From Flagellimonas pacifica (GTDB taxonomy: Bacteria > Bacteroidota > Bacteroidia > Flavobacteriales > Flavobacteriaceae), in the NCBI RefSeq assembly GCF_900215465.1, contig NZ_OBEH01000002.1, positions 62,001 through 126,000 of the forward strand: a stretch of DNA of 64,000 bases, given 5' to 3'. Below, one piece after another: positions 1-64,000 of the stretch (position 1 is its first letter; each line of letters opens with the position of its first letter). Made by a program: the position numbers and the translations under genes. The notes below the pieces were generated by a model, which saw only the letters and a list, made by a program, of their open reading frames with translations, was not told the origin of the DNA and searched no databases.

Positions 1-19
1 TCTGACCAATTTAACAAAC

Positions 20-535
20 ATGAAAAACATAATTACAACAAGTATTTTTTTTCTCTTAGTAACTTTTGCAATGCATGCACAAGTAGATAGAAGTAGTTTT
101 AAAGTAGGTTTAAATGCTGGTATACCAGTTGGTGATGCTGCCGATGTTTCCAGTTTTAGTATTGGATTGGATGTCAATTATCATTGGGGTGTTTCCGAAT
201 TGTTTGATGTAGGTCTCGCCACTGGGTTTATTAACGCTTTTGGTGACACTGACACTTCTTCCGTTGGACCTGTGACCGTGCAAACAGAGTTTGAAGATTT
301 TCAGTTTTTACCTGTAGCAGCTTCGGTACGTATCTATCCAACCTACCATTTTAAGTTTGGAGTTGATGCTGGCTATGCCGTTGGTATAAGTGATGGTATG
401 GAAGGAGGGCTTTACTATAGGCCCATAGTGGGGTATAATATTACGGGAAATACAGAACTTAATGTTTCTTATATGGTTGTGGAGGATAATATTTCGTTTT
501 CTGTTGCAACTGTAGGAATTTTGTTTTTGTTCTAG
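20..535 (+). CDS. Outer-membrane beta-barrel protein
   Basis: Protein of 171 aa with an N-terminal Sec signal peptide (hydrophobic stretch at residues 5-18, cleavage after about Ala20) followed by alternating hydrophobic and glycine-rich strands, and ending in an aromatic residue (Phe). This is the typical layout of a small porin-family barrel (outer membrane beta-barrel superfamily) of about eight strands. A precise role cannot be read from sequence; members of this family in Bacteroidota are usually uncharacterised envelope proteins. It is followed at once by a strong rho-independent terminator, so it is the last gene of its transcript. Any upstream partner lies outside the window. Confidence 0.7.
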   Translation: MKNIITTSIFFLLVTFAMHAQVDRSSFKVGLNAGIPVGDAADVSSFSIGLDVNYHWGVSELFDVGLATGFINAFGDTDTSSVGPVTVQTEFEDFQFLPVAASVRIYPTYHFKFGVDAGYAVGISDGMEGGLYYRPIVGYNITGNTELNVSYMVVEDNISFSVATVGILFLF

Positions 536-557
536 ATTTAAAAACATAACACAAAAA

Positions 558-586
558 AGCAGGGAAGTCCCTGCTTTTTCTTTTTT
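558..586 (+). terminator. Rho-independent terminator
   Basis: Stem AGCAGGGA / TCCCTGCT with a two-base loop, followed by a T-rich tract (TTTTTCTTTTTT). It terminates the barrel gene ending at 535 and separates it from aroQ. Confidence 0.85.
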
Positions 587-609
587 ATAGATGTTGTATT
601 TTTATCCAT

Positions 610-1026
610 ATGAAATTAATGATTATCAACGGCCCCAATTTAAACCTCCTAGGAAAGCGAGAACCCGAGTTGTACGGAAGTATCACATTTGAGGATTATT
701 TTTTGCAATTACAGAAAAAATTCGAAGGAGTTGAATTAGAGTATTTTCAATCCAATATAGAAGGAGAACTTATAGACAAGATTCAGGAGGTTGGTTTCAC
801 CTATGATGGTATTGTATTAAATGCAGCGGCATATACACATACTTCGGTTGGTATTGGAGACGCGGTTAAAGGTATTGAGATCCCAGTGATTGAAGTTCAT
901 ATTTCCAACACCTTCAAAAGAGAAGATTTTAGACATATTTCCTATATATCCTCTGGTGCTAAAGGCGTAATTCTAGGTTTTGGTCTCCAAAGTTATGATT
1001 TGGCAATACAAAGCTTTATCAGCTAA
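610..1026 (+). CDS. aroQ: Type II 3-dehydroquinate dehydratase
   Basis: Converts 3-dehydroquinate to 3-dehydroshikimate, the third step of the shikimate pathway, in the cytoplasm. The 138-aa length is normal for the small dodecameric type II enzyme. The N-terminal motif NGPNLNLLGKREPELYG holds the catalytic Arg17 and Tyr22; substrate-binding Asn71 and His77 (NAAAYTHTS) and the catalytic His97 (VEVHISN type) are all present. The gene stands alone between a terminator and a convergent membrane-protein gene that overlaps its 3' end by 4 bases. No other aro gene is in the window. Confidence 0.95.
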   Translation: MKLMIINGPNLNLLGKREPELYGSITFEDYFLQLQKKFEGVELEYFQSNIEGELIDKIQEVGFTYDGIVLNAAAYTHTSVGIGDAVKGIEIPVIEVHISNTFKREDFRHISYISSGAKGVILGFGLQSYDLAIQSFIS

Positions 1027-1301
1027 GCTCCTTTTAAGTATTTCTTATCTGCGTAAAATGTCCCAAAGGGCAAAAGTGAGGCTATAAAAAGCACAATAAA
1101 ATGTTTGATACTCCATTTGTGTTTCCAGCAAACAATGATAGCAATAATCACATAAGCTATAAAAAGTCCGCCATGGGCATATCCCACAATCTTATTGGGT
1201 TCTAAAATATTGGCCCAATACTTTAAAGGCATAGTAAACCCAAATAACAGAAGATAGGATATTCCTTCTAAAATTGCCGTGGCTCTGAATAGTTTAAGCA
1301 C
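1023..1301 (-). CDS. DUF3817-family membrane protein
   Basis: Small 92-aa integral membrane protein with about three hydrophobic helices (residues 9-25, 43-60, 66-82). The N-terminal region (residue pattern LEGISYLLL, KYWA, VGYAHG) matches what is known of the DUF3817 family, whose function is unknown. It lies 8 bases downstream of lpdA on the same strand and may be co-transcribed with it. It converges with aroQ with a 4-base overlap. Confidence 0.75.
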   Translation of the reverse strand: MLKLFRATAILEGISYLLLFGFTMPLKYWANILEPNKIVGYAHGGLFIAYVIIAIIVCWKHKWSIKHFIVLFIASLLPFGTFYADKKYLKGA

Positions 1302-1309
1302 AATATAAA

Positions 1310-2701
1310 TTATAGGTGAATAACCTCGTCATACGCATCAGCTACAGCTTCCATGACCGCCTCACTCATTGTGGGGTGGGGGTGAACTGCTTTGAGTACT
1401 TCATGCCCAGTAGTTTCTAATTTTCTGGCAACCACGGCTTCAGCAATCATATCGGTAACACCTACACCGATCATGTGGCAACCCAACCATTCGCCATACT
1501 TGGCATCAAAGATTACTTTAACAAAGCCATCAGGGGTTCCAGAGGCCTTAGCTTTTCCACTAGCTGAGAATGGAAATTTGCCCACTTTAATATCATATCC
1601 TTGTTCTTTGGCCTGTTTTTCTGTGAGTCCAACAGATGCTACTTCTGGGACACAATAGGTACATCCAGGAATATTGCCATAATCCAAAGCTTCAACATGC
1701 ATTCCGGCTATTTTCTCTACACAAAGAATTCCTTCTGCGGAAGCAACGTGAGCCAAAGCCTGCCCTGGAGTAACATCTCCAATGGCATAATATCCGGGAA
1801 TGTTGGTTTGATAGTAATCGTTGACCAAAATTTTATCTCGATCTACTGCTATACCAACGTCTTCTAGTCCAATATTTTCAATATTGGTTTTGATACCCAC
1901 CGCTGAAAGTACAATATCAGCTTCCAATACCTCTTCTCCTTTGGATGTCTTAATCGTAGCTTTTACACCATCACCAGAGGTGTCAACATGGGTAACTTCT
2001 GCTGAGGTTTTGATTTTTACACCAGCTTTTTTGAAACTTCTTTCCAATTGTTTGGATACATCTTCATCTTCAACGGGAACAATATTGGGAAGATATTCAA
2101 CAACGGTAACTTCGGTGCCCATGGAATTGTAGAAATATGCAAACTCAATCCCAATCGCTCCGCTTCCCACAACAATCATTTTTTTGGGCTGCTTTTCCAA
2201 TGACATTGCCTCGCGATAGCCAATTACCTTTTTACCATCCTGAGGTAGACTTGGTAATTCACGACTTCTTGCACCGGTGGCAATAATAATATGATTTGCG
2301 GTATATTCAGCTGGATCACCATGCTCACCCTTTACTACTACTTTTTTACCAGGTTGTACCTTTCCATAACCGTTTAAAACCTCGATTTTGTTTTTTTTCA
2401 TCAAAAACTGAATGCCCTTACTCATTCCATCTGCAACACCTCGGCTTCTTTTTACAACTGCATCAAAGTCATGCTCTACTTTTTTTGCACTCAATCCGTA
2501 GTCTTCTGCATGTTTTAAGTATTCAAAAACCTGAGCGGACTTTAAAAGCGCTTTGGTTGGGATGCAACCCCAATTAAGACAGACGCCTCCTAAACTTTCC
2601 TTTTCTACAATAGCTGTTTTGAATCCAAGTTGTGCAGCCCTAATTGCTGTTACATATCCGCCAGGACCACTACCCAAAACAATTACATCGAAGTTGCTCA
2701 T
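1310..2701 (-). CDS. lpdA: Dihydrolipoyl dehydrogenase (E3)
   Basis: FAD-dependent enzyme that reoxidises dihydrolipoamide with NAD+ as the E3 subunit of pyruvate, 2-oxoglutarate and branched-chain keto-acid dehydrogenase complexes and of the glycine cleavage system. The 463 aa contain the FAD-binding GSGPGG near residue 10, the redox disulphide in GGVCLNWGC (Cys41, Cys46), a second Rossmann motif (VGSGAIGIEFA) for NAD, and the C-terminal HPHPTMSEA motif with the catalytic His. It is complete and of normal length. gcvT, another glycine-cleavage component, lies about 60 kb away in the window, so the two are not an operon. Confidence 0.96.
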   Translation of the reverse strand: MSNFDVIVLGSGPGGYVTAIRAAQLGFKTAIVEKESLGGVCLNWGCIPTKALLKSAQVFEYLKHAEDYGLSAKKVEHDFDAVVKRSRGVADGMSKGIQFLMKKNKIEVLNGYGKVQPGKKVVVKGEHGDPAEYTANHIIIATGARSRELPSLPQDGKKVIGYREAMSLEKQPKKMIVVGSGAIGIEFAYFYNSMGTEVTVVEYLPNIVPVEDEDVSKQLERSFKKAGVKIKTSAEVTHVDTSGDGVKATIKTSKGEEVLEADIVLSAVGIKTNIENIGLEDVGIAVDRDKILVNDYYQTNIPGYYAIGDVTPGQALAHVASAEGILCVEKIAGMHVEALDYGNIPGCTYCVPEVASVGLTEKQAKEQGYDIKVGKFPFSASGKAKASGTPDGFVKVIFDAKYGEWLGCHMIGVGVTDMIAEAVVARKLETTGHEVLKAVHPHPTMSEAVMEAVADAYDEVIHL

Positions 2702-2734
2702 TAGTTTTTGATTTTAGATGTTAAAAATGAAGTG

Positions 2735-2766
2735 CAAAAGTACGCAATTCAATGGCCAATTACCAA
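2735..2766 (-). promoter_or_regulatory. Bacteroidota housekeeping promoter for lpdA
   Basis: On the minus strand, TTG (2766-2764) and TACTTTTG (2742-2735, matching TAnnTTTG) are separated by 21 bases, the known spacing of the Bacteroidota primary sigma factor. The predicted transcript starts near 2728, about 27 bases before the lpdA ATG. Confidence 0.65.
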
Positions 2767-2773
2767 GGTTTGG

Positions 2774-3313
2774 TTATGCAGAATTAGAATTACCAAACAT
2801 CTTTTTGTTGAAATCAGTCGAACCCCCTTTAGGAATGGATAAGGATGCCCAATCGTTCCCCTTGATCATTCGGCCTACGAATGCAATTTGCCCTACATGA
2901 CTTGCATAATGGGCTAATTGCCGGTTAACGGCTTCAACAATAGTGTGTTCCTCTGACCTAATTTTGATTTTTGTATTGAAATTTGATGCATTGATATTGT
3001 TCAGAGCTTCAAACAGGCATTTCCATCCTTTTTCCCAAGCGGCAAGCATTTCAGTTTTGGATTGGTATTCACCTTCAAACTCGGTTTCCCGGTTACGCCA
3101 TGACTTTTCCCCGTCTTCAGTCAGAAAATTGGTCCATCTGCTCAGCATATTGCCAACCATATGTTTCACGATAATAGCAATAGAATTATCGGTCTCTTTG
3201 TATTTCCATTGGATTTCATCTTCTGAAAGTTGAGCAAAAGTTTTATCACCCATCTTTTTATAGCGGTGAAATTCGAAAATGGCACTTTTAAGGTAGTTTT
3301 CGTGAAAATTCAT
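2774..3313 (-). CDS. DUF1572 (DinB superfamily) protein
   Basis: Protein of 179 aa matching the DUF1572 branch of the DinB/YfiT four-helix-bundle superfamily. Histidines in the first helices (VKHMVGN) and in the last ([11 protein letters not shown]) are placed as in the metal-binding triad. DinB-like proteins often act as thiol-dependent S-transferases (for example with bacillithiol), but the substrate here is unknown. The start codon overlaps the msrB stop by 4 bases (ATGA type), so the two are translationally coupled. That coupling hints at a role in redox or thiol repair, which is inference only. Confidence 0.8.
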
Positions 3314-3717
3314 TCTTTGTCTGGGTTAAATCCTATACTTACCGAGTTGATACAATATCGTTGGCCGGTAGTTTCCTTTGGCCCATCATTAAATACATGT
3401 CCCAAATGACCACCACAATTGGCACAGACGGTTTCCGTGCGAATCATTCCGTGTGAAGTATCCCTTATATATTCAATTGCTCCTTCAATAGCTTGGTCAA
3501 AAGACGGCCAACCACAACCACTTTCAAATTTGTGATCACTTTTAAAGAGTTTGGAATTACAGGCCTTACAATGATAATCGCCATCCTCAAAATGTAGATT
3601 GAACTGACCAGTATTAGGTCTTTCGGTACCTTTTTGGCGAAGCACAAAATATTCTTCCGGAGAAAGTTCCTTTTTCCACTCGGATTCCGTTTTCTCTAAA
3701 TCATATTTTTTTTGCAT
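3310..3717 (-). CDS. msrB: Peptide-methionine (R)-S-oxide reductase, cytoplasmic
   Basis: Reduces the R epimer of methionine sulfoxide in proteins. The 135-aa protein has no signal peptide. It carries two zinc CxxC pairs (CKAC near residue 53 and CANC near 98), the catalytic Cys in RYCIN and the likely resolving Cys in the SGCGWPSF loop, so thioredoxin recycling is expected. It follows a second, lipoprotein MsrB 14 bases upstream on the same strand and overlaps the downstream DUF1572 gene, giving an operon lipoprotein MsrB - MsrB - DUF1572. Reading starts at the ATG at 3717. Confidence 0.93.
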
Positions 3718-3731
3718 CTATGTTCGTTTAA

Positions 3732-4226
3732 TTATTTGGAATCTGGAACAAAGTCCAATGCTGCCCCATTAATACAGTGTCTTTTACCTGTTGTCTTTCT
3801 TGGCCCGTCATTAAAAACATGTCCTAAATGCCCACCGCAGGTGGCACAATGTTCTTCAGTTCTTGCATAGCCAATTTTGTAATCTACATCATAGGCCACA
3901 TTACCCTTTATTTCCCGATCAAAGCTTGGCCATCCGGTACCAGAAGTGTATTTATTCTCACTTCTGAAAAGTGGCGTTGCACATCCCGCGCAGATGTAGG
4001 TGCCCTTTTCTTTATTGGTTAATAGTTCGCTGGTAAAAGCATTCTCGGTTGCTGCTTTTCTCAAAACATAATATTCAATATCGGTCAGCTCTGCCCTCCA
4101 CTCAGCATCTGTTTTTGTAATGGCATATGCAGCCTCTTCTTTTTCCTTTATTTCTTTTTTCCCTTCCTGCGATATACCCTTGCATCCCGAGAGGATTAGA
4201 ACTATAAAAAGCAATTTTTTTCCCAT
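3732..4226 (-). CDS. msrB: Lipoprotein MsrB (periplasmic methionine sulfoxide reductase)
   Basis: A second MsrB, 164 aa, with an N-terminal lipoprotein signal (LILSGC, lipid Cys near residue 15) and a charged Lys/Glu linker before the MsrB domain. It should therefore be anchored in the periplasm or outer membrane and repair oxidised envelope proteins. Zinc pairs CAGC and CATC and the catalytic Cys (RHCING) are present. The position of the resolving Cys in its downstream partner is Thr here (SGTGWPSF), so recycling must differ from that of the cytoplasmic copy. First gene of the three-gene msr operon. Confidence 0.9.
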   Translation of the reverse strand: MGKKLLFIVLILSGCKGISQEGKKEIKEKEEAAYAITKTDAEWRAELTDIEYYVLRKAATENAFTSELLTNKEKGTYICAGCATPLFRSENKYTSGTGWPSFDREIKGNVAYDVDYKIGYARTEEHCATCGGHLGHVFNDGPRKTTGKRHCINGAALDFVPDSK

Positions 4227-4278
4227 TTCTTTCTTTTTCTAAGTAGACGTTGTTTTAGGAGCTTCCTTTCAAAAGCAT

Positions 4279-4310
4279 AAAAAAACCTGCCATGTTATCT
4301 GGCAGGTTTT
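4279..4310 (-). terminator. Rho-independent terminator
   Basis: Stem AACCTGCCA / TGGCAGGTT with a seven-base loop, flanked by A-runs and T-runs, so it can work in both directions. On the minus strand it ends the transcript of the collagen-like lipoprotein gene ending at 4334. Confidence 0.85.
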
Positions 4311-4333
4311 TAAGATAATACTTTTTTGGAGTA

Positions 4334-4912
4334 TTAATTCCCTTCAATTTTATGAATCTGATTTTCCTCAATTCCTAGGGCGGACATAACGTTTGATAGT
4401 TTGGATGTATCCATTTTGGATGATTCTGCAAATTCACTTGGAACAAAAACAATTCTAAAGGATTGATTGTCGGTGAAGTCAGTGCTTAGTGCGGATAGGT
4501 CAAAATTTCCGTCGATGAAAAGTTCCACATCCACAAAAGTATGGGCCATTACATATTGTATAGTACCCTCGGGAAGGAAGAAACTCTGTGGAATCTGACT
4601 CCAGGTATCGGCTGTACTGCCATCTTCCAAATCTACTGTTCCGTCAAACCTGTATACTAAAACAGCATCAGATTCAAATACTTCAAAGTCGGTAACATCA
4701 CTGAATGTAATCAAGGCATTGAAAATATTACCGTCCGCATCATAGTCAAAATTAACATTGTCCACTTCTACAACCTGTCCTTGAATACCATCTTTACCAT
4801 CTACTCCGTCCCTTCCATCTAGTCCATCAAAACCTGGAGGGCCTTCTGGGCCTTCGCAAGATACTGTGAACAAAACAAGGAAGATGCCGATAATTGTACT
4901 GAATTTATTCAT
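4334..4912 (-). CDS. Collagen-like triple-repeat lipoprotein
   Basis: Putative surface lipoprotein of 192 aa from the ATG at 4912. That start gives a clean signal peptide (MNKFSTIIG..., lipobox TVSC); an upstream ATG at 4972 would bury it. Directly after the lipidated Cys come eight uninterrupted Gly-X-Y triplets (GPE GPP GFD GLD GRD GVD GKD GIQ), a collagen-like stalk. The remaining 150 residues are acidic and beta-rich, with no family I recognise. The stalk probably trimerises the protein and projects the C-terminal domain from the membrane. Monocistronic, with a terminator downstream. Confidence 0.75.
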   Translation of the reverse strand: MNKFSTIIGIFLVLFTVSCEGPEGPPGFDGLDGRDGVDGKDGIQGQVVEVDNVNFDYDADGNIFNALITFSDVTDFEVFESDAVLVYRFDGTVDLEDGSTADTWSQIPQSFFLPEGTIQYVMAHTFVDVELFIDGNFDLSALSTDFTDNQSFRIVFVPSEFAESSKMDTSKLSNVMSALGIEENQIHKIEGN

Positions 4913-5071
4913 GATTTTTGATTTTTGATTTGTGTTCATTTCATTTGTTTCACAGTCAAAATCAAAAAGCATTCCATTTTTGTCAGGACCTTGTTTTATT
5001 TTGTAAACTGAACCCTCAAATCGGATTCTTGGGCAAAGATGTGTAATATTGCATCAGTTAAACCCGCTTTT

Positions 5072-6967
5072 ATGTCCAAGGTAGTTGTCCATAGCTTTTT
5101 TACAGAATTTGATATCAATCTTTTTAAGGCTGGAAAACACTTTAGGCTTTATAATAAACTTGGAGCTCATTTAACTGAGGTGGATGGGGTAAAGGGTACT
5201 TATTTTGCAGTTTGGGCCCCTTCTGCCAAATCTGTTTCCGTTATTGGGGATTTTAATTTTTGGAAAGGCGAAGACCACCAACTGAATGTCAGATGGGATG
5301 AAAGTGGTATTTGGGAGGGTTTTGTTCCAGGTGTGGACAAAGGAACCAAATATAAATACAAGATTAATTCACATAATAATGATGTTTGGACGGAAAAAGC
5401 AGACCCTTTTGGAAGATTGTGTGAGCAACCTCCTAAAACTGCTTCGGTAGTTTGGGATGCTCCGCATTCTTGGAAGGATAAAAAATGGATGGATACCCGT
5501 GAGCAGAAAAATGGATTGGATAAGCCTTATTCTGTTTATGAAGTGCATTTAGGATCTTGGAAGAAAAAAAATGGCTGGGAATCACTTTCCTACGTGGAAA
5601 TGGCCGATGAGTTGGTTAGCTATGTAAATGAAATGGGATTCACCCATGTTGAGCTCATGCCTATTATGGAATATCCTTACGATCCTTCTTGGGGATATCA
5701 ATTGACTGGTTATTTTGCACCTACTTCGCGTTTTGGTAAACCAGAGGACTTTAAACTGCTTGTAGATAAATTTCATCAAAAAGGAATTGGGGTGATTTTG
5801 GATTGGGTTCCTTCCCATTTTCCTGAGGATGCCCATGGTCTTGGTTTTTTTGATGGATCCCATTTATATGAGCACCCGGATAGAAGAAGAGGATATCATC
5901 CGGATTGGAAAAGCTTGATTTTTAACTACGGGAGAAATGAGGTTAGAGCATTCCTGATTAGCAATGCAATTTTTTGGTTGGATCAATTTCATGTGGATGG
6001 ACTCAGGGTAGATGCTGTTGCATCTATGCTATACTTGGATTATTCAAGAGAGGAAGGGGAGTGGGAACCCAATATATATGGGAATAATGAGAACTTGGAA
6101 GCCATTTCCTTTTTAAAGGAAATGAACCAAGAGGTTTATGCCAGTTTTAAAGGAGTACAGACCATCGCAGAAGAATCCACCGCTTTTTCTGGGGTTACCA
6201 AGCCTGTAGATCTTGGAGGCCTTGGTTTTGGTATGAAATGGATGATGGGATGGATGCACGATACCCTTGAGTTCTTTAAAAAAGAACCAATCCACAGATC
6301 TTATGACCTGAACAATATTACTTTTAGTTTAACATATGCCTTTACCGAAAACTTTATGCTGCCTTTTTCACATGATGAGGTGGTTTATGGAAAACGTTCC
6401 TTATTGTATAGAATGCCAGGAGATGAATGGCAGCGTTTTGCAAATTTGAGGTTGCTTTTTGGTTATATGTTTACCCATCCGGGAGGAAACTTACTTTTTA
6501 TGGGTGGGGAATTTGGGCAATCTTCGGAATGGAATTTTGAAGAAAGCTTGGATTGGCACTTAACCCAATTTGATTTTCATTCTGGAATTCAGGAAGTAAT
6601 CAAAGATTTGAATAGAGTATATAAAGGAAATCCTGCCTTGTATGAAAAGCAATTTGCCCCGGAAGGTTTTGATTGGATTGAGTACAATGATCAAGAAAAT
6701 ACGGTGGTCACTTATATTAGAAAAGGCTTGGATCCAAAGGATGATTTGATTGTGGCATGTAATTTTACTCCTGTACAAAGGGAGAATTATAGAGTAGGTG
6801 TCCCTAAAACCAACCAGCTAAAGTTGATTTTTAACAGTGATGACACCAAATATTCTGGTAGCGGGTCGGGCAAGAAAACCCTAAAACCCGCTGCAACCGC
6901 ATGGAACGGACATAAACAGTCTGTGGTAATGACACTTCCGCCATTGGGAATAGTAGTTTACAAGTAG
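5072..6967 (+). CDS. glgB: 1,4-alpha-glucan branching enzyme
   Basis: GH13 enzyme that makes alpha-1,6 branches in glycogen. I start at the ATG at 5072 (MSKVVVHSFF), giving 631 aa, because residues before it look non-conserved. It has an N-terminal CBM48 domain (about residues 20-110), the GH13 barrel (about 150-500) with nucleophile Asp314 (GLRVDAVASM), acid/base Glu367 (IAEEST) and Asp435 (SHDEV), and a C-terminal beta-sandwich. The 53- and 121-residue spacing of these acids equals that in E. coli GlgB. A GH31 alpha-glucosidase follows 93 bases downstream, but glgA and glgC are not nearby. Confidence 0.95.
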   Translation: MSKVVVHSFFTEFDINLFKAGKHFRLYNKLGAHLTEVDGVKGTYFAVWAPSAKSVSVIGDFNFWKGEDHQLNVRWDESGIWEGFVPGVDKGTKYKYKINSHNNDVWTEKADPFGRLCEQPPKTASVVWDAPHSWKDKKWMDTREQKNGLDKPYSVYEVHLGSWKKKNGWESLSYVEMADELVSYVNEMGFTHVELMPIMEYPYDPSWGYQLTGYFAPTSRFGKPEDFKLLVDKFHQKGIGVILDWVPSHFPEDAHGLGFFDGSHLYEHPDRRRGYHPDWKSLIFNYGRNEVRAFLISNAIFWLDQFHVDGLRVDAVASMLYLDYSREEGEWEPNIYGNNENLEAISFLKEMNQEVYASFKGVQTIAEESTAFSGVTKPVDLGGLGFGMKWMMGWMHDTLEFFKKEPIHRSYDLNNITFSLTYAFTENFMLPFSHDEVVYGKRSLLYRMPGDEWQRFANLRLLFGYMFTHPGGNLLFMGGEFGQSSEWNFEESLDWHLTQFDFHSGIQEVIKDLNRVYKGNPALYEKQFAPEGFDWIEYNDQENTVVTYIRKGLDPKDDLIVACNFTPVQRENYRVGVPKTNQLKLIFNSDDTKYSGSGSGKKTLKPAATAWNGHKQSVVMTLPPLGIVVYK

Positions 6968-7060
6968 CAGAACCACTAAAACGTTGTAGTGAATATGTTG
7001 GTAACATCTTTTTAATTTCTCACCCTAAAGCCTTTCTTTTGTCAGACTTAATCAACCAAT

Positions 7061-9460
7061 ATGATTACCAATACAGAAATTGAAAAAAGGGGCAATCAGT
7101 TCCCAAACCATATAGTAAATTTTAAACAAGAAAACGATAAGCTCTATTTTACCACAGAGAATGGCGTTATTTTGGGGCTAACAGTTTTAAGGGACAGTGC
7201 AATTCGTTTCAGATATGCCACTGAGCATGCTTTTGAACCAGATTTTTCATATGCCATTAGTGATGATGTCAGTTTGGGTTATAATGAACTTGTAGTAAAA
7301 GAAGAAGTCTCTGAATATATCATCACTACTTCAAAAATTAGGATTCACGTTAATAAATCTAACCTAAAGGTTAGAGTATTTGATTTGGATAATGTTGTAA
7401 TTCTAGAAGATGAATTTGGGTTTCATTGGGAAGAGAACTATAACTACGGTGGAAATATCGTTAAAATGAGTAAAATTTGCCATTCTGGTGAAAGTTACTA
7501 CGGTATGGGTGACAAGGCCTCCCATACCAACTTAAAAGGCAAGCGTGTAAATAACTGGGTAACGGATTCCTATGCTTATGGCAAAGACCAGGAGCCATTG
7601 TATAAAGCGATTCCATTTTATGTAGGCCTCAAACAGAACATTGCTTATGGAGTTTTCTTTGACAATTCGTTCAGCACATATTTTGATTTTGCTAATGAGA
7701 AAAGAAATGTGACCAGCTTCTGGGCAGATGGAGGGGAATTGAATTATTATTTCTTCTATGGGCCTAAAATGAATCAAGTAGTTGAAGCCTATACCAATTT
7801 AACAGGGGTTCCTGAACTTCCACCTTTATGGGCTTTGGGTTTTCACCAATCAAAATGGAGCTATTACCCAGAAAAAAAGGTGAGAGAAATAACCTCATCC
7901 TTTAGAAAGCTAAAAATACCTTGTGATGCCATTTATTTAGATATAGATTATATGAATGGTTTTCGCTGTTTTACTTGGGACAATAGTCACTTTCCTGACC
8001 CTAAAAAAATGGTAAAGGATTTAGAAGAGGATGGATTCAAGACCGTTACCATGATTGATCCAGGCATAAAAATAGACAGAAATTACTGGGTGTATCAAGA
8101 AGCCATGGATAATGGATTCTTCTGTCGCCGCGCTGATGGTCCACATTTTAAAGGAAAAGTATGGCCTGGAGAATGTAAGTTTCCAGATTTTACCGACCCT
8201 AAAGTACGCGAATGGTGGGCAGACCTATATAAAGAAATGATTGCCGATATTGGGGTAAAGGGGGTTTGGAACGACATGAACGAACCTGCCATCATGGAGG
8301 TTCCCTCAAAAACTGCAAATTTGGATGTAAGACATGACTATGATGGACATCCTTGTAGTCATAGAAAGGCACACAATGTATACGGTATGCAGATGGTACG
8401 CGCCACTTATGAAGGGGTCAAGAAATTTATGTTCCCCAGAAGACCTTTTGTGCTTACTAGAGCGGCTTATTCAGGGACACAACGGTATTGCGCTACCTGG
8501 ACAGGAGACAATGTAGCAACTTGGGAACATTTGTGGATTGCCAATGTACAAATGCAACGAATGAGTATTAGTGGTTACTCTTTTGTAGGATCAGATATTG
8601 GCGGATTTGCGGAACAACCCAATGGAGAATTGTTTGCCAGATGGATTCAATTGGCAATTTTCCATCCATTTTGTAGAGTACATTCTAGTGGCGATCATGG
8701 AGAACAAGAACCTTGGTCCTTTGGTGATGAAGTAACAGATATTGTTAGAAAATATATCGAACTACGGTATCAGTTACTGCCTTATCTGTACACCATGTTT
8801 TATAAATACATCCAGAATGGACTACCTATGATTCAATCTTTGGTGTTTTATGATCAGGATGATACCCAAACGCACTTTAGAACAGATGAGTTCCTTTTTG
8901 GGGAGCAAATTTTGGTATGCCCGGTTCAAGAACCTAATGCCCAGGGTAGGCGCATGTACTTCCCTAAAGGGAAATGGTATAATTATTGGAATGATGATGT
9001 AGTAACAGGAGGAGTGGAGAAATGGGTTTCTGCCGAGATAGAACAGGTACCTTTATTCATAAAAGAAGGAGCCATGATTCCTAAGTATCCGATACAACAA
9101 TATGTGGGCGAGAAAGAGATAAAGGAATTGGTCATTGAGGTTTACTATAAGGAAGGAATAGAAAATTCCACCATTTATGAAGACCAATTGGATGGATATG
9201 ATTATAAGAAAGGACGATATAGTCTAAGACGTTTTAGACTGCGTGGAAAAGAAAATGAGTTGATTATCCAACAATTTAAAGATGGTAATTTTATCACTTC
9301 GTATGACAAGTTTAAACTTATATTTCATGGACTTCCATTTGAAATTGGGTCTATTGAAGTAAATAATGAGGTAGTAGAACCAAAGGATATAAAATTAAAT
9401 GGAAGCAACAGTATTGAGGTAAGTAAAGATTTTACAGAGCTACACATTACTGGAAAATAA
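7061..9460 (+). CDS. GH31 alpha-glucosidase
   Basis: Glycoside hydrolase family 31 protein of 799 aa. The catalytic barrel contains the nucleophile Asp405 in GVWNDMNEPAI and the acid/base Asp483 in TGDNVATWEH, preceded by an N-terminal galactose-mutarotase-like domain (about 20-240) and followed by beta domains. It has no signal peptide, so it is probably cytoplasmic and acts on maltodextrins or on glycogen side chains. It follows glgB on the same strand and precedes an M48 lipoprotein protease. The specificity (alpha-1,4 glucose versus alpha-xylose) is assigned from overall family resemblance and is not proved by a single residue. Confidence 0.9.
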   Translation: MITNTEIEKRGNQFPNHIVNFKQENDKLYFTTENGVILGLTVLRDSAIRFRYATEHAFEPDFSYAISDDVSLGYNELVVKEEVSEYIITTSKIRIHVNKSNLKVRVFDLDNVVILEDEFGFHWEENYNYGGNIVKMSKICHSGESYYGMGDKASHTNLKGKRVNNWVTDSYAYGKDQEPLYKAIPFYVGLKQNIAYGVFFDNSFSTYFDFANEKRNVTSFWADGGELNYYFFYGPKMNQVVEAYTNLTGVPELPPLWALGFHQSKWSYYPEKKVREITSSFRKLKIPCDAIYLDIDYMNGFRCFTWDNSHFPDPKKMVKDLEEDGFKTVTMIDPGIKIDRNYWVYQEAMDNGFFCRRADGPHFKGKVWPGECKFPDFTDPKVREWWADLYKEMIADIGVKGVWNDMNEPAIMEVPSKTANLDVRHDYDGHPCSHRKAHNVYGMQMVRATYEGVKKFMFPRRPFVLTRAAYSGTQRYCATWTGDNVATWEHLWIANVQMQRMSISGYSFVGSDIGGFAEQPNGELFARWIQLAIFHPFCRVHSSGDHGEQEPWSFGDEVTDIVRKYIELRYQLLPYLYTMFYKYIQNGLPMIQSLVFYDQDDTQTHFRTDEFLFGEQILVCPVQEPNAQGRRMYFPKGKWYNYWNDDVVTGGVEKWVSAEIEQVPLFIKEGAMIPKYPIQQYVGEKEIKELVIEVYYKEGIENSTIYEDQLDGYDYKKGRYSLRRFRLRGKENELIIQQFKDGNFITSYDKFKLIFHGLPFEIGSIEVNNEVVEPKDIKLNGSNSIEVSKDFTELHITGK

Positions 9461-9498
9461 TTTTTTGTATTTTACTTGGACTAAACACTATTAACAAT

Positions 9499-10308
9499 AT
9501 GAAAAGGTTTATTATTACCGTAGCAATTTTTTTAGCGGTTGCTGCATGCAAGACAAATCCGTTTACTGGGAAAAGTACGCTTAACTTTTATCCCAACAGT
9601 CAAATTTTCCCAATGGCATTTGCCCAATACGATCAGTTTTTGACTGATAATAAGGTTGTAACTGGGACATCAGATGCGCAAATGATTACCAAAGTTGGGC
9701 AACGTATTTCCACAGCCGCGGAGCGCTGGTTAGATGCCAACGGTTACCCAGGCTATCTAAAAGATTATAAATGGGAGTACAATTTGGTAAATGATGAAAC
9801 CGTAAATGCATGGTGTATGCCAGGAGGTAAAATTGTATTTTATACTGGTATTTTACCAATTACCCAAACGGAAACAGGCGTTGCCGTTGTCATGGGGCAT
9901 GAAGTAGCCCATGCATTGGCAGATCACGGAGCACAACGTATGAGCGCTGGTATGCTGCAACAAATAGGAGCAGTTGCCGGTAATGTAGCAATTAAAGATC
10001 CTCAAAAACGAAATACCTTTAATCAAGCATATGGGTTAGGGTCAACATTAGGGGTAATGCTCCCTTTTAGCAGAAACCATGAAACCGAAGCAGACAGGAT
10101 AGGGTTGCAAATCATGGCCATAGCGGGGTATAATCCAGATGAGGCTGCGAACCTTTGGAGGAGGATGAAAGCCAAATCCGGAGGTCAAGCACCGCCAGAA
10201 TTTATGAGCACCCATCCATCAAACGATACAAGAATAAACAACCTCATGGCTTGGGCACCGGCTGCAAAACAAGAAGCGGCCAAATATGGGGTAACATCAT
10301 TTAAATAA
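9499..10308 (+). CDS. M48-family metalloprotease lipoprotein
   Basis: Zinc endopeptidase of 269 aa, related to the BepA/LoiP group that clears misassembled outer-membrane proteins. It has a lipoprotein signal (AVAAC, Cys near residue 18), the zinc motif HEVAH (His134, Glu135, His138) and the third ligand Glu195 in HETEADRIG. Anchoring at the periplasmic face of a membrane is expected. It lies 38 bases after the GH31 gene and is closed by a large terminator hairpin before the MFS gene. Confidence 0.9.
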   Translation: MKRFIITVAIFLAVAACKTNPFTGKSTLNFYPNSQIFPMAFAQYDQFLTDNKVVTGTSDAQMITKVGQRISTAAERWLDANGYPGYLKDYKWEYNLVNDETVNAWCMPGGKIVFYTGILPITQTETGVAVVMGHEVAHALADHGAQRMSAGMLQQIGAVAGNVAIKDPQKRNTFNQAYGLGSTLGVMLPFSRNHETEADRIGLQIMAIAGYNPDEAANLWRRMKAKSGGQAPPEFMSTHPSNDTRINNLMAWAPAAKQEAAKYGVTSFK

Positions 10309-10331
10309 CCAATTGATAAACCAAACTGTAG

Positions 10332-10400
10332 TGCCATTTAGAGTGAAGCGGAAAATCTGAAAAGATTTTCTCCCTTGGCTTTAAATGGCATTTTTATTTT
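10332..10400 (+). terminator. Long-stem rho-independent terminator
   Basis: Outer stem TGCCATTTA / TAAATGGCA encloses an inner hairpin GAAAATCT / AGATTTTC, followed by TTTTTATTTT. It ends the M48 transcript, although the MFS start codon lies only nine bases past the T tract. Confidence 0.75.
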
Positions 10401-10408
10401 ATTGAACC

Positions 10409-11734
10409 ATGGAAAAAGTACTCGCATTAAAAGGAAGTAAGAAATTGTTGAATGCTTGGGCTTTTTATGATTGGGCCAACTCTGTGTACAGTTTGGTGAT
10501 TTCTTCGGCTATTTTTCCAATTTTTTATGGAGCATTGTTCCGGGTGGCCGAGATAGAAAAAGTAACCATATTAGGTGGTGAGATTGCCAGAGCCCCATTG
10601 ATTAGTTACGTTACCTCCCTTGCTTTTGTTTTTATAGCTATTATTACCCCTTTGGTATCGGGAATTGCGGATTATTTGGGGAACAAAAAGATTTTTCTTC
10701 AATTTTTTTGCTATTTGGGTGCACTGTCTTGCATTGGATTGTATTGGTTTTCGCTGGAGAATATTTATTTTGGGTTAACCTGTTATTTCTTTGGTTTAGT
10801 TGGTTTTTGGGTAAGCTTTGCTATCAACAATTCTTATCTACCGGATATTGCTTTTCCTGAACAACAAGATGGCATAAGTGCCAAAGGATTTTCATTGGGT
10901 TATGTAGGTAGCGTAATCTTATTGGTATTTAATCTTGCTATGGTTATGCAGCCTGCCGTTTTTGGTATTACGGATAGTGGGGGAGAGGTAGCCGAGGTCA
11001 AGGCTATGAAATACTCTTTTATTTCAGTTGGAATCTGGTGGATTTTGTTTAGTCAATATACCTTCTTACATCTACCTAAGGGATATAAAAAGGAAGGAGC
11101 GCGCACCAATATTGTCTTAAACGGATTCAAGGAATTGAAAAGTGTATGGAAGCAATTAGGTGCGGAGACTCAGCTTAAACGCTATTTAGGCGCTTTCTTT
11201 GTCTACAGTATGGCAGTGCAAACCATTATGTTGATTGCAACTTATTTTGGTGAGGAAGAAATTAATTGGGGGACGGATAGCGAACGTACAACTGGACTTA
11301 TTATCAGTATTTTGGTTATACAGATTGTTGCAATTTTTGGGGCCACAATAACCGCAAGAGCTTCAAAAAGCTACGGAAACATTAAGACTTTGATCGTTAT
11401 CAATTTGATTTGGATGTTACTATGTATCTACGCCTATTTTTTACAAACCCCAATGGATTTTTATATTGCTGCCGGATTTGTGGGTGTCGTAATGGGTGGA
11501 ATTCAGGCTTTATCTCGTTCAACATATTCCAAATTTTTGCCAGAAACTACAGATACCACTTCGTTTTTCAGTTTTTATGATGTTGCTGAAAAAATAGGGA
11601 TAGTGATAGGTACTTTTTTATATGGTGCCGTGGCTCAACTCACCGGAAGCATGAGAAACAGCACCATCTTTTTAGGGTTGTTCTTTTTGGTGGGAATGTT
11701 CTTATTGACAAGGGTGAATAAAAAAAGTAGATAA
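10409..11734 (+). CDS. UMF1/Atg22-like MFS transporter
   Basis: Integral inner-membrane transporter of 441 aa with about twelve hydrophobic helices. The N-terminal AWAFYDWANSVYSLVI signature is the hallmark of the UMF1 (vacuole effluxer Atg22-like) branch of the major facilitator superfamily. Bacterial substrates are not established; the yeast homologue exports amino acids from the vacuole. Downstream, an NTF2-like lipoprotein gene starts one base after the stop codon, so the two are co-transcribed up to the terminator at 12256. Confidence 0.85.
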   Translation: MEKVLALKGSKKLLNAWAFYDWANSVYSLVISSAIFPIFYGALFRVAEIEKVTILGGEIARAPLISYVTSLAFVFIAIITPLVSGIADYLGNKKIFLQFFCYLGALSCIGLYWFSLENIYFGLTCYFFGLVGFWVSFAINNSYLPDIAFPEQQDGISAKGFSLGYVGSVILLVFNLAMVMQPAVFGITDSGGEVAEVKAMKYSFISVGIWWILFSQYTFLHLPKGYKKEGARTNIVLNGFKELKSVWKQLGAETQLKRYLGAFFVYSMAVQTIMLIATYFGEEEINWGTDSERTTGLIISILVIQIVAIFGATITARASKSYGNIKTLIVINLIWMLLCIYAYFLQTPMDFYIAAGFVGVVMGGIQALSRSTYSKFLPETTDTTSFFSFYDVAEKIGIVIGTFLYGAVAQLTGSMRNSTIFLGLFFLVGMFLLTRVNKKSR

Positions 11735-11735
11735 A

Positions 11736-12251
11736 ATGGTAAATTTTCAAAACATAAGTTATATAGCTAGATGCTTATTGCTATCAACGATTATTTTACC
11801 ATCTTTTTTTTCATGTGAGAGAGTCAAGAAACAGAATATTGCCAAAACTGTTGAAGAGTATTACGATACTTTTAAGGAAAGGAAAGATTTTGATAAGTTC
11901 ATGTCATTTTATGACGATGAGGTTGTTCTAGAGGATGTAGTGAATGCAGATAGAATTATAGGAAAGAAAGAACTTACTGAGTTTTTCGATTGGAATAACC
12001 CAGATTTTCAAAAAGGAGCTGCTGATGCTCTGGTCATTTATGAACAGATTATTGAAGGTAATAAAGTTGTTACACGAGGCTATTATACGGAATTTCTTTG
12101 GGGAGGAACAAAGTTTGAAGCTATGCATTTTGTTATGATACTAACTTTTAACGAATCCGGTAAAATTATTAAGCATATAGATTGGATTAATTACCCATCA
12201 AATTTGATTGACTATAACAATAGAAGAAACTCCAACGAATGGATCAGGTAA
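11736..12251 (+). CDS. NTF2/SnoaL-like lipoprotein
   Basis: Protein of 171 aa with a lipoprotein-type signal (hydrophobic residues 10-25 ending FFSC, Cys near 27) and a domain of about 120 residues resembling the SnoaL-like/NTF2 cone fold (YYDTFKERKDFDKFMSFYDD... pattern, with an aromatic-rich second half). The fold holds small ligands or serves as a protein partner, and no catalytic residues can be assigned. Translation is probably coupled to the MFS gene, whose stop codon is one base upstream. Another NTF2-like lipoprotein lies at 18876 on the other strand. Confidence 0.65.
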   Translation: MVNFQNISYIARCLLLSTIILPSFFSCERVKKQNIAKTVEEYYDTFKERKDFDKFMSFYDDEVVLEDVVNADRIIGKKELTEFFDWNNPDFQKGAADALVIYEQIIEGNKVVTRGYYTEFLWGGTKFEAMHFVMILTFNESGKIIKHIDWINYPSNLIDYNNRRNSNEWIR

Positions 12252-12255
12252 TAAA

Positions 12256-12290
12256 AAGCCCGAACCTTTAGGTTCGGGCTTTCTGTTTTT
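12256..12290. terminator. Bidirectional terminator
   Basis: Perfect 12-bp stem AAAGCCCGAACC / GGTTCGGGCTTT with a four-base loop, followed by a T-rich tract and preceded by an A-rich tract. It separates the convergent NTF2-like lipoprotein (plus) and DUF2807 (minus) genes. Confidence 0.85.
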
Positions 12291-12345
12291 GATTGATGGT
12301 TCCGATACCTCGGAAGCTTGTTTTTGATTGGTGATAAACTCCGTT

Positions 12346-13071
12346 CTATCCTCTGGATATATCTCCAGAACCAGAAGATTTACTATTAACTTTTTTAGGA
12401 TTTCCACGATAACTGATATCACCAGAACCAGAGACTCGGGCATCTATAGCTTGATTTGCTGTAACCCTTATATCAGCAGAACCAGAGACCTGAGCGGTGA
12501 CAAACTCTGCTTCTAGCTCATAAGCCTTTACATCTCCAGAGCCTGAAACCTGAATGTCAAGATCTGTGGTTTTTCCCTCTAGATTTATGTCTCCAGAACC
12601 AGATAGGGCAGCTTTTACACTTTGTGCATCTACAGCTAGGGAAATATCACCTGAACCGGACATTCTGGCACTAAAGTTATTTGACTTCAATGTAGTTCTG
12701 CCCACAATATCACCTGATCCGGACAAAGCTACAGCATCGATTTGTTCTACAGGTACGGTAATCATAATTCCGGAATTCCAGTTGGAAGGTCTAAGATTTA
12801 CTCCTTTTTTAACCTTGATTACCAATTTCCCATCCTTTACCTCTGTTTTGATGTATTCGAGCAGGTTTGATTCTCCCTTTAAGGAAATTTCACCCTCGTT
12901 CCCGTCAACCAGTTCCACATCAAACCAACCTGCCAACGCAACTGCATCATATTCACCAACAGATCTTTCTATGGTTACAACATTTCCGTTCCCTTTTACT
13001 CTTTTGCCCCATTGAGCATTTGTAATGGCTACCATTGATAGCGCTAATCCTAATGTGATTAATTTTTTCAT
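12346..13071 (-). CDS. Head-GIN domain (DUF2807) protein with GSGD repeats
   Basis: Exported protein of 241 aa with a signal peptide (cleavage after about residue 19, TNAQ). It folds as a putative auto-transporter adhesin-like beta-helix: the motif SGSGDI or a close variant recurs about every 20-22 residues (seven times) in the C-terminal half. It is the last gene of the minus-strand operon sigma factor - anti-sigma - DUF4097 - DUF2807. Proteins of this kind are common beside ECF sigma factors in Bacteroidota and are probably envelope-associated. Their molecular role is unknown. Confidence 0.85.
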   Translation of the reverse strand: MKKLITLGLALSMVAITNAQWGKRVKGNGNVVTIERSVGEYDAVALAGWFDVELVDGNEGEISLKGESNLLEYIKTEVKDGKLVIKVKKGVNLRPSNWNSGIMITVPVEQIDAVALSGSGDIVGRTTLKSNNFSARMSGSGDISLAVDAQSVKAALSGSGDINLEGKTTDLDIQVSGSGDVKAYELEAEFVTAQVSGSADIRVTANQAIDARVSGSGDISYRGNPKKVNSKSSGSGDISRG

Positions 13072-13098
13072 GATTGTGTTTTTGGTATTGTTTTTTGA

Positions 13099-14193
13099 TT
13101 AATTCTGATAAAATGTAACTCCTCCATATTCACTGTTGATGTATACCGTGTTTCCGGAATTTTCTTTGCCATAATAGCCCTTGTAATATTTTTCGCTTGA
13201 CTTTTCTTTACTGATATTGATTTCGAAAGCATCTTTTCCACTTACACCTGCATATTCTGTAGAAATTTCAAAATCAAAATGGTAACCAGGGTTATATCCT
13301 ATTTTCACCCCTGTGTAATCGGTTTTAATGTTCATATCTCCAGCATCAGGAGCCATTTCACTGATTTTTAAGGAACCATAATCTGATGTGATACTGACAT
13401 TGCCGTGCACAGTTCCCAATTTAACCCCAATATAGTCGCCGTTACCATTTATGTTATTTAAGTTATCGACCTGAATGGAGCCATAGTCACTGGAGTAATC
13501 CAAATTGCCCATTTCTTTTATCACAGCGTTGGTATAATCTGCTCTAACGTTAAGGTCTCCAGCTTTTTCAACTGTGAATCCTGAATAATCTGCTATGATT
13601 TCACCACTATTGATATAGTCAAAGGTTGACCGGGAGGTATAATCAAATCTCAGCTCGTTGTTCCTGCCCCTTAATTCCCCAACATCAATTTTTCCGTAAT
13701 CACAATTAATTTTTGCGTGCCCGTCAACACGGTCTAAATAAATGTTTCCGTAGTCATTGCTCAAATGAACACTGTTTTTTACAGGAATTTTAATGGTATA
13801 GTTGACCTGTACACTTACATTGTTTCGCTTTCCCCATTTCCAGCCCCAATTTCTATCACGATCTCCAAAAAGAGTCCTAGCAGAAACCATACTGGCATTA
13901 TTCTCAAAGCTAACGTCTATTTCGTTCAATCTATCTTGAACTTTCTCCTCGTTATTGCCGTTGGTCTTTATGTGTACTTCAATAACTACCCTGTCTTCAT
14001 TCCAAGAGGTAATATTAAGGTTGCCATAGCTGTTTTTTACTTTAAAGAGCGCATCGGAGTTTACGTTGAACTCTTTTTTTATGGTCTTTTCTTTGGTGTA
14101 TTTTCCGCCCATTTTCCCCGTATTGGCACTTAGGGCCATGGGAAGCAGGGTTAGTGCCAAAAAGACATATTTATATAGTAAAGTTTTCATCAT
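13099..14193 (-). CDS. DUF4097-family exported beta-helix protein
   Basis: Protein of 364 aa with a signal peptide (residues 1-22, ALSA) and a repetitive beta-structured body. Short strands of the type DYGNI, DYGSI, DYTGV and EYAGV recur about every 20 residues, giving a right-handed helix comparable to DUF2807. It starts inside the 3' end of the anti-sigma gene (23-base overlap) and is followed by the DUF2807 gene 27 bases on. It probably works with that protein in the envelope, where it may be an output or a sensor of the sigma factor. This is inference from gene order. Confidence 0.8.
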   Translation of the reverse strand: MMKTLLYKYVFLALTLLPMALSANTGKMGGKYTKEKTIKKEFNVNSDALFKVKNSYGNLNITSWNEDRVVIEVHIKTNGNNEEKVQDRLNEIDVSFENNASMVSARTLFGDRDRNWGWKWGKRNNVSVQVNYTIKIPVKNSVHLSNDYGNIYLDRVDGHAKINCDYGKIDVGELRGRNNELRFDYTSRSTFDYINSGEIIADYSGFTVEKAGDLNVRADYTNAVIKEMGNLDYSSDYGSIQVDNLNNINGNGDYIGVKLGTVHGNVSITSDYGSLKISEMAPDAGDMNIKTDYTGVKIGYNPGYHFDFEISTEYAGVSGKDAFEINISKEKSSEKYYKGYYGKENSGNTVYINSEYGGVTFYQN

Positions 14194-14731
14194 TGTATGA
14201 TTTTAAATTCTTAATGTTTTCAATATTGGTCAATACCTCTTTTAATAAATCTATTCTTGTTTGGAAATTGGTGATCATGGCATTAAGGATAATTTTACTA
14301 TCCCCACCATTTATCAGTTCTTTTTCCAAGTTTTGGTAGTTTATTTCCAATTTGTCCAGTTGTAATAAAGTGTCATCTACCAGTTTGGCCGTTTCAGGTG
14401 ATTTTTCATCCTTGAGCAATTGAATTTGTTCCTCAATAAGACTAGCAAAATAGAATTCAGTTTGTGATACTTCTGGCGAAATTTCGACCACCTGCTCCTT
14501 AATACTTGGTTCAGTGTTGAACACTTGTAGCCCAAGTAAACAAACAATGACCACAGAAGCTGCAATGGACAAAGGTTTCCACCAGTTTGTCTTTTTCTTT
14601 TGAAGCGTAACCACTCCGTTTGCTTTGTTCAGTTTTTCTAAAAACCGATCTTGGTGCCCCCCTCTTGGTTCTTCATGGTCAAAATCACCTTGAAGCCTTT
14701 CAAACAGCTGATTTAAGTTATCTTTCTTCAT
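14171..14731 (-). CDS. Probable anti-sigma factor (single-pass membrane protein)
   Basis: Protein of 186 aa with a cytoplasmic N-terminus of about 45 residues, one transmembrane helix (about 48-67, PLSIAASVVIVCLLGLQVF) and a periplasmic C-terminal coiled-coil-like part. Its start overlaps the sigma-factor stop by 4 bases and its 3' end overlaps DUF4097 by 23 bases, so all are coupled. No named anti-sigma domain (such as a zinc CxxC with His) is visible. The call rests on topology and on its place directly after the ECF sigma gene. Confidence 0.65.
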   Translation of the reverse strand: MKKDNLNQLFERLQGDFDHEEPRGGHQDRFLEKLNKANGVVTLQKKKTNWWKPLSIAASVVIVCLLGLQVFNTEPSIKEQVVEISPEVSQTEFYFASLIEEQIQLLKDEKSPETAKLVDDTLLQLDKLEINYQNLEKELINGGDSKIILNAMITNFQTRIDLLKEVLTNIENIKNLKSYNDENFTI

Positions 14732-15291
14732 ATCCCTGCATTTACAGTCAATTTTTTCCTCAGACTTTCTTTAGCTCTAGAAATCGTTGTTCTACAATTT
14801 GCGTAGCTAATGTTCATGATATCACTGATTTCTTCGTAATCGTACCCTTCAACTAAATGTAAGGTCAAAGAAACTCTGTAATTGTCTTTTAAACTTTTCA
14901 TGGTTTCCATCACTTTTTGAGCCTTCAGTTCAGTATAACCATCGTGATTCAAAGCAACTTCATCATTATCTTCGACCCTGTACATTACTTCATCCAAATC
15001 CACAGCTCTTGTTTTTTGCTGTTTTTTGTAATGATAAATACTGTTGTTGATCACAATTCGCTTTAACCAGGCCCCAAAGGCGACATCCCCCTTAAATGTG
15101 TGCAGTTTCGTAAACGCGTTCAAAAACGATTCCTGCATTACATCTTCAGCTTCAGCCGAGTCTTTTACAATCCTAAAAGCTGTATTGTACATAGCTTTGT
15201 AATAGCGATTGTAAATTTCCAATTGTGCACTTTGTTTTCCTTTTAGGCACGATTGAAGCAGTGCATCAGTATGTTCATTTTGGTGGCTCAA
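14728..15291 (-). CDS. ECF-type RNA polymerase sigma factor
   Basis: Sigma-70 family protein of 187 aa. Region 2 lies at about residues 25-95 (YNTAFRIVKDSAEAEDVMQESFLNAF, then FGAWLKRIVINNS) and region 4 at about 125-180 (YRVSLTLHLVEGYDYEEISDIM, then CRTTISRAKESLRKKL). There is no region 1.1 or 3, as in extracytoplasmic-function sigmas. It heads the operon encoding a membrane-bound likely anti-sigma and two exported beta-helix proteins, and probably controls it in response to an envelope signal. Its own promoter is not recognisable as the housekeeping TAnnTTTG type. Confidence 0.92.
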   Translation of the reverse strand: MSHQNEHTDALLQSCLKGKQSAQLEIYNRYYKAMYNTAFRIVKDSAEAEDVMQESFLNAFTKLHTFKGDVAFGAWLKRIVINNSIYHYKKQQKTRAVDLDEVMYRVEDNDEVALNHDGYTELKAQKVMETMKSLKDNYRVSLTLHLVEGYDYEEISDIMNISYANCRTTISRAKESLRKKLTVNAGI

Positions 15292-15364
15292 AAAATGAAT
15301 GGTTTGTCTTATAGATTGATGAATTTATCAATTGTTACACTTTTTCTGAAATTTTAATTTTTAA

Positions 15365-15379
15365 TGGCACAAGAATTGC
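15365..15379 (+). promoter_or_regulatory. Sigma-54-like promoter upstream of lon
   Basis: TGGCACAAGAATTGC matches the RpoN consensus TGGCAC-N5-TTGC, with the essential GG and GC dinucleotides separated by exactly ten bases. A start near 15391 would give a lon leader of about 117 bases. No TAnnTTTG housekeeping box is visible in the 215-base gap. A 19-codon ORF (MKKNLNAMV..., 15390-15449) begins at the predicted start site and is probably not translated. Confidence 0.5.
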
Positions 15380-15507
15380 CTTTATAGAGATGAAAAAGAA
15401 CCTAAATGCCATGGTATTACTTAGTTTGAAGGAATTACAAAGGTGTTAGGTTCTGGAATAAACTGACGATATGGGTTATTTGTGACAAAATGGCCGAAAG
15501 ATAAGAT

Positions 15508-17958
15508 ATGGGAGAGATAAAAATTTCGAGTTTTGACAATATTTCAATGCAGGGCCTAGATGAGGATGCGGAATTGATACCATTGCTTACTCCAGAAGAT
15601 GAGGAAGAAATGAACAGGGAGGATCTGCCTGAAACTTTGCCGGTTCTGCCTTTGCGTAATACAGTGCTTTTTCCTGGTGTGGTCATTCCAATTACAGCAG
15701 GAAGGGATAAATCTATAAACCTTATTAAGGATGCCAATAATGGAACAAAGACCATTGGTGTTGTTTCACAAAAAGATGAGGAAACTGAAAATCCTGGGAT
15801 AGAAGATATCAATACATTGGGGACGGTTGCCAGAATTTTAAGGGTTCTGCAAATGCCTGATGGGAACACCACGGTTATAATTCAAGGTAAAAAGCGTTTT
15901 GAGATAGCCGAAATGGTCACCGAAAAACCCTATTTCACCGCAACCGTTAGGGAAGCAAAGGAGGAACGACCCGATGAAACAAGTAAGGAATTTGAAGCAA
16001 TCATAGATTCTATTAAAGAACTGGCCTTCAAAATTATTAAGGACAATCCAAATATTCCAAGTGAGGCCACTTTTGCCATAAAAAATATTCAGAGTAACTC
16101 ATTCTTGATCAATTTTGTTTCCTCAAACCTTAATTTAAGCGTTGCAGAAAAACAAAGGCTTTTAGAGATTCCAAATTTACAGGAACGGGCATTGACAACC
16201 TTGAAGTACATGAATCAAGAACTTCAAAAGCTCGAATTGAAGAATGATATTCAGTCCAAGGTGCGTAACGATATGGACCAACAGCAACGGGAGTATTTCT
16301 TGCATCAACAAATGAAAACCATTCAAGAAGAATTGGGTGGGGTTTCATATGAGGAAGAGGTGGATGAGATGCGTGTAAAGGCCAAAGAGAAAAAATGGAG
16401 CAAAAAGGTCAAGGAACATTTTGAAAAGGAATTGTCCAAAATGCAACGCATGAATCCTCAAGTTGCCGAGTATTCCATTCAACGTAATTACTTGGATTTA
16501 TTTTTGGACTTGCCTTGGGATGAATTCTCGAAGGACAAGTTTGACTTAAAAAAGGCTCAGCAAATTTTGGATAGGGACCACTATGGCCTTGAAGATGTAA
16601 AAAGAAGAATTATTGAGTATTTGGCAGTGTTGAAGCTCCGTAACGATATGAAATCACCAATTCTATGTCTTTATGGCCCTCCTGGAGTTGGTAAAACTTC
16701 TTTGGGTAAATCAGTAGCTGAAGCTTTGGGAAGGGAATATGTGCGTATGTCTTTAGGTGGTCTTCGTGATGAGGCAGAGATTAGGGGACACCGTAAAACG
16801 TATATTGGTGCCATGCCCGGAAGAATAATTCAGAGTATAAAAAAAGCAGGTACTTCCAACCCTGTTTTTATTTTGGATGAAATAGATAAGCTTGCAAGTA
16901 GTCACCAGGGGGATCCTTCATCAGCTATGTTGGAGGTTTTAGATCCAGAGCAGAACAGCGAGTTTTATGATAACTTCTTGGAAATGGGCTATGACCTTTC
17001 CAAAGTCATGTTTATTGCAACGGCGAACAATTTGGGAACCATTCAGCCTGCATTGCGCGATCGTATGGAAATCATTAATGTAACGGGCTATACCATTGAA
17101 GAAAAGGTGGAAATTGCCAAAAAACACCTATTGCCCAAACAATTAAAAGAGCACGGACTTTCCAACAAAGATTTGAAGATTGGAAAACCCCAATTGGAAA
17201 AAATTGTGGAAGGCTATACCCGTGAATCTGGAGTACGTAGTTTGGAAAAGCAATTGGCCAAAATGGTACGTTACGCTGCAAAATCTATTGCCATAGAGGA
17301 AGAATACAATATTAAAGTTACCAACGATGATGTTGAGAAGATTCTGGGGCCTGCACGTTTAGAGCGAGATAAATATGAGAACAATGATGTCGCAGGGGTA
17401 GTTACCGGTTTAGCTTGGACTAGCGTAGGTGGTGATATTCTCTTTATAGAATCCATACTTTCCAAAGGAAAGGGCGCTTTGAACATTACCGGAAACCTTG
17501 GTAAAGTAATGAAGGAGTCGGCAACGATTGCTATGGAATACATCAAGTCCAATGCCGATACATTTGGAATTAACCCGGATGTCTTTGACAAGTATAACGT
17601 ACATATACATGTTCCTGAGGGGGCCACTCCCAAAGATGGCCCAAGTGCCGGGGTAACCATGTTAACTTCCTTGGTTTCATTGTTTACGCAACGTAAAGTG
17701 AAGAAAAGCTTGGCCATGACGGGTGAGATTACCCTTAGAGGTAAGGTATTGCCTGTGGGAGGCATCAAAGAAAAGATTTTGGCAGCAAAAAGAGCGCGAA
17801 TCAAAGAAATTATCTTGTGTGAGGACAACAGAAAAGACATTGAAGAAATCAAAGAAGATTATTTAAAAGGACTTACTTTTCATTACGTGACCGATATGAG
17901 CGAAGTTATTGACATTGCGGTTACAAATACTAAGGTGAAAAATGCAAAGAAGCTTTAA
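15508..17958 (+). CDS. lon: ATP-dependent protease Lon
   Basis: Cytoplasmic AAA+ serine protease that degrades misfolded and regulatory proteins. The 816 aa comprise the N-terminal LON substrate domain (about 40-240), a coiled-coil linker, the AAA+ module with Walker A GPPGVGKT (390-397) and Walker B FILDEID, and the protease domain with the Ser713/Lys756 dyad (PKDGPSAG and GGIKEK), spaced as in E. coli. It is complete and of normal length. It stands alone, with its own upstream region bearing a sigma-54-like site, and is followed by cmk 50 bases downstream. Confidence 0.97.
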
Positions 17959-18008
17959 TTTTTCAATATAGATTAAGGTTAAATCTATTTTCTGGGTATT
18001 TTTAGCTC

Positions 18009-18701
18009 ATGGAAAAAATCACCATAGCCATAGATGGATACTCATCAACAGGTAAAAGTACGGTAGCTAAAAAATTGGCAGCCGAGCTCAATTATATTTA
18101 TGTAGATACCGGGGCCATGTATAGAGCTGTAACTCTATTTGCCATTGAAAATAGTTGCATTGGGGATACTGATAATATTCCAGGTTTAATTGAAAATTTG
18201 CCCAACATCAACCTAAATTTTGTTCCGAATAAAGAATTGGGTTTTTCCGAAATGTATTTGAATGGTAAAAACGTAGAAGGGGAAATAAGAACCATGAAAG
18301 TTTCTCGAGAGGTGAGCAAAGTCGCCACTATTCCAGAAGTACGTCACAAATTAGTGGAAATGCAACAGCAGATGGGTAAGGAAAAAGGTTTGGTAATGGA
18401 TGGAAGGGATATTGGCACTGTAGTTTTTCCTGATGCCGAATTAAAAATATTCATGACTGCCTCTGCCAATGCCCGTGCAACCCGGCGTTACAAAGAATTG
18501 TTGGATAGGGGAGAGGATGTTTCCTTTGAAGAAATTCTGGAAAATGTACAAAAGCGTGATTTTATTGACTCTACACGAGAAATTTCTCCATTGAAAAAAG
18601 CTGAGGATGCCATTAAATTTGACAATAGCGATATGGGACTGGAAGAGCAGTTTGAACGAATCCATGATTTTGCTTTAAGGGTTATTGAAAAGCAAGGGTA
18701 A
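18009..18701 (+). CDS. cmk: Cytidylate kinase
   Basis: Phosphorylates CMP and dCMP to the diphosphates. The 230-aa protein carries the P-loop GYSSTGKS (residues 10-17), the nucleotide-binding DGRDIGTVVFPDA stretch and the C-terminal REISPLKKAEDAIKFDNS region. It is complete. Its last 20-27 codons are repeated in diverged form at 21821-21889 and 22585-22662, which marks its 3' end as a site of past recombination. The copy attached to the gene reads through to its own TAA without interruption, so the enzyme should be functional. Confidence 0.97.
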   Translation: MEKITIAIDGYSSTGKSTVAKKLAAELNYIYVDTGAMYRAVTLFAIENSCIGDTDNIPGLIENLPNINLNFVPNKELGFSEMYLNGKNVEGEIRTMKVSREVSKVATIPEVRHKLVEMQQQMGKEKGLVMDGRDIGTVVFPDAELKIFMTASANARATRRYKELLDRGEDVSFEEILENVQKRDFIDSTREISPLKKAEDAIKFDNSDMGLEEQFERIHDFALRVIEKQG

Positions 18702-18875
18702 TGCGGTTGAGGGATATAAGTTCGATGCCAAGCGTCTAAAAACATTTTTTTGGAATGCATTTATCGATTGGGTTATGGTTTTGTTGCGGAATAAGGATTT
18801 CCAACAGGAAATTCCACCACAATAAACTAGAGGCGTTATTGTAACTAGTTTTACTAAACTAATATTTACCTTTTC

Positions 18876-19310
18876 TTAAAACCCCCGTACAAAACTTACG
18901 GTGCTAATAAGTCCTTTTTCAACTTTATAGATTGAAATGTATTTTTGTTCTTTTCCATCTGTGGTTACAATTTCATGGTTAATAACGTAAGGTCCATTAT
19001 CCATTTGATTTACAACCTTAACAGCAACAGCTTTGTTTTCGAAGTCTTTTTTAAATATAGAACCTAATCTATCGGAACCAGTTCCCATTAACTTATCTGG
19101 ATAGGTATAAACTTCTACATTGGTGTTATAGAGCTTTATAAATTCGTCATAATTATGCTCATTAAAATAATTCATTCTTTTAGTTACCACTGCTAATGGT
19201 GTTAAGTTTGAATAATTTTGTTGAGCATCTTTAGCATTGCTGGTTTTTGAGTTGTCTTTACAAGCGATGAAGAAAAAGATTATTAAACCTAAGATTGTTA
19301 TGTTTTTCAT
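18876..19310 (-). CDS. NTF2-like lipoprotein
   Basis: Protein of 144 aa with a lipoprotein signal peptide (FFFIAC, Cys near residue 17) followed by an NTF2/SnoaL-like domain (MNYFNEHNYDEFIKLYNTNVEVY... pattern; C-terminal YISIYKVEKGLISTVSF). Probably a ligand-binding or accessory envelope protein, with no catalytic residues assignable. It is the last gene of a tight minus-strand set (ankyrin protein, DinB lipoprotein, this gene) with gaps of only 7-11 bases. The set lies in the accessory stretch downstream of cmk. Confidence 0.7.
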   Translation of the reverse strand: MKNITILGLIIFFFIACKDNSKTSNAKDAQQNYSNLTPLAVVTKRMNYFNEHNYDEFIKLYNTNVEVYTYPDKLMGTGSDRLGSIFKKDFENKAVAVKVVNQMDNGPYVINHEIVTTDGKEQKYISIYKVEKGLISTVSFVRGF

Positions 19311-19321
19311 ATGATTATGTT

Positions 19322-19918
19322 TTAGTTTTTAGGAAAATTTATATCGTTTTTAATTTCTTTAATTTGCTCTATATGGCGGTTAGTATGAGCAGCCATATAC
19401 AAGAAAAGTTGATATGTATCAATGGTTCCAAAATTCACATAGTGATTTCTTAAATCATCTTTTGTTTTTTTTAGATAGTCAATATGTTTTTCTAGTTTCA
19501 CTTTATAAGTGTTAACAGTTTTAGTGTGACTGCCAAAAGTGTTATTGGGTTCGAAATCTTCTTCCGTTTTAGTTTTATTTGCTCTGTCTTGTACGAACGC
19601 AATCAATTCTTTATCTGAAAATTTCACATCTTTGCGCCGTTCAGGGTTTGAGGGAAGCTCAAGAGATTCTTCCAATATTTCAAATACCTTATCGACAAAA
19701 ATGGTGACATGCTCTGTACATTCTGCAACAGACCAAGATGTTTCATTAATTTTAAAGTTTAATTGCTCAATACTCAAGCTATCTATGGTACTCAATAAAT
19801 TGTCTTTTGATTTATTTAGCTCTCCAATAGCAAAATCTCGTTCTTTTTTAGACAATTTAGTATCACTCGAACATTGAATAAATATTAATAGCATAAAGGG
19901 AATTAAAATTTTTCTCAT
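19322..19918 (-). CDS. DinB-superfamily lipoprotein
   Basis: Protein of 198 aa with a lipoprotein signal (LIFIQC, Cys16) followed by a DinB-like four-helix bundle (LSTIDSLSIEQLNFK..., WSVAECTEHV, and C-terminal AAHTNRHIEQIKEI). The three histidines are at positions expected for a DinB metal site. DinB proteins are normally cytoplasmic, so an envelope-anchored version is unusual. Function unknown. It lies between the ankyrin-repeat and NTF2-like genes in one transcription unit. Confidence 0.75.
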   Translation of the reverse strand: MRKILIPFMLLIFIQCSSDTKLSKKERDFAIGELNKSKDNLLSTIDSLSIEQLNFKINETSWSVAECTEHVTIFVDKVFEILEESLELPSNPERRKDVKFSDKELIAFVQDRANKTKTEEDFEPNNTFGSHTKTVNTYKVKLEKHIDYLKKTKDDLRNHYVNFGTIDTYQLFLYMAAHTNRHIEQIKEIKNDINFPKN

Positions 19919-19925
19919 AGTTATT

Positions 19926-20450
19926 TTATCTGATTTTTAATATTCGCTTTGTTAAACCCTTTTGTATAAAGTAATTTTCAAGTTCTTTAGATTCTCCAAC
20001 CTGTGCATGATGAAGTAATGTAAGACCATGTGCTCCTTTTGCAAAAAGCAGTTCTGGATAGGTTTCAATAGCAGGTTTTACTAAATTGGTTTTGCCCAAC
20101 ATTGTTAATGCAAAAAGATTGGGTCTAGCGCCTTGGGTTATAAAATAGTTTACAATTTCCTTGTTACCTAAATGAGCCGCACCTTCAATTGCTTCTTCGT
20201 AATCACCATTTCCCCAATCGTAAGAAGTATAAATTAAATTTGGATGCTCGTTTAGCATCTCTTTTACCAATTCTAATTTTGAATGACCAGCAATTACAAA
20301 ATCTTTTATCAGTTTTTCATCTAACTGGTTAGGTTCAATTTTAGTTGGGCTGGATTGCTCTTTTTTTGATTTTGAAAGAAGATATGAAGGTACTGCAAAT
20401 GCTGTTCCCACCCCTAAAAGGGAACCGTATATAAATTTTTTTCTATTCAT
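19926..20450 (-). CDS. Exported ankyrin-repeat protein
   Basis: Protein of 174 aa. The N-terminus has a basic segment and a hydrophobic stretch (residues 3-24) that could be a signal anchor or a Tat-like leader without twin Arg. Then come about four degenerate ankyrin repeats (for example EAIEGAAHLGNKEIVNYFITQGARPN near 95-125 and GLTLLHHAQVGESKELENYFIQKG near 140-165). A protein-protein interaction role is likely and the partner is unknown. A perfect 9-bp inverted repeat abuts the start codon. Confidence 0.7.
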   Translation of the reverse strand: MNRKKFIYGSLLGVGTAFAVPSYLLSKSKKEQSSPTKIEPNQLDEKLIKDFVIAGHSKLELVKEMLNEHPNLIYTSYDWGNGDYEEAIEGAAHLGNKEIVNYFITQGARPNLFALTMLGKTNLVKPAIETYPELLFAKGAHGLTLLHHAQVGESKELENYFIQKGLTKRILKIR

Positions 20451-20482
20451 ACTGAATACGTTTTGTTCTTCAATATTCAGTA
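20450..20482 (-). promoter_or_regulatory. Inverted repeat at the start of the ankyrin gene
   Basis: TACTGAATA and TATTCAGTA form a perfect 9-bp inverted repeat separated by 15 bases. One arm includes the first base of the start codon. It could be a regulator operator or, in the mRNA, a hairpin that restricts ribosome access. There is no T tract, so it is not a simple terminator of the AraC gene upstream. Confidence 0.45.
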
Positions 20483-20536
20483 ATACCTCAATAAAATACT
20501 TTAAAAAACACGTTTCCTATAACGAAAAATGGTCTT

Positions 20537-21538
20537 TTATCCTTTTCTAAAAGCTGAAGGGGTTACCCCGGTTTTCTTCTTAAAGGCAAGATTGAAAGAT
20601 GTAACATTCCCAAATCCAGAATCATATGCAATAGTGGCAATTTTTGCTTTCTTATAATGGCAATCTCTCAGCAAAAATTGAGCTTTTTCAATACGATATT
20701 GATTAACAAAATCATAAAAATTTTGTTGCACATTTTCATTAATGGCTTGCGATATTTCTCTTGATTTTACATTTAATTTTTCAGAAACGGTGTTCAGCGT
20801 TAAATTATCATCTAAATAAATCTCTTCGGAATTGAAAAGCTCCTTGACTCTTTGAAACAATTTTGCAGAACTTTCTTTATCTAAATTAGAGCTGCTATAC
20901 TTCTGTAAGTTAAATTTATGTCGGTTTAAGAAGAGATAGCTAAATGCATAAATTAAGAGCGAATAAAAAATAGGACCTCTTATGTAATACATTTCAAAAT
21001 CAAAAAGATTGCCCACATAGTGAAGCCAAATTAGCGAAGCGCCAATTAGAATATTACGATACCAGGCCATAATACTTTTGGAAACAATGTTTTTGTTTTT
21101 GCGAAGATTTGACCATGATAGAATTAGATAAGATAGGAGATGAAAGACTACTATACCGTAGTTCCACAAAGACTCAAAACTGCCTTTTCTTGGTACAAAG
21201 GGAATTAAAAAGAGGAATAAAATAAAGGGTATATAATGAAGGTAATCTTTTCCTGAGAGCGAACTATTTTTATCAAAAAGTGCTTTGCCATAAAACCATA
21301 ATGATGGCGATGCAAACAAAATTCCTGAAATACCAATATTGTTTTGCCAATTTTCTAATGGAACATAATAGTTCAATACAGATTTACCTACTCTAATGGT
21401 TAAGCCTAACAAGAAAAGACCAAGAAAAAAATGAGCATTTCTATTCCCTGTTTTAAGTGTAAATAGGTAGAGACTCAAAAAAAGCCCCTGGGCCAAACCA
21501 AGAGATGCAAGAATAAGTATGAGACCTGTTGTTAGCAT
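20537..21538 (-). CDS. AraC-family regulator with membrane-embedded N-terminus
   Basis: Protein of 333 aa. The N-terminal ~210 residues form about six or seven hydrophobic helices. The C-terminal ~100 residues form an AraC-type double helix-turn-helix (VSEKLNVKSREISQAINE, then AYDSGFGNVTSFNLAFKKKTGVTPSAFRK). This architecture is common in Flavobacteriaceae and suggests a membrane sensor that binds DNA directly. It precedes the ankyrin-DinB-NTF2 gene set on the same strand, which is its most likely target. Its own regulation is not visible. Confidence 0.85.
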   Translation of the reverse strand: MLTTGLILILASLGLAQGLFLSLYLFTLKTGNRNAHFFLGLFLLGLTIRVGKSVLNYYVPLENWQNNIGISGILFASPSLWFYGKALFDKNSSLSGKDYLHYIPFILFLFLIPFVPRKGSFESLWNYGIVVFHLLSYLILSWSNLRKNKNIVSKSIMAWYRNILIGASLIWLHYVGNLFDFEMYYIRGPIFYSLLIYAFSYLFLNRHKFNLQKYSSSNLDKESSAKLFQRVKELFNSEEIYLDDNLTLNTVSEKLNVKSREISQAINENVQQNFYDFVNQYRIEKAQFLLRDCHYKKAKIATIAYDSGFGNVTSFNLAFKKKTGVTPSAFRKG

Positions 21539-21820
21539 TTAGTAAACTTTAAGTAAAGTAGATTTATTATTGTCAAAAATCAACTTTTTTCACTAAAATG
21601 CTTTAAAGAACATGTACCCTTCAATAAATACCATTGTGTGAACTCTTTTAAATTGGCTACAATGACCTGCTAAATGTAGTTTGGGAAATTTCAGGTAAAA
21701 ATCCAATGCAAATTGATGGATGAGCGCTATGAATTGACTAATGCAGTAATAAATGAGTTTTGAATTCCTTCCCTTCAACTGCGCTCAGGGTAACATGGAA
21801 AGTGGATTGCTGCCAAAAGG
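21539..21820. other. Non-coding gap inside the accessory region
   Basis: No convincing gene. A 61-codon minus-strand reading frame (21593-21778) lacks any recognisable family or start context. The stretch CTTCAACTGCGCTCAGGGTAACAT (21772-21795, quoted here only to locate it) resembles the dispersed tcgactgcgctc repeat family also seen at 29547. The gap runs directly into the detached cmk end at 21821. Confidence 0.5.
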
Positions 21821-21889
21821 TTGGAAGAACAGTTTAAACGAATCCATGATTTTACCCTGAGAGTTATTGACACGCAAAAAAGGCATTAG
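21821..21889 (+). pseudogene. cmk: Detached 3' end of cmk (copy 2)
   Basis: An in-frame 22-codon segment plus TAG reads LEEQFKRIHDFTLRVIDTQ then KRH. It matches the C-terminus of the resident Cmk (LEEQFERIHDFALRVIEKQG) at 16 of 20 positions. There is no start codon or upstream kinase sequence, so it is a stranded gene end. The changes include silent third-base differences (for example GAG to GAA, TTA to CTG), suggesting divergence in a functional gene before it was cut off. Confidence 0.85.
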
Positions 21890-21916
21890 ACATTATCATA
21901 TGCCCAATACAAATAT

Positions 21917-22291
21917 TCAGTTCATTTGCTTTTTTCGAATTGCAAACTGATATACGTCAATGACTTCAGATTTTTTGGAATAATCGTATTTTTCGTTTTC
22001 ATGCTTTCCAAATTTTAGTTCATATATGACATCCCTTATTTTTACTTCTTTTATTTCATTTAAATTTTGAAATGAAACTCTGTAGCTTTCATCATAATCT
22101 GGCCCATAAATTGCCCACTCGTTCTCCTGTGCCTTTTGAGTATTTTCAAAAACATCAACTGTAGGGAACCCTTTGATTTTTTGAACATAAGCAAGTTTAA
22201 TAAATATGTTTTTATAAGAAAAGGCATCAATATTCATTGCCATTCTTTTTAAATCAAACTTTTTAAACTTAAATGAGTTCGATTTTTTCAT
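21917..22291 (-). CDS. Hypothetical protein
   Basis: Protein of 124 aa with no signal peptide or membrane helix, rich in Lys, Phe and Tyr (N-terminus MKKSNSFKFKKFDLKRMAMN; middle EWAIYGPDYDESYRVSFQNLNEIKEV). It is not a family I recognise. It is the only gene between the two detached cmk ends (21889 and 22585) and is on the minus strand like the rest of the accessory set. The reading frame is uninterrupted and has protein-like composition, so it is probably a real cargo gene. Confidence 0.5.
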   Translation of the reverse strand: MKKSNSFKFKKFDLKRMAMNIDAFSYKNIFIKLAYVQKIKGFPTVDVFENTQKAQENEWAIYGPDYDESYRVSFQNLNEIKEVKIRDVIYELKFGKHENEKYDYSKKSEVIDVYQFAIRKKQMN

Positions 22292-22584
22292 TTTCTCTTA
22301 GCTTAGACACAACGTTTAAGATATGGTTCGTTTAAATGAGCTATATCACCCGATACAGAATCAAGTACAGCACAGGTAAATGAAGTTCGAGAATTTTGAT
22401 TTAAGAATCTAACCAAAATTGACAGATGTGGGATATGGATTCATAAATCTGGGGAGTTAGCCAATTTTATAAAGTTTTAGTATTGCTACTTCCCTTGGCA
22501 AGGGAAGGTGGACTCCAACCAAAGGTTGGAGGGCGGAAGGGATGTAATTGCATCCCAGTTAAAAAATATTTGAGGGTATTACTA
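22292..22584. other. Non-coding gap with hairpin repeat
   Basis: No gene is seen. The right half holds a three-hairpin element (22489-22556, listed separately). The rest is AT-rich and structureless to my reading, and ends at the third cmk 3' end. Confidence 0.5.
22489..22556. repeat. Triple-hairpin repeat element
   Basis: Three adjacent perfect hairpins: CTTCCCTT/AAGGGAAG (22489-22507), CTCCAACC/GGTTGGAG (22513-22531) and GGGATG/CATCCC (22539-22556). The compact palindrome cluster resembles REP/MITE-like elements of Bacteroidota genomes. It sits 28 bases upstream of the third cmk 3' end. Confidence 0.6.
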
Positions 22585-22662
22585 TTTGATAACAGCAATA
22601 TGGGATTGGAAGAGCAGTTTGAGCGTATTTATGAATGCTCGTTAAGGGTGATCCAAGAGTAA
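22585..22662 (+). pseudogene. cmk: Detached 3' end of cmk (copy 3)
   Basis: In-frame segment of 25 codons plus TAA reading FDNSNMGLEEQFERIYECS then LRVIQE. It matches the resident Cmk C-terminus (FDNSDMGLEEQFERIHDFALRVIE...) at about 19 of 25 positions. Many of the DNA differences are silent (GAC/GAT, AAT/AAC, GAA/GAG, CGA/CGT, ATC/ATT). It lacks the rest of the kinase. It is longer than copy 2 and lies 0.7 kb beyond it, just before the convergent esterase gene, whose stop is 14 bases away. Confidence 0.9.
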
Positions 22663-22676
22663 ATAGGACTTTTTGA

Positions 22677-23957
22677 CTATTCCCGTACTGTAGGAGTGGT
22701 GGTCTCAATATAAAAAAGACCATCAAAAACCTCGGGCAACACAAAAGAGTGCTGATTAAAATTAAACAACCTTCCTTTTTGCTTTTGTTTTAATGCCGAG
22801 TTTTCAGCTAAGTGTCTAAAGTCAATCATGGCATAGGGCCAACCTGTTTTTTTGATTGACTGCTCAATACTTGACTTGGATGGTTTGGCTATTGATACCT
22901 TCTTATCATTCACAAAATTGATAAACTCACCATCGTAACCTGTAAACCCAATGGCATACATTTGATCTCCGAATTCTTTTTTAAGAAAATGTCCCATAGG
23001 TAATATAGGGTCTAGACCTCTTGCTATATGAAAGTTGTGTGCCCAGATAATTACCTTTTTATCTTTATGTGTATTATTGAGCAACCAGCTCATATTACTT
23101 GCCATTTGCCGGTCTCTATCCATATCCTCAATATCTCCCCAGTATCTTTTTGCTTGCGATTCCAGACTATGTATGATTTCCTTCCAGAAACCTGAATTGT
23201 TTAAAAAAGTTGCCTCATTTGATTTAAGAGTGCTTAACTCAGATTTGAGATTGTTTACGACAATATAAAAGTCTGCTTTATCTTCATCGGTTACAGCTCT
23301 GTTCATGCCGATGATGTCAGCAACTTTTCTTTCAAAGACTTTCCATGATTCCTGATTCTGAATTTCTGATCCGTTTTTATCCAAGAACGTCTTCAAGTCA
23401 GCAACAAGATATTGTTTTGATTTTTCTCCTGTATGCTGGCTATCCATTCCGCAGAACAACAATGGTTTCGAACCCTGCATCTGATCATCCATATAATTGA
23501 ACAATGGCTTTACCTCGGTACTTGTTGCATACATATAAAACATACTGTTCAGAACTTCGTCCTTCATTTTTTTACCGTCTACCATGTTCTGCCATATTTT
23601 GGCACAATCATACATTCCGCTTTCAAAGGCCATGACTTCAAACCCCATTTCTTGATGAAGAAATTTGATTAATCTAACCTTGGCTGAATATGTGGAACCC
23701 CCTCCATGTGATTGTTCTCCCAAGAGTACGATTCTGGTATCACCAATTATATTTTTTAACGCCATTAAATCTGAAAAGTCGGTATCACCAGGCGAAATGG
23801 AACCTATTTCCACGGCAACCCCTTCAACCATGGAAGGTTTGGATTGTGCACTAATATTATTTAAATACAAAGAAAATAGCAGTAGACATATGATGGCAGA
23901 AAAGGTGTTGTTATGAAATATGGTTATGAATGGTTTCCTAAAATTAAGCTGCCTCAT
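22677..23957 (-). CDS. Erythromycin esterase-like hydrolase, exported
   Basis: Protein of 426 aa with an N-terminal signal peptide (hydrophobic 17-36, NISAQ) and an EreA/EreB-like domain: GEQSHGGGSTYSAKVRLIKFL with the family glutamate and histidine, FESGMYD, and WAHNFHIARG further on. The family hydrolyses macrolide lactones in resistance enzymes, but most chromosomal members have other, unknown substrates (including succinoglycan-biosynthesis-like proteins). Export to the periplasm argues against simple antibiotic resistance here. It is read toward the cmk 3' end copies and closes the accessory stretch. Confidence 0.85.
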   Translation of the reverse strand: MRQLNFRKPFITIFHNNTFSAIICLLLFSLYLNNISAQSKPSMVEGVAVEIGSISPGDTDFSDLMALKNIIGDTRIVLLGEQSHGGGSTYSAKVRLIKFLHQEMGFEVMAFESGMYDCAKIWQNMVDGKKMKDEVLNSMFYMYATSTEVKPLFNYMDDQMQGSKPLLFCGMDSQHTGEKSKQYLVADLKTFLDKNGSEIQNQESWKVFERKVADIIGMNRAVTDEDKADFYIVVNNLKSELSTLKSNEATFLNNSGFWKEIIHSLESQAKRYWGDIEDMDRDRQMASNMSWLLNNTHKDKKVIIWAHNFHIARGLDPILPMGHFLKKEFGDQMYAIGFTGYDGEFINFVNDKKVSIAKPSKSSIEQSIKKTGWPYAMIDFRHLAENSALKQKQKGRLFNFNQHSFVLPEVFDGLFYIETTTPTVRE

Positions 23958-24020
23958 ATTGTTGATTTACTAGATGAACGAAATATCGATTGGGTGTTTA
24001 AATTAGTCTTTAATACCGTA

Positions 24021-24064
24021 AAGAAAAAGGGGTTTAACTTTTTATAAAGCCAACCCCCTTTTCT
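24021..24064 (-). terminator. Terminator of the LysM gene
   Basis: Stem AAAAGGGGTT / AACCCCCTTTT (one mismatch or bulge) around an AT-rich loop, with A-rich sequence on the left, giving a T tract on the minus strand. It follows the LysM gene ending at 24107. Confidence 0.6.
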
Positions 24065-24106
24065 GTATTAATAGAAGCTATTTTTAGTGGATAGCTATGC
24101 TATTTC

Positions 24107-24487
24107 CTAGATATTCGGAATAACCAAAACTTGATCAGGATGAATTACATCCGGATTCTTTAAGATGTTGGTGTTCGCATCAAAGATTTTGTTGTATTTC
24201 ATGGCATCTCCGTAATAGTGCTTGGCTATTTTGCTTAGAGATTCACCACTTTTTACTGTATGTCTGTGATAAACAGAATCATCAGAAACTGAAATATTGG
24301 CTTTAATATCACTTGGACTCTGCCCTCCAATTTCCTTGATTTTGTCCCAAATAACGTTCTTCTCGTATGGGGTATTTGCTTCACCTTTTATCTTTAGGAC
24401 TCCTCCTTCTTCAGAAACATCGCCATTTTTAATGGCCAATTGTTGTCCTAAATCTAACACTGCTTGGTATTTTGCCTTTGCGCTCAT
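24107..24487 (-). CDS. LysM-domain protein (BON-LysM, Kbp-like)
   Basis: Protein of 126 aa without a signal peptide. The N-terminal half (about 10-65) resembles a BON domain ([30 protein letters not shown]). The C-terminal half is a LysM module ([34 protein letters not shown]... near 73-124). This arrangement is that of the E. coli K+-binding protein Kbp (YgaU), a cytoplasmic potassium sensor, so Kbp-like is a better guess than a cell-wall enzyme. Divergent from rpsA. Confidence 0.8.
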
Positions 24488-24602
24488 AATAATCTAAATG
24501 TATTTAATGGTTAATATTTAGAAACAAGATATGCATAAAAGTCACATTTCACCTTAAATTTTGATTAATTCTTAAAACAGTGGGGCAAGAATCAAATAAG
24601 GG

Positions 24603-24633
24603 TTTGTAAAACAAGTAATTAATTGTATTTTTG
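24603..24633 (+). promoter_or_regulatory. Strong Bacteroidota promoter of rpsA
   Basis: TTTG (24603-24606), 19 bases, then TATTTTTG (24626-24633): an exact match to the TTTG-N19-TAnnTTTG consensus. A start near 24640 gives a leader of about 108 bases to the S1 start codon. That is long enough for the autoregulatory structure S1 mRNAs often have. Confidence 0.8.
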
Positions 24634-24747
24634 CACTCCTTTTTGACAAAGCAACAAGAGGAAAAGGGAAAGAAAATCATCAATAACAACTTCCACAGGA
24701 ATTGTTTAACTCTTGTAAAACTGTGGAATACAAATTTAAATCAGCAG

Positions 24748-26586
24748 ATGGCTGAAGAAAAAGCAAACGTTGAGGTAGAAGAAACTACAGCAACAGTAGA
24801 AGTTAAAGAAGAAGTACAGACCCAACAAGATCCCCAAGAGTTTTTGGAAAATTTTGACTGGGACAAGTACGAAGAGGGTATTGAAAAAGTAGAGGACAGC
24901 AAGTTAAACGAGTTTGAGAAACTTGTTGAGGAAAATTTTGTGGACACTGCCGATGAAGAGGTTGTTGAAGGAACAGTAGTTCACATGACAGACCGTGAGG
25001 CGATCATCGACATCAATGCAAAATCTGAAGGGGTTATCTCTTTGAACGAGTTCCGTTACAATCCTGACCTTAAGGTTGGTGATAAAGTTGAGGTACTTAT
25101 CGATATCCGTGAAGACAAAACCGGTCAATTGGTATTGTCGCACAGAAAAGCAAGAACAATCATGGCTTGGGACAGAGTTAATGCTGCCCATGACAAAGAA
25201 GAGATTGTTCAAGGTTTTGTAAAATGCAGAACCAAAGGTGGTATGATCGTAGATGTATTTGGTATAGAAGCTTTCTTGCCAGGTTCACAAATCGATGTAA
25301 AACCTATCCGTGACTACGATCAGTATGTTGGTAAGACCATGGAATTCAAAGTGGTTAAGATTAACCATGAATTCAAGAACGTAGTTGTTTCCCATAAGGC
25401 CCTTATTGAAGCTGATATTGAAGAGCAGAAGAAGGAGATCATTGGCCAGTTGGAAAAAGGACAAGTATTGGAAGGTATCGTGAAGAACGTTACTTCTTAT
25501 GGTGTGTTCATTGACCTTGGTGGTGTTGACGGATTGATTCACATTACAGACCTTTCATGGAGTAGAATCAACCACCCGAACGAAGTTGTTGAGCTAGACC
25601 AGAAATTAAACGTGGTAATCCTTGACTTTGATGATAACAAGTCAAGAATTCAATTAGGTCTTAAACAATTGGAGAAACATCCATGGGATGCTTTGGGCGA
25701 TGAGATCAAGATTGGTGATAAAGTAAAAGGTAAAGTAGTTGTTATTGCTGATTACGGCGCCTTTATTGAAGTTGCTGAAGGTGTTGAGGGATTAATTCAC
25801 GTTTCTGAAATGTCATGGTCTACGCACTTAAGATCAGCACAAGATTTTGTAAGTGTTGGTGATGAAGTTGAAGCAGTTGTATTAACTTTGGATAGAGAAG
25901 ATCGCAAAATGTCCTTGGGTATCAAGCAATTGACGCCAGACCCATGGACAGATATTACTTCTAAATATCCTGTAGGTTCTAGACATAAAGGAATTGTTAG
26001 AAACTTTACCAACTTTGGTGTGTTTGTAGAAATGGAAGAAGGAATTGATGGATTGATTTACATCTCTGACCTTTCATGGACCAAGAAAATCAAGCACCCA
26101 TCTGAGTTTGTTGCCGTAGGCGATACCTTGGAGGTTGAAGTATTGGAATTGGATGTTGAAGGACGTAAGTTGAGTCTTGGACACAAGCAAACCACTGAGA
26201 ACCCTTGGGATAAATACTCTGAGGAGTTTGCCGAAGGTACAGTTCACAAAGCAGCCATTGCAGAAGTTGTTGATAAGGGAGCTACCGTTAACTTCAATGA
26301 TGATATTGTAGGATTTGTTCCTTCACGTCATATGGAAAAAGAAGATGGTAAGAAGCTAACTAAAGGTGAAGAAGTAGAATTCAAGATCATTGAGTTCAAT
26401 AAAGATTTCAAGCGTGTTGTGGCTAGCCATACCGCTATCTTTAGAGAGCAAGAAGAACGCAACATTAGCACAGCTAAGAGAAAAGCTGCGGCTTCAGCAG
26501 ATGAGGCTAAAACCACTCTTGGTGATGCTAACTCTCAATTACAAGCATTGAAGGATAAAATGGAAGCTGATTCCAAGAAGAAGTAA
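24748..26586 (+). CDS. rpsA: 30S ribosomal protein S1
   Basis: RNA-binding protein of the small ribosomal subunit that helps recruit mRNA. From the ATG at 24748 (MAEEKANVEVEE) it is 612 aa; an upstream in-frame TTG at 24631 lies inside the promoter box and is rejected. An acidic N-terminal segment (1-70) precedes six S1 repeats, starting near residues 72, 152, 240, 323, 411 and 498, the central ones with the GVFIDLGG-type and GLIHxxDLSW signatures, followed by a basic C-terminal tail. A strong promoter and a strong terminator frame it as a single gene. Confidence 0.96.
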   Translation: MAEEKANVEVEETTATVEVKEEVQTQQDPQEFLENFDWDKYEEGIEKVEDSKLNEFEKLVEENFVDTADEEVVEGTVVHMTDREAIIDINAKSEGVISLNEFRYNPDLKVGDKVEVLIDIREDKTGQLVLSHRKARTIMAWDRVNAAHDKEEIVQGFVKCRTKGGMIVDVFGIEAFLPGSQIDVKPIRDYDQYVGKTMEFKVVKINHEFKNVVVSHKALIEADIEEQKKEIIGQLEKGQVLEGIVKNVTSYGVFIDLGGVDGLIHITDLSWSRINHPNEVVELDQKLNVVILDFDDNKSRIQLGLKQLEKHPWDALGDEIKIGDKVKGKVVVIADYGAFIEVAEGVEGLIHVSEMSWSTHLRSAQDFVSVGDEVEAVVLTLDREDRKMSLGIKQLTPDPWTDITSKYPVGSRHKGIVRNFTNFGVFVEMEEGIDGLIYISDLSWTKKIKHPSEFVAVGDTLEVEVLELDVEGRKLSLGHKQTTENPWDKYSEEFAEGTVHKAAIAEVVDKGATVNFNDDIVGFVPSRHMEKEDGKKLTKGEEVEFKIIEFNKDFKRVVASHTAIFREQEERNISTAKRKAAASADEAKTTLGDANSQLQALKDKMEADSKKK

Positions 26587-26608
26587 TCAGATTCTTAAAT
26601 ACAAAGAG

Positions 26609-26638
26609 AGCCCCGCTGGTAACAGTCGGGGCTTTTTT
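26609..26638 (+). terminator. rpsA terminator
   Basis: Stem AGCCCCG...CTG / CAG...CGGGGCT with a GTAA loop, followed by TTTTTT. Confidence 0.85.
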
Positions 26639-26666
26639 ATTGCACTGACCTTTTTAAAGAATTGTG

Positions 26667-26674
26667 TACTTTTG
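26667..26674 (+). promoter_or_regulatory. Promoter box of the pyrR operon
   Basis: TACTTTTG matches the TAnnTTTG box. With a start near 26681 the leader is only about 20 bases, too short for the PyrR-binding attenuator known in Bacillus. Confidence 0.6.
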
Positions 26675-26701
26675 CATACAACTGAGTCGGTCAAATAGCA
26701 A

Positions 26702-27241
26702 ATGAGTCAAAAAGTATTACTCTCCTCAAAAGAAATAAACATCATACTGCACCGTTTGGCTTGCCAACTTTTAGAAAATCATCTTGATTTTAGTAATACT
26801 GTTATAATAGGGATTCAACCCAGGGGCATTTTTTTGGCAGAACGGTTGACCAAGATTTTAAGGGAAGAATACAAGGTAAAGGACATAAAACTGGGCTTTT
26901 TAGATATCACTTTTTATAGGGACGATTTCAGAAGAGGCGAAAAAACCTTAGAGGCCAATACCACCAAAATAGATTTTCTGGTTGATGACAAAAATGTAGT
27001 ATTTGTTGATGATGTGCTTTACACCGGAAGAAGTATACGTGCTGCACTGACAGCTATTCAATCTTTCGGCAGACCATCGGATATTGAGTTGTTGACCCTG
27101 ATAGATAGAAGATTTAGTAGGCATTTGCCCATTCAACCCAATTACCGGGGTAGACAGGTAGATGCTATTAACGAAGAAAAAGTGAAGGTGATGTGGGAAG
27201 AGAATGACGGTAAGGATATTGTGTATTTAGTAAGCAAATAG
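26702..27241 (+). CDS. pyrR: PyrR: pyrimidine regulator / uracil phosphoribosyltransferase
   Basis: Protein of 179 aa of the type I phosphoribosyltransferase fold with the PRPP loop VVFVDDVLYTGRSIRAAL (residues about 99-116) and the PyrR-typical DRRFSRHLPIQPNYRG segment. In Firmicutes it binds pyr leader RNA and attenuates transcription. Here the leader is too short for that, so the protein may act as a uracil phosphoribosyltransferase or regulate elsewhere. It is the first gene of a long plus-strand run and lies 6 bases before pyrB. Confidence 0.93.
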   Translation: MSQKVLLSSKEINIILHRLACQLLENHLDFSNTVIIGIQPRGIFLAERLTKILREEYKVKDIKLGFLDITFYRDDFRRGEKTLEANTTKIDFLVDDKNVVFVDDVLYTGRSIRAALTAIQSFGRPSDIELLTLIDRRFSRHLPIQPNYRGRQVDAINEEKVKVMWEENDGKDIVYLVSK

Positions 27242-27247
27242 AATATA

Positions 27248-28174
27248 ATGAGCGAATTAAGTGTAAACCACTTACTGGGAATAAAGTATCTGAACAAAAA
27301 AGATATAGAGCTCATTTTTGAAACTGCAGATCATTTTAAGGAAGTAATCAATCGTTCTATAAAAAAGGTTCCCTCACTAAGGGATATAACAATAGCGAAT
27401 ATCTTTTTTGAAAACAGTACCCGTACCAAACTCTCTTTTGAGCTTGCAGAAAAAAGACTCTCAGCGGATGTCATTAATTTTTCGGCCTCGCAATCCTCTG
27501 TAAAAAAGGGAGAAACACTAATTGACACTGTAAACAACATCCTTTCCATGAAAGTGGATATGGTGGTGATGAGACATCCCAACCCTGGAGCGGGCATTTT
27601 TCTTTCAAAACACGTTAAGGCTTCAATAATAAATGCAGGAGATGGGGCTCATGAACACCCTACACAAGCCTTGCTGGATTCGTATTCCATCCGCGAAAAA
27701 TTAGGTGATGTGGGAGGTAAAAATGTGGTAATTGTTGGCGATATCCTACATTCCAGAGTTGCCTTATCCAATATTTTTGCCTTAAAACTGCAAGGGGCCA
27801 ATGTAAAAGTATGTGGTCCCAAGACATTGATTCCCAAACATATTGAATCTTTAGGAGTTCAAGTAGAAACCAACCTTAAAAAGGCGTTGGAATGGTGTGA
27901 CGTGGCCAATATGCTCCGAGTACAGAACGAGCGTATGGACATCAGTTACTTTCCAACAACACGAGAATATACCCAGCAGTTTGGTGTAAACAAACAATTA
28001 TTGAACAGTTTGGACAAGCAGATTGTGATCATGCACCCTGGACCTATAAATAGGGGGGTGGAGATTACAAGTGACGTAGCAGACTCCAATCAATCCATAA
28101 TTTTGGAACAAGTTGAAAATGGAGTCGCGATCCGCATGGCGGTAATTTATTTATTGGCATCAAAAATTAAGTAA
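27248..28174 (+). CDS. pyrB: Aspartate carbamoyltransferase catalytic subunit
   Basis: Catalyses carbamoyl phosphate plus aspartate to carbamoyl aspartate, the committed step of pyrimidine synthesis. The 308 aa carry the carbamoyl-phosphate motif STRTKLSFE near residue 58, the HPTQALLD loop and the C-terminal MHPGPINRGVE motif. It is complete and of the usual length. No pyrI regulatory subunit is adjacent, which suggests an unregulated trimer or control through PyrR. It is co-transcribed with pyrR (6-base gap) and followed by a STAS-like gene one base later. Confidence 0.96.
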   Translation: MSELSVNHLLGIKYLNKKDIELIFETADHFKEVINRSIKKVPSLRDITIANIFFENSTRTKLSFELAEKRLSADVINFSASQSSVKKGETLIDTVNNILSMKVDMVVMRHPNPGAGIFLSKHVKASIINAGDGAHEHPTQALLDSYSIREKLGDVGGKNVVIVGDILHSRVALSNIFALKLQGANVKVCGPKTLIPKHIESLGVQVETNLKKALEWCDVANMLRVQNERMDISYFPTTREYTQQFGVNKQLLNSLDKQIVIMHPGPINRGVEITSDVADSNQSIILEQVENGVAIRMAVIYLLASKIK

Positions 28175-28175
28175 A

Positions 28176-28508
28176 ATGATTTTCGACAAAAAAGGAACAA
28201 CAACCATTGTTTTCCAAGAAAAGATTTCACTTGCCACCTTCTTGGAAAATTTAAACAAAGCATACCCCAAGTTAAAACACGACAATATTATTGTAAACCT
28301 TTTTTCATTTAGCAAACTTACAGCTGGTGATGTTTTGGAGTTTTTGCAGATTTCAAACACGCATAAAACTTCCAATAAGTCTTTTGTTCTGGTCACCAAT
28401 AAGGTTTCTTATGATGAAATACCAGATGAAATCAGTGTGGTTCCTACCATTCAAGAAGCAAAGGATATTATAGAAATGGAGGAAATTGAGCGGGATTTGG
28501 GAATTTAA
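28176..28508 (+). CDS. Small STAS-like protein next to rnz
   Basis: Protein of 110 aa with alternating strands and helices reminiscent of a STAS or anti-sigma-antagonist fold (TTTIVFQEKISLATFLENLNK, DNIIVNLFSFSKLTAGDVLEFLQIS, SFVLVTN, then an acidic tail). Automated annotations sometimes carry over the name ribonuclease Z from its neighbour, but no metallo-beta-lactamase motif is present. It begins one base after pyrB and 90 bases before rnz, so translation is coupled to pyrB. Function unknown. Confidence 0.7.
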   Translation: MIFDKKGTTTIVFQEKISLATFLENLNKAYPKLKHDNIIVNLFSFSKLTAGDVLEFLQISNTHKTSNKSFVLVTNKVSYDEIPDEISVVPTIQEAKDIIEMEEIERDLGI

Positions 28509-28598
28509 TATGCAAAGAAAAATGTTAAATGGAAAATTGAAAATGAATGGGTTTAGGAGCGTCTACCCCATAAACCATCAACTCTTCACCCATTCTAA

Positions 28599-29504
28599 AT
28601 GAAATTAACCATTCTCGGTTGTTATTCAGCTACCCCCAGAACATTTACAAATCCTACTTCACAGGTTTTGGAGATTCGCAATCATCTTTTTTTGATAGAC
28701 TGCGGAGAAGGCACCCAAGTGCAACTTAGAAAGAATAAGATTAAGTTTTCCAGAATCAAGCACATTTTTATTTCACACTTGCACGGAGACCATTTTTTTG
28801 GATTACCGGGGCTAATTTCCACTTTTAGGCTTTTGGGAAGGGAAACTGAAATGCATATTTATGGCCCAAAAGGAATCAAAGAGGCAATAACATTGTTCCT
28901 AAAACTAGGAGACTCATGGACCAATTTTCCGTTGATTTTTCATGAATTGAAATCCAAGGAATCTGAACTAATATTTGAGGACGAACAGGTAAGTGTTCAT
29001 ACTATTCCCTTAAAACATAGAATATACACTAACGGTTTCTTGTTCCAAGAAAAGCCATCGCCAAGAAAATTGGATATTGAGGCAGTTGCAGAACATAAAA
29101 TTGATAGGAGTCAATATAACAATATAAAAAATGGAGCTGATGGAATCCTGGAAAGTGGTACCGTTGTTCCCAATGCAAGTTTAACAATAGATCCGCCAGA
29201 CCCTAAAAGCTATGCTTTTTGCAGTGACACTGTATACAATGAGGACATTTTACCGCTCATAAAAAATGTAGATACACTTTATCATGAATCGACCTTTCTG
29301 GAAACAGAATCCAATTTGGGTGAAAAAACAAAACACTCTACGGCCAAACAAGCAGCACTGATTGCTCAAAAAGCTGATGTAGGTAGCCTTATTTTAGGGC
29401 ATTATTCCACGCGGTACAAATCTATTGACCTTTTTAGGGAAGAGGCACTACAGGTCTTCTCAAACGTGGAATTGGCCGATGATGGAAAATCTTTTGAGAT
29501 ATAA
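28599..29504 (+). CDS. rnz: Ribonuclease Z
   Basis: Metallo-beta-lactamase-fold endonuclease that removes the 3' trailer of tRNA precursors. The 301-aa protein has the zinc motif HLHGDH at residues 60-65, further ligands in PLKHRIYTNGF, FCSDTVYNE and the C-terminal GHYSTRY, and the HEST motif typical of tRNase Z. It is complete. It belongs to the pyrR-ppx run, though a 90-base gap precedes it. Confidence 0.95.
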   Translation: MKLTILGCYSATPRTFTNPTSQVLEIRNHLFLIDCGEGTQVQLRKNKIKFSRIKHIFISHLHGDHFFGLPGLISTFRLLGRETEMHIYGPKGIKEAITLFLKLGDSWTNFPLIFHELKSKESELIFEDEQVSVHTIPLKHRIYTNGFLFQEKPSPRKLDIEAVAEHKIDRSQYNNIKNGADGILESGTVVPNASLTIDPPDPKSYAFCSDTVYNEDILPLIKNVDTLYHESTFLETESNLGEKTKHSTAKQAALIAQKADVGSLILGHYSTRYKSIDLFREEALQVFSNVELADDGKSFEI

Positions 29505-29546
29505 AGTTTAAAATTCCCTTCGATACCATGAAATTGAAGAATATGT

Positions 29547-29600
29547 CTCCTCGAGTGCAGTCGAGAGGTTTTTCTGGGTCTCGATTGCGCTCGACCTGAC
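29547..29600. repeat. Paired palindromic (BIME-like) repeat
   Basis: Two short palindromes TCGA-N6-TCGA (29551-29564 and 29581-29594), 30 bases apart and in inverted orientation (GTGCAG versus TTGCGC cores), lie in the rnz-pdxH gap. A related tcaactgcgctcagg sequence occurs at 21772-21795. They look like members of a dispersed intergenic repeat family. Confidence 0.55.
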
Positions 29601-29680
29601 CACTATTAAAACAAAAGGCCAGCAATCTTTTTAATCTCCATTCTTTTGCTGAAATTTGAAGAAGATTAGACAGTAGAACT

Positions 29681-30328
29681 ATGCAAAAGGATCTGAGCAA
29701 TTATCGCAAATCATATGAAAAAAGTGCGTTGACGGAGGATGCCATTAAAGAAAACCCATTGGAGCAATTTCAAAAATGGTTTTATGAAGTGGAGGCCACT
29801 GATGGTTTGGATGAACCCAATGCCATGACCATTTCTACCATTGGTTTAGATGGATTTCCTAAAAACAGAGTTGTTTTGATGAAAAAATATACCCATGAAG
29901 GGTTCATTTTCTATACCAACTACTTAAGTGAGAAAGGAAAGGCGCTAGAAAAGAATCCATCGGTATGCTTATCTTTTTTCTGGCCAAACCTTGAACGACA
30001 GATAATCATAAAAGGTAAGACTGAGAAAATTGCTGAAAACCTTTCAGATGGTTATTTTGAGTCTCGACCTTTGGGAAGTCAATTGGGGGCCATAGTTTCT
30101 GACCAAAGTGAGGTTATTGAATCTAGGGAAGTGTTGCAAGCGAAGCTGATGGCATTAGAAAAAGAACTTGAAGGAAAAGAAATTGAAAGGCCAGCACATT
30201 GGGGAGGTTATTTGGTAAGGCCAATTTCTTTGGAATTTTGGCAAGGTAGACCCAATCGACTTCATGATAGAATCCGGTATACCCTCCAGAAGGATTACAA
30301 TTGGAAAATAGAGCGCCTTCAACCATAG
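29681..30328 (+). CDS. pdxH: Pyridoxamine 5'-phosphate oxidase
   Basis: FMN-dependent oxidase that forms pyridoxal 5'-phosphate from the pyridoxine or pyridoxamine phosphates. The 215-aa length is standard. Diagnostic stretches are DGLDEPNAMTISTIGLDGFPKNRVVLMK, the FMN-binding GFIFYTNYLSEKGKAL, and the C-terminal FWQGRPNRLHDRIRY with the substrate-binding Arg and His. It lies between rnz and sixA on the same strand, with 22 bases to sixA. Confidence 0.96.
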   Translation: MQKDLSNYRKSYEKSALTEDAIKENPLEQFQKWFYEVEATDGLDEPNAMTISTIGLDGFPKNRVVLMKKYTHEGFIFYTNYLSEKGKALEKNPSVCLSFFWPNLERQIIIKGKTEKIAENLSDGYFESRPLGSQLGAIVSDQSEVIESREVLQAKLMALEKELEGKEIERPAHWGGYLVRPISLEFWQGRPNRLHDRIRYTLQKDYNWKIERLQP

Positions 30329-30350
30329 GAGCTTAAAAACTATAGGCATT

Positions 30351-30842
30351 ATGAAAACAATAACCTTGGTAAGGCATGGAAAATCCTCATGGGAATATGA
30401 TGTTTCCGATAAGGATAGGCCTTTAAAAGAGAGAGGGATTAATGATGCCCATTTGGTGGCAAAAAAAGCCATAGAGAATGATTTTCAGGTAGATTTTGCC
30501 TATTCCAGTCCTGCCAATAGGGCTTTACATACTAGCATGATTTTTTTGAGAAACTTTAGTTTTGACTTTAACAAGTTTCAGGTAAGGGAAGAACTTTATG
30601 ATTTTTCGGGACATAGCGTAGAAAATTTTATTACCGGCTTGGGAGATGAAATTGATTCCGTTCTAATTTTTGGGCACAATTATGCCTTCACATCACTTGC
30701 AAATACTTGGGGAGATCAGTATATTGACAATGTTCCTACCTCGGGTCTGGTGAAGATTAAGTTTAATGTGGATGTATGGTCCAAAATCTCAAAGGGAAGC
30801 ACGGAACAGATAATTTTTCCTAAACATTTGAAGAATAAATGA
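30351..30842 (+). CDS. sixA: SixA-like histidine phosphatase
   Basis: Protein of 163 aa of the histidine phosphatase (phosphoglycerate-mutase-like) superfamily. The catalytic RHG is in LVRHGKSSW (His9 nucleophile), with partner residues SSPANRALHTS and the second His in FGHNYAF. SixA in E. coli dephosphorylates phosphohistidine on HPt domains and PtsN-type proteins. Its overlap of 4 bases with ppk1, whose enzyme runs through a phosphohistidine intermediate, is suggestive but unproven. Cytoplasmic. Confidence 0.88.
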   Translation: MKTITLVRHGKSSWEYDVSDKDRPLKERGINDAHLVAKKAIENDFQVDFAYSSPANRALHTSMIFLRNFSFDFNKFQVREELYDFSGHSVENFITGLGDEIDSVLIFGHNYAFTSLANTWGDQYIDNVPTSGLVKIKFNVDVWSKISKGSTEQIIFPKHLKNK

Positions 30843-32914
30843 TTAAAGTCAAAAACGAATACGTAAACAGGGAAATCAGTTGGTTGCATTTTAATGCAAG
30901 GGTGCTTCAAGAGAGTGCAGATAAAAAGGTCCCTTTGATCGATCGTCTCCGATTTTTGGGGATTTTCAGCAATAATCTTGATGAATTTTTTAAGGTGAGG
31001 TATGCAACGGTAAAACGTATTGTGGATGCCGGTAAAAAAGGAAAAAGTGTTTTAGGGGGGGAGAAGGCTAAGGATTTGTTGGAAGAAATCACAAAGATTG
31101 TAATAGCCCAACAGGCCAGAAGCCTTGAAATTTTGCATAATATAGAGGAGGAACTGAAGGAGGAAAATATCTTTCTGATTGATGAAAATGAAGTAAGTGA
31201 AAGTCAAGCTGAGTTTGTAAGAGATTATTTTTTCAAAAAGGTTAACCAAGAGCTGATGACCATCATCTTGAACGACCTTACAGAGTTTCCGTTGTTAAAA
31301 GACACCGCTGCATATCTGGCTGTAAAAATGGTGATGAAGAATGATGAGCATTCTACTACCAACGGAAAAAACAGGTATGCATTGATAGAAATTCCTAAAG
31401 GGATTGACCGTTTTATTGTCCTTCCTAAGGAGGGGGATAAGAATTATATCATCATTTTGGATGACCTTATCAGGTTTTGCTTGGACAGTGTTTTTACTAT
31501 GTTTGAGTTTGAGTCCATTTCAGCACACATGATAAAGATTACCAGAGATGCAGAACTGGATATTGATAATGATTTGACCAAGAGTTTTATTGAAAAAATA
31601 TCTTCAAGTGTAGAGCACAGAAAAATAAGTGACCCAGTACGTTTTGTCTATGATAAGGAAATTGACAAGGATACGCTTCAGTTTTTGAAAGATAAAATGA
31701 ACATTGTTGATACGGATAGTGTAATACCTGGGGGTAGATATCACAACAGGCGTGATTATATGGGATTCCCGAGTTTGGGAAGACAAGACCTCATGTACAA
31801 AAAGATAGAACCCCTTCCAGTTAAGGGCCTGAGTATGAAAGGAAGTCTTTTGGAGATGATTGCCCACAAAGATTATCTTATTTATACACCCTACCATACG
31901 TTCAGTTATGTTACCAAATTTTTACGGGAAGCTGCCCTTGACCCCAAGGTTAGAGCCATAAAAATTACTGTATATCGACTTGCCAATGATAGCCAGATAG
32001 CAAGGGCATTGATCAATGCCGTTAAAAATGGTAAGAAAGTAACTGTACAGATAGAGCTGCAAGCACGGTTTGATGAACAGGCCAATATTGAATATGCCAA
32101 TCAGTTACAGGCAGAGGGAATTAACCTGATTTTTGGTGTTCCAGGACTCAAAGTACACAGCAAGATTTGTTTGGTTGAGCGTGAAGAAGCGGAAGGAATC
32201 AAAAGGTATGGTTTTATAAGTACTGGTAATTTTAATGAATCAACAGCAAAAATCTATACGGATTACACCTTGTTTACTGCTCACGAGGGGATTTTAAAGG
32301 AAATGGGAAGGGTCTTTGACTTTTTTGAGACCAACTATAAGATCAATAAGTACAAACACCTAGTGGTATCTCCACACTATACCAAATCAACTTTTATTAA
32401 ACTAATTGATAATGAGATTGCCAATGCCTTAATGGGAAAAGAGGCATACATTAAAATAAAAATGAACAGCTTTACGTCTTATAAAATGGTAGATAAGCTA
32501 TACGAGGCGAGTAAGGCTGGGGTTAAAATTCAACTTATTATCAGGGGAATATGTTGCCTTGTTCCCGGAGTTGAGGGGATGAGCGAAAATATTGAGGCCA
32601 TAAGTATAGTTGATAAATTTTTGGAACACCCAAGATTATTCATTTTTGGTAATGGTGGTGACCCTAAAATCTATATCTCCTCTGCGGACTGGATGACAAG
32701 AAATCTTGATTTTAGAGTGGAAGTGGGTTGTCCTATTTATGATGAGAATATTAAACAGGAATTATTAGATACGTTTGACATTTCTTGGCAGGATAACCAA
32801 AAAGCACGGGTTTTTTCCGAGAAACAGGACAATGCGTACAGAGAGCGGAACGAGGACGAACTTGAATTACGTTCCCAATTCAAACTTTATGATTACTACC
32901 AGGAAAAGTTATAA
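30839..32914 (+). CDS. ppk1: Polyphosphate kinase 1
   Basis: Reversibly polymerises the ATP gamma-phosphate into inorganic polyphosphate. The 691-aa protein begins with the N-terminal bundle (YVNREISWLHFNARVLQES), followed by the head domain and two PLD-like C-terminal domains. The phospho-accepting His is His440 in KVHSKICLVER, with STGNFNE and YISSADWMTRNLDFRVE downstream. Complete. It sits between sixA (4-base overlap) and ppx (17-base gap), so synthesis and breakdown of polyphosphate are encoded together. Confidence 0.96.
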   Translation: MIKVKNEYVNREISWLHFNARVLQESADKKVPLIDRLRFLGIFSNNLDEFFKVRYATVKRIVDAGKKGKSVLGGEKAKDLLEEITKIVIAQQARSLEILHNIEEELKEENIFLIDENEVSESQAEFVRDYFFKKVNQELMTIILNDLTEFPLLKDTAAYLAVKMVMKNDEHSTTNGKNRYALIEIPKGIDRFIVLPKEGDKNYIIILDDLIRFCLDSVFTMFEFESISAHMIKITRDAELDIDNDLTKSFIEKISSSVEHRKISDPVRFVYDKEIDKDTLQFLKDKMNIVDTDSVIPGGRYHNRRDYMGFPSLGRQDLMYKKIEPLPVKGLSMKGSLLEMIAHKDYLIYTPYHTFSYVTKFLREAALDPKVRAIKITVYRLANDSQIARALINAVKNGKKVTVQIELQARFDEQANIEYANQLQAEGINLIFGVPGLKVHSKICLVEREEAEGIKRYGFISTGNFNESTAKIYTDYTLFTAHEGILKEMGRVFDFFETNYKINKYKHLVVSPHYTKSTFIKLIDNEIANALMGKEAYIKIKMNSFTSYKMVDKLYEASKAGVKIQLIIRGICCLVPGVEGMSENIEAISIVDKFLEHPRLFIFGNGGDPKIYISSADWMTRNLDFRVEVGCPIYDENIKQELLDTFDISWQDNQKARVFSEKQDNAYRERNEDELELRSQFKLYDYYQEKL

Positions 32915-32931
32915 TCCTAAAAGCTTTTAGT

Positions 32932-33813
32932 TTGAAAATACGAAAGTTTGCCGCCATTGATATAGGGTCTAATGCCATTAGATTGTTGGTAAACAATGTT
33001 ATAGAGCAAGAGGATAAGCCAACAGTTTTCAAAAAGAGCGAATTGATCAGGGTTCCTGTACGTTTGGGAGAAGACGCTTTTATTAAAGGTCAAATTTCTG
33101 ATGAGAGTTTACAGCGATTAATCAAGAGTATGCAATCTTTTGATTTGCTAATGCAAGTCTATGGGGTTGAGAAATATATGGCTTGTGCCACATCGGCCCT
33201 ACGGGAAGCCAAAAATGGTGGTGAGGTTGTTGAAAGAGTATTTCTCGAATCTGGTGTTAGGATTGAGATTATAAATGGAAAAAGAGAGGCTTCCATCATA
33301 GCTTCAACCGATTTGAAGAATCTTATTAAGAAAGACAGATCTTATTTATACGTAGATGTTGGTGGTGGTAGTACTGAGTTCACCATTTTCAGGCAAGGTG
33401 ATTTATCGGAATCCAAATCCTTTAAGATAGGCACCGTCAGAATTTTGAATGATTTAGTTGATGAATCTGTATGGAATAAAGTACAGGAATGGATAGTCTC
33501 TCGTTTTCAGGATAACGGCAAAGTTGAAATCATTGGTTCAGGAGGAAACATCAACAAATTGCACAAAATGTCAGGCAGAAAAATGGAACAACCGCTATCT
33601 TTTATTTGGTTAAATGCCCAGTACCATTTTCTAAATAGCATGGATTATGATGACAGAATATCAGAATTAGGATTGAATCAGGATAGGGCTGATGTAATTA
33701 TTCCAGCAGCTAAAATATTCTTGTCTGCAGCTAAGTGGAGCAGTGCTAAAAAAATACATGTTCCCAAAATTGGTTTGGCGGACGGAATGATCAAAACACT
33801 GTACTATCAATAA
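32932..33813 (+). CDS. ppx: Exopolyphosphatase (Ppx/GppA family)
   Basis: Hydrolyses terminal phosphates from polyphosphate, or ppGpp-type pentaphosphate. The 293-aa protein is of the short form without the C-terminal HD domain. ATP-grasp actin-like motifs are present: AAIDIGSNAIRLL at residues 6-18 and DVGGGSTEF near 143. No ATG is available ahead of the conserved IDIGSN, so a TTG at 32932 is used as start. Last gene of the polyphosphate set, convergent with miaE. Confidence 0.9.
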   Translation: MKIRKFAAIDIGSNAIRLLVNNVIEQEDKPTVFKKSELIRVPVRLGEDAFIKGQISDESLQRLIKSMQSFDLLMQVYGVEKYMACATSALREAKNGGEVVERVFLESGVRIEIINGKREASIIASTDLKNLIKKDRSYLYVDVGGGSTEFTIFRQGDLSESKSFKIGTVRILNDLVDESVWNKVQEWIVSRFQDNGKVEIIGSGGNINKLHKMSGRKMEQPLSFIWLNAQYHFLNSMDYDDRISELGLNQDRADVIIPAAKIFLSAAKWSSAKKIHVPKIGLADGMIKTLYYQ

Positions 33814-33817
33814 GAGA

Positions 33818-34399
33818 TTAGCCGTGCATGGTCTCTTTTTTACCAAGACCTTTCATTAATTCTGCCTCATATTCAAGAAGTTGCTGCCATTTTTCATCCA
33901 CAACCGTCCTTTCTCCATATTTACGGGCAAATTTTAGGAACATGGTATAATGGTTTGCTTCGCTGGCCATAAGCTTACCATAAAAATCTGCCAGTTCTTT
34001 ATCGTTTATTTCTTCAGAAAGTAGCCTAAAGCGTTCACAACTACGTGCCTCTATCAATGCTGCATATAAAAGTTTATGGACAAGATGGGTCTCCCTACTA
34101 CCTCCCTTGGGAAAGAACTTCATTAGCTCGATAACATATTCATCTTTACGCTCACGGCCCAAAATCCAACCACGCTCCAAAATCTTTTCATGTACCATGT
34201 TAAAATGCCCCATTTCTTCCCGAGAAAGAGCTATCATTTCCTTTACTAATTCAGATTTTTCTGGAAAACCAATGATAAGCGAAATGGCCATACTTGCTGC
34301 CTTTTGTTCACAATAAGCATGATCCGTTAATATTTCCTCTATGTTTTTTTCAACGATGTTGACCCATCTAGGATCTGTGGGTAGTTTAAGGCCTAGCAT
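33818..34399 (-). CDS. miaE: tRNA 2-methylthio-N6-isopentenyl adenosine hydroxylase
   Basis: Non-haem di-iron enzyme of 193 aa that hydroxylates ms2i6A37 of tRNA. The ferritin-like bundle carries Glu and ExxH iron ligands (CEQKAASMAISLI, SREEMGHFNMVHE, CERFRLLSEE, SEANHYTMFLKFAR). The length matches the MiaE family. It is monocistronic, with convergent ppx only 4 bases away and no terminator between them. Confidence 0.92.
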   Translation of the reverse strand: MLGLKLPTDPRWVNIVEKNIEEILTDHAYCEQKAASMAISLIIGFPEKSELVKEMIALSREEMGHFNMVHEKILERGWILGRERKDEYVIELMKFFPKGGSRETHLVHKLLYAALIEARSCERFRLLSEEINDKELADFYGKLMASEANHYTMFLKFARKYGERTVVDEKWQQLLEYEAELMKGLGKKETMHG

Positions 34400-34601
34400 T
34401 TTTATTCAATTGTAATTTTTATTGCTGTAAAGATAAAAGTATTCCATGTAGAATACTTCTTTTGCGAATAGTTTAGAGTGTCCAATAGATGTCGAATGTC
34501 CCAAGAATATCAAAATGGTCTGAAAAGATATTAGTCTGTAAAGTTCTTTAATTGTAATATCAATTGAAGAAGAGTTAAAGTAAGGTTAGTTTTTACATGG
34601 A

Positions 34602-34617
34602 TTGGCGGTTAAATTGC
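34602..34617 (+). promoter_or_regulatory. Possible sigma-54-like promoter
   Basis: TTGGCGGTTAAATTGC has GG and GC ten bases apart with TTGGC and TTGC flanks, close to the RpoN consensus. A start near 34629 would lie 12 bases before the GTG at 34641. It is weaker than the site before lon, because the A at the sixth position is replaced. Confidence 0.35.
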
Positions 34618-34640
34618 GGGTATAAAATTATCTTTATACT

Positions 34641-36428
34641 GTGCTAAACAACCTTTCAATAGCCGTACTTCCATTTAGAAACATGAGCTCTAACATTGAG
34701 AACGATTACTTTTGTGATGGTCTCACGGAAGAAATCATCAATGCATTGGCGAAAATTGATGGTTTAAAGGTAACATCACGTACTTCCTCTTTTTTCTTTA
34801 AGAACAAAGATGTTCCAGTCACTAAGATTGGAAAAGACCTTAATGTCTCCACTATTATTGAAGGAAGTGTTCGCTTATCCAATAATACTATTAGGATTAC
34901 CGCTCAGTTAATTGAAGTCCAGAACGATTTTCATTTTTGGTCAGAAACTTGGGATAGAAAACTCGAGAATATTTTTGCTGTCCAGGATGATATCAGTTTG
35001 TTAATAGCTGATAGGATTAGGGAAAATTTTGGGCACTTTGACATCAAGGACAAATTGGTCAATAAACAAACAGATTATATTGAAGCTTACCAATTATACT
35101 TAAAAGGAAATTATCATTTTCAAAAATGGAACCCTGAAGATTTAGAACTATCCAAAAACTATTATACCAAAGCTTTGGAAATAGACTCTGAGCATGCACA
35201 GTCTAATTATGGTTTAGCACAATATTATGCAATGATGGCAGGTCTTGGCTTCTTACCAAAAGATGAAACATATAAGGAGGCCAGCAAATATGTAAATAAA
35301 GCTTTAAAGTTAAATCCTCAGCTTCCTGAAGCACATTACGGATTGGCAAGCATAAGTTATTGGTACGAATGGGATTTTAAAAAAACAGTCCAACATTTAA
35401 ACAAAGCTTTAGAAGTAAACCCCAATTTTGCACCTGCATATATGCATTTTGCATTTCATTATTGCTCCTTAAAAAAGTTTGAGCAAGCCTTAGAGCATAT
35501 TGAAATAGCTATTGGTTTAGACCCTTTATCGGCCGAAGTGTATTTTGCCAAGGGGTACATACATTATATTATGGAAGATTATGAAGCTTCCATAAAAGCT
35601 CTAGATATCTGTCTTGAATTAAATCCCATTAATTTATTGGCAATTATTATAAAAGCATGCTGTTGGTTATGTCAGGATAAAATACAGCTTGTAATAGCAT
35701 ATTTTAATTCGGAGTTGCCGGCAACAATAGATACTGCAACCAAATATGGTATGTTGGGTATTGCACATACTATTTTAAAGGACACTGAAAAACAAGAATA
35801 TTATGTGGACTTATTGAATACGGAAATTGAAACCTCCAAAGCAGAAAGAGCACAATTCTTTATGTTCTTAATTTTGATTCATTCAGGAAAAAAGGAGCAA
35901 GCTTTTAATTGGTTAAGTGGCATTATTGATAGCAAACCAACCTTAATGTTGACATTGTTTGGCGACCCACTGTTGAATTCCGTTAAACATGACCCACTAT
36001 ACAAGAAAATTACGGATAAAGTGTTTTCATCAACATTTGCGGTAAAGGAAAAAACAGCTAAGAAAAAAGCCCTATTGACCAAGGAACAAAAAAATGAATA
36101 TGCAAAAAAGCTAATAAGTTGCATGGAGCGGAAGTCATCATTTTTAAACCCTGATTTAACCTTAAAAAGTCTGGCTGCTCAGTTGGATATTCACCCAAAT
36201 CAATTATCATGGTTGATTAATCATGAATTCGATAAAAATTTTAGTGAATTCATCAATCATTATAGGGTTGAAACTTTTAAACGTATTTCCAAGGACCCGA
36301 AAAACGCTCACATTACCCTAATTGGTTTGGCATATGAAAGTGGCTTCAATTCAAAAACTGTCTTTAATACCTTTTTCAAAAAAGAAACAGGAATGACCCC
36401 GTTGCAATACCTAAAACATTCCAGTTAA
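34641..36428 (+). CDS. TolB-like/TPR/AraC fusion regulator
   Basis: Protein of 595 aa with three parts: an N-terminal TolB-like (FlgO/adenylate-cyclase-associated) domain at about residues 1-125 (SIAVLPFRNMS, YFCDGLTEEIINAL, IIEGSVR); six to eight TPR repeats at about 145-400; and a C-terminal AraC helix-turn-helix pair at about 500-594 (LAAQLDIHPNQLSWLIN, AYESGFNSKTVFNTFFKKETGMTPLQYLK). There is no signal peptide or membrane helix, so it should be a cytoplasmic sensor-regulator. The start is GTG because an in-frame TAA lies seven codons upstream. Ligand and targets are unknown; adjacent lipoprotein genes are candidates. Confidence 0.85.
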   Translation: MLNNLSIAVLPFRNMSSNIENDYFCDGLTEEIINALAKIDGLKVTSRTSSFFFKNKDVPVTKIGKDLNVSTIIEGSVRLSNNTIRITAQLIEVQNDFHFWSETWDRKLENIFAVQDDISLLIADRIRENFGHFDIKDKLVNKQTDYIEAYQLYLKGNYHFQKWNPEDLELSKNYYTKALEIDSEHAQSNYGLAQYYAMMAGLGFLPKDETYKEASKYVNKALKLNPQLPEAHYGLASISYWYEWDFKKTVQHLNKALEVNPNFAPAYMHFAFHYCSLKKFEQALEHIEIAIGLDPLSAEVYFAKGYIHYIMEDYEASIKALDICLELNPINLLAIIIKACCWLCQDKIQLVIAYFNSELPATIDTATKYGMLGIAHTILKDTEKQEYYVDLLNTEIETSKAERAQFFMFLILIHSGKKEQAFNWLSGIIDSKPTLMLTLFGDPLLNSVKHDPLYKKITDKVFSSTFAVKEKTAKKKALLTKEQKNEYAKKLISCMERKSSFLNPDLTLKSLAAQLDIHPNQLSWLINHEFDKNFSEFINHYRVETFKRISKDPKNAHITLIGLAYESGFNSKTVFNTFFKKETGMTPLQYLKHSS

Positions 36429-36520
36429 ACAGCTTCCCTTCCCTTTAGCATTAGAATAATATTTACCACAAAATGTTGTTCGGATTTACAATTCGGAACC
36501 GTTTAGTAAATACTCCTGGA

Positions 36521-36528
36521 TATTTTTG
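36521..36528 (+). promoter_or_regulatory. Promoter box before the lipoprotein hydrolase
   Basis: TATTTTTG matches TAnnTTTG, with a predicted start near 36535, 21 bases before the ATG at 36556. The -33 element is poor. Confidence 0.5.
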
Positions 36529-36555
36529 CCTCAATATTAATTCAACTTGAGTAAA

Positions 36556-37347
36556 ATGAAAGTATCGAAGAGAATAAGTGTTTATATAAGTATAGTAAGC
36601 TTATTTGCAATTTCATGCAATAACGATGACGACCAAGTTTTAACGCCGTCAAATTTGGTCGATGTGGGCAACCATAAATTATATACAGAAACCGCCGGTG
36701 ATGGAGAACATACCCTTGTTTTTGAATCAGGTCTTGGAGACAATTATGAAAGTTGGTTCAAATTGCTTGGTCTTGCAGAAACCCATCAGGTAATCGCATA
36801 TAACAGGGCTGGATACGAACCCTCTGAAACTGCCACTAACGAAAGAAGCATTATTCAACTGGCAGCCGACCTACATCAAGTTATCTTGAGCAAATCAAAG
36901 AACAATCAGGTTATTCTTGTAGGTCATTCCTTAGGAGGCGCGGTTGTCAGATATTATACTGTACAACACCCAGAAATGGTAGAGGGTATTGTATTTGTTG
37001 ATCCAAGTCATGAAGATTTTGAAGTGATGACCCAAGAGCAAGAAGATGACATGGTTCATTTTTTTAAAGGAGAAGGCCTTTTTCAAATTGCAAATGAAGC
37101 CGAACAATTTATTGAAAACTTTCAGGTTTTAGATCAACTATCTACATTACCAAATGTGCCAGTTGTTGTACTTACAAGTATTAAAGATCGTGAAGGGGAA
37201 GATGAAGAGCGTTGGATTAGTGCACATGCTACTCTTGGAGATAACCTTACCAATTTCACTCATATAACTACGGAGAATAGCGGTCATTACATCCAAGTGG
37301 AAGAACCACAGTTAGTTATAGATGCTATAGGAGCTGTACTTGAATAA
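36556..37347 (+). CDS. Alpha/beta-hydrolase lipoprotein
   Basis: Protein of 263 aa from the ATG at 36556, with a lipoprotein signal (LFAISC, Cys near residue 20). The alpha/beta-hydrolase core has the nucleophile elbow GHSLGG (Ser near residue 124), an oxyanion-side FESGLGDNYESW, a candidate acid Asp and the C-terminal NSGHYIQ catalytic His. It is anchored on the periplasmic side of a membrane. The substrate is unknown (ester or peptide). It starts a run of small envelope-protein genes on the plus strand. Confidence 0.8.
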   Translation: MKVSKRISVYISIVSLFAISCNNDDDQVLTPSNLVDVGNHKLYTETAGDGEHTLVFESGLGDNYESWFKLLGLAETHQVIAYNRAGYEPSETATNERSIIQLAADLHQVILSKSKNNQVILVGHSLGGAVVRYYTVQHPEMVEGIVFVDPSHEDFEVMTQEQEDDMVHFFKGEGLFQIANEAEQFIENFQVLDQLSTLPNVPVVVLTSIKDREGEDEERWISAHATLGDNLTNFTHITTENSGHYIQVEEPQLVIDAIGAVLE

Positions 37348-37386
37348 GTTGTGCAATTAGAATTGTCAAAAAAATAGAATGATAAA

Positions 37387-38070
37387 ATGAAAAAAATAAT
37401 TAAGAGCTTAATCCTCTCGGGAATATTGGTTACAGTTTTCAGCTGTTCTAAAGAAATATTGAAGGAAGCAGATACTGCTTATTTAGAGTATCAAACTAAA
37501 ACTGAATTAGAACTTCCTTTTAATGAAGAATGGTGGGTGTTTTGGGGAGGACGCAGTGTTGGAGAAAATTACCATACACTTTTAAGAGAGCAACGATTTG
37601 CTTTGGATATTGTTCAAAGAATAGATGGAAAAACTCATACTGGAAATGGGAAACAGAATCATGATTACTATTGTTTCGGAAAACGTTTAAATGCTCCAGG
37701 AGGTGGAAAAATTGTTGATGTTGTAAATGACATAGAAGACAATATTCCTGGTAAGTTTAACCAAGATTCTCCAACTGGTAACCGGGTTATTATTGACCAT
37801 GAAAATGGAGAATTCTCAATCTTGGCTCATTTTAAGAAAGGGTCTATAATCGTGTCGGTTGGAGATGAGATCTTAAAAGGACAGGAATTGGGAAAAGCGG
37901 GCAACAGTGGGAACTCAAGCGAGCCACACCTTCATTATCACTTGCAAACCACAGCTGACCCATTTAATGGGGAAGGTTTACCAGCGCAATTCCAGAATTA
38001 TTACGCAGACAAAGTTTTTGTAAAAAGAGGTGAGCCTGTAAAATCTCAAAGCATACGAAATGGTGATTAA
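37387..38070 (+). CDS. M23 (LytM-like) peptidase lipoprotein
   Basis: Protein of 227 aa with a lipoprotein signal (TVFSC, Cys near residue 20). The second half is an M23/LytM fold: RFALDIVQ (metal Asp), IIDHENGEFSILAHFKKGSI, GQELGKAGNSGNSSEPHLHYHLQ with the HxH pair. The first metal His is not evident (Asp in the ALD position is the usual partner), so activity on peptidoglycan peptides is likely but not certain. It lies 39 bases after the hydrolase and overlaps the next gene by 11 bases. Confidence 0.8.
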   Translation: MKKIIKSLILSGILVTVFSCSKEILKEADTAYLEYQTKTELELPFNEEWWVFWGGRSVGENYHTLLREQRFALDIVQRIDGKTHTGNGKQNHDYYCFGKRLNAPGGGKIVDVVNDIEDNIPGKFNQDSPTGNRVIIDHENGEFSILAHFKKGSIIVSVGDEILKGQELGKAGNSGNSSEPHLHYHLQTTADPFNGEGLPAQFQNYYADKVFVKRGEPVKSQSIRNGD

Positions 38071-38581
38071 CCGAATCTATAAAATAAAAATTTTCTTACA
38101 TCTTGTTTTTATAACACTATTTGTTTCCTGTTCTTCAGATGATTCTCCAATTGATGGACCTATGAATATTTATGGTACTTGGAACGTAGTAAGTTTTATA
38201 GCAAATGAACCTTTGTTTGATGTTAATGAAGATGGTATAAACACTACCCAACTTTTGGATGAACTGCCCTGTAGATATTCTGAATTGGTGCTCAATGCAG
38301 ATTCTACGTTTTACCAAGAGAACAATACGTGGTCTTACAACGATGATTCAGATTCGTATGAGTGTACTGGTCAAAATGAGATTTCATCCATTAGTGGTAC
38401 TTGGAGTGTTAATTCTAATTTTTCACTTTTATCATTGACTATTGAAGGTAACATAGCTTTTCTTGAAATAGATTTTGATGGTGCAACTTTACAATTTAAC
38501 TCTAGCGAGGTATTCCTTGATAAAAATGCTCAAGGAGAGAAAAAGAATATTTACGGTAGAGCATTCTATAAAAGAAATTAG
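38060..38581 (+). CDS. Lipocalin-like lipoprotein
   Basis: Protein of 173 aa with a lipoprotein signal (LFVSC, Cys near residue 22). The body begins with GTWNVVSF and contains the ELVLNADSTF and GTWSVNSNFSLLSL strands typical of the lipocalin-like domain found in many Bacteroidota lipoproteins (compare 46584). It probably binds a small hydrophobic ligand or serves as an envelope accessory. It overlaps the end of the M23 gene, so the two are translated together. Confidence 0.65.
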   Translation: MVINRIYKIKIFLHLVFITLFVSCSSDDSPIDGPMNIYGTWNVVSFIANEPLFDVNEDGINTTQLLDELPCRYSELVLNADSTFYQENNTWSYNDDSDSYECTGQNEISSISGTWSVNSNFSLLSLTIEGNIAFLEIDFDGATLQFNSSEVFLDKNAQGEKKNIYGRAFYKRN

Positions 38582-38670
38582 TGAGCACTTATTACTCAAT
38601 AATTAAGGTAGAAATGAAATTAAAAAAGCAATCAAGGTTTTAATCAAGAATACACCAACAGCTATAAAAT

Positions 38671-38859
38671 ATGGATGTGCAAAAAAACTTAGAACAAGAA
38701 ATTATTGAAAAACAACATCTCCTTAAATATTTAATGTTTGAGGAGATTAATGATGTTCATGTCGTATCTCTAAATGATGTATCAGGCTATATCATACTAA
38801 AAGGATATGGTAATACTGTAATTGAAGCCATTAATGATTTGCATAGTAATTTAATTTAA
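38671..38859 (+). CDS. Small hypothetical protein
   Basis: Acidic-basic mixed 62-aa protein (MDVQKNLEQEIIEKQHLLKY...), without signal peptide or membrane helix, predicted mainly alpha-helical and ending in a short beta-hairpin-like part (GYIILKGYGNTVIEAINDLH). It stops exactly at the base before the next gene's first ATG. Not recognised; its reality is supported by that tight coupling. Confidence 0.45.
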   Translation: MDVQKNLEQEIIEKQHLLKYLMFEEINDVHVVSLNDVSGYIILKGYGNTVIEAINDLHSNLI

Positions 38860-38871
38860 ATGCCCTATATA

Positions 38872-39318
38872 ATGAATACAAACAATTTAAAGAATATAGA
38901 AAGAATAGCTAGGATTTTTTTAATACTGTTGTTGCTTGTTGGAGCCGTATACAAACTATTAGATTTAGGTAATTTTGTGACTTATTATAGCGATTTATTT
39001 GCCAAAAGCTACGTTTTTAAGATTCCAACAGGTTTAACTAAGGCGTTGCTATATACCATGCCTTTTGTTGAACTATTAATAGGCCTTTGTTTATTGTTTT
39101 ATAGAACAAGAACCATAGGTTTGTATGGATATCTAGTTTTTATCATGTTTATGATGTTGGGTGAGTATTTCATGGATAATTTTCACAACGTTAATGGCAC
39201 TTTGGATTATATGTTCATGGGAATGCTTTGTATTTTGCTTCCTTCCCATAAGTCATTGTTTAAGAATGACAGCAAAAATGAAAAAGACCAGCAAAATTTA
39301 ATTCGATTAAAAACTTAG
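38872..39318 (+). CDS. DoxX-like membrane protein
   Basis: Protein of 148 aa from the ATG at 38872 (an ATG at 38860 would add four residues). Four hydrophobic helices (about 9-28, 45-66, 72-92, 103-120) and the pattern RIFLILLLLVGAVYKLLDLGNF, then PFVELLIGLCLLF, match the DoxX/MauE-like superfamily of quinone-related or thiol-related membrane proteins. Function unknown. It follows the 62-aa gene directly and ends the small-gene run. Confidence 0.65.
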   Translation: MNTNNLKNIERIARIFLILLLLVGAVYKLLDLGNFVTYYSDLFAKSYVFKIPTGLTKALLYTMPFVELLIGLCLLFYRTRTIGLYGYLVFIMFMMLGEYFMDNFHNVNGTLDYMFMGMLCILLPSHKSLFKNDSKNEKDQQNLIRLKT

Positions 39319-39374
39319 TGGAAATACGATAACCATATTAGTCAATAATGACAATGTTTTTTAGGAATAAAAAC

Positions 39375-39382
39375 TAACTTTG
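39375..39382 (+). promoter_or_regulatory. Promoter box, near-leaderless transcript
   Basis: TAACTTTG matches TAnnTTTG. The predicted start (about 39389) nearly coincides with the ATG at 39391, so the mRNA may be leaderless. Confidence 0.5.
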
Positions 39383-39390
39383 TTCAATCA

Positions 39391-39789
39391 ATGCCTGATC
39401 AGAACACATATCAATTAAGAAGTTCAACAAGATGGTTGCTATCGGTGACCTTTTTGCTCAGTTTCTTTTCTTTTTCAGGCGATGCAGGACTTTCGTCTGT
39501 AAGGCTTACAAACAACCCTATTGAGCTTGTATCCGTATCAAAATCAGAAATTAACAAACGGACAACGGACTATAAAAATGCTGCTTCCCGGTCCAATGCT
39601 AGCAATATTTGTAATTTTTCCAAGAGCTGCGAGCTTTGTTCTTTAAGGGCATACAACCAACTTGAAAAAGTGAAGTTTAATAGCTATGCCAATCAAATTT
39701 ACACTGTCGTCTTTGCTAGCTTGTTATATCAAGTAACAAGAATTCAACAAAACTCAAAAGAGTACCCTTCTCTCATAAACTTAGGATAA
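39391..39789 (+). CDS. Hypothetical exported protein with Cys cluster
   Basis: Protein of 132 aa. Residues 13-28 are hydrophobic (LLSVTFLLSFFSFSG) and could be a signal peptide after a short polar start. The mature part has a Ser/Asn-rich stretch, a cluster of four cysteines (CNFSKSCELCSL near residues 72-83) and a C-terminal hydrophobic helix-like segment. No family recognised. It is preceded by a promoter box; the next gene is a 63-aa membrane protein 89 bases on. Confidence 0.45.
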   Translation: MPDQNTYQLRSSTRWLLSVTFLLSFFSFSGDAGLSSVRLTNNPIELVSVSKSEINKRTTDYKNAASRSNASNICNFSKSCELCSLRAYNQLEKVKFNSYANQIYTVVFASLLYQVTRIQQNSKEYPSLINLG

Positions 39790-39878
39790 AATCTTGTCCT
39801 ACCATCACTTTTTTCCTTTTACAAATTACTAAAACAAACTATTGCATCAAGTTTAATTGATGTGATCAATTTTAAAAT

Positions 39879-40070
39879 ATGATACGTTTCAAAAAAGCAT
39901 TGAGATTGCTGGGGCTTTTTGTACTTGTAGTATTTGCTTCTATTGGAGTAGGTCTGAATGGGGGTGTACCACTTCCCACCTCTAGCAGAAAAAAAGATAC
40001 CATAGAACTAGTTATGGAATCCAAAGAATCGGATGAAACTGAAACTGAAGAAACCGATGTAAAACAATAA
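39879..40070 (+). CDS. Small single-pass membrane protein
   Basis: Protein of 63 aa with one N-terminal transmembrane helix (residues 8-26, LRLLGLFVLVVFASIGVGL), a short Gly/Pro-rich segment (NGGVPLPTSSRK) and a strongly acidic tail (Glu/Thr/Asp). Short proteins with this N-terminal layout occur widely in Flavobacteriaceae; function unknown. It converges with the acyltransferase gene. Confidence 0.55.
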   Translation: MIRFKKALRLLGLFVLVVFASIGVGLNGGVPLPTSSRKKDTIELVMESKESDETETEETDVKQ

Positions 40071-40088
40071 ATAACAAATGAGATGAGG

Positions 40089-41279
40089 TCATTTGTCAAA
40101 TACTGGGGAACGCTCTAGTTGGTTCATTTGTGCAGTATCTTCTTTAGCCTTGCTTTTCATTCCAAATGCAATTCTTAGAACATTGACCTTTCGAATGACA
40201 AACCAATAGGAAAGGTAGATGGAAATCAATGAAAGTATAGTTATCAAAATTGCTTGCATCCCATATGATATTTCCCATTGTAAGACTACATGGCCTACAA
40301 AGATTAAAGCGGGCTGATGTAATAAATAAAAAGGATAAATGGCTTCATTCAGTACTTTTCTATATTTATAATCTTTGTTAAAATATTTCTTAAAGTAACC
40401 TATGGCTGTCAATCCGCAGGATAATGAAATAATCATTTCCGTGATTCCAAGGGTATAATCTTGAACCACTGAAGGTTTACCAAAAATGGATGGTAGTGAA
40501 AAGAGTATTAGGGTAAATGCAAGTGTTTGATATAAATACAATCTTCTGTCATTGGTTAGCGAAGTGATTAGTTTGTCACTTGTAAATAGGATAAAACCAC
40601 TTAAAAAGAAAAGCAAATAGTAGGTGAAATAGGCCCAGTCATTATAAAGTGCGTGAGTACTATTTGGAAAATATTGTCTTAATATTACCTGTGATAAGAT
40701 AATGATGGGCAATAACCAATTCAATCCCATTTTTTTGGTGACCAGGTTTATCATTTTACCCCTAACCATATTGTAGTGTCCGCTTTTGGTATAGTTCAAA
40801 AATGGTGCGATCAACAAAGAAATTATAAACAAATAGAGAATGAACCACAAGTGATGCCATGAGATGTTTCCAACTGGGTAGGGCCCACCATCAAATATGT
40901 GGGGAATGAAATCCCATAACGAATCATATACATCTATTCGTTCCACGTAGACCATCAAAGGAACCAGTGTAAAGAACCCAACCGTAAACGGAATGTACAA
41001 CCTTCGAAATCGTTCCTTTACATATTGCCAGCTGGTTCGATGTCCGATGGCATAATAAGTACCAACTCCTGACACCAAAAACAATAAGGGCATTCGCCAT
41101 AAGTGCAACCACCACATAATCGGATCTAAAAAAGCAAATGATTCCTTGCTGTTCACATGCCATTGCTCAGGCCTGAATATCATTCCAACATGGAAAAAGA
41201 AAACACTAATAATCAATGCAATTCTTAACCAATCAATAAAATATTTTCTATCTTTTTTTATGGTTTCTTGAGTTTTCAT
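40089..41279 (-). CDS. Membrane acyltransferase (Acyl_transf_3 family)
   Basis: Integral membrane protein of 396 aa from the ATG at 41279 (MKTQETIKKD); an upstream ATG at 41306 adds nine residues. About ten helices and the family signature FIDWLRIALIISVFFFHVGMIF with the catalytic-type His are present. The family (OafA/YrhL) O-acylates surface sugars or secreted compounds. It has no polysaccharide genes beside it, so the substrate is unknown. An AraC-type regulator on the same strand lies 122 bases upstream and may control it. Confidence 0.85.
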   Translation of the reverse strand: MKTQETIKKDRKYFIDWLRIALIISVFFFHVGMIFRPEQWHVNSKESFAFLDPIMWWLHLWRMPLLFLVSGVGTYYAIGHRTSWQYVKERFRRLYIPFTVGFFTLVPLMVYVERIDVYDSLWDFIPHIFDGGPYPVGNISWHHLWFILYLFIISLLIAPFLNYTKSGHYNMVRGKMINLVTKKMGLNWLLPIIILSQVILRQYFPNSTHALYNDWAYFTYYLLFFLSGFILFTSDKLITSLTNDRRLYLYQTLAFTLILFSLPSIFGKPSVVQDYTLGITEMIISLSCGLTAIGYFKKYFNKDYKYRKVLNEAIYPFYLLHQPALIFVGHVVLQWEISYGMQAILITILSLISIYLSYWFVIRKVNVLRIAFGMKSKAKEDTAQMNQLERSPVFDK

Positions 41280-41400
41280 GACTGTTCGTTTTTTGATTTG
41301 GCCCAAAAGTATTAAGCGTTACAGCCCACAAACGAATTTCCCGATAGGTAAGGTGTTCGAGTTTATAAGGAAGAACTAATATTTATTGATAATCAGGTGC

Positions 41401-42561
41401 TTACGAATCTCTAAAAGAAGACGGTGTATATGCAGTAATTTTCTTAAAAGCAGTATTAAAAGCCGATTTTGAGTTATAGCCAACCCGTTCGGCCACCTCT
41501 TCAATGGTTAATTTCTTTCCCATTTCCGTGTTCAATATTCTTTTGGCCTCTTTCACTCTATAAGAAGCTAAAAGTTCGAAGAAAGAGAGTCCCAATTTTT
41601 CATTAATCACCTGAGAAACGTGATGGGAACTTTCATTTATTGATTTTGCCAATCCAGATAACGAGGCAGTGCTACTTAAAAAGTACTTCTCATTTTTCAT
41701 CTGGTTTGAAATGGCTTCCATGATGATGGCTTTGTCTTCATTTGCCAAGGATGATTTTTTATATTTCAACACAGGCCCTTCCAAAAACGAAGATGTTTGT
41801 AAGTAATAGGATGAAGCGTTCATAAGGTCATAAGAAGTCAAGAAAATCATAAAACAGATGTACAGGAAAATCAGGTGATCTCCAACATCACTTTGGTAAG
41901 TTGACTTTACAAAAACAAGAATTAGGGTTACTATCAAAAAATGGCAGAAAGAATTTCTAATGGAACGCAGATCTTTATCCTGGGTGTTGAACACGGTTTC
42001 TCCTTTTGTGCGCAGGGCCAAAAGCAACCTTCTTGAAAGGATTATATTGTAAACGATGATATGGATAATGGTTGCAAGGTTTACATAGTTTCGAAGTCCT
42101 TGGGGATCCCCTCTATTTGGAATAGTTGTTTGAATAGGTGGAATATCCAAATTCATCACTGCAAGATTGTCATTGTACTTAAAAACATCTGCTTGCATAA
42201 AGAAGAACATACAGTAGAGCAACCATAGTGCAAATGGGATAAAATGTAGCCAATCTCGCTTTGTTCTTTTATCACCCAACTGTGACGACATGAATAAATA
42301 AATGACCGGAGCAATAGCAAAATTTAATGGCTCTGAAAAATTGGTCAGGACTAGTACTTTAAAGATGTAGCCAGTATAATTCAACCACCCTTCAAGCATG
42401 ATGAGCGACAAAATCAAGAATAAAAACCCCATAAAAAAATTGGGAGATTTTGTCTTTATTGATTTTTTAATAAGAAAATAGGATAAGTAAATACCCAAAA
42501 ACACACCAAAAATCAATATCTGGGAAATAAGATTTACTCTAATGGGTATTTCTTCCACCAT
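41401..42561 (-). CDS. AraC-family regulator with membrane sensor domain
   Basis: Protein of 386 aa with about seven or eight hydrophobic helices in the first 250 residues and an AraC-type DNA-binding domain in the last 110 (LAKSINESSHHVSQVINEKLGLSFFELLASYRV, then VAERVGYNSKSAFNTAFKKITAYTPSSFR). The layout is the same as that of the regulator at 20537, but the two are not close copies. It lies upstream of the acyltransferase on the same strand. Ligand unknown. Confidence 0.85.
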   Translation of the reverse strand: MVEEIPIRVNLISQILIFGVFLGIYLSYFLIKKSIKTKSPNFFMGFLFLILSLIMLEGWLNYTGYIFKVLVLTNFSEPLNFAIAPVIYLFMSSQLGDKRTKRDWLHFIPFALWLLYCMFFFMQADVFKYNDNLAVMNLDIPPIQTTIPNRGDPQGLRNYVNLATIIHIIVYNIILSRRLLLALRTKGETVFNTQDKDLRSIRNSFCHFLIVTLILVFVKSTYQSDVGDHLIFLYICFMIFLTSYDLMNASSYYLQTSSFLEGPVLKYKKSSLANEDKAIIMEAISNQMKNEKYFLSSTASLSGLAKSINESSHHVSQVINEKLGLSFFELLASYRVKEAKRILNTEMGKKLTIEEVAERVGYNSKSAFNTAFKKITAYTPSSFRDS

Positions 42562-43066
42562 ATTTAAATGTAAACATAAATTATAAAAAGAGACAGGGGC
42601 AGTTGGTATAAAAATAAGATCTCAATTTTCTAGATGCAGTATAGGATTCCTGATAGGTTGAATGAAACGATGTAAATATTGAAAGGGACAGAGAAACTTT
42701 GAATTTGAAACTTCATCAACAAAAAAACAAAACCAGGGTATTGTGAATGTTTATCTTATTGTTATGCTAAATAGCATTAAAAAATAATTGTTACCTATAT
42801 CAATTATGGCTTTTTAATTTAACTATAACGCCACTGAGTTTATTCGGACATGTAAATTTATTAGACATCAATTGTATAAAAACTTGACATAAAAAGTCTT
42901 TTTTGCGACGCTGTAATAACTAAAGCATTGATTTTTAAGCATCTAGTTTTTTGGCATAATCATAGATTAAAATAATACGCCGTTGTTGTTACGTAAGCGG
43001 ATCTATAACAAAGTCTACGTGCTTGATAAACTCCAAAACCTAAAAAGTTAAGTAAAACATATTACC
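42562..43066. other. 505-base intergenic region
   Basis: AT-rich, divergent between the AraC regulator and the DUF2268 gene. No ORF with protein-like content and no RNA gene is seen. TTGGCATAATCATAGA at about 42952 recalls a sigma-54 site but has GA instead of GC in the -12 element. Confidence 0.5.
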
Positions 43067-44095
43067 ATGAAAAACATATTATGGATATTAAACATAGGAG
43101 TCTTTTTGTTCTTAATGTCTTGTAAAGAGACCAAAAAGGTGAGTGTAAATTCTGATATTGAGTTTATTGAAAAAATCAAGAAAATATCAGATAGTGTAAA
43201 AGTGGAAGGAATAGTAATAAAGAATCTTTTCAAAAGTCAAATTTTGGCTCACCATGGGACAGAATATGATAGTATGATGATTATTGAAAAGGTCTATAGA
43301 CCCCACCAAAAATTATGGGACAACTGTTACGGAATGATTTTTGGCGAGGAAAACAGTTCCAAATTCAACACAACTAAGGGAATGGTAGAATGGAATCAAA
43401 CCCTATATCCAGAAAATAAAAGTTTTTTTGATCAAAGAGCTGAAATGCTTATCAATATGAATATTGATTCTATTTTGAAAAAAAACCTTACCAGATTCAA
43501 TGAACTAGTTCCTCATAAGACTGAAGCTACAATAAGTATATTATTCACTCCCATGTTGGGAATATTGTTTGGAGGTTGTGAGAATGACCAATTTTGTATT
43601 GAACTAAATTATGAGGTCGAAGATATGGGCTATATTGTGGAAAAGGCCATCCCTCATGAGCTAAACCACCTTGCATATGAGCCATTAAGAGAGAATGACC
43701 CGGATAGGAAAACTGCATTGAGTCAGACAATTGACGAAGGATTTGCCTGCTATTTTACGTGGCTTTTTTTTAATGGACAAATTGCAAAGCATGAGGCGAT
43801 CGAAAATATGAGTAAAACTGATTGGGATTGGTATTTGGCCAACGAAAAGAAGTTATACAATGAATTAAAACCTTACTTTGCAGATGAGAGTGGTGAAAAT
43901 CCGTTGTTGAGAAATGATAAAATTCAATTGTTCAAGGATGCGCCTAAAAGCCTAAATTATTGGCTTGGATTCCGAATTATTGAAAAGTATGTAGAAAACA
44001 ATGGCGTGGATAGTTGGAAAGATATTTATGAAAAGGATGTTAATAGGGTACTTAAAGAAAGTAAATACGAGGACTTTATTAATACCCTGAATTAA
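43067..44095 (+). CDS. DUF2268-like zinc-protease lipoprotein
   Basis: Protein of 342 aa with a lipoprotein signal (FLMSC, Cys near residue 19). The centre carries the metalloprotease-type HELNH motif (PHELNHLAYE, near residue 203) and a downstream TIDEGFACYFTW with the third-ligand Glu, the pattern of the DUF2268 predicted Zn-dependent proteases. It should be anchored in the periplasm. It is a single gene with a long upstream gap and convergent dnaX beyond. Confidence 0.75.
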   Translation: MKNILWILNIGVFLFLMSCKETKKVSVNSDIEFIEKIKKISDSVKVEGIVIKNLFKSQILAHHGTEYDSMMIIEKVYRPHQKLWDNCYGMIFGEENSSKFNTTKGMVEWNQTLYPENKSFFDQRAEMLINMNIDSILKKNLTRFNELVPHKTEATISILFTPMLGILFGGCENDQFCIELNYEVEDMGYIVEKAIPHELNHLAYEPLRENDPDRKTALSQTIDEGFACYFTWLFFNGQIAKHEAIENMSKTDWDWYLANEKKLYNELKPYFADESGENPLLRNDKIQLFKDAPKSLNYWLGFRIIEKYVENNGVDSWKDIYEKDVNRVLKESKYEDFINTLN

Positions 44096-44369
44096 GATCA
44101 TTTGTTCGGTTATAATTACCAAATGAATCTTTTTGAAGTTTCATGTATGAAGTACTACTACTTGTATTGAAGGTGATTAAACTTATATAAACATTTGAAC
44201 AAGCTTTTTTCATTCAGAAGGCGCGCCGGATATGACCAATAAGCTCATGAAAACGGAAAATTGAAAAGGTATTTAGCTAATGTTAAGTGAGCTAAGGGAA
44301 ACCTTGCTTTAAGAGATTATGACACTTGCTACATTTGTTTATACACTTAAAGATTTTGGGTATGAAAAA

Positions 44370-46118
44370 TCAAAAGTCTAAATCAAATTCTTTTCTTAGA
44401 ATTTCAATTGCTGGGTTCTTTTCTTTGAGTTTCTCGTATTTTTCCTCTGGGGTGAAAGCGAACTTTTTAGCAACCTCTTCATTTACAGTTATAAATAATG
44501 TGATGGAGTAATTGTTCAGTTTCTGCTTTAAATAATCCATCATCAAACTTTGTTCCCGCTCTACTTCCTTTTTCATAGTGCCATTAGGGAGCTCAATCCA
44601 GATTGTGTGGTCATCTTTAAGTTTGGGAACATCTGTTTGTAGGTTACTTGCCAATATTTTTCGACCTTTTTTCTCCAATTGTTGTACAAAATCGTTCCAA
44701 TGTTCCTGCATTTCCTCCTCGGCAAATGACTCTTTAGGAAGTTCTTCACCGGAAATGGCAGGAGTTTTTTCATTTTCATGTGCCTTTTTGGCCTTGATGC
44801 TAGATAGTGATAATCCTGAAACCCTTTTTTCAGATGACTTTAGCTGAATTTTATTTACTATTGGAGGGTTTTGAACCTCAGGTTCATTTATCGGTGTTGG
44901 GAGTGTTTCTGGTTCTGGTTCCGATTTGGATTGTAAATTCTCTGCCTGGTATTCACTTTTTGGCTCTTCAACAACTTGTTTTTCCGTTGAAACAGTATTA
45001 TTCTCTTTTTTGGCCTTGAAAAAAGAGGCCGGAATTATGAAATCAGCGTTTTTTTTTTCTCCATCAAAAGTGATAGAGGCCAATTTCATGAGGGTGAGCT
45101 CAACGAGTAAACGTTGATTCTTGCTGGTTTTATACTTCAAATCACAGTCATTGGCCAATTCAAGAGCTTTCAACAGAAAGATTTTATCAGCTTTTTTTGC
45201 CTGTTCTTGGTATTGTGTTCTAACATCATCACCGACTTCCAATAAGGTCAAAGTCTCTTGGTGCTGACATACCATTAAATCTCTAAAATGTGATGCAAGC
45301 CCTGTGATAAAATGATGCCCATCAAAACCAAGAGAAAGTGTTTTGTTAAAAAGAATCAGTAAATCAGGAATTTTATTTTCCAGAATTAAATCTGTGGCTG
45401 TAAAATAAGTATCGTAATCAAGAACATTTAGATTTTCCGTCACCGCCTTTCTGGTCAGTTGCTTTCCTGAAAAACTTACTACCCTATCAAAAATAGAGAG
45501 AGCATCACGCATGGCCCCATCTGCTTTTTGAGCAATAATGTGTAAGGCACTTTCTTCAGCTTCAACCTCTTGCTGTTCTGCAATGTATTTTAGGTAATTT
45601 GCAGCATCTTTAACGGTTATTCGCTTAAAATCAAAAATTTGACAGCGGGAAAGTATGGTCGGAATTATTTTATGCTTTTCCGTGGTGGCCAAGATAAAAA
45701 TGGCATGCTTTGGAGGCTCCTCCAAGGTTTTTAGAAATGCATTGAATGCTGATTGGGAAAGCATATGCACCTCATCAATGATATATACTTTGTATTTTCC
45801 AACTTGTGGTGGAATACGAACTTGATCAATTAGACTTCTTATATCATCCACAGAATTATTGGATGCTGCATCTAGCTCAAAGATGTTAAATGCAAAATCT
45901 TCATCTTCCCTTTCAGTACCGTCTTGATTTATTTTCTTTGCCAGAATTCTGGCACAAGTGGTTTTACCCACACCTCTAGGACCACAAAAAAGTAATGCCT
46001 GTGCTAAATGATCGTTATCAATGGCATTAAGCAATGTATTGGTAATAGCCTCCTGGCCCACGACATCTTTGAATGTCTGGGGACGATATTTTCTAGCCGA
46101 TACTACAAATGGTTCCAA
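44370..46118 (-). CDS. dnaX: DNA polymerase III subunit gamma/tau
   Basis: Clamp-loader ATPase of 582 aa. It starts MEPFVVSARKYRPQTF and has the P-loop GPRGVGKT (46-53), IIDEVHMLS (Walker B) and the SRC motif with the arginine finger (TILSRCQIFDFKR). The four-cysteine zinc module that most bacterial gamma/tau subunits carry after the P-loop is missing: the segment reads KKINQDGTEREDEDFAFNIFELDAA. The C-terminal part (about 370-582) contains a low-complexity Glu/Pro-rich linker and the tau-specific domain, so it can bind the polymerase. No slippery frameshift site was looked for in detail. Confidence 0.94.
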   Translation of the reverse strand: MEPFVVSARKYRPQTFKDVVGQEAITNTLLNAIDNDHLAQALLFCGPRGVGKTTCARILAKKINQDGTEREDEDFAFNIFELDAASNNSVDDIRSLIDQVRIPPQVGKYKVYIIDEVHMLSQSAFNAFLKTLEEPPKHAIFILATTEKHKIIPTILSRCQIFDFKRITVKDAANYLKYIAEQQEVEAEESALHIIAQKADGAMRDALSIFDRVVSFSGKQLTRKAVTENLNVLDYDTYFTATDLILENKIPDLLILFNKTLSLGFDGHHFITGLASHFRDLMVCQHQETLTLLEVGDDVRTQYQEQAKKADKIFLLKALELANDCDLKYKTSKNQRLLVELTLMKLASITFDGEKKNADFIIPASFFKAKKENNTVSTEKQVVEEPKSEYQAENLQSKSEPEPETLPTPINEPEVQNPPIVNKIQLKSSEKRVSGLSLSSIKAKKAHENEKTPAISGEELPKESFAEEEMQEHWNDFVQQLEKKGRKILASNLQTDVPKLKDDHTIWIELPNGTMKKEVEREQSLMMDYLKQKLNNYSITLFITVNEEVAKKFAFTPEEKYEKLKEKNPAIEILRKEFDLDF

Positions 46119-46142
46119 ATCAGCAAATAATTTGCATTACTA

Positions 46143-46150
46143 CAAATATA
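46143..46150 (-). promoter_or_regulatory. dnaX promoter box
   Basis: On the minus strand TATATTTG (46150-46143) matches TAnnTTTG. The predicted start near 46136 lies 18 bases before the ATG. Confidence 0.5.
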
Positions 46151-46215
46151 AAAATAGGAAACTGCAAAGCCACTTATGCTTTACCATGTAAGCCACTTTT
46201 TATTAACAATTGACT

Positions 46216-46223
46216 TACCTTTG
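46216..46223 (+). promoter_or_regulatory. rnpB promoter box
   Basis: TACCTTTG matches TAnnTTTG and ends six bases before the first base of the RNase P RNA P1 helix, exactly where a start is expected. Confidence 0.7.
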
Positions 46224-46228
46224 TCGTT

Positions 46229-46526
46229 GGCAGGTTACCTTATCGCTTCAACTCCAAATTATTTGAAGTTGAAGAGGAAAGTCCGGACACCATAGTGCTG
46301 CGTAGCGGATAACATCCGTCCGCCGAAAGGTGAGGACCAGTGCAACAGAAAGCAAGTACAGTTAGGCTGTAGTGAAATCAGGTAAACTCTATGCGGTGAA
46401 ACGTCATGTAAACCAATGTTTGAGGGCTGCACGCCCAAATTGGAGGGTAGGCGGTTGGAGCTTTTGGGCAACCAAAAGCCTAGATAAATGATAAGGCTAG
46501 ACAGAATCCGGCTTATGACCTGCCTG
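46229..46526 (+). ncRNA. rnpB: RNase P RNA (bacterial class A)
   Basis: Catalytic RNA that removes the 5' leader of tRNA precursors. The ends pair as helix P1 (GGCAGGTTA at 46229 with TGACCTGCC at 46516-46524). The universal core is present: GAGGAAAGTCCGGACACCAT at 46274 (CR-I), GGTGAGGACCAGTGCAACAGAAAG, the GGTAAACTC and GCGGTGAAACG segments, GGAGGGTAGG, and ACAGAATCCGGCTTATGA (CR-V, pairing as P4) near the 3' end. A housekeeping promoter directly precedes it and a terminator directly follows. A minus-strand reading frame across it is not a gene. Confidence 0.97.
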
Positions 46527-46530
46527 AATT

Positions 46531-46560
46531 AAAAAGACCGAGTTTATACTCGGTCTTTTG
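46531..46560. terminator. Terminator of rnpB, bidirectional
   Basis: Stem AGACCGAG / CTCGGTCT with a six-base loop, A-run before and T-run after. It serves rnpB on the plus strand and the lipocalin-like gene on the minus strand. Confidence 0.85.
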
Positions 46561-46583
46561 GATTTATTGGGGTATTGTAAATA

Positions 46584-47141
46584 CTACTTTCGTTTAAAAA
46601 TTGTAGTTGCATTTATTGTATAAGAAACGCTTACACCATCTTGGGTTATTGTGGCTTCCTGCTTTTGTGTCATAACCAAATCTCCATCATTATTAAAAGC
46701 AACATCTATATTCTGATCTAGCGATAGCCCACTAGTGTCGATTTCATTGATTTCAAATTCATACAATTGGCCATCTATTTTAATGGAACTATCGGAAAAC
46801 TCATAGGTTCCTGATTCCGAGATTTCACTTATAGATTGAGTATCTTCATCAATGACCACACCGTTTACCGTGCCTGTTGTGACCAAATCATAACTGCCTT
46901 CAACGGCGTATGTTGTTTCTGTAAATGTTAGGGTGTAATCAAAGTTTTCGCCAACACTTTTGGTTGAGCTTTTTATAGGAATTCCTGAAAAATCTGTTTC
47001 CAAATCAATATCTGCCTGTAAAGAGATTAATGACCAGCTACCAATAAGGGATTTACTGTCTACAGGAGTAGTGTCATCATCTTTGTCGCAGGATATAAAT
47101 AGTATAGTAACGGCTGCGAAAAATAGTTTTAATGATTTCAT
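46584..47141 (-). CDS. Lipocalin-like lipoprotein
   Basis: Protein of 185 aa with a lipoprotein signal (LFISC, Cys near residue 18) and an Asp-rich linker (DKDDDTTPVDSKS). The domain starts GSWSLISL and proceeds through beta strands (FDYTLTFTETTYAVEGSYDL, GTYEFSDSSIKIDGQLYEF) to a C-terminal TTIFKRK. This is the common lipocalin-like arrangement of Bacteroidota. Ligand unknown. Single gene, convergent with rnpB. Confidence 0.7.
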   Translation of the reverse strand: MKSLKLFFAAVTILFISCDKDDDTTPVDSKSLIGSWSLISLQADIDLETDFSGIPIKSSTKSVGENFDYTLTFTETTYAVEGSYDLVTTGTVNGVVIDEDTQSISEISESGTYEFSDSSIKIDGQLYEFEINEIDTSGLSLDQNIDVAFNNDGDLVMTQKQEATITQDGVSVSYTINATTIFKRK

Positions 47142-47321
47142 GTTCTTGAATAAGGGGTTATAGATTGAGATAACGTTAAAACCTTGGGTTGTAGTGTGGT
47201 TAGTTCTGTTAAAATAGTAGTATTTGCAGTATAAAATTGGAAATGCTTAATGTGAATACTTTTTTAAGCTAGTACCTATATGTTTACAGGTATTTTGCCC
47301 AGGCCTGAAAAAGAGTGTTCA

Positions 47322-47867
47322 CTATGTTAGTTCTTGAGCAAAGAAACTAAAAATACTTCCACCATATTTTCGATTTTCTACAAAGTAAGGATGGTCAGAA
47401 AGGTCAGTTTGATCAGAATGTTCTATAATCAAAACACCATTTTCCAGTAATAAACCATTTTTAAAAACCAAATCGGCAATTGAAAAGAATTGGGTTCTAT
47501 CAAAATTGTATGGAGGGTCGGCAAAAATAATGTTAGCCTTTTCTTTGGTTCGTTCCAAAAACTTAAAGACATCAGATTTAATAGTGATAATAGGAAAATC
47601 CAATTCCTTGGAAATTTTGGAAATGTATTGGGTACAACCCGCAAAACTATCTACAGAAAGAATTTCTCCCGTACCCCTTGAAGCAAACTCAAAACTTATA
47701 TTCCCTGTTCCAGAAAATAAGTCAATCACTTTTAAACCATCAAAGTAAAAGCGATTGTTTAAAATATTAAAGAGCGCTTCTTTGGCCATGTCCGTTGTTG
47801 GTCTTACAGGAAGTTTTTTTGGAGCAGTAAGTCTTCTTCCTTTGTACTTTCCAGAAATGATTCGCAT
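47322..47867 (-). CDS. rsmD: 16S rRNA (guanine966-N2)-methyltransferase
   Basis: SAM-dependent enzyme of 181 aa that methylates G966 in 16S rRNA. It opens MRIISGKYKGRRLTAPKKLPVRPTTDMAKEALFNIL as in RsmD, then SAM-binding VIDLFSGTGNISFEFASRG and the catalytic DPPY motif (FADPPYNFDR). It is complete. It shares one base with the stop of the preceding DUF3822 gene, so the two are coupled. This pairing is conserved in Bacteroidota. Confidence 0.93.
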   Translation of the reverse strand: MRIISGKYKGRRLTAPKKLPVRPTTDMAKEALFNILNNRFYFDGLKVIDLFSGTGNISFEFASRGTGEILSVDSFAGCTQYISKISKELDFPIITIKSDVFKFLERTKEKANIIFADPPYNFDRTQFFSIADLVFKNGLLLENGVLIIEHSDQTDLSDHPYFVENRKYGGSIFSFFAQELT

Positions 47868-48703
47868 TAGAGAGAGCTTAGTACGGTAAAATCTATTGTT
47901 TGATTGTCAGTCTGCTCCATGGGGTAAGAGTCTTTGTCTGGGATAAAAACAGAAACATGCTTAACATATTGGTGGCACAATTCATAAATTGGATCACCTT
48001 CTTCAACAAGTCCAAATAGTTTTAACTGCACCTTTTCCAAATCTATTTGTAACTGCTCCAGACTAAAGAGGAGATAGTAGAGAAAATCCTCCTTGGTCTT
48101 ATATTCAAAATGGTTGTAGAATTTGAATTTTTTATCTGCAATGACCACTAATTCCATTTCATGCTCGGACAGTTGGGCATAACATATAGGTTCTACCGAG
48201 ACTCTACTTTGATTTAAAAGTGTAGTTATTAAGACCGTACCATTGTGCTTAAACTCAAACTCACCAAAAAGATCAAAAATGTAGTTGTTCACATTGGTGA
48301 AAGGTATGTAGACATTAATTATATCATGATTGATGACCTCATCATATGCAATAAGGTCATTGGCCATTATCTTAGTATTGAATTTTAAATAATTGGCAAG
48401 TTCTTCTTTATTAAAAAGCGTTTTGGGCACCAAGCCAAACATATTGTTCTTATGAATAACTACTACCTCAGAAAATGCATTGGTTGTTACATTACTTTCG
48501 TTAAAGACGGACTTCAGTTCCTTTAGCAAAAGATATGGTGTAGATGACGTTTGAAAAGTTTTATTTTCAAAAGCCAGTATCTTATTTGTAATTGTATCAA
48601 GAACACAAAAAGAAAGTCCATTCAGGCTTACCTGAATGGACAATTTTTTGAAAGAATTACGATTTGAATCGGAGTCCTCTATATTAGTTCTTTTTTCTGT
48701 CAT
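47867..48703 (-). CDS. DUF3822-family protein
   Basis: Protein of 278 aa from the ATG at 48703 (MTEKRTNIEDS); an earlier ATG at 48724 adds seven residues. It matches DUF3822, a Bacteroidota family with an actin-like or ASKHA-type fold by known structure of family members, characterised by LSIQVSLNGLSFCVLDTITNKILAFE at the N-terminus. Function unknown, but constant association with rsmD suggests a role in ribosome assembly or RNA modification. It lies between the membrane protein gene at 48684-49418 (overlapping start) and rsmD. Confidence 0.8.
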   Translation of the reverse strand: MTEKRTNIEDSDSNRNSFKKLSIQVSLNGLSFCVLDTITNKILAFENKTFQTSSTPYLLLKELKSVFNESNVTTNAFSEVVVIHKNNMFGLVPKTLFNKEELANYLKFNTKIMANDLIAYDEVINHDIINVYIPFTNVNNYIFDLFGEFEFKHNGTVLITTLLNQSRVSVEPICYAQLSEHEMELVVIADKKFKFYNHFEYKTKEDFLYYLLFSLEQLQIDLEKVQLKLFGLVEEGDPIYELCHQYVKHVSVFIPDKDSYPMEQTDNQTIDFTVLSSL

Positions 48704-49418
48704 AAATTGGAGGCCAGTTTCCATTTGTACTTACATCGGTAAGTGAGCCAACTTTAATTTCTGAACCATTGACTTCCTCAACACTTTGATGGGCATTTTC
48801 TCTGGCTACCAAATCTGAAGGCTGATCGTATAAAACAGCATTTTTATTAATCTTGGCCTCGAAAACGGGAGCTCTATATCCACTTTTATCAATAATGTCT
48901 GCCTTCATTTCAAACTTTTCCCCTCCTTGGGCAAAAGGTACGTCCATCATGGTTTTGTAGCGGTCACTATTCTTAAATAGCGAATCTTTCACTTTTATAA
49001 AACCTAAAGTATCAATGATTACCGTATCTTTTTGAAGTTCTATTTGATATACCTTATCATAACGCATAAAAGAAGAATCTCTTTGTTGTGTTATGGTATA
49101 ACTTCCGGTATCTACAAATTTTATCAAGTTGTTGAAACTACCTGCAAATCTTCCGTTTACGGTTTTAAAGGCTTCTTGAGAATCCCTAATATCTTTAAGT
49201 TTTGCAATAACCTGTGAAAATCTTTCCTTTCTAACCTTTTTAAATTCGATAGGAGCATTAATTGATTGATAAATTTTATAACCTAAGAAAATACTCAAAA
49301 GGCCAAAGACAATAACTAAGATTGGCTTTATCTTTTGTGGCAAAAATCTATCAATTAAGAATACCAAGCCTATGGTCAAAAGGCATATAACTAAAACGAT
49401 AAGGATTAAATTTAACAT
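48684..49418 (-). CDS. Membrane-anchored hypothetical protein
   Basis: Protein of 244 aa from the ATG at 49418 (MLNLILIVLVICLLT). An earlier ATG at 49460 falls inside the promoter box and is rejected. Two N-terminal transmembrane helices (about 4-22 and 31-48) are followed by a soluble part rich in Lys/Asp with a coiled-coil start (FKKVRKERFSQVIAKLKDIRDSQEAFK) and a periplasmic beta-rich region. A widespread Bacteroidota protein of unknown role. It heads the transcript with DUF3822 and rsmD. Confidence 0.7.
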   Translation of the reverse strand: MLNLILIVLVICLLTIGLVFLIDRFLPQKIKPILVIVFGLLSIFLGYKIYQSINAPIEFKKVRKERFSQVIAKLKDIRDSQEAFKTVNGRFAGSFNNLIKFVDTGSYTITQQRDSSFMRYDKVYQIELQKDTVIIDTLGFIKVKDSLFKNSDRYKTMMDVPFAQGGEKFEMKADIIDKSGYRAPVFEAKINKNAVLYDQPSDLVARENAHQSVEEVNGSEIKVGSLTDVSTNGNWPPIYDRKKN

Positions 49419-49457
49419 ACTAATATTGTCTTTCTGAATTAATTTAGCGGTTACTGA

Positions 49458-49465
49458 CAAATCTA
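49458..49465 (-). promoter_or_regulatory. Promoter box of the membrane protein-DUF3822-rsmD operon
   Basis: On the minus strand TAGATTTG (49465-49458) matches TAnnTTTG. The start near 49451 is downstream of the ATG at 49460, which settles the start codon at 49418. Confidence 0.6.
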
Positions 49466-49525
49466 CAATTTTTTTTTAATCACGAAACTTTTTGCTACAA
49501 AAATCCACGCTATCTTTAGAAGCTT

Positions 49526-50959
49526 ATGAACAACCCTACACCATCTGGATTTTTAACTATTCTAACTAAGAAGTTCCCCCATGACCCTACAAGCAAACAG
49601 GGTATGGCCCTGGAAAAATTATCCGAATTTATTTTGAATGATAAGAAGGAGGAAGTCTTTCTTCTAAAGGGTTTTGCAGGTACGGGAAAGACTACCATTG
49701 TAGGAACCATTGTAAGTAGTCTTTGGAAAATAAAAATGAGCGCCGTGCTGATGGCCCCAACAGGAAGGGCGGCCAAGGTTATGTCTGTTTACTCTGGAAA
49801 TAAGGCATTTACCATTCACAAGAAAATCTATTTTCCCAAGAAGCAATCAGGTGGAGGTATCCAGTTTGTTTTGGCACCCAACAAGCACAGAAATACACTT
49901 TTTATTGTAGATGAGGCTTCCATGATACCGGATACTCCAGCGGACTCCAAACTTTTTGAAAACGGTTCATTATTGGACGACCTTATGTTTTATGTATACT
50001 CTGGTCATAATTGTAAACTGCTATTGATTGGGGATACAGCGCAATTACCGCCGGTAAAACTGGATTTAAGTCCCGCTTTGGAAGAACAGCGTCTTTCCTT
50101 AAATTATAATAAGGACGTAGAAGGTTTAGAGTTGGATGAAGTTATGCGTCAAACCGGGGATTCGGGAATTTTGCATAACGCAACCCATCTTAGGGAACAA
50201 TTGCAATCCCATTTTTTTGAGGATTTTAAATTTGACATCTCTTCGTTTAGAGATATTGTACGGTTAATTGATGGCTCCGAAATTCAAGAAGCTATTGACA
50301 CATCTTACAATGAAAATGGAAAGGAAGAAACAGCAATAATTGTGCGATCCAACAAACGTGCAAACCTTTATAATCAAAATATTAGGGAGCGAATCTTGTT
50401 TTTGGATAATGAAATTGCGGTTGGGGATTACATGATGGTAGTGAAGAACAATTATTTTTGGTTGAGACCAAATTCAGAGGCTGGCTTTATAGCCAATGGA
50501 GATATCATTGAAATATTGGAGCTTTTCTCCATTAAAGAACTCTATGGTTTTTCTTTTGCTGAAGTAAAAGTAAAAATGGTAGATTATCCCAATCAACGAC
50601 CTTTTGAAACGGTTTTATTGTTGGACACTATTCATTCCGAAACACCATCGTTATCTTATGAAGAGGGCAATCGGTTGTATCAGGAAGTCCTTAAGGATTA
50701 TGCCTTTGAAAAATCGAAATATAAAAAGTTCCTTGGGGTAAAGAACAACAAGTTTTTTAACGCTTTGCAGGTAAAGTTTTCCTATGCTATCACCTGTCAT
50801 AAATCCCAAGGAGGGCAATGGAACACTGTTTTTGTGGAACAACCCTATTTGCCCAACGGGGTAAACAAAGATTATTTACGTTGGTTGTATACTGCTGTTA
50901 CACGAGCCAAGGAGAAACTATTTTTAATAGGATTTAAAGATGATTTTTTTCTTGACTAG
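49526..50959 (+). CDS. RecD-like DNA helicase (SF1B, ATP-dependent)
   Basis: Helicase of 477 aa with Walker A GFAGTGKTT (about residues 50-58), Walker B-like FIVDEASMI, GDTAQLPPV (motif III) and the C-terminal AITCHKSQGGQWNTV, TAVTRAKEKLFLIG (motifs V and VI). Related to RecD2/UvrD-type proteins that unwind 5'-3' and act in replication repair. It lacks a long N-terminal extension and the recBC partners, so it is the stand-alone short form typical of Bacteroidota. DUF4126 follows 30 bases later. Confidence 0.9.
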   Translation: MNNPTPSGFLTILTKKFPHDPTSKQGMALEKLSEFILNDKKEEVFLLKGFAGTGKTTIVGTIVSSLWKIKMSAVLMAPTGRAAKVMSVYSGNKAFTIHKKIYFPKKQSGGGIQFVLAPNKHRNTLFIVDEASMIPDTPADSKLFENGSLLDDLMFYVYSGHNCKLLLIGDTAQLPPVKLDLSPALEEQRLSLNYNKDVEGLELDEVMRQTGDSGILHNATHLREQLQSHFFEDFKFDISSFRDIVRLIDGSEIQEAIDTSYNENGKEETAIIVRSNKRANLYNQNIRERILFLDNEIAVGDYMMVVKNNYFWLRPNSEAGFIANGDIIEILELFSIKELYGFSFAEVKVKMVDYPNQRPFETVLLLDTIHSETPSLSYEEGNRLYQEVLKDYAFEKSKYKKFLGVKNNKFFNALQVKFSYAITCHKSQGGQWNTVFVEQPYLPNGVNKDYLRWLYTAVTRAKEKLFLIGFKDDFFLD

Positions 50960-50989
50960 GAATATTCTATTTTAGACAAAACCATTAAC

Positions 50990-51553
50990 ATGTCACCAGA
51001 TACCATAATAAGTATTTTTTTAGGGATAGGTTTGGCCGCTTCTGTAGGTTTTAGGGTGTTTTTGCCACTTTTTGCTTTGAGTTTGGCTGCGTTTCTTGGT
51101 GTTTGGGAGCTTAATGAAAATTGGCAATGGATAGGCAGCATAGCTGCATTGATTACATTTGGAATAGCCACTTTGGTAGAAATTTTTGCTTATTTTATTC
51201 CTTGGGTAGACAATGCTTTGGATAGTATAGCAGTGCCCTTGGCGGCTATTGCCGGAACTGCGGTTGTGGTATCTACTGTTGCAAATTTAGACCCGGTTGT
51301 TACATGGTCGTTGGCCATTATAGCAGGAGGTGGAACGGCAACTGCCATCAAAGGAGCTAATGCCGCGGGAAGACTAACATCTACGGCTACTACTGGAGGT
51401 ATAGCAAATCCCGTAGTATCAACCATTGAAACGGGAACGGCTGTAGCCGTATCAACTGCCTCAATATTGGTTCCTCCAATTGCAGCTATATTGGTTATCA
51501 TAATCTTGGTTATCATATTTAGAATTTATCGCAAATTGCGGCCCAAAAAATAA
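50990..51553 (+). CDS. DUF4126-family membrane protein
   Basis: Protein of 187 aa with four or five hydrophobic helices, Gly/Ala-rich (LGIGLAASVGFRVFLPLFALSLAAF, then AIAGGGTATAIKGANAAGRLTSTATTGGIANPVV). This matches the DUF4126 family, probably an inner-membrane protein; function unknown. It lies between the helicase and kdsB, with 25 bases to kdsB, and may be part of the same transcript. Confidence 0.8.
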   Translation: MSPDTIISIFLGIGLAASVGFRVFLPLFALSLAAFLGVWELNENWQWIGSIAALITFGIATLVEIFAYFIPWVDNALDSIAVPLAAIAGTAVVVSTVANLDPVVTWSLAIIAGGGTATAIKGANAAGRLTSTATTGGIANPVVSTIETGTAVAVSTASILVPPIAAILVIIILVIIFRIYRKLRPKK

Positions 51554-51578
51554 TTTCATCAATCTATAAATAATAAGA

Positions 51579-52307
51579 GTGAAGATAATTTCTATGATAC
51601 CTGCGCGGTATAAGGCCTCAAGATTTCCAGCAAAGCTTATGCAGGACCTGGGAGGGAAGCCTGTTATTATAAGAACATATGAAGCTGCTTTGCAAACAAA
51701 ATTGTTTGATGAGGTATATGTGGTGACAGACAGTGACATTATTTTTAATACCATCTCAGCAATTGGAGGAAAAGTGCTCATGAGTAAAAAAGAGCATGAA
51801 AGTGGGAGCGATCGCATAGCTGAGGCAGTTGAAGATATGGATGTGGATATTGTAATAAATGTACAAGGAGATGAACCTTTTATTGATCAAGAAAGCTTGA
51901 CCAAAATTATAGAGGTGTTTAGGAATGATGATAAAAAAGAAATAGATTTAGCTTCCTTAATGACGCCTATTACTGATTGGGATGAAATTTCCAATCCAAA
52001 TACAGTTAAGGTCATTGTGGACAATCAAGATTTTGCACTTTATTTTTCTCGCTCTCCAATTCCTTATCCAAGAGATGAAAATGTTGATGCAACATATTAC
52101 AAGCACAAGGGAATATATGCTTTTAGGAAAAGGGCTTTGCTCGATTTTCAGCGCTTACCCATGTTGCCTTTGGAAGCAAAAGAAAAAATAGAGGCCATTC
52201 GGTTTTTAGAATATGGAAAGAAAATAAAAATGGTGGAAACGCATGTGAGTGGCATAGAAATTGATACCCCTGAAGACTTAGAACGAGCCAAAAAAGCATG
52301 GAAATAG
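51579..52307 (+). CDS. kdsB: 3-deoxy-manno-octulosonate cytidylyltransferase
   Basis: Activates Kdo, or a Kdo derivative, to the CMP-sugar for lipid A core assembly. The 242-aa protein starts at a GTG (51579) directly before the conserved [15 protein letters not shown] motif; [30 protein letters not shown] and [15 protein letters not shown] are in order. No ATG is available. It overlaps the HAD gene by 10 bases and is followed by a KdnB-like dehydrogenase, so its substrate may be Kdo or 8-amino-Kdo. Confidence 0.94.
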
Positions 52308-53002
52308 ACTTTAAAAACATAAAGATTATAGGCTTTGATGCCGATGACACGCTTTGGGTCAACGAAACCTATTTTAGGGAGACCGAGGAGCGTTTTGCTG
52401 AATTGTTGGAGGGCTACGAGACTAAAAACAAAATTGATCAAGAGCTTTTTAAGACAGAGATGGATAACCTTGATACTTATGGTTATGGTATTAAGAGTTT
52501 TGTGCTGTCCATGATTGAATCCGCACTCGATTTATCTAACAATAAGATTTCTCAAGAAACCATTGTCGAAATATTAAACCTTGGTAAAAAAATGATTTCT
52601 CATCCTGTAGAAGTCTTGGATGGTGTAGAGCAGGTATTGGGCAAACTGGTGAATAAATACCGTTTAATTGTTCTAACCAAGGGAGATTTGTTGGACCAAG
52701 AGCGAAAATTGGAGAAGTCGGGAATTTCGAAATATTTTCACCATGTAGAAGTACTAAGTGATAAAAAAGAAAATAATTACAAGAATCTGTTAGAACATTT
52801 AGGAATACAAACGGATGAGTTTTTGATGATAGGCAATTCTTTAAAATCAGATATTCTGCCTATCTTGAATATTGGGGCAAAAGCTATCCATATTCCATTT
52901 CACACAACATGGGTACATGAAATGGTAGAAGATGCCGAAGAAGTTAATGGGCACCTTAAACTGAATAGTTTAACAGAAGTTTTGAAGTACTTGGATAATT
53001 AA
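52298..53002 (+). CDS. HAD-superfamily hydrolase (subfamily IA)
   Basis: Protein of 234 aa with the HAD motifs FDADDTLW (nucleophile Asp near residue 15), LTKGD (motif II), a Lys in [10 protein letters not shown] and [10 protein letters not shown] (motif IV), plus a helical cap inserted after motif I. It is longer than KdsC (a capless HAD of about 180 aa), so it is not the usual Kdo-8-phosphate phosphatase. It overlaps kdsB by 10 bases and shares one base with the next gene's start, giving a strictly coupled three-gene set. Confidence 0.85.
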
Positions 53003-54129
53003 TGAATACAGAAGAAAGTTTGAACAAAGAAGAAGTTACATCAAACAGTACAAGTCAGTACCGCAATTTCCCTATGGTACCTCGGGTAGTTTTTGGAGAA
53101 GGAAGCTTTTCGCAATTGGGTGAAATACTATTGCCCAAAAGACGAAACTCAGAAGCTCCATTCATTTTCTTGGTGGATGATTTTTTTGAAAATGAAGAAT
53201 TTGCAGCACAGATACCCCTCATATTCAATGATGAGTTGATTTTCATATCTGCAAATGAAGAACCCAAAACAGAACAAGTTGATGCCCTTGTAAAAAGAAT
53301 ACAGGATACATATGAGGAATTACCTTCGGGCATTATTGGTATAGGAGGAGGTACATTGTTAGATTTGGCAAAGGCAGTTGCCATACTTTTAAATAACAAT
53401 GGACGGGCAGAACAATATCAAGGATGGGATTTGGTTAACAGACCGGCCTTGTACCATGTTGGAGTTCCTACCATAAGCGGAACCGGTGCCGAAGTGTCTC
53501 GCACTACGGTGTTGCTCGGTCCTGAGAAAAAACTTGGGATAAATTCAGACTATACAACCTATGATCAAGTAATCTTGGACCCAGACTTGACTAAAACTGT
53601 TCCAAAAGAACAATGGTTTTATACTGGTATGGATTGTTTTATTCACTGTATTGAATCTTTAAACGGAACGTACCTAAATGCCTTTAGTCAAAGTTATGGA
53701 GAGAAGGCACTTGAACTTTGTAAAGAAGTCTTTTTGGAGGATATTCCAGAATGTGAGTCAAGAGATAAGTTGATGATGGCCTCTTGGCATGGTGGTATGA
53801 GTATTGCCTACTCGCAAGTTGGAATTGCCCATGCCGTCAGTTATGGACTTTCGTATCTTTTGGGTGTAAAACATGGTATAGGAAACTGCTTGGTTTTTCA
53901 ACATTTGGGTGAATTTTACCCTGACGGAGTTCAACTGTTCCGCAAAATGATAGAAAAACACAACATAAAACTGCCTCAAGGAGTCTGCTCCAATTTAACA
54001 CAGAACGACTTTGATATTATGGTCAATGTGGCATTGGGAATGGATGCTTTATGGGAAAATGCTTTGGGTAAGGAATGGAAGACCATCATGACACCAGAAC
54101 GCCTCCAAGCTATTTATCAGAGGATATAG
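53002..54129 (+). CDS. Iron-containing alcohol dehydrogenase, KdnB-like
   Basis: Protein of 375 aa of the iron-dependent alcohol dehydrogenase family with the GGGTLLDLAKAVA and PTISGTGAEVSRT nucleotide-site motifs, GMDCFIHCIES, and metal His in SQVGIAHAVSYGL and KHGIGNC. By recalled resemblance (WFYTGMDC, NSDYT and MSIAYSQVG segments) it is closest to KdnB, the 8-oxidase that converts Kdo to its 8-aldehyde for 8-amino-Kdo in Shewanella. The linkage to kdsB supports this. The partner aminotransferase KdnA is not in the window. Confidence 0.75.
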   Translation: MNTEESLNKEEVTSNSTSQYRNFPMVPRVVFGEGSFSQLGEILLPKRRNSEAPFIFLVDDFFENEEFAAQIPLIFNDELIFISANEEPKTEQVDALVKRIQDTYEELPSGIIGIGGGTLLDLAKAVAILLNNNGRAEQYQGWDLVNRPALYHVGVPTISGTGAEVSRTTVLLGPEKKLGINSDYTTYDQVILDPDLTKTVPKEQWFYTGMDCFIHCIESLNGTYLNAFSQSYGEKALELCKEVFLEDIPECESRDKLMMASWHGGMSIAYSQVGIAHAVSYGLSYLLGVKHGIGNCLVFQHLGEFYPDGVQLFRKMIEKHNIKLPQGVCSNLTQNDFDIMVNVALGMDALWENALGKEWKTIMTPERLQAIYQRI

Positions 54130-54170
54130 TATTTCTTAAAATCCCTTTTAAGGGAGACTAATCATTTCAT

Positions 54171-54710
54171 ATGCACAAGCTTTCTACGTTCCTATATTTT
54201 AAAGTATTGGGCTGGAAGCTAAAAGGGAAGTTTCCCGATGAAGAAAAATGTGTTGTAATTGTTGTTCCCCATACCCATTGGCTCGATTTTTTCTTAGGGT
54301 TATTGGTCCGTAAGGTGGTCAATAAGGAAATCAATTATATTGGAAAGAAAAGTCTTTTTAAACCACCTTTTGGTTGGTTTTTTCGTTGGACCGGGGGCGC
54401 ACCTATTGACCGCTCAAAAAATTCAAACACCGTAGAGAGTGTTGCTCAAATTTTTAAGGAGCGAAAGATTTTTCGATTTGCGTTGGCACCGGAAGGGACC
54501 CGCAAAAAAGTTACCGCTCTAAAAACCGGCTTTTATCATATTGCTCAGAAAGCAGAAGTTCCTATTGTTATGGTAGCTTTTGATTTTGGAAAAAAAGAGG
54601 TGAAAATATCCGAAGCTTTTTATCCAACAGATGACATTCAAAAAGATTTTAAGGAAATCCGTGGGTTCTTCAAAGGAGTACAAGGCAAAGTTCCAGAATA
54701 TAGCTATTAA
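54171..54710 (+). CDS. Lysophospholipid acyltransferase (PlsC-like)
   Basis: Protein of 179 aa with the acyltransferase motifs HTHWLDFF (H-x4-D, near residue 35), GGAPIDRS and EGTRKK, as in 1-acyl-glycerol-3-phosphate acyltransferases. It is short for PlsC (usually about 240 aa) and lacks a clear N-terminal helix, so it belongs to the short Bacteroidota group. It may acylate membrane lipids or another amphiphile. It lies 41 bases after the KdnB-like gene and may share its transcript. It converges with an exported protein gene (4-base overlap). Confidence 0.85.
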   Translation: MHKLSTFLYFKVLGWKLKGKFPDEEKCVVIVVPHTHWLDFFLGLLVRKVVNKEINYIGKKSLFKPPFGWFFRWTGGAPIDRSKNSNTVESVAQIFKERKIFRFALAPEGTRKKVTALKTGFYHIAQKAEVPIVMVAFDFGKKEVKISEAFYPTDDIQKDFKEIRGFFKGVQGKVPEYSY

Positions 54711-55201
54711 GTCTTGTTCAAAATTTTGGGTTTTGGTTTCTCCGCCTTTTTTGTGTTGCCAGGAAAAACCATATTGGTGCTTGAATATGTATTGCCAAAG
54801 GTAATGGCAGCCGCATAAACTTGTTGAATGGCATCCACTACTTGATGTTCTGAAAGCTCTTTAAGCGGATGGGTGTAAACGGACCAAATAATTTCATCAC
54901 TTAAGGCATATTTTACATCCAAGGCAGAATGAAAATTGGCGACCATGGCATTTAACAGCTCCTCTTCACCAATTTCCTGTCGCTTTATGATAGGAGATAT
55001 AATCCGCATACGATTCGCATTTTCATCAAAAACACAAATCAACATGGTATTGTTGAACAAAAATTGGTGTTGATTGCCGTTGGTCTTGACGGTATCCGCT
55101 TCTTGTTTAATGATTTCATATAACTTGACTGGAGTCATTTCCTGTGAATAACCTTTTCCAGCGAAAAGAAAAACAAGAAGAACTAAAATGAAGATGCGCA
55201 T
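54707..55201 (-). CDS. Exported hypothetical protein
   Basis: Protein of 164 aa with a cleavable signal peptide (residues 1-19, GKGYSQ). The mature part of about 145 residues has a beta-alpha pattern (FLFNNTMLICVFDENANRMRIISPI, LLNAMVANFHSALDVKYAL), resembling secretion-chaperone/YbjN-like folds, and a Lys/Pro-rich tail. Function not recognised. Monocistronic. Confidence 0.55.
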   Translation of the reverse strand: MRIFILVLLVFLFAGKGYSQEMTPVKLYEIIKQEADTVKTNGNQHQFLFNNTMLICVFDENANRMRIISPIIKRQEIGEEELLNAMVANFHSALDVKYALSDEIIWSVYTHPLKELSEHQVVDAIQQVYAAAITFGNTYSSTNMVFPGNTKKAEKPKPKILNKT

Positions 55202-55271
55202 GACCTAAGGTTTGATAGTTGGTCGACTAACCAACCCCAACTTTACAAATCTATGCTAATAAAGAAAAGGT

Positions 55272-55982
55272 CTATTCCTTCATAGTGTGGTAAACATTCT
55301 GGACATCATCATCTTCCTCAATCTTTTCCAGAAGCTTTTCCACATCGGCAATTTGCTCTTCGGATAGTTCCTTGGTTACCTGGGGAATACGCTCGAAACC
55401 AGAAGATAATATTTCAATTTCCCGGGCTTCCAATTCTTTCTGAATGGCACCAAAATTTTCAAAAGGAGCGTAGATTAAAATTCCATCCTCATCCACAAAG
55501 ACTTCTTCTGCCCCAAAGTCAATCATTTCAAGTTCAAGTTCTTCGGCATCAATACCTTCCCCATTTATCCTGAAGTTACAGGTATGGTCAAACATAAATT
55601 CCACTGAGCCCGATGTGCCCAAACTACCATTACATTTGTTAAAATAACTACGTACGTTGGCAACTGTTCTGGTGTTGTTGTCCGTTGCAGTTTCTATTAA
55701 TATGGCAATGCCATGGGGAGCATACCCTTCAAACAAAACCTCTTTGTAATCCCCTTGGTTTTTGTCCGATGCCCTTTTAATAGCACGCTCAATATTGTCC
55801 TTGGGCATATTTACGGACTTGGCATTTTGAATTACTGCACGTAATCTAGAGTTTGAATCGGGATCAGGGCCACCTTCCTTAACGGCCATGACAATATCCT
55901 TCCCTATTCTCGTAAATGCTTTGGACATGGCTGCCCAACGCTTCATTTTTCGTGCTTTTCTAAATTCAAATGCTCTTCCCAT
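55272..55982 (-). CDS. YebC/PmpR-family regulatory protein
   Basis: Protein of 236 aa from the ATG at 55982 (MGRAFEFRKARKMKRWAAM); the upstream ATG at 56039 would add 19 non-conserved residues. The family start and ARIGKDIVMAVKEGGPDPDSNSRLR, NMPKDNIERAIKRAS, EGYAPHGIAILIE and GSVEFMFDH are all present. YebC proteins bind DNA as regulators, and some act on stalled ribosomes at poly-proline sequences. It lies 78 bases after the pterin dehydratase gene on the same strand. Confidence 0.93.
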   Translation of the reverse strand: MGRAFEFRKARKMKRWAAMSKAFTRIGKDIVMAVKEGGPDPDSNSRLRAVIQNAKSVNMPKDNIERAIKRASDKNQGDYKEVLFEGYAPHGIAILIETATDNNTRTVANVRSYFNKCNGSLGTSGSVEFMFDHTCNFRINGEGIDAEELELEMIDFGAEEVFVDEDGILIYAPFENFGAIQKELEAREIEILSSGFERIPQVTKELSEEQIADVEKLLEKIEEDDDVQNVYHTMKE

Positions 55983-56059
55983 GTAGTATCTGTTCGTTAT
56001 GGATAGGGGCAAATTTAGCAAAAAATGCTCCTTTGGCAAGTGTGTTTTTAGTAGTAGAA

Positions 56060-56347
56060 TTATTTCTTGTTCACGATGTTTTCTATTCGCTTGGCGAGGT
56101 CAAAATCGTTTTGGGTAATGCCGCCAACATCGTGGGTGTTTAATTTAATGGTAAGCTGGTTGTAGACATTTTCCCAAAGGGGATGATGGTTTTGTTGTTC
56201 TGCCTCAAATGCAATGCGGGTCATTACTGAAAAAGTTTCTTTAAAATCCTTAAAAACATAAGATTTGCTGATACTCCCATTTTCATAGATCCACCCATCC
56301 AGGTTTTTTAACAAGGTTTCTATTTGGGTTAGGTTTAGTTTTTCCAT
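56060..56347 (-). CDS. phhB: 4a-hydroxytetrahydrobiopterin dehydratase (PCD/DCoH)
   Basis: Protein of 95 aa that dehydrates the carbinolamine formed by aromatic amino-acid hydroxylases. It contains the family motif EQQNHHPLWENVYNQLTIKLNTHDVGGITQNDFDLAKRI, with the catalytic His pair. No phenylalanine hydroxylase is in the window, so its partner lies elsewhere or it serves the molybdopterin-like role seen in some bacteria. It is read between a serine hydrolase gene and yebC. Confidence 0.88.
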   Translation of the reverse strand: MEKLNLTQIETLLKNLDGWIYENGSISKSYVFKDFKETFSVMTRIAFEAEQQNHHPLWENVYNQLTIKLNTHDVGGITQNDFDLAKRIENIVNKK

Positions 56348-56368
56348 TCCTTTTTCAATTTTAATGAA

Positions 56369-57490
56369 TCAATTACTTTGACTTTTTGGAGCCGTAAATA
56401 TGAGTTTTTCAATTTTATCACTTACTGTTCTATTGGCTTCACGATTTCTTTCTATTTCCCCACAGCTAGTTAAAATAAGAATAGCCACACCTTCGTCAAC
56501 AAACCATCTAATAGCACTATTATGACCAAAAGACTCTCCTCCACGAGACCAGACTTCTTTAGTTCCTCTGGGTGTAGTGGTGGTGTACCAGCCGTATCCA
56601 ACTCCAATACCACTTTTTAAGGTTATATGCGGTCCAAACAAATGGCCCAATGATTCTTTGTTTAGAATTTGATGCGATGTAAGGACCTGAAAATAATGTT
56701 TTAGATCAAGAATGTTGGTGGTAATGCCACCAGATGCCCTGTAACCCCAATTGGGCTTTAGGTCATCAGGCGGGAATTTTTTCAGTTTTTGAGCAAACAA
56801 GTTTTTATCACCTTCATTTGCCTCAAACCAAAAATCCGTATTCTTCATTTTCGCTATTTCAAATAGATTTTTATGGGCAAATTCTTCATAAGTGGTTTCA
56901 GATAACTTCTCAATAATAGCTCCGGTCAGCCAGTAACCAGCGCTGGAATAATTGAACTCACCTTTTGTTCCTAACGGTTTTTTATACACGAGTTCTACAT
57001 TATCTTTTCTGTTGATTGCCCCATACGTTTCATATTCGCTACTTAAGCCCGAGGTATGTATAAGCATTTCATGAATGGAAAGGTTGCCAAACTCCTTTGG
57101 GCAATTTTCATAAAACATTGAAAGGTGATCAGTTGTATTAAGCGTTTCTTTTTGCTGGGCTATCAAGGTCAATACACCTGTAATACCTTTTGTAGTGGAG
57201 GCCAAGTAGAATTTGGTAGATGGTTTTATCAGGGTAGTTTTTAAAGAATCTGCCCAACCATAACCTTTCTGTAGTATAACGCTATCTTTGATAGAAACAA
57301 AAACTGATCCGGAAAATCCTTTAACTATTTCTTTTTGAAGCAAGGAATCAATACGTTTTCCCAATCCTTTGCCAATAATTATATTGTTGTTTAAACTGTC
57401 TGAATATTGATTTTGTGTATTTACGGAAGACTTTTGTCTACAAGAACCCAGAATCACAATTAACAGTAGCATTAATAGATTTTCTTTCAT
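56369..57490 (-). CDS. Serine hydrolase lipoprotein (class C beta-lactamase fold)
   Basis: Protein of 373 aa with a lipoprotein signal (VILGSC, Cys near residue 17) and the beta-lactamase/esterase family: SxxK in ASTTKGITG (near residue 97), the Tyr-Ser motif in FNYSSAGYWL, and a third-box-like GGESFGHN. It may be a D-Ala peptidase-like or esterase enzyme at the periplasmic side. It is 21 bases upstream of the pterin dehydratase, but the two are functionally unrelated by family. Confidence 0.85.
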   Translation of the reverse strand: MKENLLMLLLIVILGSCRQKSSVNTQNQYSDSLNNNIIIGKGLGKRIDSLLQKEIVKGFSGSVFVSIKDSVILQKGYGWADSLKTTLIKPSTKFYLASTTKGITGVLTLIAQQKETLNTTDHLSMFYENCPKEFGNLSIHEMLIHTSGLSSEYETYGAINRKDNVELVYKKPLGTKGEFNYSSAGYWLTGAIIEKLSETTYEEFAHKNLFEIAKMKNTDFWFEANEGDKNLFAQKLKKFPPDDLKPNWGYRASGGITTNILDLKHYFQVLTSHQILNKESLGHLFGPHITLKSGIGVGYGWYTTTTPRGTKEVWSRGGESFGHNSAIRWFVDEGVAILILTSCGEIERNREANRTVSDKIEKLIFTAPKSQSN

Positions 57491-57535
57491 TATAAATTGA
57501 ATAGTTGTTAATCACAAAATAGAATAAAAGTTATT

Positions 57536-58393
57536 TCAATTGTCCTTGTTTCTGTTTACATGTTTGGTTATGACTTCTTCCAAATCATTATAGTTTGTTT
57601 GAATTAACCAATGGCCAGCATCCAATTCTAAAAACTCATATTCACTTTTCATGTATTGATGACTTTCACTGACCGAGTAAGACCCTACTGCAAGATCCTT
57701 ATTTCCCCAGATGAATAGAGTTGGAACATTGATATCCCCTAAAATTTGGTGCTTGGCAGCTTTCTTTAACAGTTTATAGTTACTACGATAATAGTTAAGT
57801 GTTGCGGTAAGCTGTTTTGGATTTCTGAATACCTTTAAATAATCGTCTACTTCATTAGGTTCACTGTGCTTCCATAACCTTTTGAATGCTTTAAAACCCT
57901 TTTTTCTTATCTGTCTTTCTGGAAGATAGGGCAATTGAAAGTTTTTGATGTACTGGCTCATTTTGCGTTGTTCGTCATCAATCATAATTGCTTTTCCAAA
58001 AGCTTGAAAGTGAGGGACAGAAATCCCCGTCCAGCTTAAAATGAGATTTTCATGGCCATGCACTACTTTCCATCCAATAACAGAGCCCCAATCGTGGCCT
58101 ACAAGATGAAACTTTGATTTATTCAGAAACTTGGCTATACCCAAAACATCTTTGGCCAATTTATCCAAACTGTAATGTTTTTTTCCTTTTGGGCAAGCTC
58201 CTTTGCTGTACCCTCTTAAATTGGGCGCTACGCAGTAGAACCCATTTTTAGAAAAATGGGCCATCAATTTTCCCCACATATATGAAGTTTCGGGAAACCC
58301 ATGTAAAAAAATCACCAACTCATTTTCCTTATCGCCATCAGTTCGGCAGTCGAATATTAGCTTTCCAATTTTTATTTGAATGGTTTCTTGCAT
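57536..58393 (-). CDS. Alpha/beta-hydrolase (epoxide-hydrolase-like)
   Basis: Protein of 285 aa without a signal peptide. HGFPETSYMWGKL (oxyanion), the nucleophile elbow GHDWGSVIGW (Asp, typical of epoxide hydrolases and haloalkane dehalogenases), FIWGNKD and a C-terminal DAGHWL with the catalytic His. Asp as the nucleophile (not Ser) supports an epoxide hydrolase or dehalogenase-type enzyme. The substrate is not known. Single gene with 46 bases to the next gene downstream on the same strand. Confidence 0.88.
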   Translation of the reverse strand: MQETIQIKIGKLIFDCRTDGDKENELVIFLHGFPETSYMWGKLMAHFSKNGFYCVAPNLRGYSKGACPKGKKHYSLDKLAKDVLGIAKFLNKSKFHLVGHDWGSVIGWKVVHGHENLILSWTGISVPHFQAFGKAIMIDDEQRKMSQYIKNFQLPYLPERQIRKKGFKAFKRLWKHSEPNEVDDYLKVFRNPKQLTATLNYYRSNYKLLKKAAKHQILGDINVPTLFIWGNKDLAVGSYSVSESHQYMKSEYEFLELDAGHWLIQTNYNDLEEVITKHVNRNKDN

Positions 58394-58487
58394 GTTTTAA
58401 AGTGATATCTAATGGTTTGATATAAAAATTGCATACTGCTACCACAATCTTATTATAAAGCTACGGTTAATTTGATTAGCCATACAA

Positions 58488-58859
58488 TTATTGGACAAGC
58501 GGTTGAAACCCACCGTATGCCATACGTTTGGCATTAAAAACCATTTTTGACGGATTGGTCAGCGGGGCGATTAAATCTGTCATTCTTGGGTCGGTGGCAA
58601 CCCGCTCATTTGCTAGGTCACGAGCTTCTTTAGATTCAAATACGACCCACCCAAACACAATTACTTCATCTTCTTTTGCATCAATTAGTTCAGGGAAAGA
58701 CTGTGTACCTTCCAATTCTAAGTCGTCGCCAACATACTCAAAGTAGGCTAGTGCGCCGTGTTCCTTCCAAATTTTTGCAACCGTTTCTACCACTCGCCTA
58801 TACTCGGTTAGATGATTTTGTGGAACGGGAAGGACGAATCCGTCAATATAATTTGCCAT
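58488..58859 (-). CDS. DUF1428-family protein
   Basis: Protein of 123 aa beginning MANYIDGFVLPVPQNHLTEYRRVVETVAKIWKEHGALAYFEYVGDDLE, the known start of DUF1428 (alpha/beta ferredoxin-like dimer). The C-terminus MVFNAKRMAYGGFQPLV is also family-typical. The members are small cytoplasmic proteins of unknown function that resemble Dabb/antibiotic monooxygenase folds. Single gene. Confidence 0.9.
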   Translation of the reverse strand: MANYIDGFVLPVPQNHLTEYRRVVETVAKIWKEHGALAYFEYVGDDLELEGTQSFPELIDAKEDEVIVFGWVVFESKEARDLANERVATDPRMTDLIAPLTNPSKMVFNAKRMAYGGFQPLVQ

Positions 58860-59194
58860 GTTTTCCGTTTTGTTTTTTGTTACTGATATAAAATACAGTT
58901 TTATGGCGATTTTGTCATAATAAAATCATGTAGTTGGTATAATATTTCCAAATACTTCCATTTTTCATCGGTGCATTCATTCAAATTTTATAGTGGTTTC
59001 TACTTGGAAATGATTTATAATAAATAATTAGATTTTAGTTTTATTTATGAAATCAAGAAAACCCATTGAAAAACTATGGGTTTTGACCAATTTGGATTAA
59101 GTGAAATTACATATCTTTCAATCCCCTCGAAGTTTTTTCATTAGAACAATTCTCTATTTTAAACCAAAGTAATTCATAAGTAATTTGAACGATC
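58860..59194. other. 335-base intergenic region
   Basis: AT-rich, divergent between DUF1428 and the 2-TM protein. A hairpin (AAAACCCA / TGGGTTTT, 59058-59084) without a T tract is the only structure seen. No gene. Confidence 0.5.
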
Positions 59195-60148
59195 ATGCGT
59201 AACATAAGTTTTAAGAATGTCTTTTCTGAAAGAAATCGAAAAATATTATTTGGGAGTACCAAGTTAGGTATTGTAGCAATTTTGATAGGGTTTATCGCTT
59301 CTATTTGCTCAGAGCTGATTGCGGATTTAATTCTTTTCGGAACATTAGAAAAATATATCAACTTTGACAAAGTTGTTCTTGTAATTGAGAATCTATCTGC
59401 TACTTTATTTTCAATAGGTTTACTGTCAATATTGTTTAACACTTTTCAGTATGCTAAGTTTTTAAATTTGGTTGAAACAAGATTTAATGAAATAGTGAAT
59501 AAGGAACTTCCTCCCGAAATCAAAAACATTAAAAACCAAGGGATAACGGATATTTATGATAATCTCGACACAAACATTTTGGGCAAACGTCTTTGGAAAA
59601 TTCGAGATAGGAGGGTCAAGGTATTGAAAATTTGGATGCCAAATATTGAAAGTATTTGTCCAGCAATTATTGATGCAGTAAATAATAGAGGGTGTAGATT
59701 TCATGTAATGCTTTTGGATCCTATTTCCCAAGGTGCGATAGACGCTAGAGTGGAATCTTTGAAGGATTCGGACAGCATGACTTCAAATTATATAAAGGAA
59801 CAAATTCGATTAAATGAGGAGAGGATTGTTGGATTGTTAGATCATATTGATGAAGACAAATATGATCAACTCATTTTGAAATCATTTACTTCGTTTGTTT
59901 CCGTTTCTTTGTTTGGTTTTGGAGACACTTATTGGGTTGGGCTTTATCTTAGAAATAGGCTAGCAACAAATGGTATGATTTTTAAGTTTGAATCTGCGCA
60001 CAAACCTAGATTTGGAGAAATAGACCGTCATTTTAAAACAGAATGGAAAGAAGCAAAGTTAAACGAACTGTATATTAAGAAACTTAAAAGTTTAAATGTT
60101 TCAGAAAGTAGTATTGAAAAAATAAGGAAACTGGAGTGTAATGGATAA
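59195..60148 (+). CDS. Two-helix membrane protein with PLD-like/nucleotide sensor-type domain
   Basis: Protein of 317 aa. Two transmembrane helices (about 24-46 and 61-83) form an N-terminal hairpin. A soluble C-terminal domain of about 220 residues starts with a coiled-coil-like segment (KFLNLVETRFNEIVNKELPPEI) and contains VLKIWMPNIESICPAIIDAV then RFHVMLLDPISQGAIDAR and a later LYLRNRLATNGMIFKFE. The MLLDP motif resembles domains (DUF5919/PLD-like) found in regulators and defence proteins. No catalytic pair is visible. It stands alone with 335 and 236 bases of empty DNA around it. Function unknown. Confidence 0.5.
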   Translation: MRNISFKNVFSERNRKILFGSTKLGIVAILIGFIASICSELIADLILFGTLEKYINFDKVVLVIENLSATLFSIGLLSILFNTFQYAKFLNLVETRFNEIVNKELPPEIKNIKNQGITDIYDNLDTNILGKRLWKIRDRRVKVLKIWMPNIESICPAIIDAVNNRGCRFHVMLLDPISQGAIDARVESLKDSDSMTSNYIKEQIRLNEERIVGLLDHIDEDKYDQLILKSFTSFVSVSLFGFGDTYWVGLYLRNRLATNGMIFKFESAHKPRFGEIDRHFKTEWKEAKLNELYIKKLKSLNVSESSIEKIRKLECNG

Positions 60149-60384
60149 AGTCCAAAAAAATCAATTCTATATACTTTTGATAGCTCTATTTACTCCTATC
60201 TGGTTGGATTATTATGAGAGCTCATTTTTGATTTAGATAAAATTCCTTTACTTGATTCGGTTTGATGAAGTTAGCCATAATTGTATTTTTTTTTGACACT
60301 AATAAATATTTACGGATGCAATGATAACCTTTAAAACAAAACAGATTAATAGTAGTTTGTTTCAGATTAACAAAATTGTCATTG

Positions 60385-61206
60385 TCAATCAACCGGAATA
60401 TGATGATCTATGATTTCCTGATACTTTACCCGTAGATTTTTAGGAAGTTTGTTATGCTTGGGTAGGGCGGCCAGATAGCGGTCTTCGTTGGTGGTAAAAA
60501 CCCGCTTTAGAATGGGATGGAAATTCCCTATTTGTTTAATGACCTCTTTGATAAACTCCTCATGCTGAATTAAGTCCTTGCTTCCTAAATGAAAAATACC
60601 CGTTTTGTCCCTATTAATGAGGTAATGGATTTGTTGGGTAAGCCGATCATCATTGGTCACATTAATGATGAGGTTTGGGAACACTTCAATGGGTTCATTT
60701 TCCTCTAACAATGTTTTTATCTCCTTTATTCGTGGAGACGTATTTCCAAAGACCATGGGAATTCGCAATATGGCTACTTTCTCCTTGGGCAATCGCATCA
60801 TCATGTTCTCAACCTTTATTTTAAGCCTTCCGTATACACTTTCGGAAAGTGTTTTGTCAAACTCGTAGGATGGGAATTTACTGTAGGCATCAAAAACATT
60901 GGCCGAGGAGATAAAATACAGTTTAGATGTATTCTTTTGTAAATACTCCATCAAATGGCTATGCGCCTGTATTTGAGCCACAAAATTTCCGCGAAGGGCA
61001 GAAATAATATAATCGGGGTTCACTTTTGCAAGTACCATGAAAATATCGTCCTCTTCCAAATTGTACCGATAAAACTGTTGGTTGTTGGCAAAAGCTGTAT
61101 TGTTGCAATAGGTCCCGTAAGTATTAAAATAGGAACAGAGTTCCTTATAAATAGCATTACCTATAAAACCACTACCTCCAAGGATTAATATCTTTTTTTT
61201 ATCCAA
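60385..61206 (-). CDS. NAD-dependent epimerase/RmlD-like protein
   Basis: Short-chain extended dehydrogenase of 273 aa with the Rossmann motif GGSGFIGNAIY (about residues 9-19), YFISSANVFDAYSKF (Ser/Tyr site region) and ESVYGRLKIKVENMM with the YxxxK pair. It resembles dTDP-4-dehydrorhamnose reductase (RmlD) in length and C-terminus (GIFHLGSKDLIQHEEFIKEV). No other sugar-nucleotide genes are adjacent, so the substrate is unclear. It is preceded 4 bases upstream by the glutaminase gene on the same strand. Confidence 0.8.
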   Translation of the reverse strand: MDKKKILILGGSGFIGNAIYKELCSYFNTYGTYCNNTAFANNQQFYRYNLEEDDIFMVLAKVNPDYIISALRGNFVAQIQAHSHLMEYLQKNTSKLYFISSANVFDAYSKFPSYEFDKTLSESVYGRLKIKVENMMMRLPKEKVAILRIPMVFGNTSPRIKEIKTLLEENEPIEVFPNLIINVTNDDRLTQQIHYLINRDKTGIFHLGSKDLIQHEEFIKEVIKQIGNFHPILKRVFTTNEDRYLAALPKHNKLPKNLRVKYQEIIDHHIPVD

Positions 61207-61210
61207 GCAA

Positions 61211-62125
61211 TTAAAATATAGACAAACCTGTTTCGGTTGTAAGTTTTTCCAAAGCCAGCATGCCCAATTTGGAGTTTCCTTTTTTGTTTAATCCGGGCGA
61301 CCAGGTAGCAACGCAAAATTGGTTGGGTAACAACGCTACAATGCCACCACCAACACCACTTTTTCCGGGAAGACCAACTTCAAAGGCAAATTCACCGGCT
61401 TCATCATAAAATCCACAGGTAAGCATTATGGCATTTATTCGTTTTACCTGAGATAAATTCAAGTAATTTTTGTTCTTCAGGCAATTTCCCCTGTTCATAA
61501 AGATGTAAAAGACCTTGGTGAGTTGTTCGCAAGACATACTCAAGGAACAAGAATGAAAATAAAAGTCCAGAACAGTTTCCACATCATTTTCCAGATTTCC
61601 GAAGGACTTGATCAAATAAGCTGCAGCATAATTTCTAAAACCGGTTCTTTTTTCTGATTCTGCTACCTTATCATCATATGTAATTGACGGGTCATTAGCG
61701 ATATTCTGAACATACGATAGAAAATCGGATTTAGGGTTTTTCAAGTTTGAAACAAGAATATCACAAATTACGATTGCCCCGGCATTTATCAATGGATTTC
61801 TAGGAATACCGTTCTCCATTTCCAAAAGTGACAAATGATTGAAGGGGTCCCCTGAAGGCTCTACATCCACACGTTTCCATAGCTCTTCACCGGCCAATGA
61901 ATATGCCATTGCCAAAGACAGTACCTTGGAAATACTTTGAATTGAAAATTGTTCGCCCGAATCTCCGGCATGAAACCCCTTTCCATTTTTATCCAAAATG
62001 GAAATCCCGAACTTATTGGAATCTACACAAGATAGCTCGGGAATATAGCTTGCTACTTCACCCTTGTTGGCTTGTTGTTTTGCCTCCCTGACAATTTTGT
62101 CTACAATGGGTGAGTAATCTAACAT
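61211..62125 (-). CDS. glsA: Glutaminase
   Basis: Hydrolyses glutamine to glutamate and ammonia. The 304-aa protein has the serine-dependent beta-lactamase-like fold. The catalytic Ser64 and Lys67 occur in SIQSISKVLSL, spaced as in E. coli YbaS (S66/K69), followed by NAGAIV, CSLSMSCEQL and GKSGVGGGIVALLP. It is complete. It shares one base with the end of gcvT on the same strand and is followed by the RmlD-like gene after 4 bases, so all three are co-transcribed. The grouping with the glycine cleavage T-protein suggests amino-acid nitrogen metabolism. Confidence 0.95.
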   Translation of the reverse strand: MLDYSPIVDKIVREAKQQANKGEVASYIPELSCVDSNKFGISILDKNGKGFHAGDSGEQFSIQSISKVLSLAMAYSLAGEELWKRVDVEPSGDPFNHLSLLEMENGIPRNPLINAGAIVICDILVSNLKNPKSDFLSYVQNIANDPSITYDDKVAESEKRTGFRNYAAAYLIKSFGNLENDVETVLDFYFHSCSLSMSCEQLTKVFYIFMNRGNCLKNKNYLNLSQVKRINAIMLTCGFYDEAGEFAFEVGLPGKSGVGGGIVALLPNQFCVATWSPGLNKKGNSKLGMLALEKLTTETGLSIF

Positions 62126-63210
62126 TATACTTTATAAAATGGTAGTTTTACGATGGTAGCCGGAACTTGGCCTTTTCTTATTTGAATGTGAATAGTGCCC
62201 TCTCTTTTAGAATTTTCAATGGCAACATACCCCAGACCAATACCTTTTGAAAGTGATGGTGACATGGTACCGGATGTTACCACTCCAATTTCGTTTCCAT
62301 TCTCATCTAAAATGGAATAACCTTGTCTTGGAATACCCCTTTCCTCCAATTGAAACGCTATTAACTTTCTTTTGGGACCTTCTTCTTTTTGTTTGGCCAA
62401 AGCCTCACTGTTCACAAAATCTTTGGTGAATTTGGTCACCCAGCCCAAACCGGCCTCAAAAGGGGAGGTAGTATCATCAATATCGTTACCGTAGAGGCAA
62501 TAGCCCATTTCTAAACGTAGGGTATCTCTGGCTGCAAGTCCAATTGGTTTTATGCCAAAATCGGCACCAGCTTCCAAAACCCTGTCCCACACCTGTTGCA
62601 CTTCTGAATTTTTGCAATAAATTTCAAATCCACCAGAGCCCGTGTATCCAGTTGCAGAAATGATCACATGCTCAATTCCTGCAAAATCACCTACAACAAA
62701 GTTGTAGAATTTAATCTCTGAAAGGTTTACACTGGAAAGCGACTGCATAGCTTCCACTGCCTTGGGGCCTTGAATGGCCAAAAGCGAGTAATCTTCAGAG
62801 ATATCCCGCATAGCGGCACCTATGGATTCGTTGTATTTTGAAATATGGTTCCAATCCTTCTCAATATTGGATGCATTGACCACCAAAAGATAAGTTTCCT
62901 CTTTTAGCCGATATACAATCAAATCATCAACAATACCTCCTGTTTCATTCGGGAAACAGCTATACTGTGCCTTTCCTATAGTTAATTTTGAAGCGTCATT
63001 GGAAGTAACTTTTTGAATAAGATCCAAAGCCTTTGGTCCTTCAATCAAAAATTCGCCCATATGTGAAACATCAAAAACGCCAACTGCATTTCTTACTGTT
63101 TCATGTTCAATGTTCACGCCTTCATAAGAAACGGGCATATTATATCCCGCAAAGGGAACCATTTTTGCACCCAAAGCAATATGGGTCTCACTTAATGCAA
63201 TAGTCTTCAT
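62125..63210 (-). CDS. gcvT: Aminomethyltransferase (glycine cleavage T-protein)
   Basis: Transfers the methylene group from the aminomethyl-lipoyl H-protein to tetrahydrofolate. The 361-aa protein starts [29 protein letters not shown] and carries [10 protein letters not shown] with the catalytic Asp, [16 protein letters not shown] and the C-terminal [18 protein letters not shown]. It is complete and of normal length. No gcvH or gcvP is in the window. It has its own promoter box and starts the gcvT-glsA-rmlD-like transcript. lpdA at 1310, which would supply the L-protein, is distant. Confidence 0.96.
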
Positions 63211-63229
63211 AATCTGAAATTAGTCCGAG

Positions 63230-63258
63230 CAAATTTATAGAATTCACTCAATAAGCAA
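63230..63258 (-). promoter_or_regulatory. gcvT promoter
   Basis: On the minus strand TTG (63258-63256), 18 bases, TAAATTTG (63237-63230). The start near 63223 is 13 bases before the ATG. Confidence 0.65.
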
Positions 63259-63367
63259 TGGTATTACTTTTAATATTTTGAACAAATTTTGTTGCGAAAA
63301 TGTGTATTGCAACTTGCTTGCTATCTGTAAGTAAAACAAACAACCCGAAAATATGATTTAGGTTTTC

Positions 63368-63375
63368 TATCTTTG
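63368..63375 (+). promoter_or_regulatory. Possible promoter box for the methyltransferase
   Basis: TATCTTTG matches TAnnTTTG but has no good -33 partner. It would give a leader of about 218 bases. Confidence 0.3.
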
Positions 63376-63600
63376 TAATCTGTTATACTAAGTAAACATA
63401 TTATCCGCCTCTTTTCTAAAAGGCAAGCTCAAAAAACGAGTTAATAAGTGTATTGAAACATTCTCATTTCAATGCTAGGATAATTACACCCAATTATTTC
63501 ATAGAATTTTAAACAAAAGACAATTGATTTTTAAATCGATTGCTTTATCACTTTGTGCTGTCATCCAACATTCAAATGTGATCACAATACCACAAATAAT

Positions 63601-64000
63601 ATGCAGAGTAAACAGTTGATTAGTAGAAATATAGAACTATTTTATAACAAGGCATCCGAAGAAACCAGACTCAATAAGGGAATGGGGATATTTGAATTTG
63701 AGCGGGTTAAGTCGCTTATGGAAAAATATATATCGAGCCCATCATCGACCATAATTGATGTAGGAGGTGGAACGGGGAAATATTCGGAATGGCTTGCTAA
63801 AAAGGGGCATCAGGTTCATTTGGTGGAACCAGTGTCAAAGCATCTAAAAATAGCTCAGAATAGAGCGAATAAATTAAAAAACAAGTTTTCCGTCCACTTG
63901 GGAGAATCGAGAAAATTAGCTTTTTCGAATAATTATGCGGACTTGATAATTTTGCATGGACCACTTTATCATCTTCAGAATGAGAAGGACAGGGTTTTAA
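63601..64000 (+). CDS. Class I SAM-dependent methyltransferase, truncated by window end
   Basis: Reading from the ATG at 63601, 133 codons without a stop reach the end of the window. The SAM-binding motif TIIDVGGGTGKYSEWLAKKG lies at about residues 51-70, followed by the acidic loop VHLVEPVS and LIILHGPLYHL, which recall the methyltransferase-25 or ubiquinone/menaquinone-like group. Only the N-terminal part is seen, so substrate and exact family cannot be given. Confidence 0.75.
   Translation, partial: MQSKQLISRNIELFYNKASEETRLNKGMGIFEFERVKSLMEKYISSPSSTIIDVGGGTGKYSEWLAKKGHQVHLVEPVSKHLKIAQNRANKLKNKFSVHLGESRKLAFSNNYADLIILHGPLYHLQNEKDRVL

Follow-up and report, generated by a model that had tools for sequence, protein, structure and literature searches.

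Downstream of cmk in Flagellimonas pacifica, displaced copies of the cmk 3' end lie between successive cargo genes, and these copies are probably scars of additive recombination that was anchored at gene ends and closed by an illegitimate second junction. Comparison of loci across Flagellimonas/Allomuricauda showed cargo flanked on one side by an intact gene end and on the other by a displaced end that still adjoins its ancestral neighbour, with more than one event per locus, a fixed orientation, scars of differing length and no recombinase family in the cargo. In the window (the whole 64,000-nt stretch of DNA that was analysed), the interval from cmk to lysM is laid out as follows:

18009..18701, + strand: cmk, the intact cytidylate kinase gene and anchor (Pfam PF02224, E 4.9e-70)
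18745..18766, + strand: degenerate left-end (LE) core, 43 bases past the cmk stop, identified by eye against the LE consensus
18876..21538, - strand: newest cargo, convergent to cmk (a 144-aa protein, a DinB-like protein of 198 aa, a 174-aa protein and an AraC-type regulator of 333 aa)
21648..21736, + strand: partial right-end repeat (RE) on the 5' side of the AraC gene (nhmmer E 3e-6)
21819..21889, + strand: cmk tail 2, displaced and in frame, with its own stop TAG at 21887-21889
21917..22291, - strand: second-layer cargo, a 124-aa protein
22308..22441, + strand: RE on the 5' side of the 124-aa gene (nhmmer E 1e-21)
22584..22662, + strand: cmk tail 3, displaced and in frame, with its own stop TAA at 22660-22662
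22677..23957, - strand: oldest cargo, an erythromycin-esterase-like protein of 426 aa (Pfam PF05139)
24107..24487, - strand: lysM gene, the conserved far border of the interval

The LE core of the window went unreported by the LE profile at E 0.01. The newest cargo had no match at E 1e-6 among the other cmk loci compared, and the 124-aa protein matched no Pfam family. The window contains no tRNA, and its single Rfam match, below the gathering score, was taken as chance.

The preliminary description of this DNA had reported two extra in-frame cmk 3' ends, each with its own stop and nothing else of the kinase, and both are real (21819-21889 and 22584-22662); within the interval, cmk is matched by its 3' end only. 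Three copies stand in register, at 18617-18695 in cmk itself, at 21799-21877 (67%, ungapped), where the match proper begins at 21819, and at 22584-22662 (77%). The residue identities given earlier need correction, from 16 of 20 to 15 of 19 for tail 2 and from 19 of 25 to 18 of 25 for tail 3. When searched with 96 cmk ends, tail 2 DNA matched its own cmk (E 1.3e-11, 47/56) and tail 3 DNA matched that of G005 (E 3.9e-18, 59/68). The three copies are not each other's closest relatives: the sequence closest to tail 2 is its own cmk, the own cmk ranks 7th of 43 for tail 3, and tails 2 and 3 can be aligned with each other over only 29 bases.

In the process that we propose, an incoming segment carrying a cmk 3' end and its own downstream cargo would pair with the resident cmk end. 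The crossover would leave cmk intact with the incoming end, and the far end of the segment, sharing little or no homology with the site, would join within the resident cmk end. The resident tail would then be severed from cmk and moved downstream along with the older cargo, so that repeated events would build layers, the oldest adjoining lysM; the same process could begin from lysM, purB or lon. Such events would amount to homology-facilitated illegitimate recombination, or to a single crossover of a tail-carrying circle, probably in a setting of natural transformation. G000 has members of the ComEC and DprA families, which says little about natural transformation because the E. coli control also matches both. 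On the anchor side, cargo has gene ends at its borders (those of cmk, purB, lon and lysM, both intact and displaced), as homology-facilitated illegitimate recombination requires. On the side of the second junction, scar starts are variable at cmk and purB; part of this may be decay, and the donor is not seen.

Loci before and after insertion were compared. In G019, a displaced cmk tail is preceded by 2.9 kb, and the gene next after the tail is the one that abuts intact cmk in G008, G018 and G021. Between its displaced tail and lysM, G019 has 1300 nt that align at 991/1259 positions to the entire cmk-lysM interval of G021 (1297 nt), and the 2.9 kb ahead of the G019 tail is therefore an insert. 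The G021 and G019 pair supports the earlier proposal that DNA was added at the cmk 3' end repeatedly, each event pushing the older tail downstream. In the window, the cargo adjoining lysM is the one that other species share, which counts for layered addition. Homologues of its esterase-like protein were found in G032 (73%), G064 (82% over 426 residues) and G065 (70% over 410, away from cmk), and the counterpart of tail 3 is decayed in G064 and relocated in G065. Tail 3 and the esterase gene are the oldest layer of the window, common to G064 and, in relocated form, to G065. Directly before the displaced cmk tails of G008, G019 and G028 stands a terminator-like hairpin of the kind adjacent to lysM (by eye), as if a donor cmk-lysM piece had joined there.

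The cmk 3' end was rightly called an accretion point, but it is not the only one. Of the 60 genomes of the genus that we searched, 59 have purB, and six of these carry displaced purB ends, seven in all, as scars of 31 to 55 codons. In G017, G060 and G006, set against G005, G019 and G028, the displaced purB end lies at the native junction of purB and the next gene and is followed by the native 271-aa neighbour; the cargo gene before it is unique among the 10 loci compared. At lon, the order in L072 is lon, cargo, displaced lon end, native spacer and cmk, whereas G026 has lon and the spacer only. The ends of lysM itself are displaced in four loci. The purB and lon pairs, together with the displaced lysM ends, indicate that gene-end addition is not special to cmk, and the before/after pairs show that insertion is additive. 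A 440-aa ORF at the G035 site (L174) was considered as a further host gene and rejected, as it is cargo between displaced ends of another gene.

Among 43 cmk loci of Flagellimonas/Allomuricauda, 10 carry displaced cmk tails, 11 in all and every one in the orientation of cmk. The counts exclude nine named loci that are identical to a G genome; G023 lies outside the survey, its cmk being cut by a contig end, as do G064, G065, G069 and G073, and the intervals of G002, G006 and G012 are cut, with no lysM on the contig. The reversed control of the cmk-tail search gave two single-query matches, both in one 10-kb stretch of the distant genome L124, and that of a further tail search gave zero. Detected scar lengths run from 29 to 155 nt; part of this spread may be decay, and well-preserved scars also differ in length (e.g. 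63/69 in L079 and 122/146 in L069). Spacing between cmk and lysM reaches 5.4 kb in the genus, compared with 24-161 bp in 29 of the 30 loci from other genera in which lysM was found. Recurrence of tails is not a general property of genes: among 333 ORFs from 18 cmk regions of the genus, only the 3' ends of cmk (4) and lysM (2) recurred, and two genomes sampled at 40 evenly spaced positions (20 kb each, 669 ORFs in all) yielded one weak free tail copy, with four more inside other ORFs. The single weak free copy implies that the scar pattern is restricted to certain genes.

Whether the tails are foreign or derived from the resident gene bears on the possibility that the gene end was duplicated locally in tandem, then decayed and received unrelated genes, which we consider very unlikely. 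For 6 of the 11 displaced tails the top match, alone or tied, is the intact cmk of the same genome, which is not so for the other 5, and two purB ends hardly differ from their own gene (103/103 in G017; 64/65 over its last part in G006), as local duplication would have it. A conspecific donor, a local duplication or conversion between the copies could each explain these near-identical ends. A purely local origin is contradicted at lon in L072, where the displaced end resembles the native end of G026 and not the intact end of its own locus, and at purB in G060, where the own gene ranks 25th of 37 for the displaced end; it is not contradicted in G017 or G006. Cargo between the tail copies and a native neighbour after the displaced tail also speak against it. 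The opposite claim, that each tail is foreign, is not supported either, the best-match ranks being mixed. When pairwise distances of 99-base windows were correlated with those of the rest of the gene, the last window showed no excess discordance at the 3' end, either in cmk (0.508 vs. 0.469-0.639 for other windows) or in purB (0.352 vs. 0.117-0.585), and no donor was identified for any insert. Silent differences had been read as divergence in a working cmk before cut-off. This argument is weak, given 3 silent against 4 replacement codons in tail 2 and 8 against 8 in tail 3, and an intact copy gathers silent changes too.

No integrase, transposase or recombinase family was found at E 0.001 in 95 cargo ORFs, nor in nine further ones (five at purB). 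The remark that the cargo lacks an integrase therefore applies to the wider set as well as to the six cargo proteins of the window. A non-autonomous element would be without a transposase too. Genomic islands integrate at tRNA gene ends and at those of some protein genes, and an integrase acting in trans might insert cassettes whose attachment site includes the gene 3' end. Several features fit such site-specific integration: the scars extend to the stop region, the gene remains intact, the G017 purB repeat ends at the stop codon, and the cassette ends LE and RE are conserved in fixed orientation. A trans-acting enzyme is conceivable, given tyrosine-recombinase matches below the TIGR02249 cut-off in 60/60 genus genomes; the 14/14 control genomes have them as well. 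We nevertheless judge site-specific integration unlikely, because the crossover site is not constant, scar starts differing between cases, because the host genes are several and unrelated (cmk, lysM, purB, lon and others), and because no recombinase family was found in the 95 and nine cargo ORFs and the insertions on the lysM side showed no LE. What the cargo contains and the differing starts of the scars both speak against an integrase at the cmk end itself.

Part of the cargo nevertheless forms cassettes with conserved ends, for which gene-end recombination does not account, and this counts against our model. So does a test of 13 LE-RE cases, in which a displaced host end behind RE was clear in three (two of them in the same purB array), marginal in two and negative in eight. 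Inside the intervals, 35/35 RE matches and 14/14 LE matches lie on the + strand, the LE profile having been derived partly from the same loci. Of 45 RE copies examined, 39 have an ORF within 150 nt, and in 35 of these RE is on the 5' side of the cargo gene; LE is located at the 3' side. Looked at as terminal inverted repeats of a transposon, LE and RE have by eye about 10 inverted bases in common (CACTTATCGG / CCGATAAGTG), and no target duplication was defined. An integron-like array lacking a local integrase, with RE as the recombination site for an integrase elsewhere, would suit the 88 of 95 cargo ORFs that share one orientation, the stretch of six RE copies between genes in G065 and the compensatory changes in the RE hairpin (paired fraction 0.718 over 44 distinct stems vs. 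at most 0.695 in 1000 shuffles, relatedness ignored). In integron cassettes, attC stands behind the stop of the gene, whereas RE does not; judged by eye, the attC boxes do not seem to be matched, and LE too was compared with them by eye; and 0/60 genus genomes have an integron integrase above the curated TIGR02249 cut-off. In view of where RE lies and of the outcome of the integrase search, this explanation is very unlikely. It is possible, though doubtful, that the LE-gene-RE units constitute an undescribed Flagellimonas/Allomuricauda cassette system addressed by captured housekeeping-gene ends. Each unit would travel with a short gene end as its homology address, dock behind that gene in fixed orientation and leave the older end as a scar, which would make cmk, purB and lon integrase-free integration platforms.

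Additive recombination at gene ends, which we prefer, would make the scars a readable record of the number, order and side of DNA additions at one spot. Gene acquisition without mobile-element enzymes would become testable across the genus from sequence alone. Additive insertion accounts for the wide spacing of a conserved cmk-lysM pair in one genus. It also suggests that displacement arrays, familiar from secretion-system and toxin loci, arise behind housekeeping genes too.

These scars can be compared with known systems. The matches listed (titles and abstract openings) included no literature on these repeats or on housekeeping gene-end scars. When integrative elements enter at gene 3' ends, the incoming copy restores the gene end and the old end is displaced. 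Our model has the same outcome, but with cargo lacking an integrase, differing scar starts and several unrelated host genes. C-terminal displacement in Rhs and polymorphic toxins likewise leaves strings of displaced 3' ends after an intact gene; in those systems it is the 3' ends that vary, whereas at our loci they are conserved and the variable part is the cargo. Homology-facilitated illegitimate recombination adds foreign DNA through one homologous anchor and one illegitimate junction in laboratory events. The scheme that we propose is the same, but its layers arose in nature, repeatedly and at the same gene ends throughout a genus. That process is named for Acinetobacter, Pseudomonas and Streptococcus in two papers (PMC5361080, PMC8116780), the first of which also names Rhs and polymorphic-toxin C-terminal displacement. 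In that paper, type VI secretion system (T6SS) effector-immunity arrays of Vibrio cholerae form by displacement, and the mechanism put forward resembles homology-facilitated illegitimate recombination (Kirchberger et al., 2017, PMC5361080). As described there, these arrays resemble ours in serial addition at a conserved upstream anchor, with older parts moved downstream and no integrase known. They differ in that their anchor is part of a secretion-system locus and immunity genes are kept (PMC5361080), while at our loci housekeeping genes serve as anchors and no more than a gene end is displaced.

Downstream of the intact cmk lie two extra in-frame copies of its 3' end, as the preliminary description had reported, and both match this end only and no other part of cmk:

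18009-18701, cmk, intact, on the strand shared by tails 2 and 3
21819-21889, cmk strand, in frame, tail 2 (sequence match to the cmk 3' end)
22584-22662, cmk strand, in frame, tail 3 (sequence match to the cmk 3' end)

Tail 2 is identical to the cmk end at 15 of 19 residues, and tail 3 at 18 of 25 by our own count. In a search with 96 queries, the 3' ends of non-duplicate cmk genes, the best DNA match of tail 2 had an E value of 1.3e-11 and that of tail 3 an E value of 3.9e-18. The cmk closest to tail 2 is its own; for tail 3, its own cmk is not the closest. REP-like repeats, recognized by eye, occur immediately 5' of both displaced tails, at 22488-22541 and about 21770-21800.

The same search returned 11 cmk tails in 10 of 43 loci from Flagellimonas/Allomuricauda (here the genus), to which the window belongs by the named loci that its cmk matches, all in cmk orientation: two in genome G000 and one each in genomes G001, G005, G008, G017, G019 and G028 and loci L069, L078 and L079. 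No tails were found in the cmk loci of other genera, and the reversed control gave two single-query matches, both within a single 10-kb stretch of a distant genome. A repeat search of lysM-bearing loci alone added three matches near E 8e-4 with 1-4 queries each (G018, on the minus strand, L072 and L078), which were left uncounted. Ends of lysM are displaced likewise in G020, G024, G026 and L072. The order cmk, lysM (convergent), rpsA, pyrR is kept in genus loci with long enough contigs, and lon lies upstream of cmk in all except G003 and G029, the latter locus being cut. The cmk-lysM gap (the interval) spans 49 bp to 5.4 kb in the genus and is at most 60 bp in three of the 43 loci, three of the 43 ending before lysM; in other genera lysM is near cmk in 30 of 53 loci, with a gap of 24-161 bp in 29 and 398 bp in one. 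Genus intervals are packed with accessory genes (cargo), and 88 of 95 ORFs of at least 75 aa are directed towards cmk. The commonest cargo family is that of serine beta-lactamase-family hydrolases (PF00144; 8/95 ORFs), and the cargo includes two HigB-type toxins accompanied by HTH proteins, which their sequences assign to G001 and G005.

Sequence comparison of genome pairs shows that insertion is additive. G019 has the order cmk, 2.9 kb of other DNA, cmk tail, 367-aa gene, lysM, and G021 has cmk, the same 367-aa gene, lysM; the 1300 nt behind the G019 tail and the 1297-nt G021 interval aligned at 991 of 1259. The gene purB, found in 59 of 60 genus genomes, has seven displaced ends in six of them, each of 31-55 codons, on the purB strand and extending to residue 446 or 447 of 447. 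A 271-aa gene follows purB in G005, G019 and G028; in G017, G060 and G006 it is separated from purB by a cargo gene plus a displaced end of purB. At lon, the native spacer stands alone in G026, and in L072 it is preceded by about 0.4 kb of DNA and a displaced lon end. Two further host genes look similar in this respect. Genome G035 has two successive ends of a transporter-like gene, separated by cargo (70% over 30 residues and 52% over 29; the gene is intact in G065, and the intact G035 gene lies outside the stretch analysed), and a third such match behind an RE (a cassette end described below):

L174 (G035:C1:600871-612891), 357-440, 475-1798 and 1897-1986, transporter-like displaced ends flanking a 440-aa ORF

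This ORF encodes a putative AbiH-type phage-defence protein. A gene of G072 that by eye is aminopeptidase-like is accompanied by a displaced copy of its 3' end (85% over 53 nt); in L177 (G072:C2:220389-232409) the copy lies downstream at a distance of about 1.4 kb, and a Crp-like regulator (by eye) separates the two.

In the window, the oldest cargo is the esterase gene adjoining lysM. G065 carries this gene (70% over 410 residues) with a cmk tail at the same end as in the window, 125 kb from the G065 cmk and on the other strand:

L335 (G065:C1:138000-152000), 6207-7624, 163-nt cmk tail and esterase gene

This unit is best read as a relocated old layer. G064 keeps the esterase gene beside lysM (82% over 426), and a decayed stretch before it matches tail 3 with a score of 41 against a highest of 30 in 200 shuffles; none of three other cmk ends tried on this stretch rose above its own shuffles. 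For the 124-aa gene and the four-gene block nearer cmk, the other cmk loci compared gave no match at E 1e-6. A shared layer on the lysM side and unmatched layers on the cmk side are the order expected if new layers join next to cmk, which agrees with the earlier proposal that newer events pushed the older tail downstream.

The accompanying proposal that each tail is foreign meets mixed evidence. At lon in L072, the displaced end appears to be native and the intact one to be imported. A distance comparison segment by segment along cmk and purB found the last segment not unusually discordant in either gene. Among 37 purB genes ranked against the two displaced purB ends of G000, that of G000 itself comes 6th and 8th; for the G000 gene body G064 is the closest match, and for the intact last 100 bases G064 comes 11th. 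In G060 the intact and displaced ends differ in lineage (own gene 25th of 37), and intact end and gene body share the same first-ranked relative, so that either end may be the imported one. The two purB ends of G017 show no difference over 103 nt. In G006 near-identity covers the last 65 nt, and the roughly 30 nt ahead of them resemble purB but have diverged, which makes conversion between the copies possible.

Many cargo genes are bordered by conserved left-end (LE) and right-end (RE) sequences, with sharp borders:

LE, TTTTGGAATTGCACTTATCGGT..., 54 copies aligned
RE, about 130 nt, 84 copies aligned

At E 0.01, RE occurs in 26 and LE in 12 of 43 genus intervals. In the 43 loci, 37 RE matches lie on the plus strand (35 of them inside the interval) and 1 on the minus strand (outside it), and LE matches number 14 plus and 0 minus, the LE profile being built partly from the same loci; the reversed control gave none, and other genera one RE match. 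In genome loci elsewhere, chosen by LE or RE match, 45 RE copies were examined; 39 have an ORF within 150 nt, and 35 of these 39 stand on the 5' side of a cargo gene. A convergent ORF follows LE within 400 nt in 24 of 25 (31 examined). Of 60 genus genomes, 45 contain RE; weak RE matches came from 10 of 198 other genomes of the family, where few candidates were scored. No LE was seen in lysM-side insertions. Between lon and cmk, L073 and L068 (= G009) have LE immediately after the lon stop codon and RE ahead of cmk; RE is followed there by what may be a very short lon end (8-12 nt). The minus strand of L284 (G065:C1:4060001-4080000), 9878-15464, holds six RE copies in 5.6 kb that separate cargo genes; behind several of these copies comes about 90 nt of closely similar sequence, and the whole looks like a cassette array.

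The overall pattern agrees with a recombination process in which one crossover is anchored in the end of a housekeeping gene and the second junction is illegitimate. Integrase action at gene ends is less favoured. The absence of an integrase between the tails, noted earlier, extends to the genus cargo, with no recombinase family in 95 ORFs at E 0.001; other tyrosine recombinases occur in every genus genome examined, with scores under the integron cut-off. Scar starts differ, several genes serve as anchors and terminator-like hairpins (by eye) lie immediately 5' of three scars, which favours anchored illegitimate recombination over an integrase. Natural transformation may be the route, to which the presence of ComEC and DprA lends weak support. 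The process would resemble that at the displaced immunity genes of Vibrio cholerae, for which anchored recombination with an illegitimate second junction is proposed (PMC5361080). In the present case the anchors are housekeeping genes, and a cassette family is attached.
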